46,594 bases of DNA from Phycisphaera mikurensis (GTDB lineage Bacteria > Planctomycetota > Phycisphaerae > WQYP01): the NCBI GenBank assembly GCA_022730455.1, contig DZDI01000003.1:9702-56295 (forward strand), written 5' to 3'. Positions 1 to 46,594 of this stretch are shown in pieces. A program made the translations under genes and the position numbers. Every line of letters begins with the position of its first letter. The first letter of the stretch is position 1. Under the pieces are notes generated by a model. That model did not search any database, was not told the DNA's origin, and saw nothing but the letters and a program-made list of their open reading frames with translations.

Positions 1-384
1 GACCCCAAATGACCAGAAGCGGGCAAAAAGTCGTGACAGAAATTGGGGTCATTTTCAGGTATCGGCAAAACGCCTGCCAGCGGTGCCGCAGGGTTTAGTT
101 TTAAGTGTTCGGTACGGTTGCACTCCGCTCCGCCGAGGGAGGCCAAAAGGATTGCTGCCCATTTCCGGGCCGGGCCTAAAACATCCCGTCTACCTTGTTG
201 AGAACCCTCGCCGACTCGGTCTTGAGAGTCGGCTTCCTTCGCGCCTCTGCCGCGTATCCGCGGCATTTCCGGCGCATCGCAGCCCTGCTATTACTTGGAC
301 AGACCCCATAGGCACCACCTTTGCCGGGATAACTCTACCGGCAGCATGGCAACCCGATCTCGTTGGTGGATGAGGTTCGACGAC
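1..384. other. Gene-free spacer with repeats at left edge
   Basis: No convincing gene is seen in this stretch; the open frames look like read-through of repeat sequence. It holds two overlapping inverted repeats at the window edge (1-8 with 43-50, GACCCCAA/TTGGGGTC, and 7-14 with 48-55, AAATGACC/GGTCATTT). It also holds one minus-strand copy of a roughly 50-bp dispersed repeat at about 254-304 that recurs near 7414 and 11047. The stretch lies downstream of the SCO gene that ends at 385. Confidence 0.6.
254..304 (-). repeat. Dispersed ~50-bp repeat, copy 1
   Basis: Read on the minus strand this begins GTCTGTCCAAGTAATAGCAG and continues with GGCTGCGATGCGCCGG and AAATGCCGCGGATACG. It matches 11047-11098 almost end to end, and 7414-7453 with an internal gap. 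All three copies are in spacers. The distal part can fold as GCCGCG-GATA-CGCGGC in this copy only. Function unknown. Confidence 0.7.
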
Positions 385-1284
385 TTAATTGGGGGGCACA
401 ACTGGAGGCACCGCTTTGCGGTGTTGACGTTCCCACCAGAATAGACTGAAAAACATGGCGCCTAATCCAATCACAATAGCGACCCCGGCAAGCGACATCA
501 CCCGCAAAGCCACCGGCGTATATTTGCCAGTGTTAGGGTTAAATTGCGTGCAAAGGAGCAATACCTGGTCAAATACATTGGTAATGCGGTCATCTCCGGC
601 ATGGACGAGCGCCAAATTCAGGTCCGCCGGTACGTAATGGATGCCGAAAAAATAATTGGCTATTTTGCCTTTGGGGGTGACCACATAGACGGCCGCCTCG
701 TGATCATACATGTGGATGGCAGGATCCCACACATAGTGAAACCCGATGACCTTGGCGAGTTTCGCGCTGTTGGTAGAATGCTTGCCTTCAACGAGAAAAT
801 GCCAATGCTTGTTGATGGCATTGCGGAATTTTTTGGGCGCCAAGGCCACGTAACCGGCTTTTTTATCCGCCGCCCCTTCTACCGTGTCGGTGGGATTGAA
901 GCTAACTGTGACAATTTCGTAACCGGTACCGAGGTGCGCAGAGAGACGGGAAATATCCTTCAGTATGCCGGTTTGTACAAAGCCGCACACCCCCCAGCAC
1001 TGATAATTGATCAGATCAAGGATGACCGGTCGCCCACTGCGAAAATACTGTGCCAAGCGAACCTGCTTGCCATGCGAATTTATAAATTGCAGGTTCAGAG
1101 GGAGCTCCGCCCCGGGATGCGGCGTGATCTTCGCCGATTTCGCGTCGCGCTTCATTTGTACCGCTGACGAAAGCGAACCAAAGGTACCGCCGAAAACAGC
1201 AGGGCTGAAAGCGGCCATCGCCAAAATAATACCAGTCGTCAACACCAACGTCTTGCGACCTAACGGCCAATCACACAGAGACAT
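385..1284 (-). CDS. SCO1/SenC-family copper chaperone (first paralogue)
   Basis: SCO-type thioredoxin-fold protein, likely delivering copper to the CuA site of cytochrome oxidase on the outer face of the membrane. With the start at ATG 1284 (GGAG seven bases upstream) it has 299 residues: an N-terminal hydrophobic signal/anchor (about 10-32), the metal-binding CxxxC at C96/C100 (QCWGVCG), the conserved distal histidine H195 (MYDHEAAVY), and a C-terminal membrane segment (about 263-284) followed by a basic tail. The proline usually after the second cysteine is glycine here. It is a paralogue of the SCO at 27054-28022 in the oxidase operon and shares its C-terminal anchor. It lies 206 bases downstream of the M16 pair, behind a spacer with direct repeats and a leader hairpin. 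A longer reading from 1329 lacks a good ribosome site. Confidence 0.88.
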   Translation of the reverse strand: MSLCDWPLGRKTLVLTTGIILAMAAFSPAVFGGTFGSLSSAVQMKRDAKSAKITPHPGAELPLNLQFINSHGKQVRLAQYFRSGRPVILDLINYQCWGVCGFVQTGILKDISRLSAHLGTGYEIVTVSFNPTDTVEGAADKKAGYVALAPKKFRNAINKHWHFLVEGKHSTNSAKLAKVIGFHYVWDPAIHMYDHEAAVYVVTPKGKIANYFFGIHYVPADLNLALVHAGDDRITNVFDQVLLLCTQFNPNTGKYTPVALRVMSLAGVAIVIGLGAMFFSLFWWERQHRKAVPPVVPPN

Positions 1285-1292
1285 TATTGAAC

Positions 1293-1335
1293 TCCAATCG
1301 ACCTTAAAAGCCGTGCAACCCACGCCCACGGCTTT
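1293..1335 (-). promoter_or_regulatory. Leader stem-loop before the SCO gene
   Basis: AAAGCCGTG (1307-1315) pairs perfectly with CACGGCTTT (1327-1335), giving a 9-bp stem with an 11-base loop. On the minus strand it is followed by TTTTAA and then the GGAG ribosome site (1292-1295) of the SCO gene. It resembles a weak terminator or attenuator in the leader. The pairing is seen directly; the regulatory role is inference. Confidence 0.5.
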
Positions 1336-1343
1336 ACCTGCCC

Positions 1344-1435
1344 CTGATAGATACTACGCATGTCGGCGGGTGCAGTTCAAGCAGATCAAGTGCGACATTT
1401 TGCCGCACCCCGGCAACTGATACATCCTACGCATG
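1344..1435. repeat. Pair of 19-bp direct repeats upstream of the SCO gene
   Basis: CTGATAGATACTACGCATG (1344-1362) and CTGATACATCCTACGCATG (1417-1435) agree at 17 of 19 positions and start 73 bases apart. They fill the spacer between the M16 gene and the SCO leader, so they could be two sites for one regulator or two copies of a promoter element. No clear -35/-10 pair was identified. Confidence 0.55.
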
Positions 1436-1490
1436 CGGAAAGGTGCCTATCAAGCACCGCGCCATGCACGCCCACCCACAGTAACGAGGG

Positions 1491-2717
1491 CTATTTTTCA
1501 CCGGGGCCAAGCGTGGTGAGAGTTAGAGGGGCAAGCGGATATTTTTCCAATAATTCACCAATACGATTGACATTGACTTTATTCAGCTCCGCCAAATCCT
1601 CCTCCAGCGTGCGGAACTCGCGGTTATATATCCACTGCGAACACAAATTGCGCATACGTCCAAGCGGCAATTCACCGGACAAAACGGCACTGGTGGCTAT
1701 TTTGGTCTTGCTGCGGGCCATTTCTTCCTCCGCCACACCCGCATTCCGAACACGGATAAACTCTTTAACCATAGTTTCTTCAACCAGGGCCGCCCTTGCC
1801 GGGTCGCATGATGCATATCCCAAAAAGCTCCCCAAACCGTCGTGCAGAAACGCGGAAAAGTCCGCCTCTTCTGCCAAGCCGGGCTCGATCAATGACCAAA
1901 ACAGGCGTGAACCGTCATGATCCCCGATCACGTCTGCCAGAATGGTCGCGGAAAACCGATCCATATCCTGCGCACTGGGTCCGGGGCACAGCGTGCACAG
2001 GTAATGGCGCTTGAGTTTGTCATCCTGAATGTGATGCCGCCGGGCCGCCGGATTCACCGGTGGGTAGCTTCTCTGCACACTCAGCGATGGCCACTGACCA
2101 CAGGCGTGTTCCGCCATCTGCACCAATTCATCGAAGTTGATTTGCCCGGCCGCCGCCAGCACCATATTGCCCGGCCCATAATGCTGATCAAAATATTCGC
2201 GCATCTGTATCTGCGTCAAGGCGCCGATGGATTCTTTGGAGCCTAGGATGGAATGCGCAAGTGGGTGCGATTGAAAGTGGTCTTCCATGATGCGTTCGTA
2301 AAGGATGTGGCCGGGCTTGTCCAAGTAGAGAGAAATCTCCTCCAAGATGACATTTTTCTCCATATCAAAATCTTCCACCCGCAGCGCCGGTCGCATCATG
2401 TCCGCTAGAATGTCCAGCGTCGGGGCCAGATATTCCGGCAGGATTTGAGCCCAGTAGCACGTCACTTCATTGCTGGTAAAGGCGTTGTTACGGGCACCAA
2501 GAGCATCAAATTCTCGATTAATATCTGCAGCGGAGCGGCTCCGGGTTCCTTTGAACATCATGTGTTCCAGAAAATGCGATACGCCCGATACACTTGGATT
2601 TTCGTCGCGCGCACCGGTTTTTACCATAAACCCGATGGCGGCCGTTTTAGTCGTCGGCATTACTTCCGCGATGATGTCCAAATTATTGGCCAACCTGGCA
2701 TGTTTGAATGTACTCAC
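1491..2717 (-). CDS. M16 zinc peptidase, catalytically competent subunit
   Basis: M16 (insulinase/processing-peptidase-like) metallopeptidase of 408 residues, the usual size for a single M16B subunit with two homologous halves. The inverted zinc motif HxxEH is intact at H48-F-L-E51-H52 (SHFLEH), and the downstream glutamate region is present (VILEEI, about 124-129). The start is GTG 2717, preceded by GGAGAT at a suitable distance. It follows by 84 bases a second M16 gene lacking zinc ligands, so the two products probably form an active/inactive pair as in mitochondrial processing peptidase and bacterial two-subunit M16 enzymes. No signal peptide is obvious, which suggests cytoplasmic action. 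The natural substrate cannot be read from the sequence. Confidence 0.92.
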   Translation of the reverse strand: MSTFKHARLANNLDIIAEVMPTTKTAAIGFMVKTGARDENPSVSGVSHFLEHMMFKGTRSRSAADINREFDALGARNNAFTSNEVTCYWAQILPEYLAPTLDILADMMRPALRVEDFDMEKNVILEEISLYLDKPGHILYERIMEDHFQSHPLAHSILGSKESIGALTQIQMREYFDQHYGPGNMVLAAAGQINFDELVQMAEHACGQWPSLSVQRSYPPVNPAARRHHIQDDKLKRHYLCTLCPGPSAQDMDRFSATILADVIGDHDGSRLFWSLIEPGLAEEADFSAFLHDGLGSFLGYASCDPARAALVEETMVKEFIRVRNAGVAEEEMARSKTKIATSAVLSGELPLGRMRNLCSQWIYNREFRTLEEDLAELNKVNVNRIGELLEKYPLAPLTLTTLGPGEK

Positions 2718-2801
2718 GTGCTATGATCTCCAGATATTCAGGCACCGGACAGTCTGCACCATTCGGATGCACCATTTCGTTCAGGCTTCCAGGCCCAGCG
2801 G

Positions 2802-4046
2802 TCAATTCGGGGCGGCAAGTTCCGCCGGCCCGATGGTTACAAGCGTAAATTGCTGCACCGGATGAGCGTCTAAATACTTATTGACATCCGCCAAGGTGGG
2901 TGCTTCCACCCGGTGACGCAGTTCATCAAGCGACCGAGGCCGCCCCAGATGATACATATCGTGCAACAACGCCGCCGCCCGCGCGCCGGTGCTTTCCCCG
3001 TTCATGACCACGCGGCTTTTCATCCCGATGCGGGCGCGTTCCAATTCATCGGCAGTGATTCCACCGCTAATTCTCTTAAGTTCATGGACAAACGCGTCGA
3101 GCGTCCGTTGCGCCCTTTCCGGCACCGTGCCGGCATAACCCATAATCATGCCCTGCGTCCGCAGGCTTTGATACCCCGCGTGCACGGCATAGCATAGGCC
3201 CTGCTTTTCACGAATTTCAGTAAACAGCCGCGCCCCCATGCCGCCGCTCAGGACATTCACCGCCAGCATGGCTAAAATGCTTTCAGGCTCGCGTTCGGGA
3301 ACCGCGTCAAATGCCAGCCCGATTTGAACTTGATTGGTCTCCTGAAGCACATGGCGGCTACCGCCCGGTGATACGCCAATGGTTGCCATGGATGCTTTTG
3401 GCCCCGTCCATGAACCGAAGGATTTTTCGGCAATTTCGTGCATCTGCTCAAATGAAATTCGCCCCGCTATGGAAAGTATCGCTCCGTCCGGCGTAAAGCG
3501 CCGCTCATAATCGAGCCGTAAATCCGCAGCCGAGAGGGCAGCCACGTGCTCCTTAACACCGAGTGTGGGGCGCCCCAGCGGTGGCGGCAGGTGCTGCTGC
3601 CGCAGGAGAACATTGAGTTTTTGAGACGGCTCGTCGTCAATGGCGTCAATCTGGCCAAGGGCCAGGTCGCGGCAGGCGTTAAATCCATCTTCGGGAAGAC
3701 GGGCACGCTGAAAGATATCGGCAACCAGCGGAATGACATCCGGCAATTTTTCAGCCAGCAAGCTGGCTGAAAATCGTAAAAAGACGGTATCCACGGCGCA
3801 ACTTCGTTGCACGCCCAGCGAATCCAGTTCCGCCGTTAAGCCACGGCTGTCACGGTCGCCAGCGCCGCGCAGGATCCAATCCGAAAGCACGTTGCCGCTA
3901 CCGACACCATGCTCAGGGTCATACGACGCCCCCGCCATAATGGCCAACACCATCGACGCAGATTGCACGTCGGGCATACGTTCCATCACCAGCGTCAATC
4001 CGTTGTCCAGTCGATCGACGCGCATCATCGGCGCGGTTTGATTCAC
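2802..4046 (-). CDS. M16 peptidase-like protein without the zinc site
   Basis: A 414-residue M16-family protein. The fold signatures are kept (NGLTLVMERMP near the N-terminus and the glycine-rich GGMGARLFTEIREKQGLCYA region typical of the second half), but the place where HxxEH should be reads GSGNVLSDW, with no zinc ligands. It is therefore probably the non-catalytic, substrate-gripping partner of the neighbour at 1491-2717. The start is GTG 4046 with a strong AAGGAG four to five bases upstream; no ATG competes. It is the first gene of a three-gene minus-strand run (this gene, active M16, SCO). Confidence 0.88.
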   Translation of the reverse strand: MNQTAPMMRVDRLDNGLTLVMERMPDVQSASMVLAIMAGASYDPEHGVGSGNVLSDWILRGAGDRDSRGLTAELDSLGVQRSCAVDTVFLRFSASLLAEKLPDVIPLVADIFQRARLPEDGFNACRDLALGQIDAIDDEPSQKLNVLLRQQHLPPPLGRPTLGVKEHVAALSAADLRLDYERRFTPDGAILSIAGRISFEQMHEIAEKSFGSWTGPKASMATIGVSPGGSRHVLQETNQVQIGLAFDAVPEREPESILAMLAVNVLSGGMGARLFTEIREKQGLCYAVHAGYQSLRTQGMIMGYAGTVPERAQRTLDAFVHELKRISGGITADELERARIGMKSRVVMNGESTGARAAALLHDMYHLGRPRSLDELRHRVEAPTLADVNKYLDAHPVQQFTLVTIGPAELAAPN

Positions 4047-4441
4047 AGCGTCTCCTTAAGCAAACAAGCCCGGCGGCATGCGATAACCAACAACTCGGCG
4101 TTCGGGCCGGTCCCCGATCCGGGGACACTCAAGCCAAACCGCTACTGTAGAAGCTGCACGGTTCGGAGTAAAGGCGCCCTGCCCGAACGGTGGGTTGGCT
4201 GATAATGGTTCCGCCGTCCGCCCGCCATGTCTGGCCGCGGGCCGTGGGGCCACCTATTGCAGATTGCCCAGAATCCTCAGGCTCAGCATTATCAGTCGCG
4301 TCGGTGCGAATCTCGCTTAGACGACAGCCCATAATTCAGAGACTGCCTCTATGGCTGCTCGGAATTGGCTTGATCTGCCGATACCAACGCTACATTTCGG
4401 TTTATCGTAGCTGAGAAGGGTTGCTAGGAGTGGAGATAGCC
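4047..4441. other. 395-base divergent spacer
   Basis: Divergent spacer between the M16 pair (minus) and the broken HD-GYP gene (plus). It must contain both promoters, but no clean -35/-10 pair stands out. Its right end contains the ribosome site for the HD-GYP gene (AGGAG 4426-4430 and GGAG 4432-4435, before ATG 4442). No RNA gene or repeat was recognised. Confidence 0.5.
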
Positions 4442-4521
4442 ATGATCGCGGACTCACCCGATCGACTCAAAGAGCTGAACATGTCGGCAGAGCCAAACCG
4501 TGTGCACATGTCTGATCTGAA

Positions 4522-5478
4522 TTGATAGGCGCCTTAAGCTACGCACTGGATCTTACTGAGGGCCTTCCCCCAGGCCATTCACTGCGATCCTGCTGGATCG
4601 GCATACAGATTGCGATTGAGCTGCCCATGGATGAGGAGACTTGGTCTGACGTCTTTTTCACCATTCTCCTCAAGGATGCGGGATGTTCCAGCAATGCCGC
4701 TCGCGTTTATGAACTATACGATAATGATGATTTATTGGTTAAAGCAAATTTTTACACCGTTGATCACCAAAGCCTCAGTCAGGTAGCCAAATTTGTCTGG
4801 TCGCATCTTGCTCCTCAGGCACCGATAAGAGAGCAGCTCTCTCGGTTGGTACATCTGGCAATTAACGGCAATGAATTGCAGAATGAAATGGTGGCCGCCC
4901 GCTGCGAACGGGGCGCATCGATTGCCAAGCGTATGGGGTTTAGTGATCGCGTTGCAGAGTCTATCAACGGGCTTAACGAACATTGGAATGGCAAAGGACG
5001 CCCCAACCGCCTCAGCGAAAATAATATTCCCATTTGCAGCCGTATCGCCCTTCTATCACACGTGGCTGAGATATTTTATTCTGCGGGTGGACCGGCGTAC
5101 GCTCTTAAGGAGATTTGCCGCCGCAGCGCAACATGGTTCGATCCGCGACTGGTAGCGGCTCTGAAGCTGGCATCCGGCAGGCCGCGTTTCTGGCCAACCC
5201 TTCAGTCGGCTAATTTTGAAGAAACCGTGATGAGTTTCAAGCCGGCCTGTCACACCAATGAGGTGGATGACACACAGGTCGATATCATCGCCGAGGCGTT
5301 CGCTGAGGTAATTGATTCCAAGAGTCCCTTTTACATCCGGTCATTTCGATCGTGTGGCCGTCATTGTAGATGCTATCGCGGCAGAACTGGGCCTGCCGAC
5401 GGCCCGGCGGCGGGTGCAGAGACGGATTGCATTACTTCACGACATCGGCAAGTTAGGAGTAAGCAACGCGATACTTGA
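4522..5478 (+). CDS. N-terminal fragment of the broken HD-GYP gene
   Basis: This is the frame carrying the degenerate first HD-like module, opening at TTG 4522, which overlaps the TGA (4523-4525) that ends the short leader frame from ATG 4442; coupled reinitiation is conceivable. Residues 1-270 read as protein similar to HD-GYP regulators (LSYALDLTEG, LLKDAGC, EHWNGKGRP). After about residue 270 the reading is out of frame and arginine-rich to the stop, so the last 50 or so residues are spurious. Confidence 0.5.
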   Translation: MIGALSYALDLTEGLPPGHSLRSCWIGIQIAIELPMDEETWSDVFFTILLKDAGCSSNAARVYELYDNDDLLVKANFYTVDHQSLSQVAKFVWSHLAPQAPIREQLSRLVHLAINGNELQNEMVAARCERGASIAKRMGFSDRVAESINGLNEHWNGKGRPNRLSENNIPICSRIALLSHVAEIFYSAGGPAYALKEICRRSATWFDPRLVAALKLASGRPRFWPTLQSANFEETVMSFKPACHTNEVDDTQVDIIAEAFAEVIDSKSPFYIRSFRSCGRHCRCYRGRTGPADGPAAGAETDCITSRHRQVRSKQRDT

Positions 5479-5872
5479 TAAACCGGGCAAACTGACCGAC
5501 GAGGAGTGGACGTGTATTAAAAAACATCCGGTGTATTCACGTAATATTCTGGAACGCATATCAATCTTCAGATCTTTTGCGCCCGTGGCTGGCGCCCACC
5601 ACGAGAGATTGGATGGCAAGGGGTATCCCGACGGCATTGGCGCAACGCAAATCTCCTTGGAAACACGCATCATTACCACGGCGGACATATTTGACGCATT
5701 GACCGCCGACCGCCCCTACCGCAAGGCAATGTCCTTGCCGCAGGCGCTGGCCATCATGGACAAGGAATGCAATGCGGCCATCGACGCCCAATGTCTCGAC
5801 GCTTTGAAACGTGTCATGGAGAACACCAGTGGCAAAATCGCTCACGCCGATGATCGCCAATCGCTACGGTGA
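5312..5872 (+). CDS. C-terminal HD-GYP domain fragment
   Basis: This frame contains the whole catalytic HD-GYP domain: GHFDRV, HDIGKLG with the HD pair, HPVYS, HHERLDGKGYPDG with the GYP signature, and ADIFDALTADRPYR. All expected metal ligands are present, so the domain itself looks functional for c-di-GMP hydrolysis. The only start in frame is TTG 5312, without a ribosome site, and it overlaps the upstream frame by 167 bases. It is best read as the second half of one disrupted gene. Confidence 0.6.
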   Translation: MIPRVPFTSGHFDRVAVIVDAIAAELGLPTARRRVQRRIALLHDIGKLGVSNAILDKPGKLTDEEWTCIKKHPVYSRNILERISIFRSFAPVAGAHHERLDGKGYPDGIGATQISLETRIITTADIFDALTADRPYRKAMSLPQALAIMDKECNAAIDAQCLDALKRVMENTSGKIAHADDRQSLR

Positions 5873-5933
5873 CTCTCAGGCGTGCCGCCGATCCCAAAGG
5901 AGTCGGCCTTGGTTGCCATAAAAGGCTTTTCGG

Positions 5934-7331
5934 TCAACCCAGCAACGCCAATGCAGAATCAATATTTTTGCATACATTCACGGCCACACGACCCTGCACG
6001 CTATCCACCGCCTGCCGATCGGCAGCACTGTGGATGGGGCCGGTGATAAGCTGACTGTAGCCGAGACGGCATACCTCATTGACGCGTTGCGCCAGCGACG
6101 CAACGGGTCGGAATTCGCCCAGCAGGCCGATTTCGCCAACGACCACGGTGCCGGCCGCGAGCCCGCGCCGCAGGTGAGAGCCGGCAATCGCCAGCGCCAT
6201 GGCGGCATCGACGGCAGGATCAGTCACCTTCAGACCGCCAACGGCATTGACGAACACATCTTTATCCAACAGGCGGAATTCGGCGTGTTTTTCCAGCACG
6301 GCGATCATCATCGCGAGGCGATTGGCATCACAACCGGCGGCTTTGCGTCGGGCAGCACCCAGTGCACTGTCGGCTGTCAAAGCCTGAATTTCAACCGGAA
6401 GCACACGTGATCCCTGCAGGCAGGCGGTCAGTACGCTGCCCGGTGGCGAACCGGCTCCGGCCTGTATCAGCAGCGATGCGGCGTTATCCACCACTTCCAA
6501 GCCGCCGGAGGTCATACGAAAAAGCCCCACCTCCAGCGTGTTACCGAATCGATTTTTAATACAGCGGACAATGCGGTGATCATGATAGGAATCACCTTCA
6601 AAATACAGCACGGTATCGACGATGTGTTCAATGAGTTTCGGCCCTGCCAACATGCCACGTTTGGTGACGTGACCGACGAGACAAACGGCGGTTCCACTGG
6701 CTTTGGCGAGGTAGACCAGATTGGTGCAGCAATCTTTCAACTGTGACACGCTGCCGGGTGCGGATTGATTGGCATCCTGATAAATAAGTTGGACGGAATC
6801 AACAATGCACAGATGCGGGCGAAGTTTCTGGATTTGCTCGCCAATTTTATCAATATTGGTTTGGGCGTATACCAGCAGATTATCGCTCGATGCGCCAAGG
6901 CGGGTGGCACGTAGCCGGGTTTGCGGTGCCGACTCTTCGCTTGTGACGTACAGGACTTTGAGTCCCTGCGCGGCAAGCTGCTGGCCGACCTGCAGCAGCA
7001 AGGTGGACTTGCCGATGCCCGGATCACCACCGAGAAGAATGGCAGCGCCCGGTACCACGCCGCCACCAATGACGCGATCAAACTCGGCCAGACCGGTAGC
7101 CATCCGCGGCGTTTGCATATCGGGGATCTGTGAAACCGGCAGGGCCGGCAGATCGGTATCGACCCACTGGGGGCCACTGCTGGCGGAGAGCGCTCGGGGG
7201 CGGTGCGCATCATTAGCGGCGAAGGTTTCCTCCAGCGAATCCCACCCGTCGCATTCAGGACATTTACCCATCCATTTGCTTTGCATGGCACCGCATTGGC
7301 GGCAGACAAAATAATTTTTAGTTTTAGCCAT
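5934..7331 (-). CDS. radA: DNA repair protein RadA/Sms
   Basis: Cytoplasmic RadA (Sms), a RecA-like ATPase that drives branch migration during recombinational repair. Starting at ATG 7331 it has 465 residues, normal for the family. Order: N-terminal C4 zinc finger (C10, C13, C24, C27), Walker A GGDPGIGKST (101-110), the RadA-specific KNRFG motif (259-263), then a Lon-protease-like C-terminal domain from about residue 285. A longer reading from 7454 would add 41 residues that lie in a dispersed repeat and precede the zinc finger, so it is rejected. It is convergent with the HD-GYP gene and separated from the TPR gene upstream by a 471-base repeat-bearing spacer. Confidence 0.96.
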   Translation of the reverse strand: MAKTKNYFVCRQCGAMQSKWMGKCPECDGWDSLEETFAANDAHRPRALSASSGPQWVDTDLPALPVSQIPDMQTPRMATGLAEFDRVIGGGVVPGAAILLGGDPGIGKSTLLLQVGQQLAAQGLKVLYVTSEESAPQTRLRATRLGASSDNLLVYAQTNIDKIGEQIQKLRPHLCIVDSVQLIYQDANQSAPGSVSQLKDCCTNLVYLAKASGTAVCLVGHVTKRGMLAGPKLIEHIVDTVLYFEGDSYHDHRIVRCIKNRFGNTLEVGLFRMTSGGLEVVDNAASLLIQAGAGSPPGSVLTACLQGSRVLPVEIQALTADSALGAARRKAAGCDANRLAMMIAVLEKHAEFRLLDKDVFVNAVGGLKVTDPAVDAAMALAIAGSHLRRGLAAGTVVVGEIGLLGEFRPVASLAQRVNEVCRLGYSQLITGPIHSAADRQAVDSVQGRVAVNVCKNIDSALALLG

Positions 7332-7413
7332 GGGACGGATTATACGGCATCTTGCTTCGGCGAGTTCACATGGCTTGGCGGTTTTTACGATGCAGTAGCG
7401 ATTCCAGGAGCCC

Positions 7414-7453
7414 GTCCAAGTAATAGCAGAGCTGCGGAAATGCTCCGGATGCA
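7414..7453 (+). repeat. Dispersed ~50-bp repeat, copy 2 (internally shortened)
   Basis: Begins GTCCAAGTAATAGCAGAGCT and ends AAATGCTCCGGATGC. Relative to the other two copies it lacks a few bases (around ATGTGCCG) in the middle. It lies just upstream of radA on the opposite strand. Confidence 0.65.
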
Positions 7454-7520
7454 AGGCGTCGGGCTGGCGGCGGGGCTTTATCGTGGCGTTTACCTGCGTG
7501 CGGATGCACTGTTTTTACCG

Positions 7521-7545
7521 CGCCGGGCAGGCCCGGCGGCTAAAC
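7521..7545 (+). repeat. GC hairpin plus GGCTAAAC element, copy a
   Basis: CGCCGGGC (7521-7528) is complementary to GCCCGGCG (7531-7538), folding as a 7-bp stem with a 4-base loop, and is followed at once by GCTAAAC then ATGGG. The same arrangement occurs at 19112-19136, 21100-21123 and 21222-21241. Confidence 0.6.
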
Positions 7546-7716
7546 ATGGGTGTTTGACCGGCGGCATAATGATGTTTATTTATGTGTCGCGCAGAGGAAA
7601 AGAGCCGCAGAGGTTTTGTCACCGGACCGAGTGTTACACATTGGCCGAAGCACCGGCAGTGGAGTAGCCCGAGCAGGCCCGGGGCCATGTACCCTGCCGC
7701 ACCAACCACGACGGAA

Positions 7717-7743
7717 GCAGGTGAGACGCCCGCGGTACCGGCC
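7717..7743 (+). repeat. GCAGG...GACGCC...GCGGTA element, copy 1
   Basis: GCAGGTGAGACGCC followed by CGCGGTACCGGCC. A second copy at 21189-21215 matches at about 21 of 27 positions. Translated, this repeat gives the GETPAVPA-like strings often seen in spurious frames of repeat-rich genomes. Confidence 0.5.
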
Positions 7744-7802
7744 ATTTGCACCGCCAGAAAAAAACGCGTCGGGACAAGACCGGCGGCGGGGACAAGCCAC
7801 GA

Positions 7803-10736
7803 CTACATGGCCTGCGCGTTTTTCAAATGGCGCAAGGACTCGCGAATTTTTTCCGATTTGATCCGATGCTCCAGCCGTTTGAGCAGGCGTCTTTCATGGG
7901 CGTTAAGCGGGGTGTGAGCATGGATGGCCTTGACGCCCGCGTGCCATGCCAGCCATGCGCCGTTCCAATCGCCCATCTTGGCCAGTGCGTCACCGAGATG
8001 ACGAAAAACTGTAGGATGACGGAAACCCGCCAGCACCGCAGCACGTTCGAGATACGGGACCGCGCGGACCGCAAAGCCCAGCTTGTAAAACACCCATCCA
8101 TAACTATCAAGGTACTGTGCAGTGTCGGGATAATTATGAACCGCCAAACCGATGTGCATCGCCGCTTGCCGCAAGTGCTGATTTTGCTGCACCATCGCAA
8201 ATCCGAGATTGTTGTTGGCGTACGCATCCTGTGGGGCAATCGCAAGGAGATGGCGATAAACCCGCAGGGCGGCACGCTTTTGATGCAACTTCCAGTAGGT
8301 ATTTGCCAGGCAGGAAAGATCCACCAATCGTGGTATGGAGCGATGCACAAGTTTCCGGGCTACCGCCAGCGCAGCCGTGTAATGGTGAGACCTGAATTCA
8401 ATCCGCCAGAGAGCTTGAAGCGCATGGAAACTATGCGGCCTCTCGCGCTGCCAGGCGGCCACCAATTGGCGGGCCTGTAACCAGAGGTGATTGTGCAACA
8501 GCACATCCAGATACGCTTCCCGAAGGCGGGCGGATTGGGGATAGCGTGCGGCAACTTGCCTGGCATAAACGTATGCGGCCCCCGCATCGCCGGCCCGATA
8601 GCAAAGATCGGCATATTGAGCCAGTAACAGGGAGCTGGCGGGATGATAGCGAAGGGCTCTTCGCAATATTTTTACCCCTTGAGTCGCATGCCCCATGGAG
8701 GCGCACAGAGATGCCAACCAAACGCTCACAAGCTTGCTGGCAGGATATGGGTGACGGGCGATGAGTATTTTTTGCTGCACACCGGGCCAGTTGCTGTTAA
8801 CTGAATCGACCATGGCGGCCACAATCAAATGCCGGCTTCCAGCGGGGAACCGGGTTAAAAACGTCTGGGCCGCTTTACGGAACGCGCCCAGATCGCCAAA
8901 GGCGTATTGCTCCTGTACTAATTGGAACGCTATCCCACCGCTACGCGGAAATAGCTCGGTTTCTCTCTGAAGAATTGCAATCTCGCGCGGGTAATTGCGC
9001 TGCACTGCCGCTAAATGGTCCACCTCACGCCAAATCGGCCGATACTGCGGATACCGATTGGCCACGCTCACAGCCGTGGTCAGGGCGGCGGCGATGCGGT
9101 CGGCGGCAGCGAACAGTTTTGCCTGCACAACCAGCGCATCGGGCCCGCCGAGATGTTGGGCCAGGGCCGTCCGCACCAGCGCGTTGGCCTCGTGAAAATG
9201 ATGGGCAAATACCAGCGCCAGACATTGGTCTTTCACCGCTGGCCAAAACCGCGGTGCCTGATGAAGTACCTGAGTGGTTATGGCGAGGGCAAATACGCGG
9301 TGCCCGCTACGCAGAGCGGCAACGTCGACGATGGCATACTGCCATTCCAATTGAGTCACTTGCTGCTGAGGGGTGAGGCTGGCGCTAATGAGCCGCCGAT
9401 GTTGAACCTCCGCCAGCAATTGGCGAGCCGCGGACGGTGTCGAACGCCGCCCAAAGGCAGCAACCGCAACGATACTTGCAATCTTGAGGGGCGTTGGTGC
9501 CAGTGCCATCTGGCGGGTGACGCGCTCAATGGCCTCCAGGCGATGGCCGGTGCAAACGGCCAGCACCATGTACGATTGCACCGCATCGGGGTGCAATGGC
9601 CGTTGGGTTACTAACTGGGCGAAGATGCGACGGGCGACATTGAGATGGCCGGCATTCCAAGCAGCTCGTCCAGCGGCAGTCAGGGCCATGCAGGCCTCCG
9701 GGCCGGGCTTGTAATGGTCGGCGGCGGCACGGATATCGGCAGCACTGAGTTGATTAAGTTCCAGCTCAGTCAACAGGGCGATTGACGGGTTGGAATTGTG
9801 CGTGTGGACGCAGTATCTCAACGCATCGTGCGCCGCGGCATGGAGATGACCGGTAAATTGCTTTGCCAACGCGAGCTGGCCGAAGATGACCGGATTGGTG
9901 AACCCTTTTTTGCGGGCGACAGACAGGGCTGCCACGGCCGCTTGCGGCTGACCGGCCAGCAGGGCATTGCGTCCAACTAAAAATTCAATAAGTCCACGGC
10001 TTCTGACCAGCCGCCGGACCTGCGGGTTGAATTGGTACGTCACTCGTGGTGTATTAAGCTCTGTCGTCGTCTGACGATAAACGCTTTCCGCGGCTCGATA
10101 ATAGCCATTGGCTTGCAGGGCCGCAGCAAGCAAAATGTTAATACGCGGCAGCAGGGGTGAATCTGCCTTAAGTTGCGGGGATTGGCGGGCAATGAGTAAA
10201 TGTCGCAATACCGCCCGCTCGTCGCCATGTGCCCCTGCGGCGGCAAGCATCTGCAGACGCGGGTTTTGCGGGTCCAATTCCAGCGCTGACCTGTAATATC
10301 GGTTGGCAGCGGCTGCATGGTGCAAACGGGCGGAGACTTGTCCGAGGGCGATAAAGGTTTTGACCGAATAAGGATCAAGTTGGCAGCTTTGCAACAGAAA
10401 ATAGCGTGCACCCGTATATCGACCGGTATACATGGCGCCGAGCCCAAGGCCGTACAATGACAGGGCCTTTTGTCGCCGTTGAGCTTTAACATGATGGGCA
10501 GCAGGGACAGGCGGAATCCTTACCGCAGCCACGATCTGAGATAGCCGCGCCTGACGGCGGGCCTCGTCATTGGCCGCCGTGCTGATATTCAGCCCCTGCC
10601 CCACTGAATAGAACGCTGGCTGATAAAGTGCCTCGGGCACATGCATAGGGGTTGATGGAGTAAACTGGTTGGCAGTGCATCCGGCAAGTGAACCGACAAC
10701 CATCAACAATAACCATGCCGTATGCTTCATATTCAT
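7803..10736 (-). CDS. Large TPR-repeat lipoprotein
   Basis: A 977-residue exported lipoprotein built from tetratricopeptide repeats. Residues 1-20 form a lipoprotein signal with lipobox LAGC, so the mature protein would be acylated and tethered in the envelope. The remainder is helical TPR-like sequence, poorly conserved in the middle and clearest at the C-terminus (YANNNLGFA, YLDSYGWVFYKLG, ERAAVLAG, HLGDALAKMGDW). Such proteins usually scaffold secretion, polysaccharide export or outer-membrane assembly complexes, but nothing nearby says which. The start may be ATG 10736 or ATG 10730 (MKHTAWLLL); both keep the signal. It is unusually rich in histidine, alanine and glutamine. It stands alone, flanked by repeat-bearing spacers. 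Confidence 0.88.
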   Translation of the reverse strand: MNMKHTAWLLLMVVGSLAGCTANQFTPSTPMHVPEALYQPAFYSVGQGLNISTAANDEARRQARLSQIVAAVRIPPVPAAHHVKAQRRQKALSLYGLGLGAMYTGRYTGARYFLLQSCQLDPYSVKTFIALGQVSARLHHAAAANRYYRSALELDPQNPRLQMLAAAGAHGDERAVLRHLLIARQSPQLKADSPLLPRINILLAAALQANGYYRAAESVYRQTTTELNTPRVTYQFNPQVRRLVRSRGLIEFLVGRNALLAGQPQAAVAALSVARKKGFTNPVIFGQLALAKQFTGHLHAAAHDALRYCVHTHNSNPSIALLTELELNQLSAADIRAAADHYKPGPEACMALTAAGRAAWNAGHLNVARRIFAQLVTQRPLHPDAVQSYMVLAVCTGHRLEAIERVTRQMALAPTPLKIASIVAVAAFGRRSTPSAARQLLAEVQHRRLISASLTPQQQVTQLEWQYAIVDVAALRSGHRVFALAITTQVLHQAPRFWPAVKDQCLALVFAHHFHEANALVRTALAQHLGGPDALVVQAKLFAAADRIAAALTTAVSVANRYPQYRPIWREVDHLAAVQRNYPREIAILQRETELFPRSGGIAFQLVQEQYAFGDLGAFRKAAQTFLTRFPAGSRHLIVAAMVDSVNSNWPGVQQKILIARHPYPASKLVSVWLASLCASMGHATQGVKILRRALRYHPASSLLLAQYADLCYRAGDAGAAYVYARQVAARYPQSARLREAYLDVLLHNHLWLQARQLVAAWQRERPHSFHALQALWRIEFRSHHYTAALAVARKLVHRSIPRLVDLSCLANTYWKLHQKRAALRVYRHLLAIAPQDAYANNNLGFAMVQQNQHLRQAAMHIGLAVHNYPDTAQYLDSYGWVFYKLGFAVRAVPYLERAAVLAGFRHPTVFRHLGDALAKMGDWNGAWLAWHAGVKAIHAHTPLNAHERRLLKRLEHRIKSEKIRESLRHLKNAQAM

Positions 10737-11199
10737 CTCTTAGCAGGATTGCACATGCACCGAGGTATCATATGCCAATCTTTAATCTCAGAATTGTAGC
10801 TTGATGTGGCGGAATATGGGTGTGTGCTGAGGGATGCGGCTCCGCCTGCTGTTTCGCCGTACATGCCGGTCATTGGCGGCTCATCGCGATCCCCGCCGCG
10901 CCCGGCCGGCATCGGAGGGTGGCCAGAAACAACCTATCGGTATCATCGCCCCGATGTGAATGGGCTGCCAAACCCGGTTTCCGTGGGCACGCCGGGGGTC
11001 CGTCGGGCTTGCGATGCGTCCAGCGGCATTGATTATCGGGCCCAGAGTCTGTCCAGTCATAGCAAGGCTGCGATGTGCCGGAAACGCCCCGGATGCCGAG
11101 GTTGAAAAAATGCGGCCAATCCGCATGATGCACAGGGTTTTCGGCTGCGCCGAAACGACGTGGTATCGGGGCACGGCCCCCAAAATTGAGGAGAAACAG
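10737..11199. other. 463-base divergent spacer upstream of uppP
   Basis: This lies between the TPR lipoprotein (minus) and uppP (plus). It contains the third copy of the ~50-bp dispersed repeat (11047-11098). The strings GCTGAGGGATGCGGC near 10826 and GGTGAGGGATGCGGC near 22132 (14 of 15 identical) hint at another small repeat. A frame in phase with uppP runs back to 10960 but shows no protein-like features. Confidence 0.55.
11047..11098 (+). repeat. Dispersed ~50-bp repeat, copy 3
   Basis: Begins GTCTGTCCAGTCATAGCAAG and continues GCTGCGATGTGCCGG and AAACGCCCCGGATGCC. It is colinear with copy 1 on the minus strand at 254-304, with a one-base gap and scattered substitutions. It lies about 100 bases upstream of the uppP start. 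Confidence 0.7.
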
Positions 11200-12123
11200 A
11201 TGTTGGGTCAAGTGGCATTGATAGCAGGACACACGCATGCAGTGGCTGCGTCGGCGGTTGCGCCGGTGCATCATTTAACATTGCTGCAAGCCATTGCTTT
11301 GGGCTTTTTGCAAGGGGTGTCGGAGTTATTTCCCATCAGCAGCTTGGGGCACATCATTATCATCAAGCATTTGCTACATTGGCATTTTAATGCGCACAAC
11401 AAGAATTTTTTGTCGTTTGTTGTGGCGCTGCACTTGGCTACAGCGGCGGCTCTGCTTCTCTATTTTCGGAAGCAGTGGCTGGTAGTCATCAAAGCCTATC
11501 TCGGCAGCATCAAGCACAAAAAATTGGTGTATGACCGGGAAAGCAAATTCGCCTGGCTGCTGGTGGCCGGAACCATTGTCGTGGGTCTGGTTGGATTAGT
11601 GTTTGAGAAAAAATTCAAACTCTTTTTTGATAATCCGCATTACTACTGGATGGTCTGTGTCTTTTTGATGGCCAACGGGCTGGTGATGCTGGCGGGTGAT
11701 TGGCTGAAGAAAAAGAGCGACCGTCGGGGGGCGCAGAATAAGACGACGGAGGATTTGACCTTTCCAGTTGGTGCCGCGGTGGGTGCGGCTCAAACGTTTG
11801 CCCTGTTCCCGGGAATATCGCGTAGCGGTGTGGCCATTGTTGGTGGAATTCTCGCCGGGCTGTCGTATGAAGAGGCGTGCCGCTTTGCGTTTATGCTCGC
11901 CACCCCGGTTATTGCGGCGGCTGGCCTCCTGAAGGTGCCCGCCCTGTTCAAGCACAGCGCGCACGCCATTTTGGGGCTTACCATTCCTGCGGCCATCGCC
12001 GCCGGTCTGGCGGCGTATTTAAGCACGGCCTTTTTGATGAAATACTTTGAAACCCGCAAGTTGTGGCCGTTTGCCATTTACTGCATCGCACTGGGGGGCA
12101 TCGCGCTGATTCTGGCCCGCTAA
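11200..12123 (+). CDS. uppP: Undecaprenyl-diphosphatase (UppP/BacA family)
   Basis: Integral membrane phosphatase that recycles undecaprenyl diphosphate to the monophosphate carrier needed for peptidoglycan and polysaccharide synthesis; high activity also gives bacitracin tolerance. From ATG 11200 (GAGGAG about 8 bases upstream) it has 307 residues. The two family signatures are present: QGVSELFPISSLGH (38-51), including the Q/E-xxx-E motif, and PGISRSG (about 203-209). Several membrane segments follow. The N-terminus carries about 20 extra residues before the first helix. The longer reading from 10960 is rejected because it runs through a repeat and has no ribosome site. First of a plus-strand run leading to gyrA. 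Confidence 0.95.
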   Translation: MLGQVALIAGHTHAVAASAVAPVHHLTLLQAIALGFLQGVSELFPISSLGHIIIIKHLLHWHFNAHNKNFLSFVVALHLATAAALLLYFRKQWLVVIKAYLGSIKHKKLVYDRESKFAWLLVAGTIVVGLVGLVFEKKFKLFFDNPHYYWMVCVFLMANGLVMLAGDWLKKKSDRRGAQNKTTEDLTFPVGAAVGAAQTFALFPGISRSGVAIVGGILAGLSYEEACRFAFMLATPVIAAAGLLKVPALFKHSAHAILGLTIPAAIAAGLAAYLSTAFLMKYFETRKLWPFAIYCIALGGIALILAR

Positions 12124-12319
12124 ATGGTGTTGCCCCCGCGCCGCCATTTTCAGGGTGATGGTGTTTATCGGCACGGTTGTATCCGCCTTCAGGCGCTGAA
12201 GGTTGGCTGGTCAATTGCGGGACGCGCAAGCCGGTTTGCGGTAGAATTCAGGGTTTGCGGCAGCGTGGTCAATTGGAGCACCACCGCAAATTGGGATATT
12301 GCAGCCTTCAAGGAAGAAT

Positions 12320-14971
12320 ATGTTCGATCAAGACGCCCGAATTACTGATTTACAGATTGAAACCGAACTTTCAGAAAGCTACCTCACCTACGCGATGAGC
12401 ACGATCATGGATCGTGCACTGCCCGATGTGCGCGACGGACTCAAACCGTCACAGCGGCGCATCCTGGTGGCCATGAACGATCTTCGGCTTATGCCGCGCA
12501 GCAAGCACATCAAGTGCGCCAAAATTGCCGGCGACACCTCCGGTAACTATCATCCGCACGGCGAAGCGGTGATCTACCCCACGCTGGTACGCATGGCGCA
12601 AAGCTGGAATATGCGGGCGAAATTGGTCGACGGGCAGGGCAATTATGGTTCGATTGACGGCGATCCCCCCGCCGCGATGCGGTATACCGAGGCCCGCATG
12701 GCGGATGCAGCCGCCGAGATGATGGAAGACCTGCGGGAAGATACCGTCGATTACATCCCCAATTACGACGAGCGGCTTGAAGAGCCAACGGTGTTGCCGT
12801 CGAAGTTTCCAAATTTACTGGTCAATGGATCGCAGGGCATTGCCGTGGGCATGGCGACGAGTTTGCCGCCGCACAATTTACGTGAAATTTGCGACGGCCT
12901 GGTAAAAATGATCGATGAACCGCACAGCACCATTAAAGATTTAATGAAAATTGTCAAAGGGCCGGATTTCCCCACCGGCGGCGTGATCTGCGGCCGCAGC
13001 GGGATCTTGGACGGCTATGAGCACGGCCGGGGTAAGATCGTGCTGCGAGGGCGGGTGCACACCGAACAGGTCAAAGGCGGAAAAGACCAGATTGTCATCA
13101 CCGAGATACCGTATCAGGTGCTTAAAAAGACCATTATTGAATCGATCGCCACGCAGGTGAAGGAAGAGCGTATTAAAGATATCTCCGATGTGCGCGATGA
13201 ATCGGATCGCGAGCATATGGTGCGGGTGGTGGTGGAACTCAAACGCGACGCCGATGCCAATGTGGTCATCAACCAGTTGTATCAATACACACCGCTGCAG
13301 AGCACGTTTTCCATCATCAATATCGCCCTGGTGAACCGCCAGCCCCGCACCATGGGACTCAAGGAGATGATGGAACATTTTATCGACCATCGCAAGGTGG
13401 TCATCCGGCGACGGACAGCCTTTCGGCTTAAAAAGGCGCGGCAGCGGGCGCACATTCTCGAAGGGCTGATTTTAGCCCTGGCCGATATCCATACTCAAGA
13501 GGCAGCGCCACGGGGGGCAGGTGGAACAATTGAGGTCATGGGCATCATCGAGATGCTGCGTAACCGCAAGATCAGCCCCGATGTGCCCACCGCCAAAGCC
13601 AATTTAATGCGGAAGCTCTTTACCGTTGATGAAGCCCTGACCTGGCGAAAAATGATCCCCGGCGCGTTTTTGAAGCGGATCAACCAGGCCGCCAAAGACT
13701 TCGGTGGTATGACGCTTTCCGCGGCGCAGGCTGATGCGATCTTAATCATGCAGCTTCAGCGACTGGTCGGCCTGGAAATCGACAAGCTCACCGAGGAATA
13801 CAACAAGCTGACCGCCGAGATTGAAGATTATGAATTGATCTTGAGCAATGACAAGCGCGTACTGGATATCATTCGTGAAGATACAATTGAACTGCGTGAA
13901 AAATTCGGCGACGAACGCCGCACCCAGATTACCAATGACGCCACGGACATCAATATTGAAGATTTAATCGCCGACGAGCAGGCAGTCGTCACCATCAGCC
14001 ATGAGGGATACATCAAGCGTATGCCGCTTGATACCTACCGCAAGCAGGGCCGCGGGGGGCGGGGCGTTGTAGGGGCTGACAGCAAGGAAGGCGATTTTAT
14101 TGAGCATTTATTTATTGGTTCAACCCATGACTATCTGATGTTCTTTACCAATCTCGGCCGATGCTACTGGCAGAAAATTTACGATCTGCCGCAGATGAGC
14201 CGCCAGAGCAAGGGCCGATCGATTGCCAATCTGGTGGAATTTCAGGAAGGCGAGAGTCTGGCGGCCGTTCTGCCGGTGCGCGACTTCGACGACGAGGGCA
14301 AACACCTTGTGATGGCTACTGCCGGCGGGATTATTAAAAAGACGCTGCTCAAGGCTTATGGCAATCCGCAGAAGCGCGGGATTATTGCCATCGGTCTGGA
14401 TAAGGGCGACAGCCTGATCGGTGTGGGAGTGACCAACGGCACCGATCAGATCGTACTCGCGACACGCGAGGGTATGGCTGTTCGGTTTGAAGAAACCGAA
14501 GTACGCGACATGGGACGGCAGGCGGGCGGCGTCAAAGGCGTCGAACTTGTCGAAAAAGACCGCGTGGTGGGGATGGTAATCGTGCCGCATGGCTTGGAGC
14601 ATGGCGACAATCAGGTGACCCTGCTGACCGCCTGCGAGAATGGCTACGGCAAACGGACGCGAATTGAGGAATATCGCCTCACCCATCGCGGCGGAAAAGG
14701 CGTCATTAATATTCGCACCACGGATCGCAATGGTCCGGTGGTTACGGTCCGAGCCATCACGGATAACGATGAGTTGATGATGATCACCCGGCAGGGACAG
14801 GTGGTGCGCATCGGCGTCACCGGCGTGCTGCGGGAAATGGGTCGGGCAACGCAAGGCGTGCGCCTCATCAAGCTTGAGGAAGGCGACATCCTTGTGGGTA
14901 TGGCCCGGGTGGTACCGGAAGAATCTGATGGTTCCGACGCTGCACCACTGCTCGATCTGCCGGCTGATTAG
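12320..14971 (+). CDS. gyrA: DNA gyrase subunit A
   Basis: Breakage-reunion subunit of gyrase, 883 residues from ATG 12320 (AGGAAGA just upstream). The catalytic tyrosine falls at residue 122 (AMRYTE), the same number as in E. coli. The C-terminal domain has the beta-pinwheel repeats and a GyrA box, QGRGGRG near residue 575, which separates it from topoisomerase IV ParC. In the quinolone-determining region the sequence is HPHGEAVIYPTLVRM, so the residues equivalent to S83 and D87 are Ala and Pro. The tail ends in acidic and proline residues. No gyrB is in the window. The TTG at 12299 is not favoured. Confidence 0.97.
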   Translation: MFDQDARITDLQIETELSESYLTYAMSTIMDRALPDVRDGLKPSQRRILVAMNDLRLMPRSKHIKCAKIAGDTSGNYHPHGEAVIYPTLVRMAQSWNMRAKLVDGQGNYGSIDGDPPAAMRYTEARMADAAAEMMEDLREDTVDYIPNYDERLEEPTVLPSKFPNLLVNGSQGIAVGMATSLPPHNLREICDGLVKMIDEPHSTIKDLMKIVKGPDFPTGGVICGRSGILDGYEHGRGKIVLRGRVHTEQVKGGKDQIVITEIPYQVLKKTIIESIATQVKEERIKDISDVRDESDREHMVRVVVELKRDADANVVINQLYQYTPLQSTFSIINIALVNRQPRTMGLKEMMEHFIDHRKVVIRRRTAFRLKKARQRAHILEGLILALADIHTQEAAPRGAGGTIEVMGIIEMLRNRKISPDVPTAKANLMRKLFTVDEALTWRKMIPGAFLKRINQAAKDFGGMTLSAAQADAILIMQLQRLVGLEIDKLTEEYNKLTAEIEDYELILSNDKRVLDIIREDTIELREKFGDERRTQITNDATDINIEDLIADEQAVVTISHEGYIKRMPLDTYRKQGRGGRGVVGADSKEGDFIEHLFIGSTHDYLMFFTNLGRCYWQKIYDLPQMSRQSKGRSIANLVEFQEGESLAAVLPVRDFDDEGKHLVMATAGGIIKKTLLKAYGNPQKRGIIAIGLDKGDSLIGVGVTNGTDQIVLATREGMAVRFEETEVRDMGRQAGGVKGVELVEKDRVVGMVIVPHGLEHGDNQVTLLTACENGYGKRTRIEEYRLTHRGGKGVINIRTTDRNGPVVTVRAITDNDELMMITRQGQVVRIGVTGVLREMGRATQGVRLIKLEEGDILVGMARVVPEESDGSDAAPLLDLPAD

Positions 14972-15124
14972 GACCCTGCCGACAACCGGTCGCCCGTCTC
15001 TCCGATGGCGGTCCATCACCCTGTGGTGGCCCTTGGAATCGTGACGGGCCGTGCGGCGGGAACAATGGTGGAATTGCTTACCGGCTGCCCCGGCGGTGCT
15101 GCCGGAATTTGAAAGGAAATTGGC

Positions 15125-16456
15125 GTGGTCGACATTCAACCGATGTATGCAATTCGGTATCCCATTTTCGAACAAACAGGGTTGGTGTCACCACCCTATG
15201 ATGTACTGGCGCTGCAAGACAAGCAGTCCATGCTTGCCAGAAATGCAAATAATATTGTCGCCGTTGATTTACCCCATGTGCCTCCCAAAGTTGCAGGGCC
15301 CCTGCAAGCGTATGCACACGCCGCCAGTCAATTGCAGGCTTGGCTGGACTCCGGCGTTTTGGTGCGCGACGATGTTGCGGCGCTCTTCCCTTATGAACAG
15401 ACTTACACGCACGAGGGGCGTATGTACCATCGCCGCGGGCTTTTCGGCCGTGTTCGACTGGAGGAATTCGGCGGCACGGGCACCATTCATCCGCATGAGC
15501 AGACCTTCAGCGGCCCGAAGGAAGACCGGCTGCTGCTGACCCGCGCCACCCGCTGCAATATTTCGCCGGTGTTTGGGCTTTATGACGACCCGCACAACGC
15601 CGTTACCGAGTCGCTTTTTGCCAAACTGGACGATCCCATCGCCGAGGCCCTGCTGCCATCAATGGACGGCCAGAGCAGGGTAAAATCGACTCTCTGGCGC
15701 GTGGCCTCTGCCCATAGCATCAGACATATGCAAAAGCTGCTGGCAGACAAACACCTGTACATCGCCGACGGGCATCACCGCTATGGAACGTCGCTTAATT
15801 ATCGACGCGAACGGGTCGCCTCCAACGGAACCCTGCCGCATGATCATCCCGCCAATTTTGTCATGTTTGTACTCGTGGCCATGCAGGACCCCGGCCTGAT
15901 TATCATGCCAACCCATCGCACGGTTTCCAACCTGAAGGGATTCACACTCGATAAATTCATGGCCGCCGCCGGATCGCGGCTGAAATTGGCGACCGGGGAG
16001 AAATTTCATGGCGATCAATTGCCCGCCCTTGAAAAACGTCTCCCCTCATTTGGCGCCCACGCAATGGCCGTATATGACCCTGCGGCTGACAAGGCCGTGG
16101 TTGTGATGCCGACAACGGACGATCCGCTGCGCGAATTTCTGTCGGCGCCCACTGTAGCCGATCATTCGGCGGCGTGGCGATCGCTGGATGTCGCAATACT
16201 TCAGGAATTGGTTTTTGATCAGATCGTCAAGCCGCATTTTGCCGCCGGTGGCGATGTATCATGGGCGTTTCCCCATGAGGCCCAGGAAGTGTTGCGTCTA
16301 TGCCACCATGCACAGCATCACGCCGGCTTTATCCTGCAGCCGACGCCGCTGAAAGCGGTGCGGGATTTGTGCAATCACAATGAGCTTATGCCCCAGAAAA
16401 GCACTTTTTTTTATCCCAAATTGGCAACGGGCATGCTGATCAATCCCCTGTTCTGA
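15125..16456 (+). CDS. DUF1015 family protein
   Basis: A 443-residue protein of the DUF1015 family, cytoplasmic, biochemical role not established. Typical family strings are present: SPPYDVL near the N-terminus, the region RRGLFGRVRLEEF with HPHEQTFSGPKEDRL, and the signature DGHHRYGTSLNYR at about residues 214-226. The start is GTG 15125, preceded by AAAGGAAA; it gives the family-typical opening MVDIQPMYAIRYP. ATG 15143 is an alternative that would cut into this conserved opening. Family members often sit near serine or central-metabolism genes; here it lies between gyrA and a VWA membrane protein, which gives no clue. Confidence 0.9.
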   Translation: MVDIQPMYAIRYPIFEQTGLVSPPYDVLALQDKQSMLARNANNIVAVDLPHVPPKVAGPLQAYAHAASQLQAWLDSGVLVRDDVAALFPYEQTYTHEGRMYHRRGLFGRVRLEEFGGTGTIHPHEQTFSGPKEDRLLLTRATRCNISPVFGLYDDPHNAVTESLFAKLDDPIAEALLPSMDGQSRVKSTLWRVASAHSIRHMQKLLADKHLYIADGHHRYGTSLNYRRERVASNGTLPHDHPANFVMFVLVAMQDPGLIIMPTHRTVSNLKGFTLDKFMAAAGSRLKLATGEKFHGDQLPALEKRLPSFGAHAMAVYDPAADKAVVVMPTTDDPLREFLSAPTVADHSAAWRSLDVAILQELVFDQIVKPHFAAGGDVSWAFPHEAQEVLRLCHHAQHHAGFILQPTPLKAVRDLCNHNELMPQKSTFFYPKLATGMLINPLF

Positions 16457-16552
16457 TGATTAGCGGCGTGTGCGGAGCCCGCAAGCGCCATCGTTCAGAG
16501 GTTTGACAACATTTGATCGATTCCCGCGTTTATCCCTTGCGAGTATGCGTGG

Positions 16553-19033
16553 ATGATGCAATACCAAGAACTGGCTGATATATCGCTGAATTTCTTTGGA
16601 CAGCACAGCTTTGCCTGGTGGGCGGTGGTCATTGGGGCCGTGGGCATCACCTTACTTGTGCATGCTTGGCGGCAATGGCGTTTCGCCAACGCCCTCCGGG
16701 CGGGAACGCCGCGCCAATCTACCCCTGCCCAGCCGTCGTCCATCTACCTGCCGACCATCATTGGACTGATTGCCGTCGTGTACGCCTTGATCGCATGGCT
16801 GCTGCCGGTAGCTCAAGGGCGTCTGCCCGCCATGGTGCTGACGGCCGCTTTGTTGATACTGGCGGTATGGGTTTTTTATCGGCGAGTATATCGGTTCCTT
16901 GGCCGGCGCCGCATGTTCTCACTGCTGGCGCTCCGCAGCGCTGCCCTAATTTTTTTATTATTGATGATGTTTGAACCGGTCATGGCCTGGGTAACGGTTC
17001 CCCATCAGCGGGCCAGACTGGGCGTGGTGATAGATGCTTCCGGTTCCATGAGTGTCAGCGACCATCCCAACGCCCCCAGCCGTTACCTTCAAAGTGTTTT
17101 GGCCGTGCGACAGTTGTCGCGGATCGTACGCAGGCACTTTCAAATTCAATATTTTGCCTATGATGGCAAGCACAACGCTCCATTAAACAGTGAGAATCAA
17201 TACAGCTCCATCGCACCCGACGGCGATGAAACTGATCTTCCCACCGCCATTAAACTGGCGTCAGATAATGGCGACAAGGAAATCGTATTGTTTTCTGATG
17301 GCATACAAAACGGGCCGACACCGCTGCGGACTCTTTCACGGCTGGGGGCCAAAGTATTCACCGTACGTGTGGGATCGACATCCACCCACGCCAAAGGAGT
17401 GCCGGAAATTGATATTGTCCGGGTGGATGGACCGCAGACAGCACCGGTGGATACCCGTATCACACTGACGGTGCATATCCATTCCACCGCACTGGATAAT
17501 CGTACGGTGCAGGTGCAGCTTTTGCACCACCACATTTTATTAAAATCCCGGCAGTTGGTGCTGCAGTCCGGTACGGCGGCACAGGTGGTGAAGCTGCACC
17601 TCACGCCGCATCATGTCGGGCGGCTGCTGCTGACGGTGCACATTCCCCCGGTACCGCAGGAACGGTCCACCGCTGGCAACAGCCAGCAGTTTCCAGTATT
17701 AATTACCAATCCCCGTATCAGTGTCCTGTACATCGAAGCGCAAATCAGGCCGGAAGTTGGACCGTTGGAACAGGACCTGGCCACCGACCCGAACGTCAAC
17801 CTGGTAAGCCTCATCCAGACCCGGCCCGGATATTTCATGGTGCGAGGCATGCACGGCCGACTGACGGCACTGCCCCAAACACTGGCACAGTGGAAGCAGT
17901 TCAAGGTGATTATGCTCGGCGATGTGGCGGCCAATTTTTTTTCTCCCGCTCAACGGGAACAAATTCGGCAGGTGGTCAAAGACGGTACAGGTTTTTTAAT
18001 GATTGGCGGGATGCAAAATTTTGCCACCGGCGGATGGGGCAATACATCCATGGCAGGTTTGTTTCCTATCCAGCTTAGCACCGTCCACCCAAGCCAGCTT
18101 TCGCAGCCGTTTGTGCCGGAACTTACCCCTTTTGGCCGCCAAAGCCCCATTTTTTCCGGCATCGCCCAATGGTTTATTCCGCCCGGCGGCGGGCATCCAT
18201 CGCGGGCTTTACCGGATCTCGACGGCTGCGTTGCCTTTGCCGGTCTGGCACCATCGGGGCAAGCCCTACTTGTTGATCCACAGGAACAGGTGCACGGTGC
18301 ACCGGCCATCGTGCTGGCGGTCGGCCATTACGGCAAGGGGCATTCTGCCGCATTTGCTGCGGATACCACTTATCGGTGGCAATTGGAATTGCGCACGATG
18401 GGCAATCGGTCGCCTTATCATCGCTTTTGGGGGCAGTTGATTCGCTGGCTTGCGGGGCAGATCAAAATTAAAACCGCCTCCGGGCCATCCGTCACCGCTC
18501 TGATCCGTCGCCAGCGCTATCGACCCGGTCAGGTCGTGCGGTTGCGGGCACAAGTAACCGATATGAGCGGCCAATCCACACGCTTTGCCCAAACCAAGGT
18601 GATTGAAGCACTGCCCGACGGCAGAAGTCGCACCCTTACCATGAATCCGCAGCGGCATGATATCGGCATGTACAAACGCAACATCCGCCCCGTTTTGCCT
18701 GGAAAATATGCACTGACTTTCTCAGCGACGAGGCATGGTAAATTATTGGGTACAGATAAAACTGATATTTTTGTAATCCCCCCCGATACCGAAATGACCA
18801 AGTTGGCGGCTGAACCGGCGGTATTGCAGCGCATCGCCCGGCTGACAGGCGGCACATACAGCGAACTGTATTCAATCGGCGCCCTGGGACGGCGGCTTAA
18901 TGCATCGTTGCCGAAGCAGAATCAGATTCGGCGGGTATCCATGCCCCTTTACAACAATTCGCTGTGTTTTATTCTATTTATAGCATCCATCACGACTGAA
19001 TGGGTCCTGCGCCGCAAGTGGCAATTGCAATAA
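16553..19033 (+). CDS. Membrane VWA-domain protein with amidotransferase-like region
   Basis: An 826-residue membrane protein. The N-terminal third has three or four hydrophobic segments within residues 20-145. A von Willebrand A domain follows, with an intact MIDAS start DASGS at about 160-164 (VVIDASGSMSVSD), facing the periplasm if the topology is conventional. The middle (about 455-600) resembles the class-I glutamine-amidotransferase-like fold found in large VWA/BatA-type proteins (VAANFFSPAQREQIRQ, GGMQNFATGGWG) but no catalytic Cys-His-Glu triad was recognised. An Ig-like stretch and a last membrane helix near the C-terminus (LCFILFIASITTEWVL) complete it. Such proteins are common in Planctomycetota and often occur with MoxR/DUF58 genes, which are absent here. 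The start may be ATG 16553 or 16556. Confidence 0.82.
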   Translation: MMQYQELADISLNFFGQHSFAWWAVVIGAVGITLLVHAWRQWRFANALRAGTPRQSTPAQPSSIYLPTIIGLIAVVYALIAWLLPVAQGRLPAMVLTAALLILAVWVFYRRVYRFLGRRRMFSLLALRSAALIFLLLMMFEPVMAWVTVPHQRARLGVVIDASGSMSVSDHPNAPSRYLQSVLAVRQLSRIVRRHFQIQYFAYDGKHNAPLNSENQYSSIAPDGDETDLPTAIKLASDNGDKEIVLFSDGIQNGPTPLRTLSRLGAKVFTVRVGSTSTHAKGVPEIDIVRVDGPQTAPVDTRITLTVHIHSTALDNRTVQVQLLHHHILLKSRQLVLQSGTAAQVVKLHLTPHHVGRLLLTVHIPPVPQERSTAGNSQQFPVLITNPRISVLYIEAQIRPEVGPLEQDLATDPNVNLVSLIQTRPGYFMVRGMHGRLTALPQTLAQWKQFKVIMLGDVAANFFSPAQREQIRQVVKDGTGFLMIGGMQNFATGGWGNTSMAGLFPIQLSTVHPSQLSQPFVPELTPFGRQSPIFSGIAQWFIPPGGGHPSRALPDLDGCVAFAGLAPSGQALLVDPQEQVHGAPAIVLAVGHYGKGHSAAFAADTTYRWQLELRTMGNRSPYHRFWGQLIRWLAGQIKIKTASGPSVTALIRRQRYRPGQVVRLRAQVTDMSGQSTRFAQTKVIEALPDGRSRTLTMNPQRHDIGMYKRNIRPVLPGKYALTFSATRHGKLLGTDKTDIFVIPPDTEMTKLAAEPAVLQRIARLTGGTYSELYSIGALGRRLNASLPKQNQIRRVSMPLYNNSLCFILFIASITTEWVLRRKWQLQ

Positions 19034-19111
19034 CCGGATGCTGCAGGATCGCGCAGGGCTTGAATCGGCGCGATCGTTTGCGTCCGCGGGCACGCATCAG
19101 GTATCAACGCG

Positions 19112-19136
19112 CGGGCACAATGCCCGGCGGCTAAAT
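19112..19136 (+). repeat. GC hairpin plus GGCTAAAT element, copy b
   Basis: CGGGCA (19112-19117) and TGCCCG (19121-19126) form a 6-bp stem with loop CAA, followed by GCGGCTAAATACGGGG. It matches the layout of the copies at 7521, 21100 and 21222. Confidence 0.6.
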
Positions 19137-19288
19137 ACGGGGCACGGTAATAACACGGCGTGCGGGGGGGGATTCGCGCGGACGAACGCCCGGGCACTGG
19201 ACATGCGGCGAAGTGGGGGTGGGCGGGTGAATGCGAGGGGGAATTGCGCTAGCGCGGGCGGATTTCGGAATCGCCACCAGTGGTGCAT

Positions 19289-19316
19289 TTGTATCCGCGT
19301 ATGATGTTGCTATAAT
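19289..19316 (+). promoter_or_regulatory. Candidate sigma70 promoter of rho
   Basis: A perfect -10 TATAAT (19311-19316) lies 16 bases downstream of TTGTAT (19289-19294), which matches the -35 consensus only in TTG. Transcription would start near 19323, leaving a leader of about 109 bases before rho. Confidence 0.45.
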
Positions 19317-19431
19317 GATGTGTATAGGGGTCGGCTAAACGATTCATCTTTCCCAACTTTAGTCGAATCATCAGGTGATAGGCGGGCGCGGTGCTTTTGA
19401 TGGAGGCCTGCCATTTTTTCCATGGAGATGT

Positions 19432-20568
19432 ATGTCAAGCACAGTAACGGGGCTTTTGGAAATAACCGACAAGGGTGTGGGTTTTTTAAGAAGCGCACAA
19501 CGCAAGTACAAGGCGGTTCCCGCCGATCCTTTCCTGTCGGCGGAGGTTATCGCCGACAACCACCTCCGGGCCGGTCTGCAGGTTACGGCCATGGCCACTG
19601 TCGGTGCCAAGGGGCCGTCACCCGTGGTCAGCGAGATAGTCGACGTCAATGGCCGACCGTTGCAGGATTACTGGCAGATGATGTCGTTTCCTGATTTAAC
19701 GGTCATTGATCCGCGCGTGAAGATTCAACTTGAGACGCCGGGCGGGCCGCCATCGATGCGGATTATGGATTTGCTTACGCCGATTGGTTTTGGGCAGCGC
19801 GGGTTGATTGTAGCGCCGCCGAAAACGGGCAAAACGACACTGCTTAAGCAGATTGCCGAGGCCATTGTCGCGAATCATCCTGATGTAACGCTGCTGATCC
19901 TGCTGGTGGATGAGCGTCCGGAGGAAGTCACTGATTTCCGGCGGTCGCTTAAGGCGGAAGTCTGGGCGAGTAACAACGACGAAGATGTGCCATCGCATAT
20001 CCGCACCAGCCGCATGGTGATTGAGCGGTCGCGGCGTATGGTGGAGTTCGGCCAGCATGTGGTGGTGCTGCTGGATTCCATTACGCGTATGGGGCGTGCG
20101 TTTAACCATTTTGTGGGAAATTCAGGCCGCACCATGAGCGGCGGCGTGGACTCGGCGGCGCTGCACGAACCCCGCGCGCTGTTTGGCTCGGCACGGAATA
20201 TTGAAAATGGCGGGTCGCTGACAATCATCGCCTCGGCGCTGATTGAGACCGGCAGCCGCATGGATGATTTAATATTTCAGGAATTCAAGGGCACCGGCAA
20301 CATGGAACTGGTGCTGTCGCGGAAACTGGCGGAACGGCGCATCTGGCCGGCGATTGACCTGGCGGCATCCGGCACACGGAAGGAAGAATTGCTGCTGGGC
20401 CCGCAGGTGGCCAAACAGACGGCGAAACTGAGGCGGCAGCTTATCGGGCGTGATCCGGTGATATCGATGGATGCGCTGATCAAGGGCATCAACCGATATA
20501 AAAGCAACCTTGAATTTCTGGCGTCATTTAGTTCCGGTGCCCGGCACCCCGTAGGGCTGCGGGATTGA
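19432..20568 (+). CDS. rho: Transcription termination factor Rho, short form
   Basis: Hexameric RNA-dependent ATPase that terminates untranslated transcripts. Starting at ATG 19432 (GGAGAT upstream) it has 378 residues. It begins directly with the cold-shock-like primary RNA-binding domain (GLLEITDKGVGFLRSA), so the N-terminal helix bundle of E. coli Rho is absent. Walker A APPKTGKTT is at 128-136; VLLDSITRMGRAFN, the GGVDSAALHEPRALFGSARN loop and the FKGTGNMELVLSRKLAERR stretch identify it firmly. At the RNA site, E. coli F62 corresponds to Val (GVGFLR) and Y80 to Phe. An in-frame reading to 19375 adds 19 residues that are not a helix-bundle domain. A small zinc-ribbon gene follows after 88 bases. 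Confidence 0.96.
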   Translation: MSSTVTGLLEITDKGVGFLRSAQRKYKAVPADPFLSAEVIADNHLRAGLQVTAMATVGAKGPSPVVSEIVDVNGRPLQDYWQMMSFPDLTVIDPRVKIQLETPGGPPSMRIMDLLTPIGFGQRGLIVAPPKTGKTTLLKQIAEAIVANHPDVTLLILLVDERPEEVTDFRRSLKAEVWASNNDEDVPSHIRTSRMVIERSRRMVEFGQHVVVLLDSITRMGRAFNHFVGNSGRTMSGGVDSAALHEPRALFGSARNIENGGSLTIIASALIETGSRMDDLIFQEFKGTGNMELVLSRKLAERRIWPAIDLAASGTRKEELLLGPQVAKQTAKLRRQLIGRDPVISMDALIKGINRYKSNLEFLASFSSGARHPVGLRD

Positions 20569-20656
20569 ATGAAGGTTACCGGGGATACCCGCGGAACATA
20601 AGGTGGCGAGGGGTGCGGCTTGCCAAGCGCCGACACCGGAGACTACACTGCAGAGC

Positions 20657-21082
20657 ATGTCGGAAAGATTGCTGATCAAGTTGAAAACGTGGCCCACTTC
20701 CATCGAGCAGGAGCATCTGGAAGAACTGGGATTTTTTAATAAACAAAGATGGCAGATGTTCTGCGATCCCGATGAACTGCCCAATCTGGTGGAATGGCTC
20801 AAGGCGCGACGTTTGAGTTTCAGCGTCCATCAGAGTGATCGCATGGGCAAGTATGATGACTATTCGCGACTATCAGACCAGCTGTTACGGACGGATGGAG
20901 GTTCGCCCACGGCCTGCGCTTTGTGCGGAAGAGACGGTGTGGCGTGCTACCAATGGATGGAAGGGGACGACACCGATCAAATTGAGGCAACCGCCCGCCG
21001 ATTTTATCTGTGCGGCAGGTGTGTTCGTGAAAAATTAATTCCTCACGGACGGCTCTATACCCGCTCCGACGATGTGCTGTAA
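20657..21082 (+). CDS. Small zinc-ribbon protein of unknown function
   Basis: A 141-residue protein that I do not recognise as a named family. It has two CxxC pairs, C87/C90 (CALCG) and C119/C122 (CGRC), spaced as in a zinc ribbon, inside an otherwise soluble, charged sequence. The N-terminal half (about 1-65) is a separate small alpha/beta-like region without signal peptide or membrane segment. The start at ATG 20657 is preferred over the earlier in-phase start at 20603. It follows rho by 88 bases in the same direction and may be cotranscribed. RNA or DNA binding would fit the ribbon, but this is a guess. Confidence 0.72.
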   Translation: MSERLLIKLKTWPTSIEQEHLEELGFFNKQRWQMFCDPDELPNLVEWLKARRLSFSVHQSDRMGKYDDYSRLSDQLLRTDGGSPTACALCGRDGVACYQWMEGDDTDQIEATARRFYLCGRCVREKLIPHGRLYTRSDDVL

Positions 21083-21099
21083 CCCGCCACGGTTTACCG

Positions 21100-21123
21100 C
21101 GTCGCCCAGCGACGGCGCTAAAC
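21100..21123 (+). repeat. GC hairpin plus GCTAAAC element, copy c
   Basis: CGTCGC (21100-21105) pairs with GCGACG (21109-21114), loop CCA, followed by GCGCTAAACGGGG. It lies in the spacer downstream of the zinc-ribbon gene. Confidence 0.55.
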
Positions 21124-21188
21124 GGGGCGGGCGATCACAAACACACGAAGGAATGCCCCGTACCGCAGATATCCTGTCTCCATCTCAA

Positions 21189-21241
21189 GCAGGCCAGACG
21201 CCTGCGGTATAAGCCGCCGAAGCGGGGCCCCGCGGCTAAAC
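21189..21241 (+). repeat. Composite repeat: GCAGG element joined to GGCTAAAC hairpin (copy d)
   Basis: GCAGGC (21189-21194) and GCCTGC (21200-21205) form a hairpin with loop CAGAC, followed by GGTATAAGCC; this is the second copy of the element at 7717-7743. It runs directly into GCGGGG/CCCCGC (21222-21233), followed by GGCTAAAC (21234-21241). An alternative outer pairing is AGCCGC (21212-21217) with GCGGCT (21232-21237). The composite sits where the two transcription units converge. Confidence 0.55.
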
Positions 21242-21279
21242 ATCGCGGGCGGATGGGTGCAAACGCGCGGGGGAATGCA

Positions 21280-21978
21280 TCAAAATGTGAGCAGCAGGGT
21301 GGCGAAAATAATCAGCCAGATGATGTCAAGAAAATGCCAGTACATCAGGATGTACCGAATGCCTGGATGGTAATTGCGGGAATATTTGCCGGCGTAGGTC
21401 TTGATATTGACCACGCCCAAGGGAATGAGTCCGGCGATGACATGCAGGGCATGGAGAACGGTGAACATATAAAATGCGACAAGCAGCACATGGCGCTCCA
21501 CCACCGACGCATCGGCCCGGCTCAGACCGCCGTTGGCCGACTGCCCCACCCACGCGATAGCGCTGACGGCGTGCTGGGTTTGATTGAGTTGGGCGTCAAG
21601 TGCGAGCCAATTAAAAAACTGCATTGCCAAAAAACCCAGCCCCAATATGAACGTTGCGGTCAGCCAGTGACCGCTGGATCGGCTGTGGTCTTTCCGTATG
21701 GAGGACATGGCATGATGAATGGTAAACGAGCTGATCAGCAGGATCAGCGTACTGATCCATAGCCCATCGGGGAGGGAAACCGTAACGGATTTAAGGAAAT
21801 GGGCGCGGTAAAAGGTAAAGGCGATCAGACTCGACACAAATAAGATGGTCAGCGACCCGACGAGGATAGCCATGCCGAGCGTTCCGGCTCCGGCGACATG
21901 CATTTTATGGCGGTCGTCGGCGTCTTTCTGAGGGTCCGGAGGCATATCAGGGGAATAGTCGGCGGTGATTGTATCCAT
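21280..21978 (-). CDS. Second cytochrome c oxidase subunit III-like protein
   Basis: A 232-residue membrane protein of the COX3 family, last gene of the oxidase cluster. The C-terminal family signature is clear (LHALHVIAGLIPLGVV and ILMYWHFLDIIWLIIF), and about five hydrophobic segments are visible after an N-terminal hydrophilic stretch of 30 residues (aspartate- and proline-rich). It is distinct from ctaE at 22615-23490, so the cluster encodes two subunit-III-like proteins. It may replace or support subunit III in assembly, or belong to a related oxidase or nitric oxide reductase-type complex; the context favours the caa3 oxidase. It has its own candidate -10 upstream (22061-22066) and is separated from ctaF by 174 bases. 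Confidence 0.85.
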   Translation of the reverse strand: MDTITADYSPDMPPDPQKDADDRHKMHVAGAGTLGMAILVGSLTILFVSSLIAFTFYRAHFLKSVTVSLPDGLWISTLILLISSFTIHHAMSSIRKDHSRSSGHWLTATFILGLGFLAMQFFNWLALDAQLNQTQHAVSAIAWVGQSANGGLSRADASVVERHVLLVAFYMFTVLHALHVIAGLIPLGVVNIKTYAGKYSRNYHPGIRYILMYWHFLDIIWLIIFATLLLTF

Positions 21979-22060
21979 CTTTGCCCCGTTCTTGTCCGTT
22001 TTCGCCCGTCACAAATGCTTCATGCACCGTCGCCCGTTCCAACACCGACACCCCGGTAAG

Positions 22061-22088
22061 ATTATAGCCGCCTCACTGGTCTGGCGAA
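22061..22088 (-). promoter_or_regulatory. Candidate internal promoter before the second COX3-like gene
   Basis: On the minus strand a perfect TATAAT (22061-22066) lies 16 bases below TTCGCC (22083-22088), a weak -35. It would give a leader of about 75 bases before ATG 21978. The -10 is seen directly; promoter activity is inference. Confidence 0.35.
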
Positions 22089-22152
22089 TGGCATACTCAG
22101 CGCCGGGCCGATAATTCCGGCCGAGCCGCAGCGGTGAGGGATGCGGCCTGAC

Positions 22153-22578
22153 CTACTTTTTACCGGGTGCGGCTTCGGTGGCCTTGCTGCTCGCATGCGA
22201 TTTGCTCTGCGCTTGATGATAGGCGGTGGTCATAGCCTCAGATTCGCCGCGAATGAGCTGATGCCGATAATTGAAGACATCCAGCGAAGACCAGGAGATA
22301 AAGAGAGTGACGAAGATAAAAGCCAGAGCCATGATGACCACATTGAAAATATGATCGTAGCGGAGGTGCATGAAATAGAGGGCGGCTACGATGGCCATGA
22401 TGGAGGCGATGACCAGCGATACGAAAACATGTGACCCGCCCAGATCGACGGAATTTAGAAGCAGATTAAGAACGGCACAGCCGCAAAGCACAATCCAAAC
22501 GACAATCAGCGTAGGAATAGAAACAATATGGGCCTTCGCCGGCGCGAGGTTTTTGGGGGGGTGATCGTGATCGCTCAT
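22153..22578 (-). CDS. ctaF: Cytochrome c oxidase subunit IV-like protein
   Basis: Small (141 residues) membrane subunit of the caa3-type oxidase, prokaryotic COX4 type. Three hydrophobic segments are visible: about 21-42, 50-71 with the family-typical ALYFMHLRYDH after it, and 80-97. The N-terminus is His/Asp/Pro-rich (MSDHDHPP) and the C-terminus is charged. Start ATG 22578 with TTTGGAGT upstream, the same leader motif as ctaD and ctaE. It lies 36 bases after ctaE. Function in bacteria is structural. Confidence 0.85.
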   Translation of the reverse strand: MSDHDHPPKNLAPAKAHIVSIPTLIVVWIVLCGCAVLNLLLNSVDLGGSHVFVSLVIASIMAIVAALYFMHLRYDHIFNVVIMALAFIFVTLFISWSSLDVFNYRHQLIRGESEAMTTAYHQAQSKSHASSKATEAAPGKK

Positions 22579-22614
22579 GACATGACTCCAAAGAGGATTT
22601 TTGCGGTGCGACGC

Positions 22615-23490
22615 CTAATGGGCCAAATACAACAACGGGAACAGGAACATCCAGACCATATCAACGATGCCCCAATACAGTCCGACAAATTCAACGGGGG
22701 CAAAATAGCTTGGGCCGAAATCGCCGCGAATATTTCGAATCAGGAGCCACACCATCAAGATGATGCCGATGATGACGTGGATGGAGTGCAGACCAGTCAT
22801 CAGGTAGTAGGCCCCAAAAAAAATCTGCACATTATTGGGCTGACTGTAAGGGCTAAGAGGCGCCTTTTGTTTGTCTTTGGCAACGACTCCCGCGGGACCA
22901 ATGGGCGCGGGCGCCAGACCTGAATGGGCAACAATAAATCCCTGTTTCTGAAGGAGTTTGAGATTTTGCCATGGGGCTGCCTCGATGGGCGTAGGCCGGG
23001 CCATGGGTTTAATCAGACCGGCGGGTGGAAGCAGCGGCTGGTTGTTCGGGCCTACGGTGGGGTGATAATTGGTGCCCCAGAGGAGGCGCTGTTGATATTG
23101 GGCATAATATTCAAAACCGTGGAGCACCAAAAAGCCTACCCCACCGCAAATGGTCAAGATAAGGCAAATGGTAATGCCCAGGCGTTTTCCAGTGTGGGCA
23201 AACCGCACACCAAGCGCCATGGTAAAACCGCTGGTAAGCAGGATCAGGGTGTTGATGAGGCCTGCAACCGGATCGAGATATTGGCCGGCAAACTGGAATA
23301 CGTTTGGATGCAAGGCGCGGTAGACGCTGTAGGCACAAAACAGGCCGCTGAAGAGCAGAATTTCCGTGGAGAGGAAAAGCCACATGCCGAGCTTTCCGGC
23401 ATCAAACTGCTGCTGCATCGTATCGAAGTGGTGCGCAAGGTGTTTTTTGACGATCTCTGGGTTGACACCCGGCTGCAACGCTTCACTCAT
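22615..23490 (-). CDS. ctaE: Cytochrome c oxidase subunit III
   Basis: Membrane subunit III of the caa3-type oxidase, 291 residues from ATG 23490 (GGAG 23497-23500 ahead). The N-terminal hydrophilic part is followed by GMWLFLSTEILLFSGLF, the classic COX3 opening, and the C-terminal signature LHSIHVIIGIILMVWLL with LYWGIVDMVWMFLFPLLY. An unusual feature is a hydrophilic insertion of about 65 residues (roughly 130-200), rich in proline, glycine and asparagine, between two membrane helices. It would form a long extramembrane loop, perhaps contacting the cytochrome c domains or ACIII. The reading from TTG 23502 is rejected because that codon overlaps the ribosome site. Confidence 0.93.
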   Translation of the reverse strand: MSEALQPGVNPEIVKKHLAHHFDTMQQQFDAGKLGMWLFLSTEILLFSGLFCAYSVYRALHPNVFQFAGQYLDPVAGLINTLILLTSGFTMALGVRFAHTGKRLGITICLILTICGGVGFLVLHGFEYYAQYQQRLLWGTNYHPTVGPNNQPLLPPAGLIKPMARPTPIEAAPWQNLKLLQKQGFIVAHSGLAPAPIGPAGVVAKDKQKAPLSPYSQPNNVQIFFGAYYLMTGLHSIHVIIGIILMVWLLIRNIRGDFGPSYFAPVEFVGLYWGIVDMVWMFLFPLLYLAH

Positions 23491-23534
23491 TGAAGACTCC
23501 AAAACTGGATGAAAAATTTCACAATCTATCGCTT

Positions 23535-23571
23535 AAAAAAAGTGGTCGAAGTTACAAACCCATCGACCACT
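23535..23571 (-). terminator. Intrinsic terminator between ctaD and ctaE
   Basis: AGTGGTCGA (23541-23549) pairs perfectly with TCGACCACT (23563-23571): a 9-bp stem with a 13-base loop. In the minus-strand transcript the stem is followed directly by six further Us (complement of 23535-23540). This is a textbook Rho-independent terminator, placed inside the oxidase operon after subunit I. It probably acts partially, lowering ctaE-ctaF expression relative to ctaD. Confidence 0.75.
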
Positions 23572-23645
23572 CATCGCGGCCCTACCCAACACACGTCGGC
23601 ATACCGGATGCCGGGACAATAAGAACTAATTTTACTCAGCGGACT

Positions 23646-23699
23646 GGATTTGATCCACCATTCTGATACGGGAAAACCGATCGGGCGGGGATCAAATCC
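23646..23699 (-). promoter_or_regulatory. Long hairpin just after ctaD
   Basis: GGATTTGATCC (23646-23656) and GGATCAAATCC (23689-23699) are perfect 11-bp inverted repeats separated by 32 bases, which contain a smaller foldable core (CGG-GAAAA-CCG). It starts ten bases after the ctaD stop and precedes the terminator. It could protect the 3' end of the upstream mRNA or mark a processing site; no protein site is implied by sequence alone. Confidence 0.55.
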
Positions 23700-23709
23700 G
23701 CAGGCCGCG

Positions 23710-25437
23710 TTACGCATGCGCCGGGGCCACCTCTGGACCCACCGCCGGTTCTGCTTGGGGTGGAACATCCGTTCGCACATAACCGCCTATCGACTCATCG
23801 TATTTAACGTTGGAGTAGTCATAGCAATCTTCGATGGCCAAAGGTGTGTCGTCGAAGTTGTAGTGCGGGGGCGGCGAGGAAGTTGTCCATTCAAGCGTAG
23901 CCGCACCCCATGGATTATCCGGGGCCTTCTTGCCGCGGAAGAGCGAATGGAGCAAGTAGCCCGCCATCATGAGGAATGCCACCAACTGGATGTAGGCTCC
24001 AACCGATGACGCAATCATGTAGGGCTGATACTGCGGGAGATAGCTCGCATAGCGGCGCGGCATGCCCTCGGCACCGACGATCAACTGCGGGAAGAAGGTG
24101 ACATTGACACCGATAAACAGGAGTACGCAGGTGATGCGCCCCATGGTTTCGTTGTACATTTTACCGGTAAACTTGGGCCACCAATAATGCAGGCCGCCGA
24201 GGAAGCCGATAATCGTGCCACCGAACATCACATAATGGAAGTGGCCAACCACGAAGTAGGTATTATGCAGAACCACATCTTCGGCAATGCAGCCAAGCAC
24301 CACACCGGTCAATCCACCGACGGTGAAAAGGATGATGAATGAGAGTGCATAGAGCATCGGCGTGTCGAGCTTGATGGCGCCTTTATACATGGTGGCAAGC
24401 CAGTTAAAGACTTTAACCGACGACGGCACGGCGACAATAAATGTCAGCAAGCTGAAAATGGTATCAAGTTCAGCGGATTGCCCGTTGACGAACATGTGAT
24501 GGCCCCAGACGAGGAAACCAATGAGTGCGATAGCCAGCGAGCTGTAAGCTATGAACTCATAACCGAAGATATGCTTGCGGCTGAACGTTGGGACGATCTC
24601 GCTGACGATGGCCATGGCGGGCAAAATCATGATATAGACGGCGGGGTGAGAATAGAACCAGAAAAAGTCCTGGAAGAGCACCGGGCTGCCGCCGAGGGCC
24701 GCATTGAAGAAGCCGATATGCAGGGTACGTTCCATGATAAGAAGCAGGAACGTAACACCGATGACGGGGGTAGCGGCTACTTGAATGATGGAAGTCGCGT
24801 AGATGCCCCAGAGGAACAGCGGCATACGGAACCAAGTCATGCCTGGCGGACGCATCTTGTGAATGGTGACGATGAAGTTCAGCCCGGTGAAGATGGAGCT
24901 GAAGCCGATGAGGAATATTCCACCCACCATCCAGCATACGTAGGTTTCAGTCTGAATGCTGAAGGGTGTGTAGAATGTCCAACCGGTATCGACCGCGCCG
25001 GCGACCGTGGAGACGATCGCCATGATCGCACCACCCACGTAGAGATAGAAACTAATCAGGTTAAGGCGTGGGAAGGCGACATCCTTGGCACCGAGCATAA
25101 GTGGAATCACCAAGTTGCCAAGGCTGCCGACGATGATGGGGATAAGCACCAGAAACACCATGATGATGCCATGAAGGGTAAAGACCTGGTTATAGTGCTT
25201 ATATGCCGCGAAGCTGGACATGTGCTTGGTCGCGTGAAATATTAAACCCTGGGGCACCAGCAACTGAGTGCGTATGACCTCGGCGAGCATACCACCGATA
25301 AAAAAAGCGGTAAGCGTGGCGACCAAGTACATGAGGCCGATGCGCTTGTGATCCAGCGTAAGCAACCACGACTTAATACCTTTGTCACAATTAAGGTAGT
25401 TGACTTTCGGCTTATCGGGAAAGTTTACAGCAGTCAT
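23710..25437 (-). CDS. ctaD: Cytochrome c oxidase subunit I, A2 type
   Basis: Catalytic subunit I of a caa3-type heme-copper oxidase, 575 residues with about twelve membrane helices. Ligand motifs: [10 protein letters not shown] (heme a), [12 protein letters not shown] (CuB histidine and the cross-linked tyrosine), WGHHMF (CuB pair) and [12 protein letters not shown] (hemes a3 and a). The YSHP string, with no glutamate at HPxVY, places it in the A2 subfamily, in which a Tyr-Ser pair replaces the D-channel glutamate. The C-terminal 70 residues are hydrophilic. Start ATG 25437 with TTTGGAGT eight bases upstream. It has its own promoter candidate and a 20-bp palindrome, and is followed by a terminator, so it may be expressed partly apart from its neighbours. 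Confidence 0.97.
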
Positions 25438-25473
25438 TTTTCAACTCCAAACTCGGGCCTACCAACTCGCCCG

Positions 25474-25502
25474 ATTATAGCATGCTCAAAAGGTCACACC
25501 AA
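25474..25502 (-). promoter_or_regulatory. Candidate internal promoter of ctaD
   Basis: On the minus strand a perfect extended -10, TGC-TATAAT (TATAAT complement at 25474-25479), lies 17 bases below TTGGTG (complement of 25497-25502). The predicted start is near 25467, about 30 bases before the ctaD start codon. Confidence 0.5.
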
Positions 25503-25520
25503 ACTTTTTATTACCATCGA

Positions 25521-25540
25521 TATTGCTGATATCAGCAATA
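25521..25540. promoter_or_regulatory. 20-bp perfect palindrome upstream of ctaD
   Basis: TATTGCTGATATCAGCAATA is its own reverse complement over all 20 positions. It is centred about 63 bases upstream of the predicted ctaD transcription start, a distance typical of class-I activator sites such as those of the CRP/FNR family. There is no loop and no T-run, so a terminator is unlikely. The sequence is certain; the operator role is inference. Confidence 0.55.
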
Positions 25541-25562
25541 AGCACAGCCAATAACCTTCACT

Positions 25563-27050
25563 TCACTTCAACGGCGGTTCTGCACTCGCCGAGGCTTTAT
25601 CACTTAACGAGTTGATGTACCAGATAAGGGAATCAAGCTTCTTCTTATTTTTGGCACCGGCCAGAGTATCGGTATAACTGGGCATGATCGGCTGGAAGCC
25701 GGCGACCACTTTTTTGCCAGGGTAGAGGATCATGAACCGCAGGTATTTATAGTCGGCAACGACGGTTTTGCCGTTCGTGAGTTTAACGTGAGAGCCAGCG
25801 AGATTTTTCCATGTAGGACCAACTCCGGGGCTGCCATTGACCGTGTGGCAGCCAATACACCCCATTGATGCGTAAAATCGCTTCCCTTCAGCCACGAGCG
25901 CGAGCGCCGCCGCCGCCGCCGGCAGCTTGGGCGCCGCTGCGGCAATCTTTTTCGGCGAAGCACTACGGGGCGCCGCTGGCTTACCGGGATAGTCGGGCAC
26001 GGGCGGCCGACTGGCCTTATTGGCGTGAGAACTGAGCGTATTAATATACCAGATGATGGCATCCAGTTTGCGATGCTTTTTGTGAGCCGCCCCGCCGAAG
26101 GTGGTGTAATAATTAGGCATTACATTATTAAAACCTGCCACCATTTTATGGCCGGGATACAAGATGGCCTGACGGAGATAGGCGTAGTCGGCCACCACGG
26201 TCTGGCCGCTGGCGAGTTTGACATGCGATCCGGCGAGGTCTTTCCATGTGGGGCCTGTGCCGGTGGCACCATTGACGGAGTGGCAACCGAGGCACCCCTC
26301 CAGCGCCGCGATTTTTTTACCGACGACGGAAAGAGGCAGAATTTTGCCATCATGTATCCAGATATCCGATGCCTGGGCGAGTTTTTTCTTAAATGCCGGA
26401 ATGGGCATGACATCCACATTGGCGCGCATCTCAGAATGGCCATCTCCGCAGTATTCTGAACACTGAAGAACGAAATGGCCGGTGTGAACAGCCTTCACCC
26501 ATACTGTCATGGTGCGCCCCGGAACAACATCGCGCTGAACGGAAAATTGGGGTATCCAGAAACCGTGAAGCACATCTTTGGAAGTCATGGAGAACTTAAC
26601 AGGGGTATTGACGGGCATATACAGCGTGTTGGTGGCAGCGCCGTCGGGATAGGTGAATTGCCAATGCCATTGCCAAGCCTGCACGCCAATGTTATAGCAA
26701 CCGCTGGGGGGTGTTTGCATATTCATGTAATCTTTAAAGCCTAAGACAAACATCACCATCATGATGATGAGAGGAATGACGCTCCAAGTGATTTCCAATG
26801 CCGTATTGTGGTCGGTAGAAGGATCGGCCACTTCTCGGATGCCCTTGCGAAAACGGTACTTAATGCAGAAGAATACCGCCAGACCGGTAATAAGCACCGT
26901 GAAGAAGACCGATACCCAAAACCAGAGATCCCATAACCACTGAACCTCAGGCCCGAAGGTGGAATCACTATGTGGCAGTCCATACGATCCAATAAGTGGA
27001 TGGGAGAATACATGCCCCAATATTGGCGAAAAAGCGTCGATCGATATCAT
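25563..27050 (-). CDS. ctaC: Cytochrome c oxidase subunit II with two fused cytochrome c domains
   Basis: Subunit II of the caa3 oxidase, 495 residues. Two N-terminal membrane helices (about 30-60 and 80-105) are followed by a cupredoxin domain with a full CuA site (QCSEYCGDGHSEM, about 195-207) and then two tandem class-I cytochrome c domains with heme motifs CLGCH (about 254-258) and CIGCH (about 399-403), each with a MP methionine-ligand region (NVMPNYY; PIMPSYT). Typical caa3 subunit II has one such domain. A Pro/Ala-rich linker separates them. The second domain is close to the free cytochrome at 28069-28830. Start ATG 27050 with AAGGA upstream, three bases after the SCO gene. Confidence 0.95.
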   Translation of the reverse strand: MISIDAFSPILGHVFSHPLIGSYGLPHSDSTFGPEVQWLWDLWFWVSVFFTVLITGLAVFFCIKYRFRKGIREVADPSTDHNTALEITWSVIPLIIMMVMFVLGFKDYMNMQTPPSGCYNIGVQAWQWHWQFTYPDGAATNTLYMPVNTPVKFSMTSKDVLHGFWIPQFSVQRDVVPGRTMTVWVKAVHTGHFVLQCSEYCGDGHSEMRANVDVMPIPAFKKKLAQASDIWIHDGKILPLSVVGKKIAALEGCLGCHSVNGATGTGPTWKDLAGSHVKLASGQTVVADYAYLRQAILYPGHKMVAGFNNVMPNYYTTFGGAAHKKHRKLDAIIWYINTLSSHANKASRPPVPDYPGKPAAPRSASPKKIAAAAPKLPAAAAALALVAEGKRFYASMGCIGCHTVNGSPGVGPTWKNLAGSHVKLTNGKTVVADYKYLRFMILYPGKKVVAGFQPIMPSYTDTLAGAKNKKKLDSLIWYINSLSDKASASAEPPLK

Positions 27051-27053
27051 GGG

Positions 27054-28022
27054 TTAAAATCCTTCTTTATTGCTCTCTAAAGACTTTCCCGAGGCTTGCG
27101 GTGTGGTCTTCAACCGGTGCTTCCGTTCCCAGATGAACAGTGAACCGAACATGGCCGTAAGCCCGATGACGACGGCGATGCCGGCCAGCGACATGATACG
27201 CAGCCCCACCGGTGTATATTTTCCCACGGTTGGGTCAAATGAGCAGCAGAGCAGCAACACCTGCTGGAATATGTTGGTCACGCGATGATTACCCGCCTGA
27301 ACCAAGGCCAGACTAAGCTGGGATGAGTGGTATTTGATGCCAAAAAAATAGTTTGATAACCGCCCCCGAGGCGTTAAGACATAAATAGCCGCCGCATGGT
27401 TGTAGGTATGCGTCGCCGGATAGAAGATGTAGTGGAAGCCGACGGCGGAAGTTAATTTTTTAATGGATGCCGCGCTGCCGACCAGAAAATGCCAGTGTTT
27501 GGCCACCATTTTGGGATGCTTCAAGGCGGTCAGATAGCCATTTTTTTTAGCCGCCGCCGCCTGCCATGTATCGGTTGGATCAAAACTCACAGTGACCACA
27601 TCGTAATCGTGTCCGATGCGGTCCGACATGCGGTTCATGGCATGTGCCAGCCCTATTTCCACATAGGGACAAACGCCCTGACAGCGGAAGTAGACGAAAC
27701 TGAGGATAACCGGGCGGCCTTTACGGAAATATTGCGCCAGCGTCACCTTTTGGCCGTGTGAGTTGGTAAAGGTGAGGTTGATGGGAATTTGCCGGCCTGG
27801 ATGAGGAACAATGCCGGCGGCTTTGGCATCGCGGCTGTCCTGAGTGTTTTCAGAGAGTTGTGTGAAGGCGCTAGCGCGTGCGGCGCCGACGTGCACATAT
27901 GCAGCGACGGCACTGACCAAGCATAGAGCAAGCCAAACGGAATAAATTCCCAACGGCCTGCGCACGGACAGCACGAAGCTTCGAACTGACCGCAATGTCT
28001 TTACCTTCTCAATCACACGCAT
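27054..28022 (-). CDS. SCO1/SenC-family copper chaperone (operon paralogue)
   Basis: Second SCO protein, likely loading the CuA site of the adjacent ctaC product. It has an N-terminal membrane anchor (LGIYSVWLALCLVSAVAAY), the CxxxCP motif (FRCQGVCPYVE), the distal histidine (TYNHAAAIYVL), and a C-terminal membrane helix (RIMSLAGIAVVIGLTAMF), the same architecture as the copy at 385-1284. The start is set at ATG 28022 because AAGGTG lies six bases before it; GTG 28031 is the alternative. That ribosome site is inside a short hairpin. The gene is 46 bases after the cytochrome c gene and three bases before ctaC. Confidence 0.92.
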   Translation of the reverse strand: MRVIEKVKTLRSVRSFVLSVRRPLGIYSVWLALCLVSAVAAYVHVGAARASAFTQLSENTQDSRDAKAAGIVPHPGRQIPINLTFTNSHGQKVTLAQYFRKGRPVILSFVYFRCQGVCPYVEIGLAHAMNRMSDRIGHDYDVVTVSFDPTDTWQAAAAKKNGYLTALKHPKMVAKHWHFLVGSAASIKKLTSAVGFHYIFYPATHTYNHAAAIYVLTPRGRLSNYFFGIKYHSSQLSLALVQAGNHRVTNIFQQVLLLCCSFDPTVGKYTPVGLRIMSLAGIAVVIGLTAMFGSLFIWERKHRLKTTPQASGKSLESNKEGF

Positions 28023-28050
28023 CACAAGCACCTTGTGAGGATACCCTCAC
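28023..28050 (-). promoter_or_regulatory. Two small hairpins covering the SCO ribosome site
   Basis: CACAAG/CTTGTG (6-bp stem, loop CAC, about 28023-28037) contains the AAGGTG ribosome site, and GTGAGG/CCTCAC (28035-28050, loop ATAC) sits beside it, sharing a few bases. The two compete, which could tune translation of the SCO gene. Short stems, so only suggestive. Confidence 0.3.
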
Positions 28051-28068
28051 ATCATCCATCCCTCTCAA

Positions 28069-28830
28069 TCAGCCGGCGCTATTGGGCACTGGTGGCCGGG
28101 TCTTTGCACTGCTCTTATTGCTGAGCTCGTTTATGTACCAGATAATAGCATCGAGTTTATATATATTCTTCTTCCCGGCCAGTTTATCAGAGTAGTTGGG
28201 CATAATGTTGGGAAAGCCGGCGACAATTTGTTTGCCCGGGTAAAGAATCATGAACCGCAGGAATTTGTAATCGGCAAGGACGGTTTTGCCGTCGGTAAGT
28301 TTAACGTGAGAGCCAGCGAGATCTTTCCACGTGGGGCCAACCCCGGGGCTGCCGTCAACGGTGTGGCAAGCAATACATCCGAGGGATGCATAGAGTTTCT
28401 TGCCATAAACACTTAGCGGACCTTTGGGGCGGATGGGCCCGACCGCGGCGCTGACGGTCCTAGTGGACTTGGCTACAGGCTTGGGATGTTCATAGGCCTG
28501 ATATTGCTGGACGACGGCATCCATGGCCAACTGAATCCCAATATTGGCCTTGGTATGGGCCGCGTTGGTATAGTGTGGCCCGATTCGGGCGGTCTGCCCT
28601 TGCTTAATTCCGGCGACCCAGTTGCCAACCGTACTCATGCGCTTGAAATATAATTCATGGCGATAATGATGATAGTAAGCGGACGTGAAGAGCACAACGA
28701 CGACAACCATCAGAACCATGGTCATGCCGACAACTAGAATACCGCTGGCGTCAACATCGTCGCGCTGGTTGTGGCCACCCGGTTCCGGGCGGATGGGGTG
28801 CTCAATACCAAGGCGTTCATCGTGAGACAT
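28069..28830 (-). CDS. Membrane-anchored monoheme cytochrome c
   Basis: A 253-residue cytochrome c with one membrane helix (about 30-52) and a C-terminal heme domain with CIACH at about 152-156 and a methionine-ligand region NIMPNYS. Between them is a linker of about 90 residues. The heme domain is strikingly like the second cytochrome c domain of ctaC (shared strings CHTV-GSPGVGPTWK, LAGSHVKLT, FMILYPGK), also at the DNA level, whereas its tail (KLDAIIWYIN and RPPVP) is more like the first domain. It probably carries electrons between ACIII and the oxidase. Start ATG 28830 with AAGGTG upstream; nine bases after actF. Confidence 0.92.
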   Translation of the reverse strand: MSHDERLGIEHPIRPEPGGHNQRDDVDASGILVVGMTMVLMVVVVVLFTSAYYHHYRHELYFKRMSTVGNWVAGIKQGQTARIGPHYTNAAHTKANIGIQLAMDAVVQQYQAYEHPKPVAKSTRTVSAAVGPIRPKGPLSVYGKKLYASLGCIACHTVDGSPGVGPTWKDLAGSHVKLTDGKTVLADYKFLRFMILYPGKQIVAGFPNIMPNYSDKLAGKKNIYKLDAIIWYINELSNKSSAKTRPPVPNSAG

Positions 28831-28839
28831 ATTTCACCT

Positions 28840-30141
28840 TTATGCGCTTTCCACCGCCAATGCTTCGGGCAATCGCGGATCCCGAAGGGGCAGCAATGAC
28901 TTGTTGGCCAACAGATAAAATGTATGGGCGGTGAACACACCGCCAACGCCGATAACACAGAGCAGGCTGATGATGATTGACAGGGGATGCAGTGGCAACC
29001 AGACCATTTTTTCAGCCGCGGCGCCGATAAGCCTGTACGGGTCAAGCCCGTTGATAGGCGCCGAGAGGACTTTATGCGACTGGAGATAGACAGCGGGCTG
29101 AATCTGCCAGAAGAAATCCAGATATTGAAACACCAGCACCCAAACTCCCCAGAAGACCAAAGTACTGGGACGGCGTTTGGGCCAGCGCGATATCAAACCA
29201 AGAAACGGGATGAAAAAATGTCCGACGATAAGCGCGATAGAAATAGCCGCCCACGGGCCGATCTCTCGGAATTCAAAAAAAGCCGTCTCCTTGGGAACAT
29301 TGGCGTACCAGATGAGAATATACTGGGCGAAGCAGATGTACGCCCAGAACATGACGAACGCTAAGAGCCACTTTCCCATGTCGTGGTAATGTTCTTTATT
29401 CACAACAGGGAGAAAGCCTTGTTTTTGAAAGCCGCGGGTGATGACGGGCAAGGCCGCGAGGAAAGTCACAGCGCAACCGCTGGCGAAGTAGAGCGGTTCG
29501 GCATAGCTGAGCCACTGAGGCTGCAAGCTCATGACGAGATCAACGCCAAAGAGGTTCATGATCCAGCACACCACGAGAAAGCACCAGCCAGAGTGTTTTT
29601 GCATACGAACCAGCCGCGAAACCTGACCATCCTGATCCTGGGCCAGAGACATGCGCCGGTAATAAATGCTTATGCCCGCCAGGACGCCGAGATACACGAC
29701 AACCCGGGCAATGTAGAAGGGTGTGTTGTAAAATAACTGTTTATGGCGAAGCGAAACAGTTGACATCATGTAGGCGTGGCTGGTCCATGGAAAGATCACC
29801 TTCATGCCGATCAGAATCGGGATAAACAGAATCGCAAGAATGATGAAATTATTGGATATAGCCTCACCGATGCGGCGGATGACGTTGCTCCATGCCGCTT
29901 TGAATAAATGATGGGCCAGCACGAACCAGAGGGCGGAAACGGCCAAGGCAAAGAAAAACACCCACGCCGTCAGGTAGCTGCAAAGAAACTGCTTCATGTG
30001 ATCATGAAGGCCAAGACCCAGAAGCGCTGCGAGGATCAGGGCCACGATGCCGGTTGCGCCGGCGAACTTGACGATCTTTGGAGCCATGCGCTCCATGTAA
30101 ATCTGTTCGCGGGTTCCAAGTACTATGTTTTTATCAGACAC
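28840..30141 (-). CDS. actF: Alternative complex III subunit ActF
   Basis: Membrane subunit of alternative complex III (quinol:cytochrome c/HiPIP oxidoreductase), 433 residues with about ten hydrophobic helices spread over the whole length (for example IVALILAALLGLGL, AYICFAQYILIWYAN, IISLLCVIGVGGVF). The string FAQYILIWYANVPKET is typical of ActF. The start is GTG 30141 with AGGAG about ten bases ahead. It follows actE by 30 bases. ActF is a partner of ActC and contributes to the membrane core of the complex. Confidence 0.92.
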   Translation of the reverse strand: MSDKNIVLGTREQIYMERMAPKIVKFAGATGIVALILAALLGLGLHDHMKQFLCSYLTAWVFFFALAVSALWFVLAHHLFKAAWSNVIRRIGEAISNNFIILAILFIPILIGMKVIFPWTSHAYMMSTVSLRHKQLFYNTPFYIARVVVYLGVLAGISIYYRRMSLAQDQDGQVSRLVRMQKHSGWCFLVVCWIMNLFGVDLVMSLQPQWLSYAEPLYFASGCAVTFLAALPVITRGFQKQGFLPVVNKEHYHDMGKWLLAFVMFWAYICFAQYILIWYANVPKETAFFEFREIGPWAAISIALIVGHFFIPFLGLISRWPKRRPSTLVFWGVWVLVFQYLDFFWQIQPAVYLQSHKVLSAPINGLDPYRLIGAAAEKMVWLPLHPLSIIISLLCVIGVGGVFTAHTFYLLANKSLLPLRDPRLPEALAVESA

Positions 30142-30171
30142 GAGAGTCGTGCTCCTGCTACCAAAACCGGA

Positions 30172-30969
30172 CTAACTTTTTGCCTTTTCATTGGGCTTCG
30201 CTTCCACTTTAAGAGGCTTGAGCGTAGTGCGAATGGGATATGGCAATTTGCCTACCGGCACCACTTTTTGTGATCTTTCCAAAGCCCTCACGTACGACAC
30301 GATTGCCCAACGATCGACAACGGGTATCTGGTCTTTATATGACGCCATCGTGCCGACACCGTTGGTGGCGATATTGTAGATCATGCCATCTGAAAGGAAG
30401 GCCACGCCGGGGCCAAGGAGGTCACTTGGGGGAACCCAGTTCCCTGCCGCAGGAGACCCTTCTCTTCTAAGTTTCTGGTCCCACTGATTCACCGGCCCGT
30501 TGCCGCGACCGTCGTATCCGTGGCATGGCTCGCAAAAAATATTAAATTTAACCTGGCCTCTCTCCACAAAGCGTTTCGTCAACGGTATGGGGATATGTGT
30601 AAGCCACTGTCCCTGTCCGTGCACCAGCTTCTGGCCGTAGAGAATGGCATCGTAAATTTTCTGATGGCTAAGCACCACATGCCCCTTGGCCCAATTGTGC
30701 GGGTGAGCACGAGTTTCAGCCTGATTGACATAAATGAAGTCCTGCTGGGCCAGCGTGCCGGGAATGTGCGGACGCATAGCCCGTCCATCGGCAAAGAACT
30801 TGCTTGGCCGCTGCGGCTTGTAGTAGGGCTGCTTGTCCAAGTCTTGAATGATGGCCCAGCGCGGAGTCGTGGTGCGCCGATGGCGGGCCAGACAAATGAG
30901 TCCGAACGGCACCAGCGCGACCAAACCAAGATTGACATATATGTAAAAATTGCGCGTTTTACGTTTCAT
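30172..30969 (-). CDS. actE: Alternative complex III subunit ActE, monoheme cytochrome c
   Basis: A 265-residue monoheme cytochrome c with an N-terminal membrane anchor (FYIYVNLGLVALVPFGLICL), the heme motif CEPCH (FCEPCHGYDGRGNG) and a methionine region MASYKDQIPV near the C-terminus. It matches ActE of alternative complex III in position and layout. It probably takes electrons from ActA and passes them towards the oxidase. ATG 30969 is three bases from the actD stop, with its GAGGAGG ribosome site inside the end of actD, so the two are translationally linked. Confidence 0.92.
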   Translation of the reverse strand: MKRKTRNFYIYVNLGLVALVPFGLICLARHRRTTTPRWAIIQDLDKQPYYKPQRPSKFFADGRAMRPHIPGTLAQQDFIYVNQAETRAHPHNWAKGHVVLSHQKIYDAILYGQKLVHGQGQWLTHIPIPLTKRFVERGQVKFNIFCEPCHGYDGRGNGPVNQWDQKLRREGSPAAGNWVPPSDLLGPGVAFLSDGMIYNIATNGVGTMASYKDQIPVVDRWAIVSYVRALERSQKVVPVGKLPYPIRTTLKPLKVEAKPNEKAKS

Positions 30970-30972
30970 AAC

Positions 30973-31545
30973 TCAGTCGCGAACCTCCTCGACGGCTAAG
31001 GCCCCGGCAGTATTGAGCAACTCGGTGGTTACTTTGATGTCAAATTTAGCGTCGCGGGCTTCGATGGCAATAAAGAACCCATCATCGGTGACCCGCTGGA
31101 AACGCTCACTGGTGAAAAGCGGATGCCTGAAGAGCGGCAATTTGCAAAAGATAAAGGTGGCGTAAAAGGTGGTTATCACGCTGGCCAGCACTGTCACAGG
31201 AAAGGCCAGGAACATATGGGGGCCAAGGCCCCAGTATGGTTTACCAGAAACAACAATGGGGTAGTTGTAGGCGTTGCAATACCACGCGAGCGCCAGCATA
31301 CCAATGCAGGATAAGGTGGCGACAACAAAGACCACGACCGGCAATATTGAATTGCGCTGACCCATGACCTTATCCAACCCATGGACTGGAAACGGGCTGT
31401 AGCAATCCCAGCAGTAGTAGCCATTTTTGCGCAAGATGTTGGCGGCATTCATTAAGGACTGCGGATCGTGAAATTCCGCCAGCAGACCGTAGAGTACGGG
31501 CTCTCCGGCCGGTGTGTCCATGGATGGGTTATAGGTAGTCATCAT
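30973..31545 (-). CDS. actD: Alternative complex III subunit ActD (DUF3341)
   Basis: A 190-residue membrane protein of the DUF3341 type, ActD of alternative complex III. It begins with a soluble domain containing YGLLAEFHDPQSLMNAA and the conserved CYSPFPVHGLD, followed by two membrane helices (about 62-85 and 100-130). The two-helix hairpin joins it to the membrane part of the complex. ATG 31545 or 31542 can start. It lies 22 bases after actC. Confidence 0.92.
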   Translation of the reverse strand: MMTTYNPSMDTPAGEPVLYGLLAEFHDPQSLMNAANILRKNGYYCWDCYSPFPVHGLDKVMGQRNSILPVVVFVVATLSCIGMLALAWYCNAYNYPIVVSGKPYWGLGPHMFLAFPVTVLASVITTFYATFIFCKLPLFRHPLFTSERFQRVTDDGFFIAIEARDAKFDIKVTTELLNTAGALAVEEVRD

Positions 31546-31567
31546 AAGTTCCGTTTGAAAAGCTCCG

Positions 31568-33001
31568 TTATTCTACATTCCTGTATTCTTCCGGCAGATG
31601 CGTATGGGACTGCGGAAGAATGGATTTTACCTCAGCCATGGCGACCATCGGCAGATACCGACAGAAGAGTAAAAACAAGGTAAAAAAGAGCCCGAAGCTA
31701 CCGGCAAACATGCCAATGTCGATAAGGGTCGGCGAATACATATGCCATGCGGACGGCAGAAAATCACGAGAGATCGATGTGACGATAATACTGAACCGCT
31801 CGGTCCACATGCCGAAGAGAGCCAGCAAAGCAATCGGAAGCGACAGCCACCAGGTTGTGCGGGCCTTTTTGAACCACAAGGCCTGTGGGATCACGCCGTT
31901 GCAGAACATCATGGCCCAGCCCATCCACCAATAGGGACCAAACTCACGGTTATAATAGGCGAACCGTTCGTAGATATTGCCTGCATAATAGGCAGTGAAA
32001 AATTCTATCAGATAGATGTAGAGAACGATGGATGAAAGCAAGAGCATAAGCTTGCCGAGATTATCCATGTGCCGTTCGGTAATCAGGTCCTTGAGGCCGA
32101 AAAGATGGCGCGCAGGGATCGCTAGGGCTATGACGGTGGCAAAACCGGAAAAAATTGCGCCTACGGTGAAATACGGAGGGAAGATGGTCTCATGCCAGCC
32201 AGGAATTTGGGAGACGGCAAAGTCGGTGCTGACGGTGGAGCTTACGGCAAGCACCAAGGCGCAGGCCAAGCCGCCCATGATGATCATTCCGCGATCATAT
32301 ATTTTCCAATGCCGGGCGGAGCCGCGCCATCCCAAGGCGAAGATGCCATAAAGCGTATGACGGGTGCGGGTTTTGGCGCGATCGCGAAGCGTGGCCAAAT
32401 CCGGCACCATGCCAAAATACCAGAATAAGAACGAAAACGTGCTGTAGGTACTCACAGCCAGCGCGTCCCAGAGCAGCGGGCTGTAGAAATTAGGCCAATC
32501 GCCCATGATGTTGGGATAGGGGATGAGCCAGTAGGCGAACCACGGACGACCCACATGAATGGCCGGATAGATGCCAGCACAGAGTACGGAAAAGACGGTG
32601 GTGGCTTCCGCGAAACGGTTGATGCCGGTACGCCAGCGCTGACGGAACATGAGGAGTACGGCGGAGATCATGGTACCGGCATGGGCGATACCCACCCAGA
32701 AGACGAAATTAATAATATCGAACGCCCAAGCGTTGGGAGAATTGTTGCCCCACACGCCGACGCCGGTAAATACCTGATAGGCAATGGTGAGGAACAGCAG
32801 GCACAACAGCATAAGGGAGATGGTGAAGCACACGTACCATATTTTCGGCGCATGCCGCGCTTCTGGCGTGGCACATACGATTTTGGTGACGGCATGATAG
32901 GTGCCTTCACCGGTAACCAAAGGCTGGCGATTGGTGCAATCCTCGGCCGTATTATCGTAGCCGGTGTCCAGTCTTCCCTGAGGTATCTCAATCGTCGTCA
33001 T
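31568..33001 (-). CDS. actC: Alternative complex III subunit ActC (NrfD/PsrC-like)
   Basis: Polytopic NrfD/PsrC-family quinol-interacting subunit of alternative complex III, 477 residues from ATG 33001. About ten hydrophobic helices are visible after a soluble N-terminus of about 60 residues. Recognisable strings include FWVGIAHAGTMISAVLLMFRQRWR and PSAWHMYSPT, both typical of ActC. It is the presumed site of quinol oxidation. A TTG at 33046 would extend it by 15 residues but lacks support; TAGGATG precedes the chosen ATG. It lies 47 bases downstream of actB. Confidence 0.94.
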   Translation of the reverse strand: MTTIEIPQGRLDTGYDNTAEDCTNRQPLVTGEGTYHAVTKIVCATPEARHAPKIWYVCFTISLMLLCLLFLTIAYQVFTGVGVWGNNSPNAWAFDIINFVFWVGIAHAGTMISAVLLMFRQRWRTGINRFAEATTVFSVLCAGIYPAIHVGRPWFAYWLIPYPNIMGDWPNFYSPLLWDALAVSTYSTFSFLFWYFGMVPDLATLRDRAKTRTRHTLYGIFALGWRGSARHWKIYDRGMIIMGGLACALVLAVSSTVSTDFAVSQIPGWHETIFPPYFTVGAIFSGFATVIALAIPARHLFGLKDLITERHMDNLGKLMLLLSSIVLYIYLIEFFTAYYAGNIYERFAYYNREFGPYWWMGWAMMFCNGVIPQALWFKKARTTWWLSLPIALLALFGMWTERFSIIVTSISRDFLPSAWHMYSPTLIDIGMFAGSFGLFFTLFLLFCRYLPMVAMAEVKSILPQSHTHLPEEYRNVE

Positions 33002-33048
33002 ACTTGCGTCACATCCTAGCGAAGCGGTCGGCTTCCTGTACTCCAATA

Positions 33049-36000
33049 CTACATACTGCCCAGATCCGGCAACGCGCTGGGCGGAATCGCCGGATTAGGA
33101 TTAGAAATTTTCGGCAGATAGGTGGTTCGCGGCTTCGTGAAAAGCATATCGTTGAGCAAACCGTAGCTGCGCGACTGATTTCGCAGTATCGCGACCTTTG
33201 ATGTCTTATCCAATATATCACCAAACACGATGGCTTGGGCGGGGCATGCCTGCTGGCAAGCCATTACAATTTCACCATCGCGGATACGCCGATTCTGACG
33301 TTCCGCCGTGACGCGGGTAAGTTCAATGCGCTGGATGCAATAGGTACATTTCTCCACCACCCCACGCACGCGAATGCTTACTTCCGGATTCCGCTGCATC
33401 GCGACCAGATCATTCATGGGTTTACGAAGCAAATTGGGTTCATAAAGGTTCTGTAACGTGCCGCTGTTGTAGTCCAAAAAGTTGAAGCGGCGGACTTTAT
33501 ACGGACAATTGTTCATACAGTAGCGGGTACCGATGCAGCGGTTGTACGTCATCTGATTCAGACCATCGGCACTGTGACTCGTTGCCCCTACAGGACAAAC
33601 CGCTTCACACGGGGCATTTTCACATTGCATGCACATGACCGGCTCATGTACCGATTCGGGCCGGGTAAGATCCGGCCCGCGGAAATAACGGTCGATACGC
33701 ATCCACTGCATCTCTCGACCCATAAGCACCTGTTCCTTACCGACGATGGGAATATTGTTTTCGGCCTGGCACGCCACCACACAGGCTCCGCAGGCTACGC
33801 AGGCGGTGAGATCGACCGACAGCCCCCACTGGTAGCCGGTATTGTAATGATGCTCATCCCACAAATTAACGGCTGTCTGGCGTTTATGCCCTAGCGATGG
33901 ATTGACCTGCAACTCTTTGAAAGTCGCCATATGCACAAGCTGGGGGATGCGCTCAGCGATGGTTTTTTCACCTGCAATGCCGATGACAAAATGGTTTTGC
34001 GTGGTGGCTAGCTGGTAGGTCTCATTGGTTGGCTTAATCTGGGCCACCGCCATATCCATATGAGTCGTGGGTCGCAATTGGTAGACATCAAAGCCCGTCC
34101 CTGTACCCACCACGCCGGATTTGGTGCGGCCGTAACCGTAGGGCAGAGTCAGGGAATGCTCCGGCTGGCCGGGCAAAGCGTAGACGGGCATTTTGAGCGT
34201 GCGTCCATCGACGGTAATTTCGATCATCTGCGGTTGATGACGACTCAACCCCATTGCCAGCGCGGTATTAGGATTGATCATGGCGGCGTTATCCCAGGTG
34301 AGCCGCGTCATAGGATCAGGTAGTTCCTGAAGCCAGCCGCTGTTGGCCCAGCGCCCATCGTACATTTTGGTATCGTGACGGAAGACGACTTCCATTTCGC
34401 CGGTTTTGAGTTTTACATTGGCAGCGGCGTGCAGCGCTGCCGCGAGAGCCGTGGCCAAACCGGCTGCGTGAACCCGCGCGGGCACGGGAGTAAAGGCGGT
34501 ACCTTCAATATAGCCGTCAAACAGGGCCTTTTTCCATTTCCACTGACTGGATTTAATATTCAGGGCATCTTGCGCAATCTGGTAGCCAGTCAGATGCGGC
34601 TCACCGTTGAGTATCGCGACCACTTCGGCCGGGCTTTTGCCGTTGAAGATCGGCTCAATCATCGGCTGAACGATCGATATGGTGCCGTCATAGGTGCGGG
34701 CGTCGCCCCAGTTTTCCAGGTAATGACTTTCAGGCAGGTGCCAGTCGCATAGAGCTGAGGTTTCATCGTCGTAATCGGCCAGATGGATGCTGGTGGGCAC
34801 TTTGGTCAGCGCGGCGGCAAAATTAATATCGACCGGAGCGGTAAACACCGGATTACCGCCAAGAATCACAAGCGTTTTAACCTTACCCGTGTTCATGGCG
34901 TCGGTTAATTCGGAGATGGCCTGGACATAAGTTTTACGTCCGGCATCCTGAACGTCATAGTACTTCACGGTTCTACCGGTACCGCCCAAGGCATCGTTCA
35001 ATATGGCGGCCAGAGCGTGGACCACAGGTGGCTGGTGATGGCCGACGGTGATAACCGACTGTCCCCGATGGGCGAGCAAATCGGCGGCCATGGCGCTGCA
35101 GAGTTTGGCGTCATAACCCACCGGTGCGGCGGGCATCGTCGGCAGATCACAGGGCAGATTCAGGCCCTGCTTTTTCAATTCTGCCGCCAGCATGGCCACC
35201 GCAATGACAATATCCTTGCCTGCCATCGACATACGATGATTCATGTTTTCGGCTTGCGAACCGGTAATGGTAAAAGTGGATTCAATCGCATAGAACCGAT
35301 TCATCGTTTTGGCCAGAGCGCCGGTGGTCGGGTTGGTCATCCGACGCCCATCGGCGAAATCACGGGCCAATTTCACCGATAGCGGGTCGCCGACAAACAT
35401 GTCAAAATCAATGCTGAGAATAATCTGGGCGGCATGAAGGTCCGGAACTGCCCGCAGCGGCTTGCCAAAAGCCATCTGCAAGCCCATCCGATCGTTGTCA
35501 AACGAGATAGGCTCGTATTCCAACCACTGCATCTGCGGAAGCGTCTTTTGGAATTTTTCGCGCATGTAGCGAAGGCTGGGCGACGAATAGGCTTGTGAAA
35601 GTACGGCCACACCGGCGCCGCCATCTTTCCTGGCGTCGGCCCATTGGCCCTTCCAAAAGGATTGGAACGTCACCCAGTTGCTGTCGATGAATTTGCCACT
35701 GGCCCGCTGAACAACGCCTCTGGCGCGATCGGGGTCGTAGATGGTCATGATGCTGGCTTGGTCATACGAGTCGCTGCCGCCGCGATTCATTGGATGCGAA
35801 GGATTGCCATCGACCTTGATGGGGCGGCCATCATAACTGGTGACCATTAACCCCTGACCGATTCCGGAGATATCCATGGAGGTGGTGTATTGCACCGGAA
35901 CGCCGGGATCGCGATTGGCGGGGCGGTGGGCATAGGGAGCCAAGTCCTGCACTGGGTAGCGTCGACAGCCAGCCAAACCCGCCAGAGCGAATGAGGCGCC

Positions 36001-36162
36001 CATGAGTTTGAGAAAGCGGCGACGATCGCCGGAAAGAAATTCCGATGCGCGCGAGGGAAATTCACGTTCAATGATGGCGGTGAATTCCGGCGTCCCGGCT
36101 AGCTCTTCCAAGCTTTGCCAGTAATGGCGCCCGACAGCAAACTTTTCAGTTAACGATGACAT
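33049..36162 (-). CDS. actB: Alternative complex III subunit ActB (molybdopterin-like plus iron-sulfur)
   Basis: Large periplasmic iron-sulfur subunit, 1037 residues from ATG 36162. The N-terminus is an extended twin-arginine signal typical of this family (ELAGTPEFTAIIEREFP, then RRRFLK at 47-52) ending in LAGC, so it may be lipid-modified at C66. Residues about 90-720 resemble the molybdopterin oxidoreductase fold, which in ACIII carries no cofactor. The C-terminal part is ferredoxin-like with several cysteine clusters (CVACGACVVACQAENN, CMQCENAPCEAVCP, CIGTRYCMNNCPYKVRRF, CTYCIQRI and CQQACP), consistent with three [4Fe-4S] and one [3Fe-4S]. It overlaps actA by 13 bases, which points to coupled translation. 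Confidence 0.96.
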   Translation of the reverse strand: MSSLTEKFAVGRHYWQSLEELAGTPEFTAIIEREFPSRASEFLSGDRRRFLKLMGASFALAGLAGCRRYPVQDLAPYAHRPANRDPGVPVQYTTSMDISGIGQGLMVTSYDGRPIKVDGNPSHPMNRGGSDSYDQASIMTIYDPDRARGVVQRASGKFIDSNWVTFQSFWKGQWADARKDGGAGVAVLSQAYSSPSLRYMREKFQKTLPQMQWLEYEPISFDNDRMGLQMAFGKPLRAVPDLHAAQIILSIDFDMFVGDPLSVKLARDFADGRRMTNPTTGALAKTMNRFYAIESTFTITGSQAENMNHRMSMAGKDIVIAVAMLAAELKKQGLNLPCDLPTMPAAPVGYDAKLCSAMAADLLAHRGQSVITVGHHQPPVVHALAAILNDALGGTGRTVKYYDVQDAGRKTYVQAISELTDAMNTGKVKTLVILGGNPVFTAPVDINFAAALTKVPTSIHLADYDDETSALCDWHLPESHYLENWGDARTYDGTISIVQPMIEPIFNGKSPAEVVAILNGEPHLTGYQIAQDALNIKSSQWKWKKALFDGYIEGTAFTPVPARVHAAGLATALAAALHAAANVKLKTGEMEVVFRHDTKMYDGRWANSGWLQELPDPMTRLTWDNAAMINPNTALAMGLSRHQPQMIEITVDGRTLKMPVYALPGQPEHSLTLPYGYGRTKSGVVGTGTGFDVYQLRPTTHMDMAVAQIKPTNETYQLATTQNHFVIGIAGEKTIAERIPQLVHMATFKELQVNPSLGHKRQTAVNLWDEHHYNTGYQWGLSVDLTACVACGACVVACQAENNIPIVGKEQVLMGREMQWMRIDRYFRGPDLTRPESVHEPVMCMQCENAPCEAVCPVGATSHSADGLNQMTYNRCIGTRYCMNNCPYKVRRFNFLDYNSGTLQNLYEPNLLRKPMNDLVAMQRNPEVSIRVRGVVEKCTYCIQRIELTRVTAERQNRRIRDGEIVMACQQACPAQAIVFGDILDKTSKVAILRNQSRSYGLLNDMLFTKPRTTYLPKISNPNPAIPPSALPDLGSM

Positions 36163-36878
36163 GTTTCGCAATCCGTTAATTGTTTGACACTTGGAATGTG
36201 ATATCTCTTCATGAGGTACTTACCGAGATTATGGGGCAGCATCTGGACCGTAAGCCCAAGATCGTTCGCCAGCTTCACCTTGTTTTTTCCGGTCCAATTT
36301 AAGTTGGTAACCTGATTGCGCGGGCGGAGAAATGGTGCGGGGTTGCGATGGCAATTCAGACACCACGCCATATTGAATGGCTTAGCTTGATACACCCGGG
36401 TCATTTCATTCACCTTGCCATGGCACACCAGACAACTGATACCAGCATTGATGTGGGCTTCATGGTTGAAATAGACGTAGTCGGGCAGGTCATCCACCTT
36501 GATCCATGGGATCGACATCCCCGCCAAACTCTTTTTACCGGTACCGTAGCTGTTGCGAACGGCTTGGAGTTCGCGGCTTTTAGAGGCAATGAGCGAATGG
36601 CAGTTAAGACACGTTTGGGTTGGCGGCAAGGCGGCGTAGGCTGCACGTGCCACATCGGTGTGGCAGTATTCGCAATTGATGCCTAATTTGCCGGCGTGGA
36701 GGGCGTGACTGAAGGGCACTGGCTGCCGGGGTGCGTAATTAACGTTTAACGTTCGGGCACTGCAGCCATAGGCGATGAGGATGACCAGATATATGGGGAT
36801 GATCAGGGTGGATACCACAAACACTTTCGTGAGCCAGTCTGACCATTTTGGAAACACAAAAAAAGGACGTTCGCTCAT
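36150..36878 (-). CDS. actA: Alternative complex III subunit ActA, pentaheme cytochrome c
   Basis: Multiheme subunit ActA, 242 residues from ATG 36878. One N-terminal membrane helix (about 16-38) is followed by five CxxCH motifs: CEYCH, CLNCH, CLVCH, CLNCH and CETCH, the last at the extreme C-terminus. This is the pentaheme type of ActA. It collects electrons from ActB and feeds ActE or the free cytochrome. It is the first gene of the respiratory operon; the candidate promoter lies about 130 bases upstream of the start. An 11-residue longer reading has no ribosome site. Confidence 0.95.
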   Translation of the reverse strand: MSERPFFVFPKWSDWLTKVFVVSTLIIPIYLVILIAYGCSARTLNVNYAPRQPVPFSHALHAGKLGINCEYCHTDVARAAYAALPPTQTCLNCHSLIASKSRELQAVRNSYGTGKKSLAGMSIPWIKVDDLPDYVYFNHEAHINAGISCLVCHGKVNEMTRVYQAKPFNMAWCLNCHRNPAPFLRPRNQVTNLNWTGKNKVKLANDLGLTVQMLPHNLGKYLMKRYHIPSVKQLTDCETCHR

Positions 36879-37013
36879 TTTACTAGCCGCAATCCTTAAA
36901 CAAGCCGCCACCTATTGGCCGGGCATTAATACGAGGCTCAAGCGACGACTTTCCAACAATCATCACAACGTCTCAAAAACCGAGATTGTGAAACTTTGCA
37001 CAAAGTCTGGACG

Positions 37014-37064
37014 GTGATGGTAGTATGATCCGCCAAAGTTGTCAAATGCATGCATCACCATCAC
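37014..37064 (-). promoter_or_regulatory. Candidate act operon promoter with flanking inverted repeat
   Basis: On the minus strand a perfect TTGACA (37040-37045) is 17 bases above TACCAT (37017-37022). The start would be near 37010, about 130 bases before actA. The box pair is enclosed by an 8-bp inverted repeat, GTGATGGT (37014-37021) and ACCATCAC (37057-37064), which overlaps the -10. A perfect ATGCATGCAT (37046-37055) touches the -35. Regulator binding is inference. Confidence 0.5.
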
Positions 37065-37342
37065 AACTACGCTCCCAAGCGAGGCGGAACCCGCAGTCAA
37101 ACCAGCGCCAAACCTCGCGGCGGCATTATGGCATGCATGGGGCAAAATTTCAATCATGTTTTTGAATTTTCTGAAATCTTTATGCCACCGCACCCAAGTC
37201 CAAGTGGCAGAGAAAAATCATCTTTGGGAACCCCGTCGCCCATGCACGATGGCCAAGTGACCGCCTCGCCCATGAAAACTTTTTAAGGTGAGCAAGTTTA
37301 AGCCATAAAACCAGCATGGTATATGATGCTCAGGCGTTGAAT

Positions 37343-37371
37343 TTGACACTTCCCTCATAAAAAACTATAGA
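37343..37371 (+). promoter_or_regulatory. Near-consensus sigma70 promoter of the aldo/keto reductase
   Basis: TTGACA (37343-37348), a 17-base spacer and TATAGA (37366-37371) make an 11-of-12 match. The start would be near 37378, giving a leader of about 60 bases to ATG 37441. This is the best promoter match in the window. Confidence 0.7.
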
Positions 37372-37440
37372 TGACTGCCGATGGATTGCTGCAAAAGGCG
37401 GCTAGGAGTCTGCCCAAGTAATAACTGGAGCTATGGTTAT

Positions 37441-38436
37441 ATGGATATGCGTCAACTGGGTGCTTCCGGCGTCAAAGTCACGCCGATTATTTTTGGTGCG
37501 TGGGCGGTCGGCGGATGGATGTGGGGTGGAGCGGATGATCAGCAATCGATCGACACCATCCGGGCGGCGATTGACGCAGGTGTCAACACCATCGATACCG
37601 CCGCGATTTATGGTATGGGCCACAGTGAAACGCTGGTGGGCAAGGCGATAGCCGGGCGCCCGCGCGATCAAGTGGTCATTGCCACCAAATGCGGAATGCG
37701 CTGGGACGACCCCAAAGCCGAGGGTATCGAGCCGTGGAATCAAAAAACGCCCGACGGCCAGGATGTGGTGGTGCGTAAAAATTCCAAACCGGCGAGTATC
37801 GCGTGGGAAGTTGAACAAAGCCTTAAGCGGTTGAACACCGATTACATTGATTTATACCAGATCCACTGGCCTGATACGTCAACCCCGCTGGAGGACTCGA
37901 TGGCTGCGATGGAAAAGTTGCGGGAGGCTGGCAAGATCCGGGCGATCGGCGTAAGCAACTACAATGTGCAGCAGATGCAGCAGGCCGGCAAAGTGGTGAA
38001 ACTGGCGAGCCTGCAGCCGCCCTACAGTGTTTTGCGGCGCGGTATTGAAAAAGAAATACTTCCCTATTGTCGCGACCATGATATTGGCGTGATGGTATAT
38101 TCACCATTGGAACGCGGCCTGCTGACGGGCAAGGTAACCGTCGACCGCAAGTTCCCTCCGGGCGACCATCGCGCTGAACATAAGCTCTTCACCGTGGATA
38201 GCCGTCGCCGCATCTTGACGGCATTGGAATCGATCCGCCCCATCGCAGCGAGGCACAAGGCGAATTTTGCACAGATCATCATTAATTACACCATACATGT
38301 GCCGGGCATCACGGCGGCATTGGTAGGTGCCAGAACGGTGGAGCAGGCGCAATCCAACGCCTTCGCCATGACGTTCACCCTGTCGACGGATGAACGGCAG
38401 GTGATTCGCGGGGCTTTTGACCCGCTGGTGGTCTGA
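37441..38436 (+). CDS. Aldo/keto reductase
   Basis: NAD(P)H-dependent oxidoreductase of the aldo/keto reductase superfamily, cytoplasmic, 331 residues from ATG 37441. Catalytic tetrad residues are visible: Asp and Tyr in NTIDTAAIYGMGHSE, Lys in VIATKCGMRW, and His in DLYQIHWPD. The opening MDMRQLGASGVKVTPI is family-typical. The C-terminal cofactor-binding part (VGARTVEQAQSNAFA) is intact. GGAG lies about eleven bases before the chosen start; an upstream in-frame ATG at 37381 would add 20 residues and leave almost no leader behind the strong promoter. Substrate unknown. Confidence 0.94.
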   Translation: MDMRQLGASGVKVTPIIFGAWAVGGWMWGGADDQQSIDTIRAAIDAGVNTIDTAAIYGMGHSETLVGKAIAGRPRDQVVIATKCGMRWDDPKAEGIEPWNQKTPDGQDVVVRKNSKPASIAWEVEQSLKRLNTDYIDLYQIHWPDTSTPLEDSMAAMEKLREAGKIRAIGVSNYNVQQMQQAGKVVKLASLQPPYSVLRRGIEKEILPYCRDHDIGVMVYSPLERGLLTGKVTVDRKFPPGDHRAEHKLFTVDSRRRILTALESIRPIAARHKANFAQIIINYTIHVPGITAALVGARTVEQAQSNAFAMTFTLSTDERQVIRGAFDPLVV

Positions 38437-38847
38437 TGGGCGTGGCCATTTTTTCGGGCAGCGACACCGGGCAAGCCCGGTGCTATATATGGGGGACATT
38501 GCCACGGGCGGTATATAGCCACCGGATTGCCGGTGGTTGACGCTTTGGCGGATAGCGGATGGACCGCGTGGTACGCCGGCGATTTCTCCGAGCACCTTTG
38601 GGTGCGCGGGTTTCCTCACCGCGTGGGCTTTTCGGGAAGTTCCGAGGAAACGCCGTAAATCGCCTGCTTTTCGATGATTTCACCTCCGTCCGGAAAAATG
38701 GCCACGCCCGGTCTGATCGCGGCTCGCCGCAGGGCTTGCCTAACCCGCGATGTGCTGGTATCACATGGCACACGGTGGAGACGATGTTCGGTCGTGATTC
38801 CCGGCGTTTCCAGTGGTCTGGCATCAAGCAAGAAGGAGTGTTTTCAC
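38437..38847. other. 411-base spacer with two GC hairpins
   Basis: No gene is supported between the aldo/keto reductase and the hemoglobin gene. It contains hairpin CACCGGGC/GCCCGGTG (38465-38482) followed by CTATATATGG, and hairpin CCACCGG-ATTG-CCGGTGG (38519-38536), with GGGCGGTATATAG between them. The first could mark the end of the reductase transcript, but there is no T-run. The ribosome site AAGGAG for the next gene lies near 38832. Confidence 0.5.
38465..38536 (+). repeat. Two adjacent GC hairpins with TATATA tails
   Basis: Hairpin 1 is CACCGGGC (38465-38472) with GCCCGGTG (38475-38482); hairpin 2 is CCACCGG (38519-38525) with CCGGTGG (38530-38536). The intervening strings GCTATATATGG and GGTATATAGCC are themselves near-complementary. 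Related in style, though not in tail, to the GGCTAAAC hairpins. Confidence 0.5.
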
Positions 38848-39315
38848 ATGCGGTATCAATCGATTCTACGCTCGGTACTCTCGACGGCAGTGCTTCCATC
38901 GGCCTTTGCGGCGGCGCTTTTTTTGGGTGGATGCGCCCAACCACAATCCAACATGTCAGCGCCGAGTCTCTACAGCCAGCTCGGTGGCGAAAAGGGAATC
39001 ACCACAGTGGTACACACCTTTTTGATCAACGTAAGCAAAGACCCGCGTATTAATGGCCGATTCGCGCATGCCAATTTGGCGCATCTTCAAATTGCGCTGG
39101 TCGATCAAATTGGCGAACTTTCCGGTGGACCGCAGGTATATACCGGGCCAGATATGTACCAAGCCCACAAAAACATGCACATCACGGATGCCGAGTGGAA
39201 GGCATTTATGCAGGATTTTTGCAACACGCTTAAACAGGAGCGCGTTGCCCCCTTGGCCCAGCAGGAACTGTTAGGCTTGCTGACGCCGATGAAGTCCGAC
39301 ATCGTGGGCCACTAA
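38848..39315 (+). CDS. Exported lipoprotein truncated hemoglobin
   Basis: A 155-residue group-I-type truncated hemoglobin with a lipoprotein signal: hydrophobic residues 7-28 and lipobox LGGC (C29). The globin core has the GG turn (LYSQLGGEKG), the DPRI segment and the proximal histidine H107 in the expected QAHKNMHI context. The B10 tyrosine that usually stabilises bound oxygen appears to be Leu59 (TFLINV), so ligand chemistry may be unusual. Truncated hemoglobins are mostly cytoplasmic; here the protein would be anchored outside the inner membrane. Start ATG 38848 with AAGGAG upstream. The RnfC/RnfD-like pair follows on the same strand after 135 bases. Confidence 0.88.
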   Translation: MRYQSILRSVLSTAVLPSAFAAALFLGGCAQPQSNMSAPSLYSQLGGEKGITTVVHTFLINVSKDPRINGRFAHANLAHLQIALVDQIGELSGGPQVYTGPDMYQAHKNMHITDAEWKAFMQDFCNTLKQERVAPLAQQELLGLLTPMKSDIVGH

Positions 39316-39450
39316 TCCAGTCATTGGTCGTGGGACTCTTAACTGATGGGCAGTTGCAGACGATTAGATTAAAGACGGTCTGGGCGCCCGGGTGGGTCGT
39401 CGTTGGATGGCCGCTCGCCTGAAGTGCGCGATCGCATAAAATGGCGCACG

Positions 39451-40548
39451 ATGCAATCAATTACTCACCGATTTTTGCCACTGCTGAACCCGATGGTGGG
39501 AGGCATTTATTTGGGCCCGCCGGGTTGGAAGTTGTCGGCGATTCCGCCAGCACCGGCGGATAATGCACCACCGTCTTTGGAGCGGCCGACCAATCGGTTG
39601 GAAATGCTCGCCTATCTGAATAACATCGCTTTGCAGCCAACCCATCCTCAAATACGGGCTTTGGTTGCACAGATCAATGCCATTGGCGACCGGCAGGTTA
39701 GCAAACTCATCATAAGTGGATTATCGCTGGTTCCCGAGTCACGCATCGGAGCCATTTGCGCCCAACTGGACGCCGAGGCCATTGTGGCCGCGATAGAACT
39801 TATCGCGCAGGTATTTTCGTCACCGCCAACGCTCCTGGTCTTTGACCGGAGTGATCGCCGCGATTTGCGTTCTCTGCTTCGTATGGCACGCAAGCGCTGC
39901 CGATTGCTGGGCCTGGTGACACGCTATCCAGCGGCGCATCCCGCGGTTCTGGCGCGGATTACAAGCGGTTGCCGCGCCGTGGATCCCGTAGACGAGGGGA
40001 TAGTGTCGGTCGATCTGCTCTCGTGCCTGCTTCTGGGCCGGGCGTTGCAAAACCGTGCGCGTTCTTCGCACCGTCCGGTGCAGATTTTCACCACCGGCCA
40101 TGTTCCGCGCGTGATATGGGCTGCCATTGGTGCACCGGTACACGATATTTTTCTACAGGCTGGCATTGACCCGGGGGCGATGCAATGTATTGCCAATGGC
40201 ATGCTCGCCGGCAGAGAATTAAATCTATCGACCGCATTGATGCAATGGGATATTGAGACGCTTGCCCTGCGTCCATTTCCAAAATTGGAAGTGGCGGTGG
40301 ATTGCATCCGGTGCGGTTGGTGCGTACAGAGCTGTCCTACGGCTATTAACCCAGCCGCGCTCTATGCATCGCAACGCCTGCATGAAGGGGTAGCGCTGGC
40401 GGACCGGCGCGATTCATTGGCGTGCATTGATTGCGGTTTGTGCAGCTATATCTGCCCGTCGCGGCTGCCCTTGTCTGCATCCATCGCAGAGATGCGCAAC
40501 CAGATAGAATTTAACCTGGTATCGGCGGCCGGAGGCTCATCGATATGA
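39451..40548 (+). CDS. RnfC-like iron-sulfur protein with degenerate flavin region
   Basis: A 365-residue RnfC homologue. The opening NPMVGGIYLGPP corresponds to the family GGIH-PP motif. The central region aligns with the RnfC flavin/NADH domain, but the conserved NGAECEPY string is SGLSLVPES here, so the electron-entry site may be lost. The C-terminus keeps two full [4Fe-4S] motifs, CIRCGWCVQSCP (about 285-296) and CIDCGLCSYICPS (about 325-337), in the order and spacing of RnfC. No membrane helix. The start is placed at ATG 39451; TTG 39403 is an alternative, and neither has a good ribosome site. It overlaps the next gene by ATGA, so the pair is translationally coupled. Genuine RnfC is about 440 or more residues. 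Confidence 0.82.
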   Translation: MQSITHRFLPLLNPMVGGIYLGPPGWKLSAIPPAPADNAPPSLERPTNRLEMLAYLNNIALQPTHPQIRALVAQINAIGDRQVSKLIISGLSLVPESRIGAICAQLDAEAIVAAIELIAQVFSSPPTLLVFDRSDRRDLRSLLRMARKRCRLLGLVTRYPAAHPAVLARITSGCRAVDPVDEGIVSVDLLSCLLLGRALQNRARSSHRPVQIFTTGHVPRVIWAAIGAPVHDIFLQAGIDPGAMQCIANGMLAGRELNLSTALMQWDIETLALRPFPKLEVAVDCIRCGWCVQSCPTAINPAALYASQRLHEGVALADRRDSLACIDCGLCSYICPSRLPLSASIAEMRNQIEFNLVSAAGGSSI

Positions 40549-41714
40549 CGAGCATCAGCACGACTGAAAGCGCGTCCAGCGCCAACATGGTGCACCGACC
40601 GCCATTTTTAAATTGGCCGGTTGCCCGGCGTGAGTTTTACCAATCCATCATGATCGCGCTCAGTTTGCCGTTGCTTTGGGGCATAGGTATTTTCGGCGTG
40701 CGCGCATTGCTGATTATTTTCAGCACGGTGCTGGCAGCCGTGCTTACGCAGGTGGTGTTGCGTCGCGTTACACGTCGTTGTGCGTGGATGCCGTTCAACC
40801 ACACGATTATCTCGGCGATGATGCTGGCCGCGTTGTCGCCTGAGAGTTGCCCCATTTGGCTCTCTGCCGCAGCGGGCGTGGTCATGACAGGTTTAATATT
40901 CCTGGCTGGACTGCCGGGACGGCATCGGGTTCATGCGGGGTTGCTGGTCGCCCTGCTGTTGAGCCTGGCGGTGGGGCAATCCCAAAGCGGGCCGATATTG
41001 ATAAGAGACACCTTGCTGGTGGGCCATTTGACGCGAACCGTCACACTTGGTCATTATCGCTGGCCCCGGCACACCACGGTCCGCGGCAACGATGCGGTGA
41101 CGCTTCCGATGCCCGATTATGTGCTATCCCGAACCCTGCGCAGGGTATCAGATCGGCCCGCGAGTCAAAAAGCCCATAACGAGCTGAATAACGCATTTGG
41201 CGCGCTGTTGCCACCGCCACCGGCATTATTTCTTGGTGCCATGCCGGGACGTGTAGGAGTGGTGGGTGTTTTGGGCATTCTCATCGGGGGCCTGATGCTG
41301 GGATATCGAAATATTCTCAATCCCGCCGCGTGGGGCATGTTCATTTTCTTCGTACTCTTGGGACTGTTATTTGGCCCGTTATCCGCCCACGCGTTACATC
41401 ACGAATTCTGGCAAAGCCTGGGCGGGATATGGTATTTACCTCCGGAGCGGGCCATTTATCTGCTGTACGTGGAGCTTTTTACTGGCGACTTTCTGTTTGC
41501 GTCGGTATTTCTTTTGGCTATGCCAGGGACGCTACCACTTAATCCGCGGGCGCGCTGGGTGTTTCTACTTGCCGCTGGCCTGCTGGCGGCGCTGTTTTCC
41601 CGCATTGCCCTGCCACTGCCTCCGGCCACGACTGCCATCTTAATGATGATGCCACTGGCACCGTGGCTGGATTCCATTTTGCCCCGGCGCAGTTGGCTGG
41701 GAGATCAGCGTTGA
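40545..41714 (+). CDS. RnfD-like membrane protein lacking the FMN-attachment threonine
   Basis: A 389-residue integral membrane protein of the RnfD/NqrB family, with hydrophobic helices from about residue 37 to near the C-terminus. The family segment LFLGAMPGRVG-VGVLGILIGGLMLGYR is well kept, as is FTGDFLFASVFLLAMPG. The preceding SGAT motif, whose threonine carries covalent FMN in Rnf and Nqr, is FGAL here. The protein may therefore lack FMN and act as a quinone- or heme-linked membrane partner of the RnfC-like protein. No RnfA, B, E or G lies nearby. Its 3' end overlaps the plsY 3' end by ten bases, tail to tail. Confidence 0.82.
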   Translation: MTSISTTESASSANMVHRPPFLNWPVARREFYQSIMIALSLPLLWGIGIFGVRALLIIFSTVLAAVLTQVVLRRVTRRCAWMPFNHTIISAMMLAALSPESCPIWLSAAAGVVMTGLIFLAGLPGRHRVHAGLLVALLLSLAVGQSQSGPILIRDTLLVGHLTRTVTLGHYRWPRHTTVRGNDAVTLPMPDYVLSRTLRRVSDRPASQKAHNELNNAFGALLPPPPALFLGAMPGRVGVVGVLGILIGGLMLGYRNILNPAAWGMFIFFVLLGLLFGPLSAHALHHEFWQSLGGIWYLPPERAIYLLYVELFTGDFLFASVFLLAMPGTLPLNPRARWVFLLAAGLLAALFSRIALPLPPATTAILMMMPLAPWLDSILPRRSWLGDQR

Positions 41715-42406
41715 TTGGGAGGCTGATCAGCGGCGGTTGCTTTTTCAGTTGGTTTGGGGGCGGGGCCGACCAGTTTTTTCTCAGTGCCCGCCAGCAGGCG
41801 GGAAATATTACTGCGATGTTTAATGATAATCAGCAGTGAAAATGCCGCCGATGCCGCCAGCAGGGGCCACAACTCCATCCACGGCTGCGGCGGCAGCCAG
41901 TACCACGCATGCGGCGCGTATCTGCCGGCAAAAAGCACCGCCAGCGGAAAGACCACTGCACCTGCCAGGGAACTCAGTGAGATAATGCGTGAGACAAGAA
42001 AGACCAATATAAATACAATACACGCGACAGCGACACCAAAAGTTGAGACTGGCCATATCCCCAGTGCAGCGCCAAACGTGGTGGCTACCCCCTTGCCGCC
42101 CTTGAATTTCAAGTACACGGGAAAGACATGCCCGAGAATGGCGCCGCTGGCGGCGATCAGTGGCGGCCAGTTGCTGGTTCCCCAATGGGCGCCGGCCAGA
42201 CTGGTAAGCAAAACAGGTGCAAATCCCTTGGCAAAATCAAGCCCAAAGGTCAGCCAGAAATAGCGCATTCCCAGCAGACGACCGACATTGGTGGCGCCGA
42301 TGTTGCCGCTTCCCTGCGTGCGGATGTCGATCCCTTTAGCCTTACCCACCAGCAAACCGAAAGGAATGGACCCGAGCAGGTACGCCCCCACCGCCGCCAA
42401 GATCAT
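41705..42406 (-). CDS. plsY: Acyl-phosphate:glycerol-3-phosphate acyltransferase PlsY
   Basis: Membrane acyltransferase that makes lysophosphatidate from acyl phosphate and glycerol 3-phosphate, the first acylation of phospholipid synthesis. It has 233 residues from ATG 42406. The three signatures are clear: GSIPFG near residue 14, GSGNIGATNVGR, and FKGGKGVATTFG, with the late KHRSNISRLLAGTE. It is slightly longer than usual, with a C-terminal tail. An upstream reading to 42490 overlaps the glycosyltransferase and is rejected. It is the last gene of the minus-strand envelope cluster, 73 bases after the glycosyltransferase stop. Confidence 0.95.
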   Translation of the reverse strand: MILAAVGAYLLGSIPFGLLVGKAKGIDIRTQGSGNIGATNVGRLLGMRYFWLTFGLDFAKGFAPVLLTSLAGAHWGTSNWPPLIAASGAILGHVFPVYLKFKGGKGVATTFGAALGIWPVSTFGVAVACIVFILVFLVSRIISLSSLAGAVVFPLAVLFAGRYAPHAWYWLPPQPWMELWPLLAASAAFSLLIIIKHRSNISRLLAGTEKKLVGPAPKPTEKATAADQPPNQR

Positions 42407-42479
42407 TTCAACGCCTGATAACACCAACCGTCCCCCATTGAATACACAATACCGTGCGCCGACCATGCCAGTCGGATGT

Positions 42480-43727
42480 TCACCGGCCACCGAGGTTCAG
42501 TACATCCGCGTAAATATGTCTCAGTCGGTCCATGTAGGCATCGGGTGAGAGCACCGCCAGACGGCTTGCCGCCTCGGAAGCCCTATGCAGTCGCATTGGC
42601 CAATCCGGTTGTAATGCCTCCAGCGCCGAGGTCATTTCTGCCACGCTGCGAGGGGAATCAACAATGACACCCATCTGCAATGCTTCAACCAGATCGGCCG
42701 CTCCCAGAAACCGCGTGCTTATAACATCCAGCCCATGTACCATGGCTTCGAGAGCCACCAGACCGAAACTATCGTAAAACGTGGGGAACAATAGTGCATC
42801 AGCCGACGCATATATCTTACCCATTTCGCGGGTGGGGCCGATAAACTTCACACGTGGACTGACGCCCAGATCCTCGGCGAGTTCCAAATACCGACGCACC
42901 TTGCCCATCCCCACCACGATAAGAAACCAATCAGTGGTGGCAGCCACGGTGCGGATCGCCCACGCCAATCCCTTGCGCCGAAAGTCATGGCCGGCAAACA
43001 CCGCCACTCGTGCCGGGGTGGGCAGGTTGTACATGGCCCTGAACCAGTCACGGTCCTGCCGCATCTGAGATGGCGATGGAGCGGTATACATCATCGGGTT
43101 TTCCAGCCGTATCAGCCGATGGGCCGGCACCTGATAAAAGCGGGAGAAATCTTTCATCACCATGTTACTGATACATATAATTTTGGCGGCACCGCCCCGA
43201 TTCACCGGCGAACAGGCGGATTTTTCAAGCGCCAGCAGCGCCCGCTGCTTGCCGGAAATACCCAGCGTCAACCGCTTTAAACCCGCGGCTGCGGAATGAT
43301 CGCGCGAATGCACCGCCTGGTGCTGCATCCGCAGGTACACGCCGGGCTGCGGATGGTAAACATCACCGGGATAGGCCACGGAGATCGAGTGGACCAAGTC
43401 CGGTTTGTGCTTGCGGCACCACTGCCGCACGCCCCGTCCAAACTGCCGAAATCCCATCCCCGTGCTGAGCTTCACGGCACGAATTTGGTGAATGGTTACG
43501 CCCGCTACAGATGCCGTCTGAATGCCACCAGCCGTAGCGGATTTAATGGCATCGTGCGATGCACCACGGTGCGCCGCCTGATAGCGATCACGCCGACGGC
43601 TGCTTTTGTGACACACGACTTGAACGTCGTGACCGCTAGCCACGAGCTGTTCGGCAAGCCATACGGCAAAGTGCTCGGCTCCACCCCGAGCGGCGTCAAA
43701 ATGCTCAATCACCAAAGCTATTTTCAT
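42480..43727 (-). CDS. Glycosyltransferase family 4, WaaG-like
   Basis: A 415-residue GT-B glycosyltransferase of family 4. The N-terminal half starts MKIALVIEHFDAARGGAEHF, typical of the LPS-core glucosyltransferase WaaG. The C-terminal half has the nucleotide-sugar-binding region with TFYDSFGLVALEAM, an EX7E motif in which the first Glu is Asp. The string QVPAHRLIRLENPM fits the same family. Likely role: addition of a hexose to the LPS core on the cytoplasmic face. Start ATG 43727 overlaps the TGA of the upstream heptosyltransferase by four bases, so they are coupled. The donor and acceptor sugars cannot be read. Confidence 0.9.
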   Translation of the reverse strand: MKIALVIEHFDAARGGAEHFAVWLAEQLVASGHDVQVVCHKSSRRRDRYQAAHRGASHDAIKSATAGGIQTASVAGVTIHQIRAVKLSTGMGFRQFGRGVRQWCRKHKPDLVHSISVAYPGDVYHPQPGVYLRMQHQAVHSRDHSAAAGLKRLTLGISGKQRALLALEKSACSPVNRGGAAKIICISNMVMKDFSRFYQVPAHRLIRLENPMMYTAPSPSQMRQDRDWFRAMYNLPTPARVAVFAGHDFRRKGLAWAIRTVAATTDWFLIVVGMGKVRRYLELAEDLGVSPRVKFIGPTREMGKIYASADALLFPTFYDSFGLVALEAMVHGLDVISTRFLGAADLVEALQMGVIVDSPRSVAEMTSALEALQPDWPMRLHRASEAASRLAVLSPDAYMDRLRHIYADVLNLGGR

Positions 43728-45079
43728 ATTTTACGTGCCTCGATGGCTTGTTCCACCGCCGCTTTAACCATCTCCACCGTTATACCCCGCATGCAGCGGT
43801 GATCAATCGGACATACCTTGAGTTGGCACGGGCCGCATGCCACCGGCACGCTGACAATTTGCTCGCATGCGTCGTAAGTCTGAGCCCAGCGCGTATCTGT
43901 TGGGCCAAAGAGCGTCACCAGCGGACGGGCAAATGCGGCCGCAAAGTGGCGCGGGCCGGTATCATTACAGACCACTAATCCCGACCGCGCCACAAGGGCC
44001 TTGACGGTACCCAGCGCCACGGGATTTTCCTGCGCCGCTAAATTGGTTACACGCAATTGTTCTGCCGCCGACAGGTGGTTGATCACCTCGGCAAGCATCG
44101 GTTTTTCAGCGGGTGCGCCGGCCAGCAGGATATGCCATTTCCGACCCGCACCGCCCCCAGCCAGCCAACGAATTAAATCTGCAAATCGGTCCGGCGGCCA
44201 GCATTTTGACGCGCCGAAATTCGCCCCGGGAAACACGACTGCATAGGGCGTTGGAATGTGATTATCGGCAAGGAATTGCGCCGCTTCGGTCGTTTCCTGG
44301 CAACTGCAAAAAACCTCCATGTGCAACCGGGCGCTTGATGGTGGAATTATGGCTTCACTGGCAGCGGGACGGGGGCGGGCCGCCGAGCCGAATGTACCTT
44401 GCAATACATCTATAAGTTTTAAATAATACTCAACCGTCGATAGGGGCTGATAGTTACGCCACCGGCACACCCGGCGCCGAATCACACGCAAAGGGGCTAT
44501 GCGGCGAGATCCGACTTCGGCCGGCGGGCCATCTGCCGATCCGCTGGCTATGTGCTGGCGAAAACGTGCCCGCTCCAACTGCTGGGCGATTTCAGCATCG
44601 GTTCGCACGGGAGCCTGCAGGTACGCGGTTAACAACACTCGGCGGCCATCACGTTCATAACCAATGCGTACTGGAATACCTGCCCGCCACGCGATCAGCG
44701 CCGACCGCCAACTGTTGGGCAAAATGATGGCCACATCAAAATGCTCATTGGCCAGCATTCGGGCGGTGGCGCCGATATGAATCTTCTGGTCTCGATACTG
44801 GTATGGAAAAGTGCGATGGACATACGGCATGCCAGTAAGAACCGGCGCCACCAACGACCGGGCCAATGCGGTAATCTTGGGTTTTGTCGGCAACGCAGCC
44901 AGTGATTTAAGCAGCGGTGTGGCCATCACCCCATCACCCAACCAATTGGGCATAATCACCAGCACGTTTTTGGCGTCCGTAGACGATACCTCATTCACCC
45001 CACCATTGTGCGACAGCGGGCGGTATTTTTCCAATTTGTCACGGGCATGGCTTCGGCACCAGCAGGTACAGGCCGCCAT
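43724..45079 (-). CDS. Glycosyltransferase family 9, heptosyltransferase-like
   Basis: GT9 enzyme, 451 residues, similar to ADP-heptose:LPS heptosyltransferase II (WaaF). Signatures: VLVIMPNWLGDGVMATPLL, DVAIILPNSWRSALIAW with RIGYERDGRR, PGANFGASKCWPPDRFA, and the C-terminal VVCNDTGPRHFAAAF followed by LFGPTD. It probably adds heptose to the inner core of LPS. The middle contains a long insertion (about residues 165-250), absent from ordinary WaaF, that could be a lineage-specific loop. ATG 45079 gives a cysteine-rich opening outside the family; GTG 44998 is the likely alternative. Two bases after the porin stop, and overlapping the GT4 gene. Confidence 0.9.
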   Translation of the reverse strand: MAACTCWCRSHARDKLEKYRPLSHNGGVNEVSSTDAKNVLVIMPNWLGDGVMATPLLKSLAALPTKPKITALARSLVAPVLTGMPYVHRTFPYQYRDQKIHIGATARMLANEHFDVAIILPNSWRSALIAWRAGIPVRIGYERDGRRVLLTAYLQAPVRTDAEIAQQLERARFRQHIASGSADGPPAEVGSRRIAPLRVIRRRVCRWRNYQPLSTVEYYLKLIDVLQGTFGSAARPRPAASEAIIPPSSARLHMEVFCSCQETTEAAQFLADNHIPTPYAVVFPGANFGASKCWPPDRFADLIRWLAGGGAGRKWHILLAGAPAEKPMLAEVINHLSAAEQLRVTNLAAQENPVALGTVKALVARSGLVVCNDTGPRHFAAAFARPLVTLFGPTDTRWAQTYDACEQIVSVPVACGPCQLKVCPIDHRCMRGITVEMVKAAVEQAIEARKI

Positions 45080-45081
45080 TG

Positions 45082-46401
45082 CTAAAACGACAGGCTGAAG
45101 CGCAGCGTCGCTACCAGCGCATCGGGATATATTCCGCCTCCGTCATTGATAACGTATTGCAGGTCCGGCTGAATCGAAATGCCGTGAGGGAAATTGAACG
45201 TGTAAAACGCCTCGAAATTTAATTCATAAGGTTTAGGCAAACCAGCCTGTGAACTGATGTGTCCCCAGTTGTACCCCACACCAAGCTGATCGTTGGGGCG
45301 ACTTGGTATGAGGCCGGTGGCCAAAAGCCCGCCCAATGACGTGAAATCGATGCCGCCGTCGGCCACCTGCTGATCACCGCCGCCAAGAATTTCATATGCC
45401 GCCAGACTCTGGTCCTGATCGTTGGCCCAGAGGGTCTGGTCGATATACCCATAGCCGCTGCCTCCACCGGACTGCACCGATCCGCCCAGCGTGCTAAGCT
45501 GCCCGGTGCGCCAAGTGCCGCCCAAGGCCAGCACTCCCGGTAAATTGCCGTCGATCTGCCAACGGTAATCTCCCTCGGCAATCAGGAACGTGCCGACCGG
45601 TTGCCCGGGAGGTTCCAGCGTGTTGAGCACTTGGTCAAATGCGGACGGATGGAAGCGGTCAAAATAATAGGCACCAAACTTGAAGGTTAACGGTCCACTG
45701 GGATTCAGCACCGTGACGATACCGGGCGCCGAAGACGGATAATAGGACGAACCAATGATCGTCGGAAAGGTTGTTGGTGACGGATTAAGGAATGCCTGGG
45801 CATCGGGCGGTTCGCCAAAAAAGTCGGCGGCGTCCTGCCGACCCACGCGAACTTCAAATGATTTTCCAAACATCTGGTCGTAGTACAGTTGGTAAAGCGC
45901 ACTAAAGGGAGGGGCGTCATTGTTGTCAAAACCGAGCAGAGACCCCACTTGCGTGGCATTGCCGTTTTGCCCCCATAGCCCTTCATAGCTGGCGAAAATG
46001 GTTCCGCCGCGCAGATGGAAAAGCTTTTGGGTATTCAAGCTGACATTTAATGTTAGTAGTGTGCGATAGGCTGACCGATGCGTCGCCAAACCACCGGATA
46101 GATCGTACGATCCATCAGTCTCCAGCGAACCTGTGAAATTAATCCCCGTATTTTGAAGCCTAGACCGCAGGCCGAACCAATTGCCGGTCAGATCACCGGA
46201 ATAACTCGATCCGGAAACGGCGGCTGTATTTTGGACGGCCGGGGCAGTCGACGCGGCCAGCGGCGCCGCGGTGGGATCATCCGCGACCGCCAGTTGTATC
46301 CCGGCTACCGGGAAAAATGCTACAGACACCACCACGCCCAAACGCCATCTGCTGCGCCACTGCCGGTAGGCGAACCATCCCCTATTGACATCCCAACGCA
46401 T
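45082..46401 (-). CDS. OprB-like carbohydrate-selective porin
   Basis: Outer-membrane beta-barrel porin of the OprB family, 439 residues. A long N-terminal signal (about 22-40, LGVVVSVAFFPVAGIQLAVA) is followed by an Ala/Thr/Pro-rich linker and the family opening GDLTGNWFGLRSRLQNTGINF. Further strings typical of OprB: VRVGRQDAADFFG, PNDQLGVGYNWGHIS, and ELNFEAFYTFNF, ending in the outer-membrane-type C-terminal phenylalanine (LRFSLSF). It likely admits sugars through the outer membrane. Start ATG 46401 with AAAGGGAAGG upstream. First gene of the envelope cluster. Confidence 0.9.
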   Translation of the reverse strand: MRWDVNRGWFAYRQWRSRWRLGVVVSVAFFPVAGIQLAVADDPTAAPLAASTAPAVQNTAAVSGSSYSGDLTGNWFGLRSRLQNTGINFTGSLETDGSYDLSGGLATHRSAYRTLLTLNVSLNTQKLFHLRGGTIFASYEGLWGQNGNATQVGSLLGFDNNDAPPFSALYQLYYDQMFGKSFEVRVGRQDAADFFGEPPDAQAFLNPSPTTFPTIIGSSYYPSSAPGIVTVLNPSGPLTFKFGAYYFDRFHPSAFDQVLNTLEPPGQPVGTFLIAEGDYRWQIDGNLPGVLALGGTWRTGQLSTLGGSVQSGGGSGYGYIDQTLWANDQDQSLAAYEILGGGDQQVADGGIDFTSLGGLLATGLIPSRPNDQLGVGYNWGHISSQAGLPKPYELNFEAFYTFNFPHGISIQPDLQYVINDGGGIYPDALVATLRFSLSF

Positions 46402-46594
46402 GAAAACCTTCCCTTTCGAATATTGAATATTTCGTAACCGTTCACGGGTAAAAGTGGCGAAATTTGTTAAATAACCGATGTTTTTGGCGATGCAGGCCTA
46501 TTTTAGGGCTGTTTTTTGCACATTAGCCCTATAATATCAGTGGGTGTGCCCGTTTTTGTCGGGAAGTAAAAATATGGCATAATAGGGTGTGTTC
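46402..46594. other. Right-edge spacer upstream of the porin
   Basis: It contains the porin leader (AAAGGGAAGG before ATG 46401) and an inverted repeat TAGGGCT (46504-46510) / AGCCCTA (46525-46531) that abuts a plus-strand TATAAT (46530-46535). A T-rich loop lies between. No promoter for the porin could be fixed with confidence. Confidence 0.4.

Follow-up and report, generated by a model that had tools for sequence, protein, structure and literature searches.

A stand-alone pair of RnfC- and RnfD-like genes in planctomycetes: a candidate membrane electron carrier without the Rnf flavin relay

Background

Rnf and Nqr complexes are defined by their chain of flavins. Followed from the outside of the membrane inward, the electron path of Rnf runs through the FMN of RnfG, the FMN and then the riboflavin of RnfD, cluster 2 and cluster 1 of RnfC and the FMN of RnfC to NAD; in the solved complex RnfD has an N-terminal arm that lies embedded in RnfC, which is thereby tethered to the membrane (PMC9588780). 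In V. cholerae NqrB the ligands of riboflavin are Thr162, Asn200, Asn203 and Asp346 (PMC9325719, PMC10643135); these sources, together with PMC9588780, also supply the residues that are treated below as the flavin ligands of RnfD. The structures of RnfD and NqrB are related to those of ammonium/urea transporters (PMC9588780, PMC12174285).

Loss of cofactors has precedent in this group of proteins. NqrA is a homologue of RnfC whose cofactors have been lost while it is docked on NqrB (PMC12174285). Two-subunit NQR/RNF-like flavinylation systems have an NqrB/RnfD domain without the flavinylation Thr, in combination with an NqrC/RnfG-type FMN protein, an association with ApbE, a PF00175 domain and what appears to be a non-covalent flavin site (Meheust 2021 PMC8238504; PMC11334425). 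No account of a lone RnfC-RnfD pair was found in the literature searched.

The locus

The pair lies in the window (the whole stretch of DNA analysed, 46,594 nucleotides) from a planctomycete genome of 3.2 Mb in 394 contigs, where an aldo/keto reductase gene is followed by genes for a globin lipoprotein, the RnfC-like and the RnfD-like protein (Table 1). An earlier note, made from the letters of this DNA, had reported coupled RnfC- and RnfD-like genes with a same-strand lipoprotein globin gene 135 bases upstream. Coordinates, overlap, and family and fold matches agree with that description: 135 bases separate the globin stop from the RnfC-like start, and the RnfC-like gene is translationally coupled to the RnfD-like gene by an ATGA overlap, with a GGAGG ribosome site just 5' of the latter's start. 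(An aerobic chain is likewise encoded in the window, with cytochrome oxidase subunits at 21280-27050 and, at 28840-36911, a gene set that is of the alternative complex III type as judged by gene content.)

Table 1. Genes, motifs and substituted ligand positions of the locus
Feature	Position	Strand	Basis or remark
Globin lipoprotein, truncated-hemoglobin type (Bac_globin), exported	38848..39315	+	PF01152 E 4e-11; opens at ATG 38848; lipobox LGGC; optional cluster part, upstream neighbour
RnfC-like dicluster iron-sulfur protein, without RnfC_N domain and FMN loop	39451..40548	+	TIGR01945, AlphaFold; starts at ATG 39451
SGLSLVPES, in place of RnfC flavin/NADH motif NGxECEPY	39715..39741	+	alignments; family consensus NLxxxQPES
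[4Fe-4S] motif 1, CIRCGWCVQSC	40303..40335	+	Cys invariant in lone alignment
[4Fe-4S] motif 2, CIDCGLCSYIC	40423..40455	+	Cys invariant in lone alignment
RnfD-like membrane protein without flavin ligands, 389 aa	40545..41714	+	PF03116, AlphaFold
His86, in place of invariant RnfD Ser on TM3, one helical turn from riboflavin-contacting Thr	40800..40802	+
His130, in place of riboflavin-contacting Asn (Asn203 of V. cholerae NqrB, Asn124 of C. tetanomorphum RnfD)	40932..40934	+
DAVTLPMP, residues 183-190, true place of [ST]xATP covalent-FMN motif; Thr replaced by Met189	41091..41114	+	alignments
FGAL, residues 218-221, taken for the SGAT site in the earlier note; not homologous to SGAT	41196..41207	+	alignments
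Val239, in place of invariant GET-motif Glu, FMN side (Glu185 of C. tetanomorphum)	41259..41261	+
Met326, in place of invariant riboflavin-contacting Asp (Asp346 of NqrB)	41520..41522	+

The RnfC-like protein

The RnfC-like protein matches the TIGR01945 rnfC model with E 1.4e-23 and 83.1 bits, and does not reach the curated cut-off of 245.95. Its AlphaFold model (made with a homologue alignment; pLDDT 87.6) has RnfC chain 8ahx_C as best PDB match, with a TM score of 0.72. For both proteins of the pair the best solved-structure matches are RnfC and RnfD of the Azotobacter, Clostridium and Acetobacterium Rnf complexes.

Motifs were compared between "true" and "lone" sequences, a division made by absence of RnfA/E from the genome and without use of the motifs themselves. 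Two CxxCxxCxxxC motifs are found in 55/55 true and 51/52 lone RnfC sequences, and all eight cluster Cys are invariant across the lone alignment; the window protein has both motifs, as the earlier note had stated. A C..C[GA]WC variant is present in 42 of the 52 lone sequences and in none of the 55 true ones. The FMN loop (GxGG[AG]xFP), universal in true RnfC (55/55), is gone from all 52 lone sequences and from the window protein. NxxExEP is likewise universal in true RnfC (55/55) and survives in eight of the 52 lone sequences (seven in family f3, one in f24); it is missing from the window protein, where the alignments place SGLSLVPES at the NGAECEPY position, just as had been noted. RnfC-like proteins of the window's family (f1) also have no N-terminal RnfC_N domain. 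At the level of motifs, then, the RnfC-like protein has its two [4Fe-4S] sites and, on the same alignments, neither an FMN nor an NADH site.

The RnfD-like protein

PF03116 (NQR2_RnfD_RnfE) is the sole domain over cut-off in the 389-residue RnfD-like protein (E 7e-23, 81.8 bits, above the Pfam gathering score of 27.7), the PF00175 NAD-binding domain not being found; TIGR01946 rnfD is matched with 25.5 bits and its curated cut-off of 207.05 is not reached. The AlphaFold model, again made with a homologue alignment, has a pLDDT of 85.3 and RnfD chain 7zc6_D as its best PDB match (TM 0.63/0.79). An N-terminal segment, PPFLxWPVxRREFY, is strongly conserved and is taken to be the counterpart of the RnfD arm, which counts in favor of docking of the RnfC-like protein by the RnfD-like one.

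The earlier note had the SGAT motif of RnfD replaced by FGAL, leaving no threonine to which FMN could be attached. The placement was mistaken: the FMN motif of 55 true RnfD sequences, DAVTxATPL, aligns to DAVTLPMP. The loss itself stands, since Met189 occupies the covalent-FMN position, at which Thr or Ser is found in 55/55 true RnfD (54 Thr, 1 Ser), in 9/65 lone RnfD and in 2/21 sequences of family f1. The riboflavin site is affected too. Equivalents of NqrB Thr162, Asn200, Asn203 and Asp346 (residue numbers placed on alignment columns by motif alignment, not structural superposition) are retained in 54, 55, 55 and 55 of the 55 true sequences versus 6, 0, 2 and 11 of the 65 lone ones; in the window protein they are Ser90, His127, His130 and Met326. 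The GET-motif Glu on the FMN side is present in all 55 true sequences versus 13 of the 65 lone ones. Among the 21 sequences of family f1 the equivalents of Thr162, Asn200, Asp346 and the Glu do not occur and that of Asn203 occurs in two; families f3 and f12 retain the riboflavin Asp and the GET-motif Glu. As far as alignment can tell, the RnfD-like protein of family f1 is thus without all known flavin ligands.

The rest of Rnf

No match to PF02508 (RnfA/E), PF04205 (FMN_bind, RnfG/NqrC type) or PF02424 (ApbE flavin transferase) was found in the 28 genomes of the window's family, the window's own genome included, with models that do score in control genomes. That RnfA/E and RnfG might be encoded elsewhere in the genome is ruled out by the absence of any PF02508 or PF04205 match there. 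In the window the earlier note had found no RnfA, B, E or G; for A, E and G this absence extends to the whole family. No further rnf genes with intact flavin motifs turned up close by, and the view of the pair as Rnf-derived and reduced, rather than part of a sodium-pumping Rnf, is upheld. If anything the losses had been understated, because the RnfC FMN loop, the RnfC_N domain, the riboflavin ligands of RnfD and ApbE are gone as well. PF03116 itself is found in 23/28 family genomes, always in single copy; completeness is 53-76% in four of the five genomes that lack it and 92% in the fifth (G097).

Distribution and origin

Among the 298 genomes of the class PF03116 is present in 188 and PF02508 in 103. 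An RnfD-like gene without any RnfA/E occurs in about 73 genomes of ten families, a count from which three doubtful genomes and the weak partial matches of f14 and of a single f19 genome were excluded. Presence of the RnfD-like gene in 23 of the 28 family genomes and in ten families of the class argues that the pair is not a chance arrangement. The RnfC-like gene lies directly upstream of the RnfD-like gene at nearly all f1 loci and at most f3, f12, f18 and f6 loci; at some f6 loci and at the f17 locus the RnfD-like gene has no adjoining RnfC-like gene, and there the RnfD-like part may be able to work alone. Physical partnership of the two proteins is supported by a genome of family f3 (G211), in which a single 865-aa ORF fuses both (C domain 35-454, D domain 497-856).

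The lone pair has, on phylogenetic evidence, a single origin within the class: when 50 lone and 15 true RnfC sequences are placed in one tree, a branch with an SH-aLRT support of 99 sets the lone sequences apart. Two profile searches over 392 genomes of the phylum, with inspection of the loci of the stronger non-class matches, yielded no lone pairs outside the class, nearly every inspected non-class locus having the FMN loop and/or NxxExEP. The exceptions, in families f68 and f113, are short RnfC-like genes without the FMN loop that adjoin an RnfD/NqrB gene with intact flavin motifs. One of these (L189, of the planctomycete family f68) resembles the window's pair in this adjacency and is unlike it in being an Nqr-type cluster headed by an RnfC-like A subunit, in which flavin motifs persist in the B subunit and the genes that come next are C, fused D/E-like and F-like.

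A contig scan with the RnfD-like protein found one sibling only. Between the window and sibling L002, both genes have dN of about 0.18-0.19 and dS of 1.2-1.4, and the resulting dN/dS of roughly 0.1-0.2 indicates that the pair is under purifying selection. Comparison of many loci over the ten families uncovered no shared partner gene in the flanks; neighbors vary by family and consist of the globin, sugar-phosphate isomerase/dxr/rseP, ispH, or nothing shared.

Comparison with known systems

The pair shares with Rnf (RnfABCDGE) homologous C and D subunits, their gene order and folds, and the two [4Fe-4S] clusters of C. It differs in that the window's family is without RnfA/E, FMN_bind and ApbE, the C protein is without its FMN/NADH site, the window's D protein is without the covalent-FMN Thr and the riboflavin ligands, and both proteins score far below the NCBIfam cut-offs. 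With Na+-NQR the likeness is that NqrA, docked on NqrB, has lost cofactor sites as the RnfC-like protein has; on the other hand, NqrA has lost FMN and both clusters whereas the RnfC-like protein has lost FMN only, NqrB keeps both flavins, and neither the NqrC type (PF04205) nor the NqrD/E type (PF02508) is found in the window's family. The RnfC-like protein adds a third cofactor state to those of RnfC (FMN and two clusters) and NqrA (none). The two-subunit flavinylation systems are also reduced two-subunit relatives with an RnfD-type domain that lacks the flavinylation Thr, but their FMN protein, ApbE, PF00175 domain and flavin site are not found here, and the partner here is RnfC-like.

Lone C and D halves have been kept in ten families of one planctomycete class while the flavin chain eroded stepwise, f3 and f12 keeping the riboflavin Asp and GET Glu and f1 almost no tested ligand. 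What RnfC and RnfD do in the absence of the pump thereby becomes testable by expression and deletion. There is a warning in this for annotation pipelines, which may call the lone genes parts of a non-existent Rnf pump.

Possible functions of the pair

The pair probably does a new electron-transfer job. Of the Rnf electron path it appears, by sequence, to retain the two clusters alone. The explanation that we favor, and to which we would give an even chance, is a two-subunit electron carrier of the membrane that derives from Rnf and stands alone, with two [4Fe-4S] clusters at the cytoplasmic face and without the pumping parts or the flavin relay of Rnf. The RnfD-like protein would still dock the RnfC-like protein at the cytoplasmic face of the membrane; a cytosolic low-potential donor of the ferredoxin type would feed electrons to the two clusters, and these electrons would exit at the same face, with quinone or a membrane or cytosolic partner as acceptor. 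Neither ion pumping nor a flavin relay to the outside would be involved. No quinone site was identified in the pair.

A second explanation, possible but on the whole unlikely, emphasizes the RnfD fold, which without both flavins and with new His residues in the riboflavin pocket might hold a different cofactor or form a channel under redox gating by the two clusters of its RnfC-like partner. Exactly two columns have turned mainly to His in lone RnfD, at window residues 86 (His in 20/21 family f1 and 46/65 lone sequences, Ser in 55/55 true ones) and 130 (His in 48/65 lone sequences, Asn in 55/55 true ones).

It is doubtful that a non-covalently held riboflavin or FMN persists on other ligands, in what would then be a shortened Rnf output arm. 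Both folds are retained, and the riboflavin Asp and GET Glu survive in some other families of the class; against this, either N123A or D249A alone, each removing a riboflavin ligand, abolishes the activity of A. woodii Rnf (PMC11889175), and the window protein is without the equivalents of these residues and more.

Export of electrons across the membrane to the lipoprotein globin, by which the pair would re-reduce an extracytoplasmic heme, was the function proposed in the earlier note, and it now looks improbable. The globin gene is present in single copy in 19/28 family genomes. The co-occurrence that had been suggested as a check holds in part: the gene lies directly upstream of the pair, on the same strand, in 14 of these 19 (genera g1, g2, g5 and g7) and at another place in the other five (g3, g4, g6 and g10), so that adjacency extends to four of the eight globin-bearing genera. 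Beyond the globin-C-D trio the flanks vary among the four genera with adjacency, which makes the adjacency meaningful, though not general; in other families of the class the pair occurs without a neighboring globin. The adjacency is real, and it hints at shared regulation or a stress context without implying electron transfer. What argues against export is the disappearance of the flavin relay across the membrane: the ligands of both FMN and riboflavin are missing, ApbE and RnfG are absent and no substitute cofactor site is evident, which leaves no known membrane-crossing carrier.

Replacement of the flavins by heme b or quinone near His86 and His130, so that electrons would still cross, seems similarly improbable. 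In its favor, the two His-rich columns correspond to the riboflavin Asn and to a position one turn from the riboflavin Thr. But the two residues are not co-conserved in the 65 lone sequences (both His in 36, one only in 22, neither in 7, of which 2 are gapped), and the exceptions include members of family f1. A bis-His heme b shared by the two residues was considered and, with no covariation, is unsupported; it stays on only as an alternative of low probability.

Quite improbable, too, is that the RnfD-like protein serves as a channel for small molecules or ions, with the Fe-S protein as its gate or sensor. The flavin pockets are vacated, and the next fold match is a urea transporter, at a non-significant E of 0.18; any RnfD would be expected to give an equally weak match of this kind, however. 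Still less likely is that the pair supplies electrons to Fe-S enzymes of the cytosol, for example in the MEP isoprenoid pathway. This is prompted by the position of the RnfD-like gene ahead of dxr-rseP in family f6 (G016, G041, G062 and G121) and ahead of ispH in G048, but these represent about two independent events only, the arrangement is not seen in the window's family, and dxr needs no Fe-S donor. Decay to a remnant without function, which the motif losses might suggest, has a negligible probability and is rejected on the evidence of purifying selection in dN/dS, of invariant Cys and of retention across ten families.

The RnfC-like and RnfD-like parts are joined in one polypeptide, encoded by a single 865-aa ORF, at locus L094 (genome G211) of f3, a family in the window's class.

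At L189 (genome G413; f68, a planctomycete family outside the class), and likewise at L190, L191 and L196, an NqrB-like protein whose flavin motifs are intact is adjoined by a short RnfC-like protein, which has a [4Fe-4S] motif, lacks the FMN loop and occupies the place expected of NqrA. This arrangement looks like an Rnf/Nqr intermediate.

In f6, another family of the window's class, dxr and rseP lie downstream of the RnfD-like gene (L080, L103, L148 and L157) and, in most, an RnfC-like gene and a sugar-phosphate-isomerase-like gene lie upstream. In genome G048 (L081), ispH directly follows the RnfD-like gene.

Features and their positions (lone RnfD, from genomes without RnfA/E; true RnfD, from genomes with them)
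Sequence	Position	Feature
Window	21280-36911	Gene cluster for aerobic respiration, with subunits of cytochrome c oxidase and, judged from gene content, alternative-complex-III-type genes (multiheme cytochrome, NrfD-type subunit, Fe-S subunit)
Window	40800-40802, 40932-40934	His86 and His130: at the riboflavin pocket, lone RnfD proteins have two histidines in place of the Ser and Asn of true RnfD
L189	4168-9999	Short RnfC-like and NqrB-like genes; downstream genes FMN-domain, then fused D/E-like, NqrF-like
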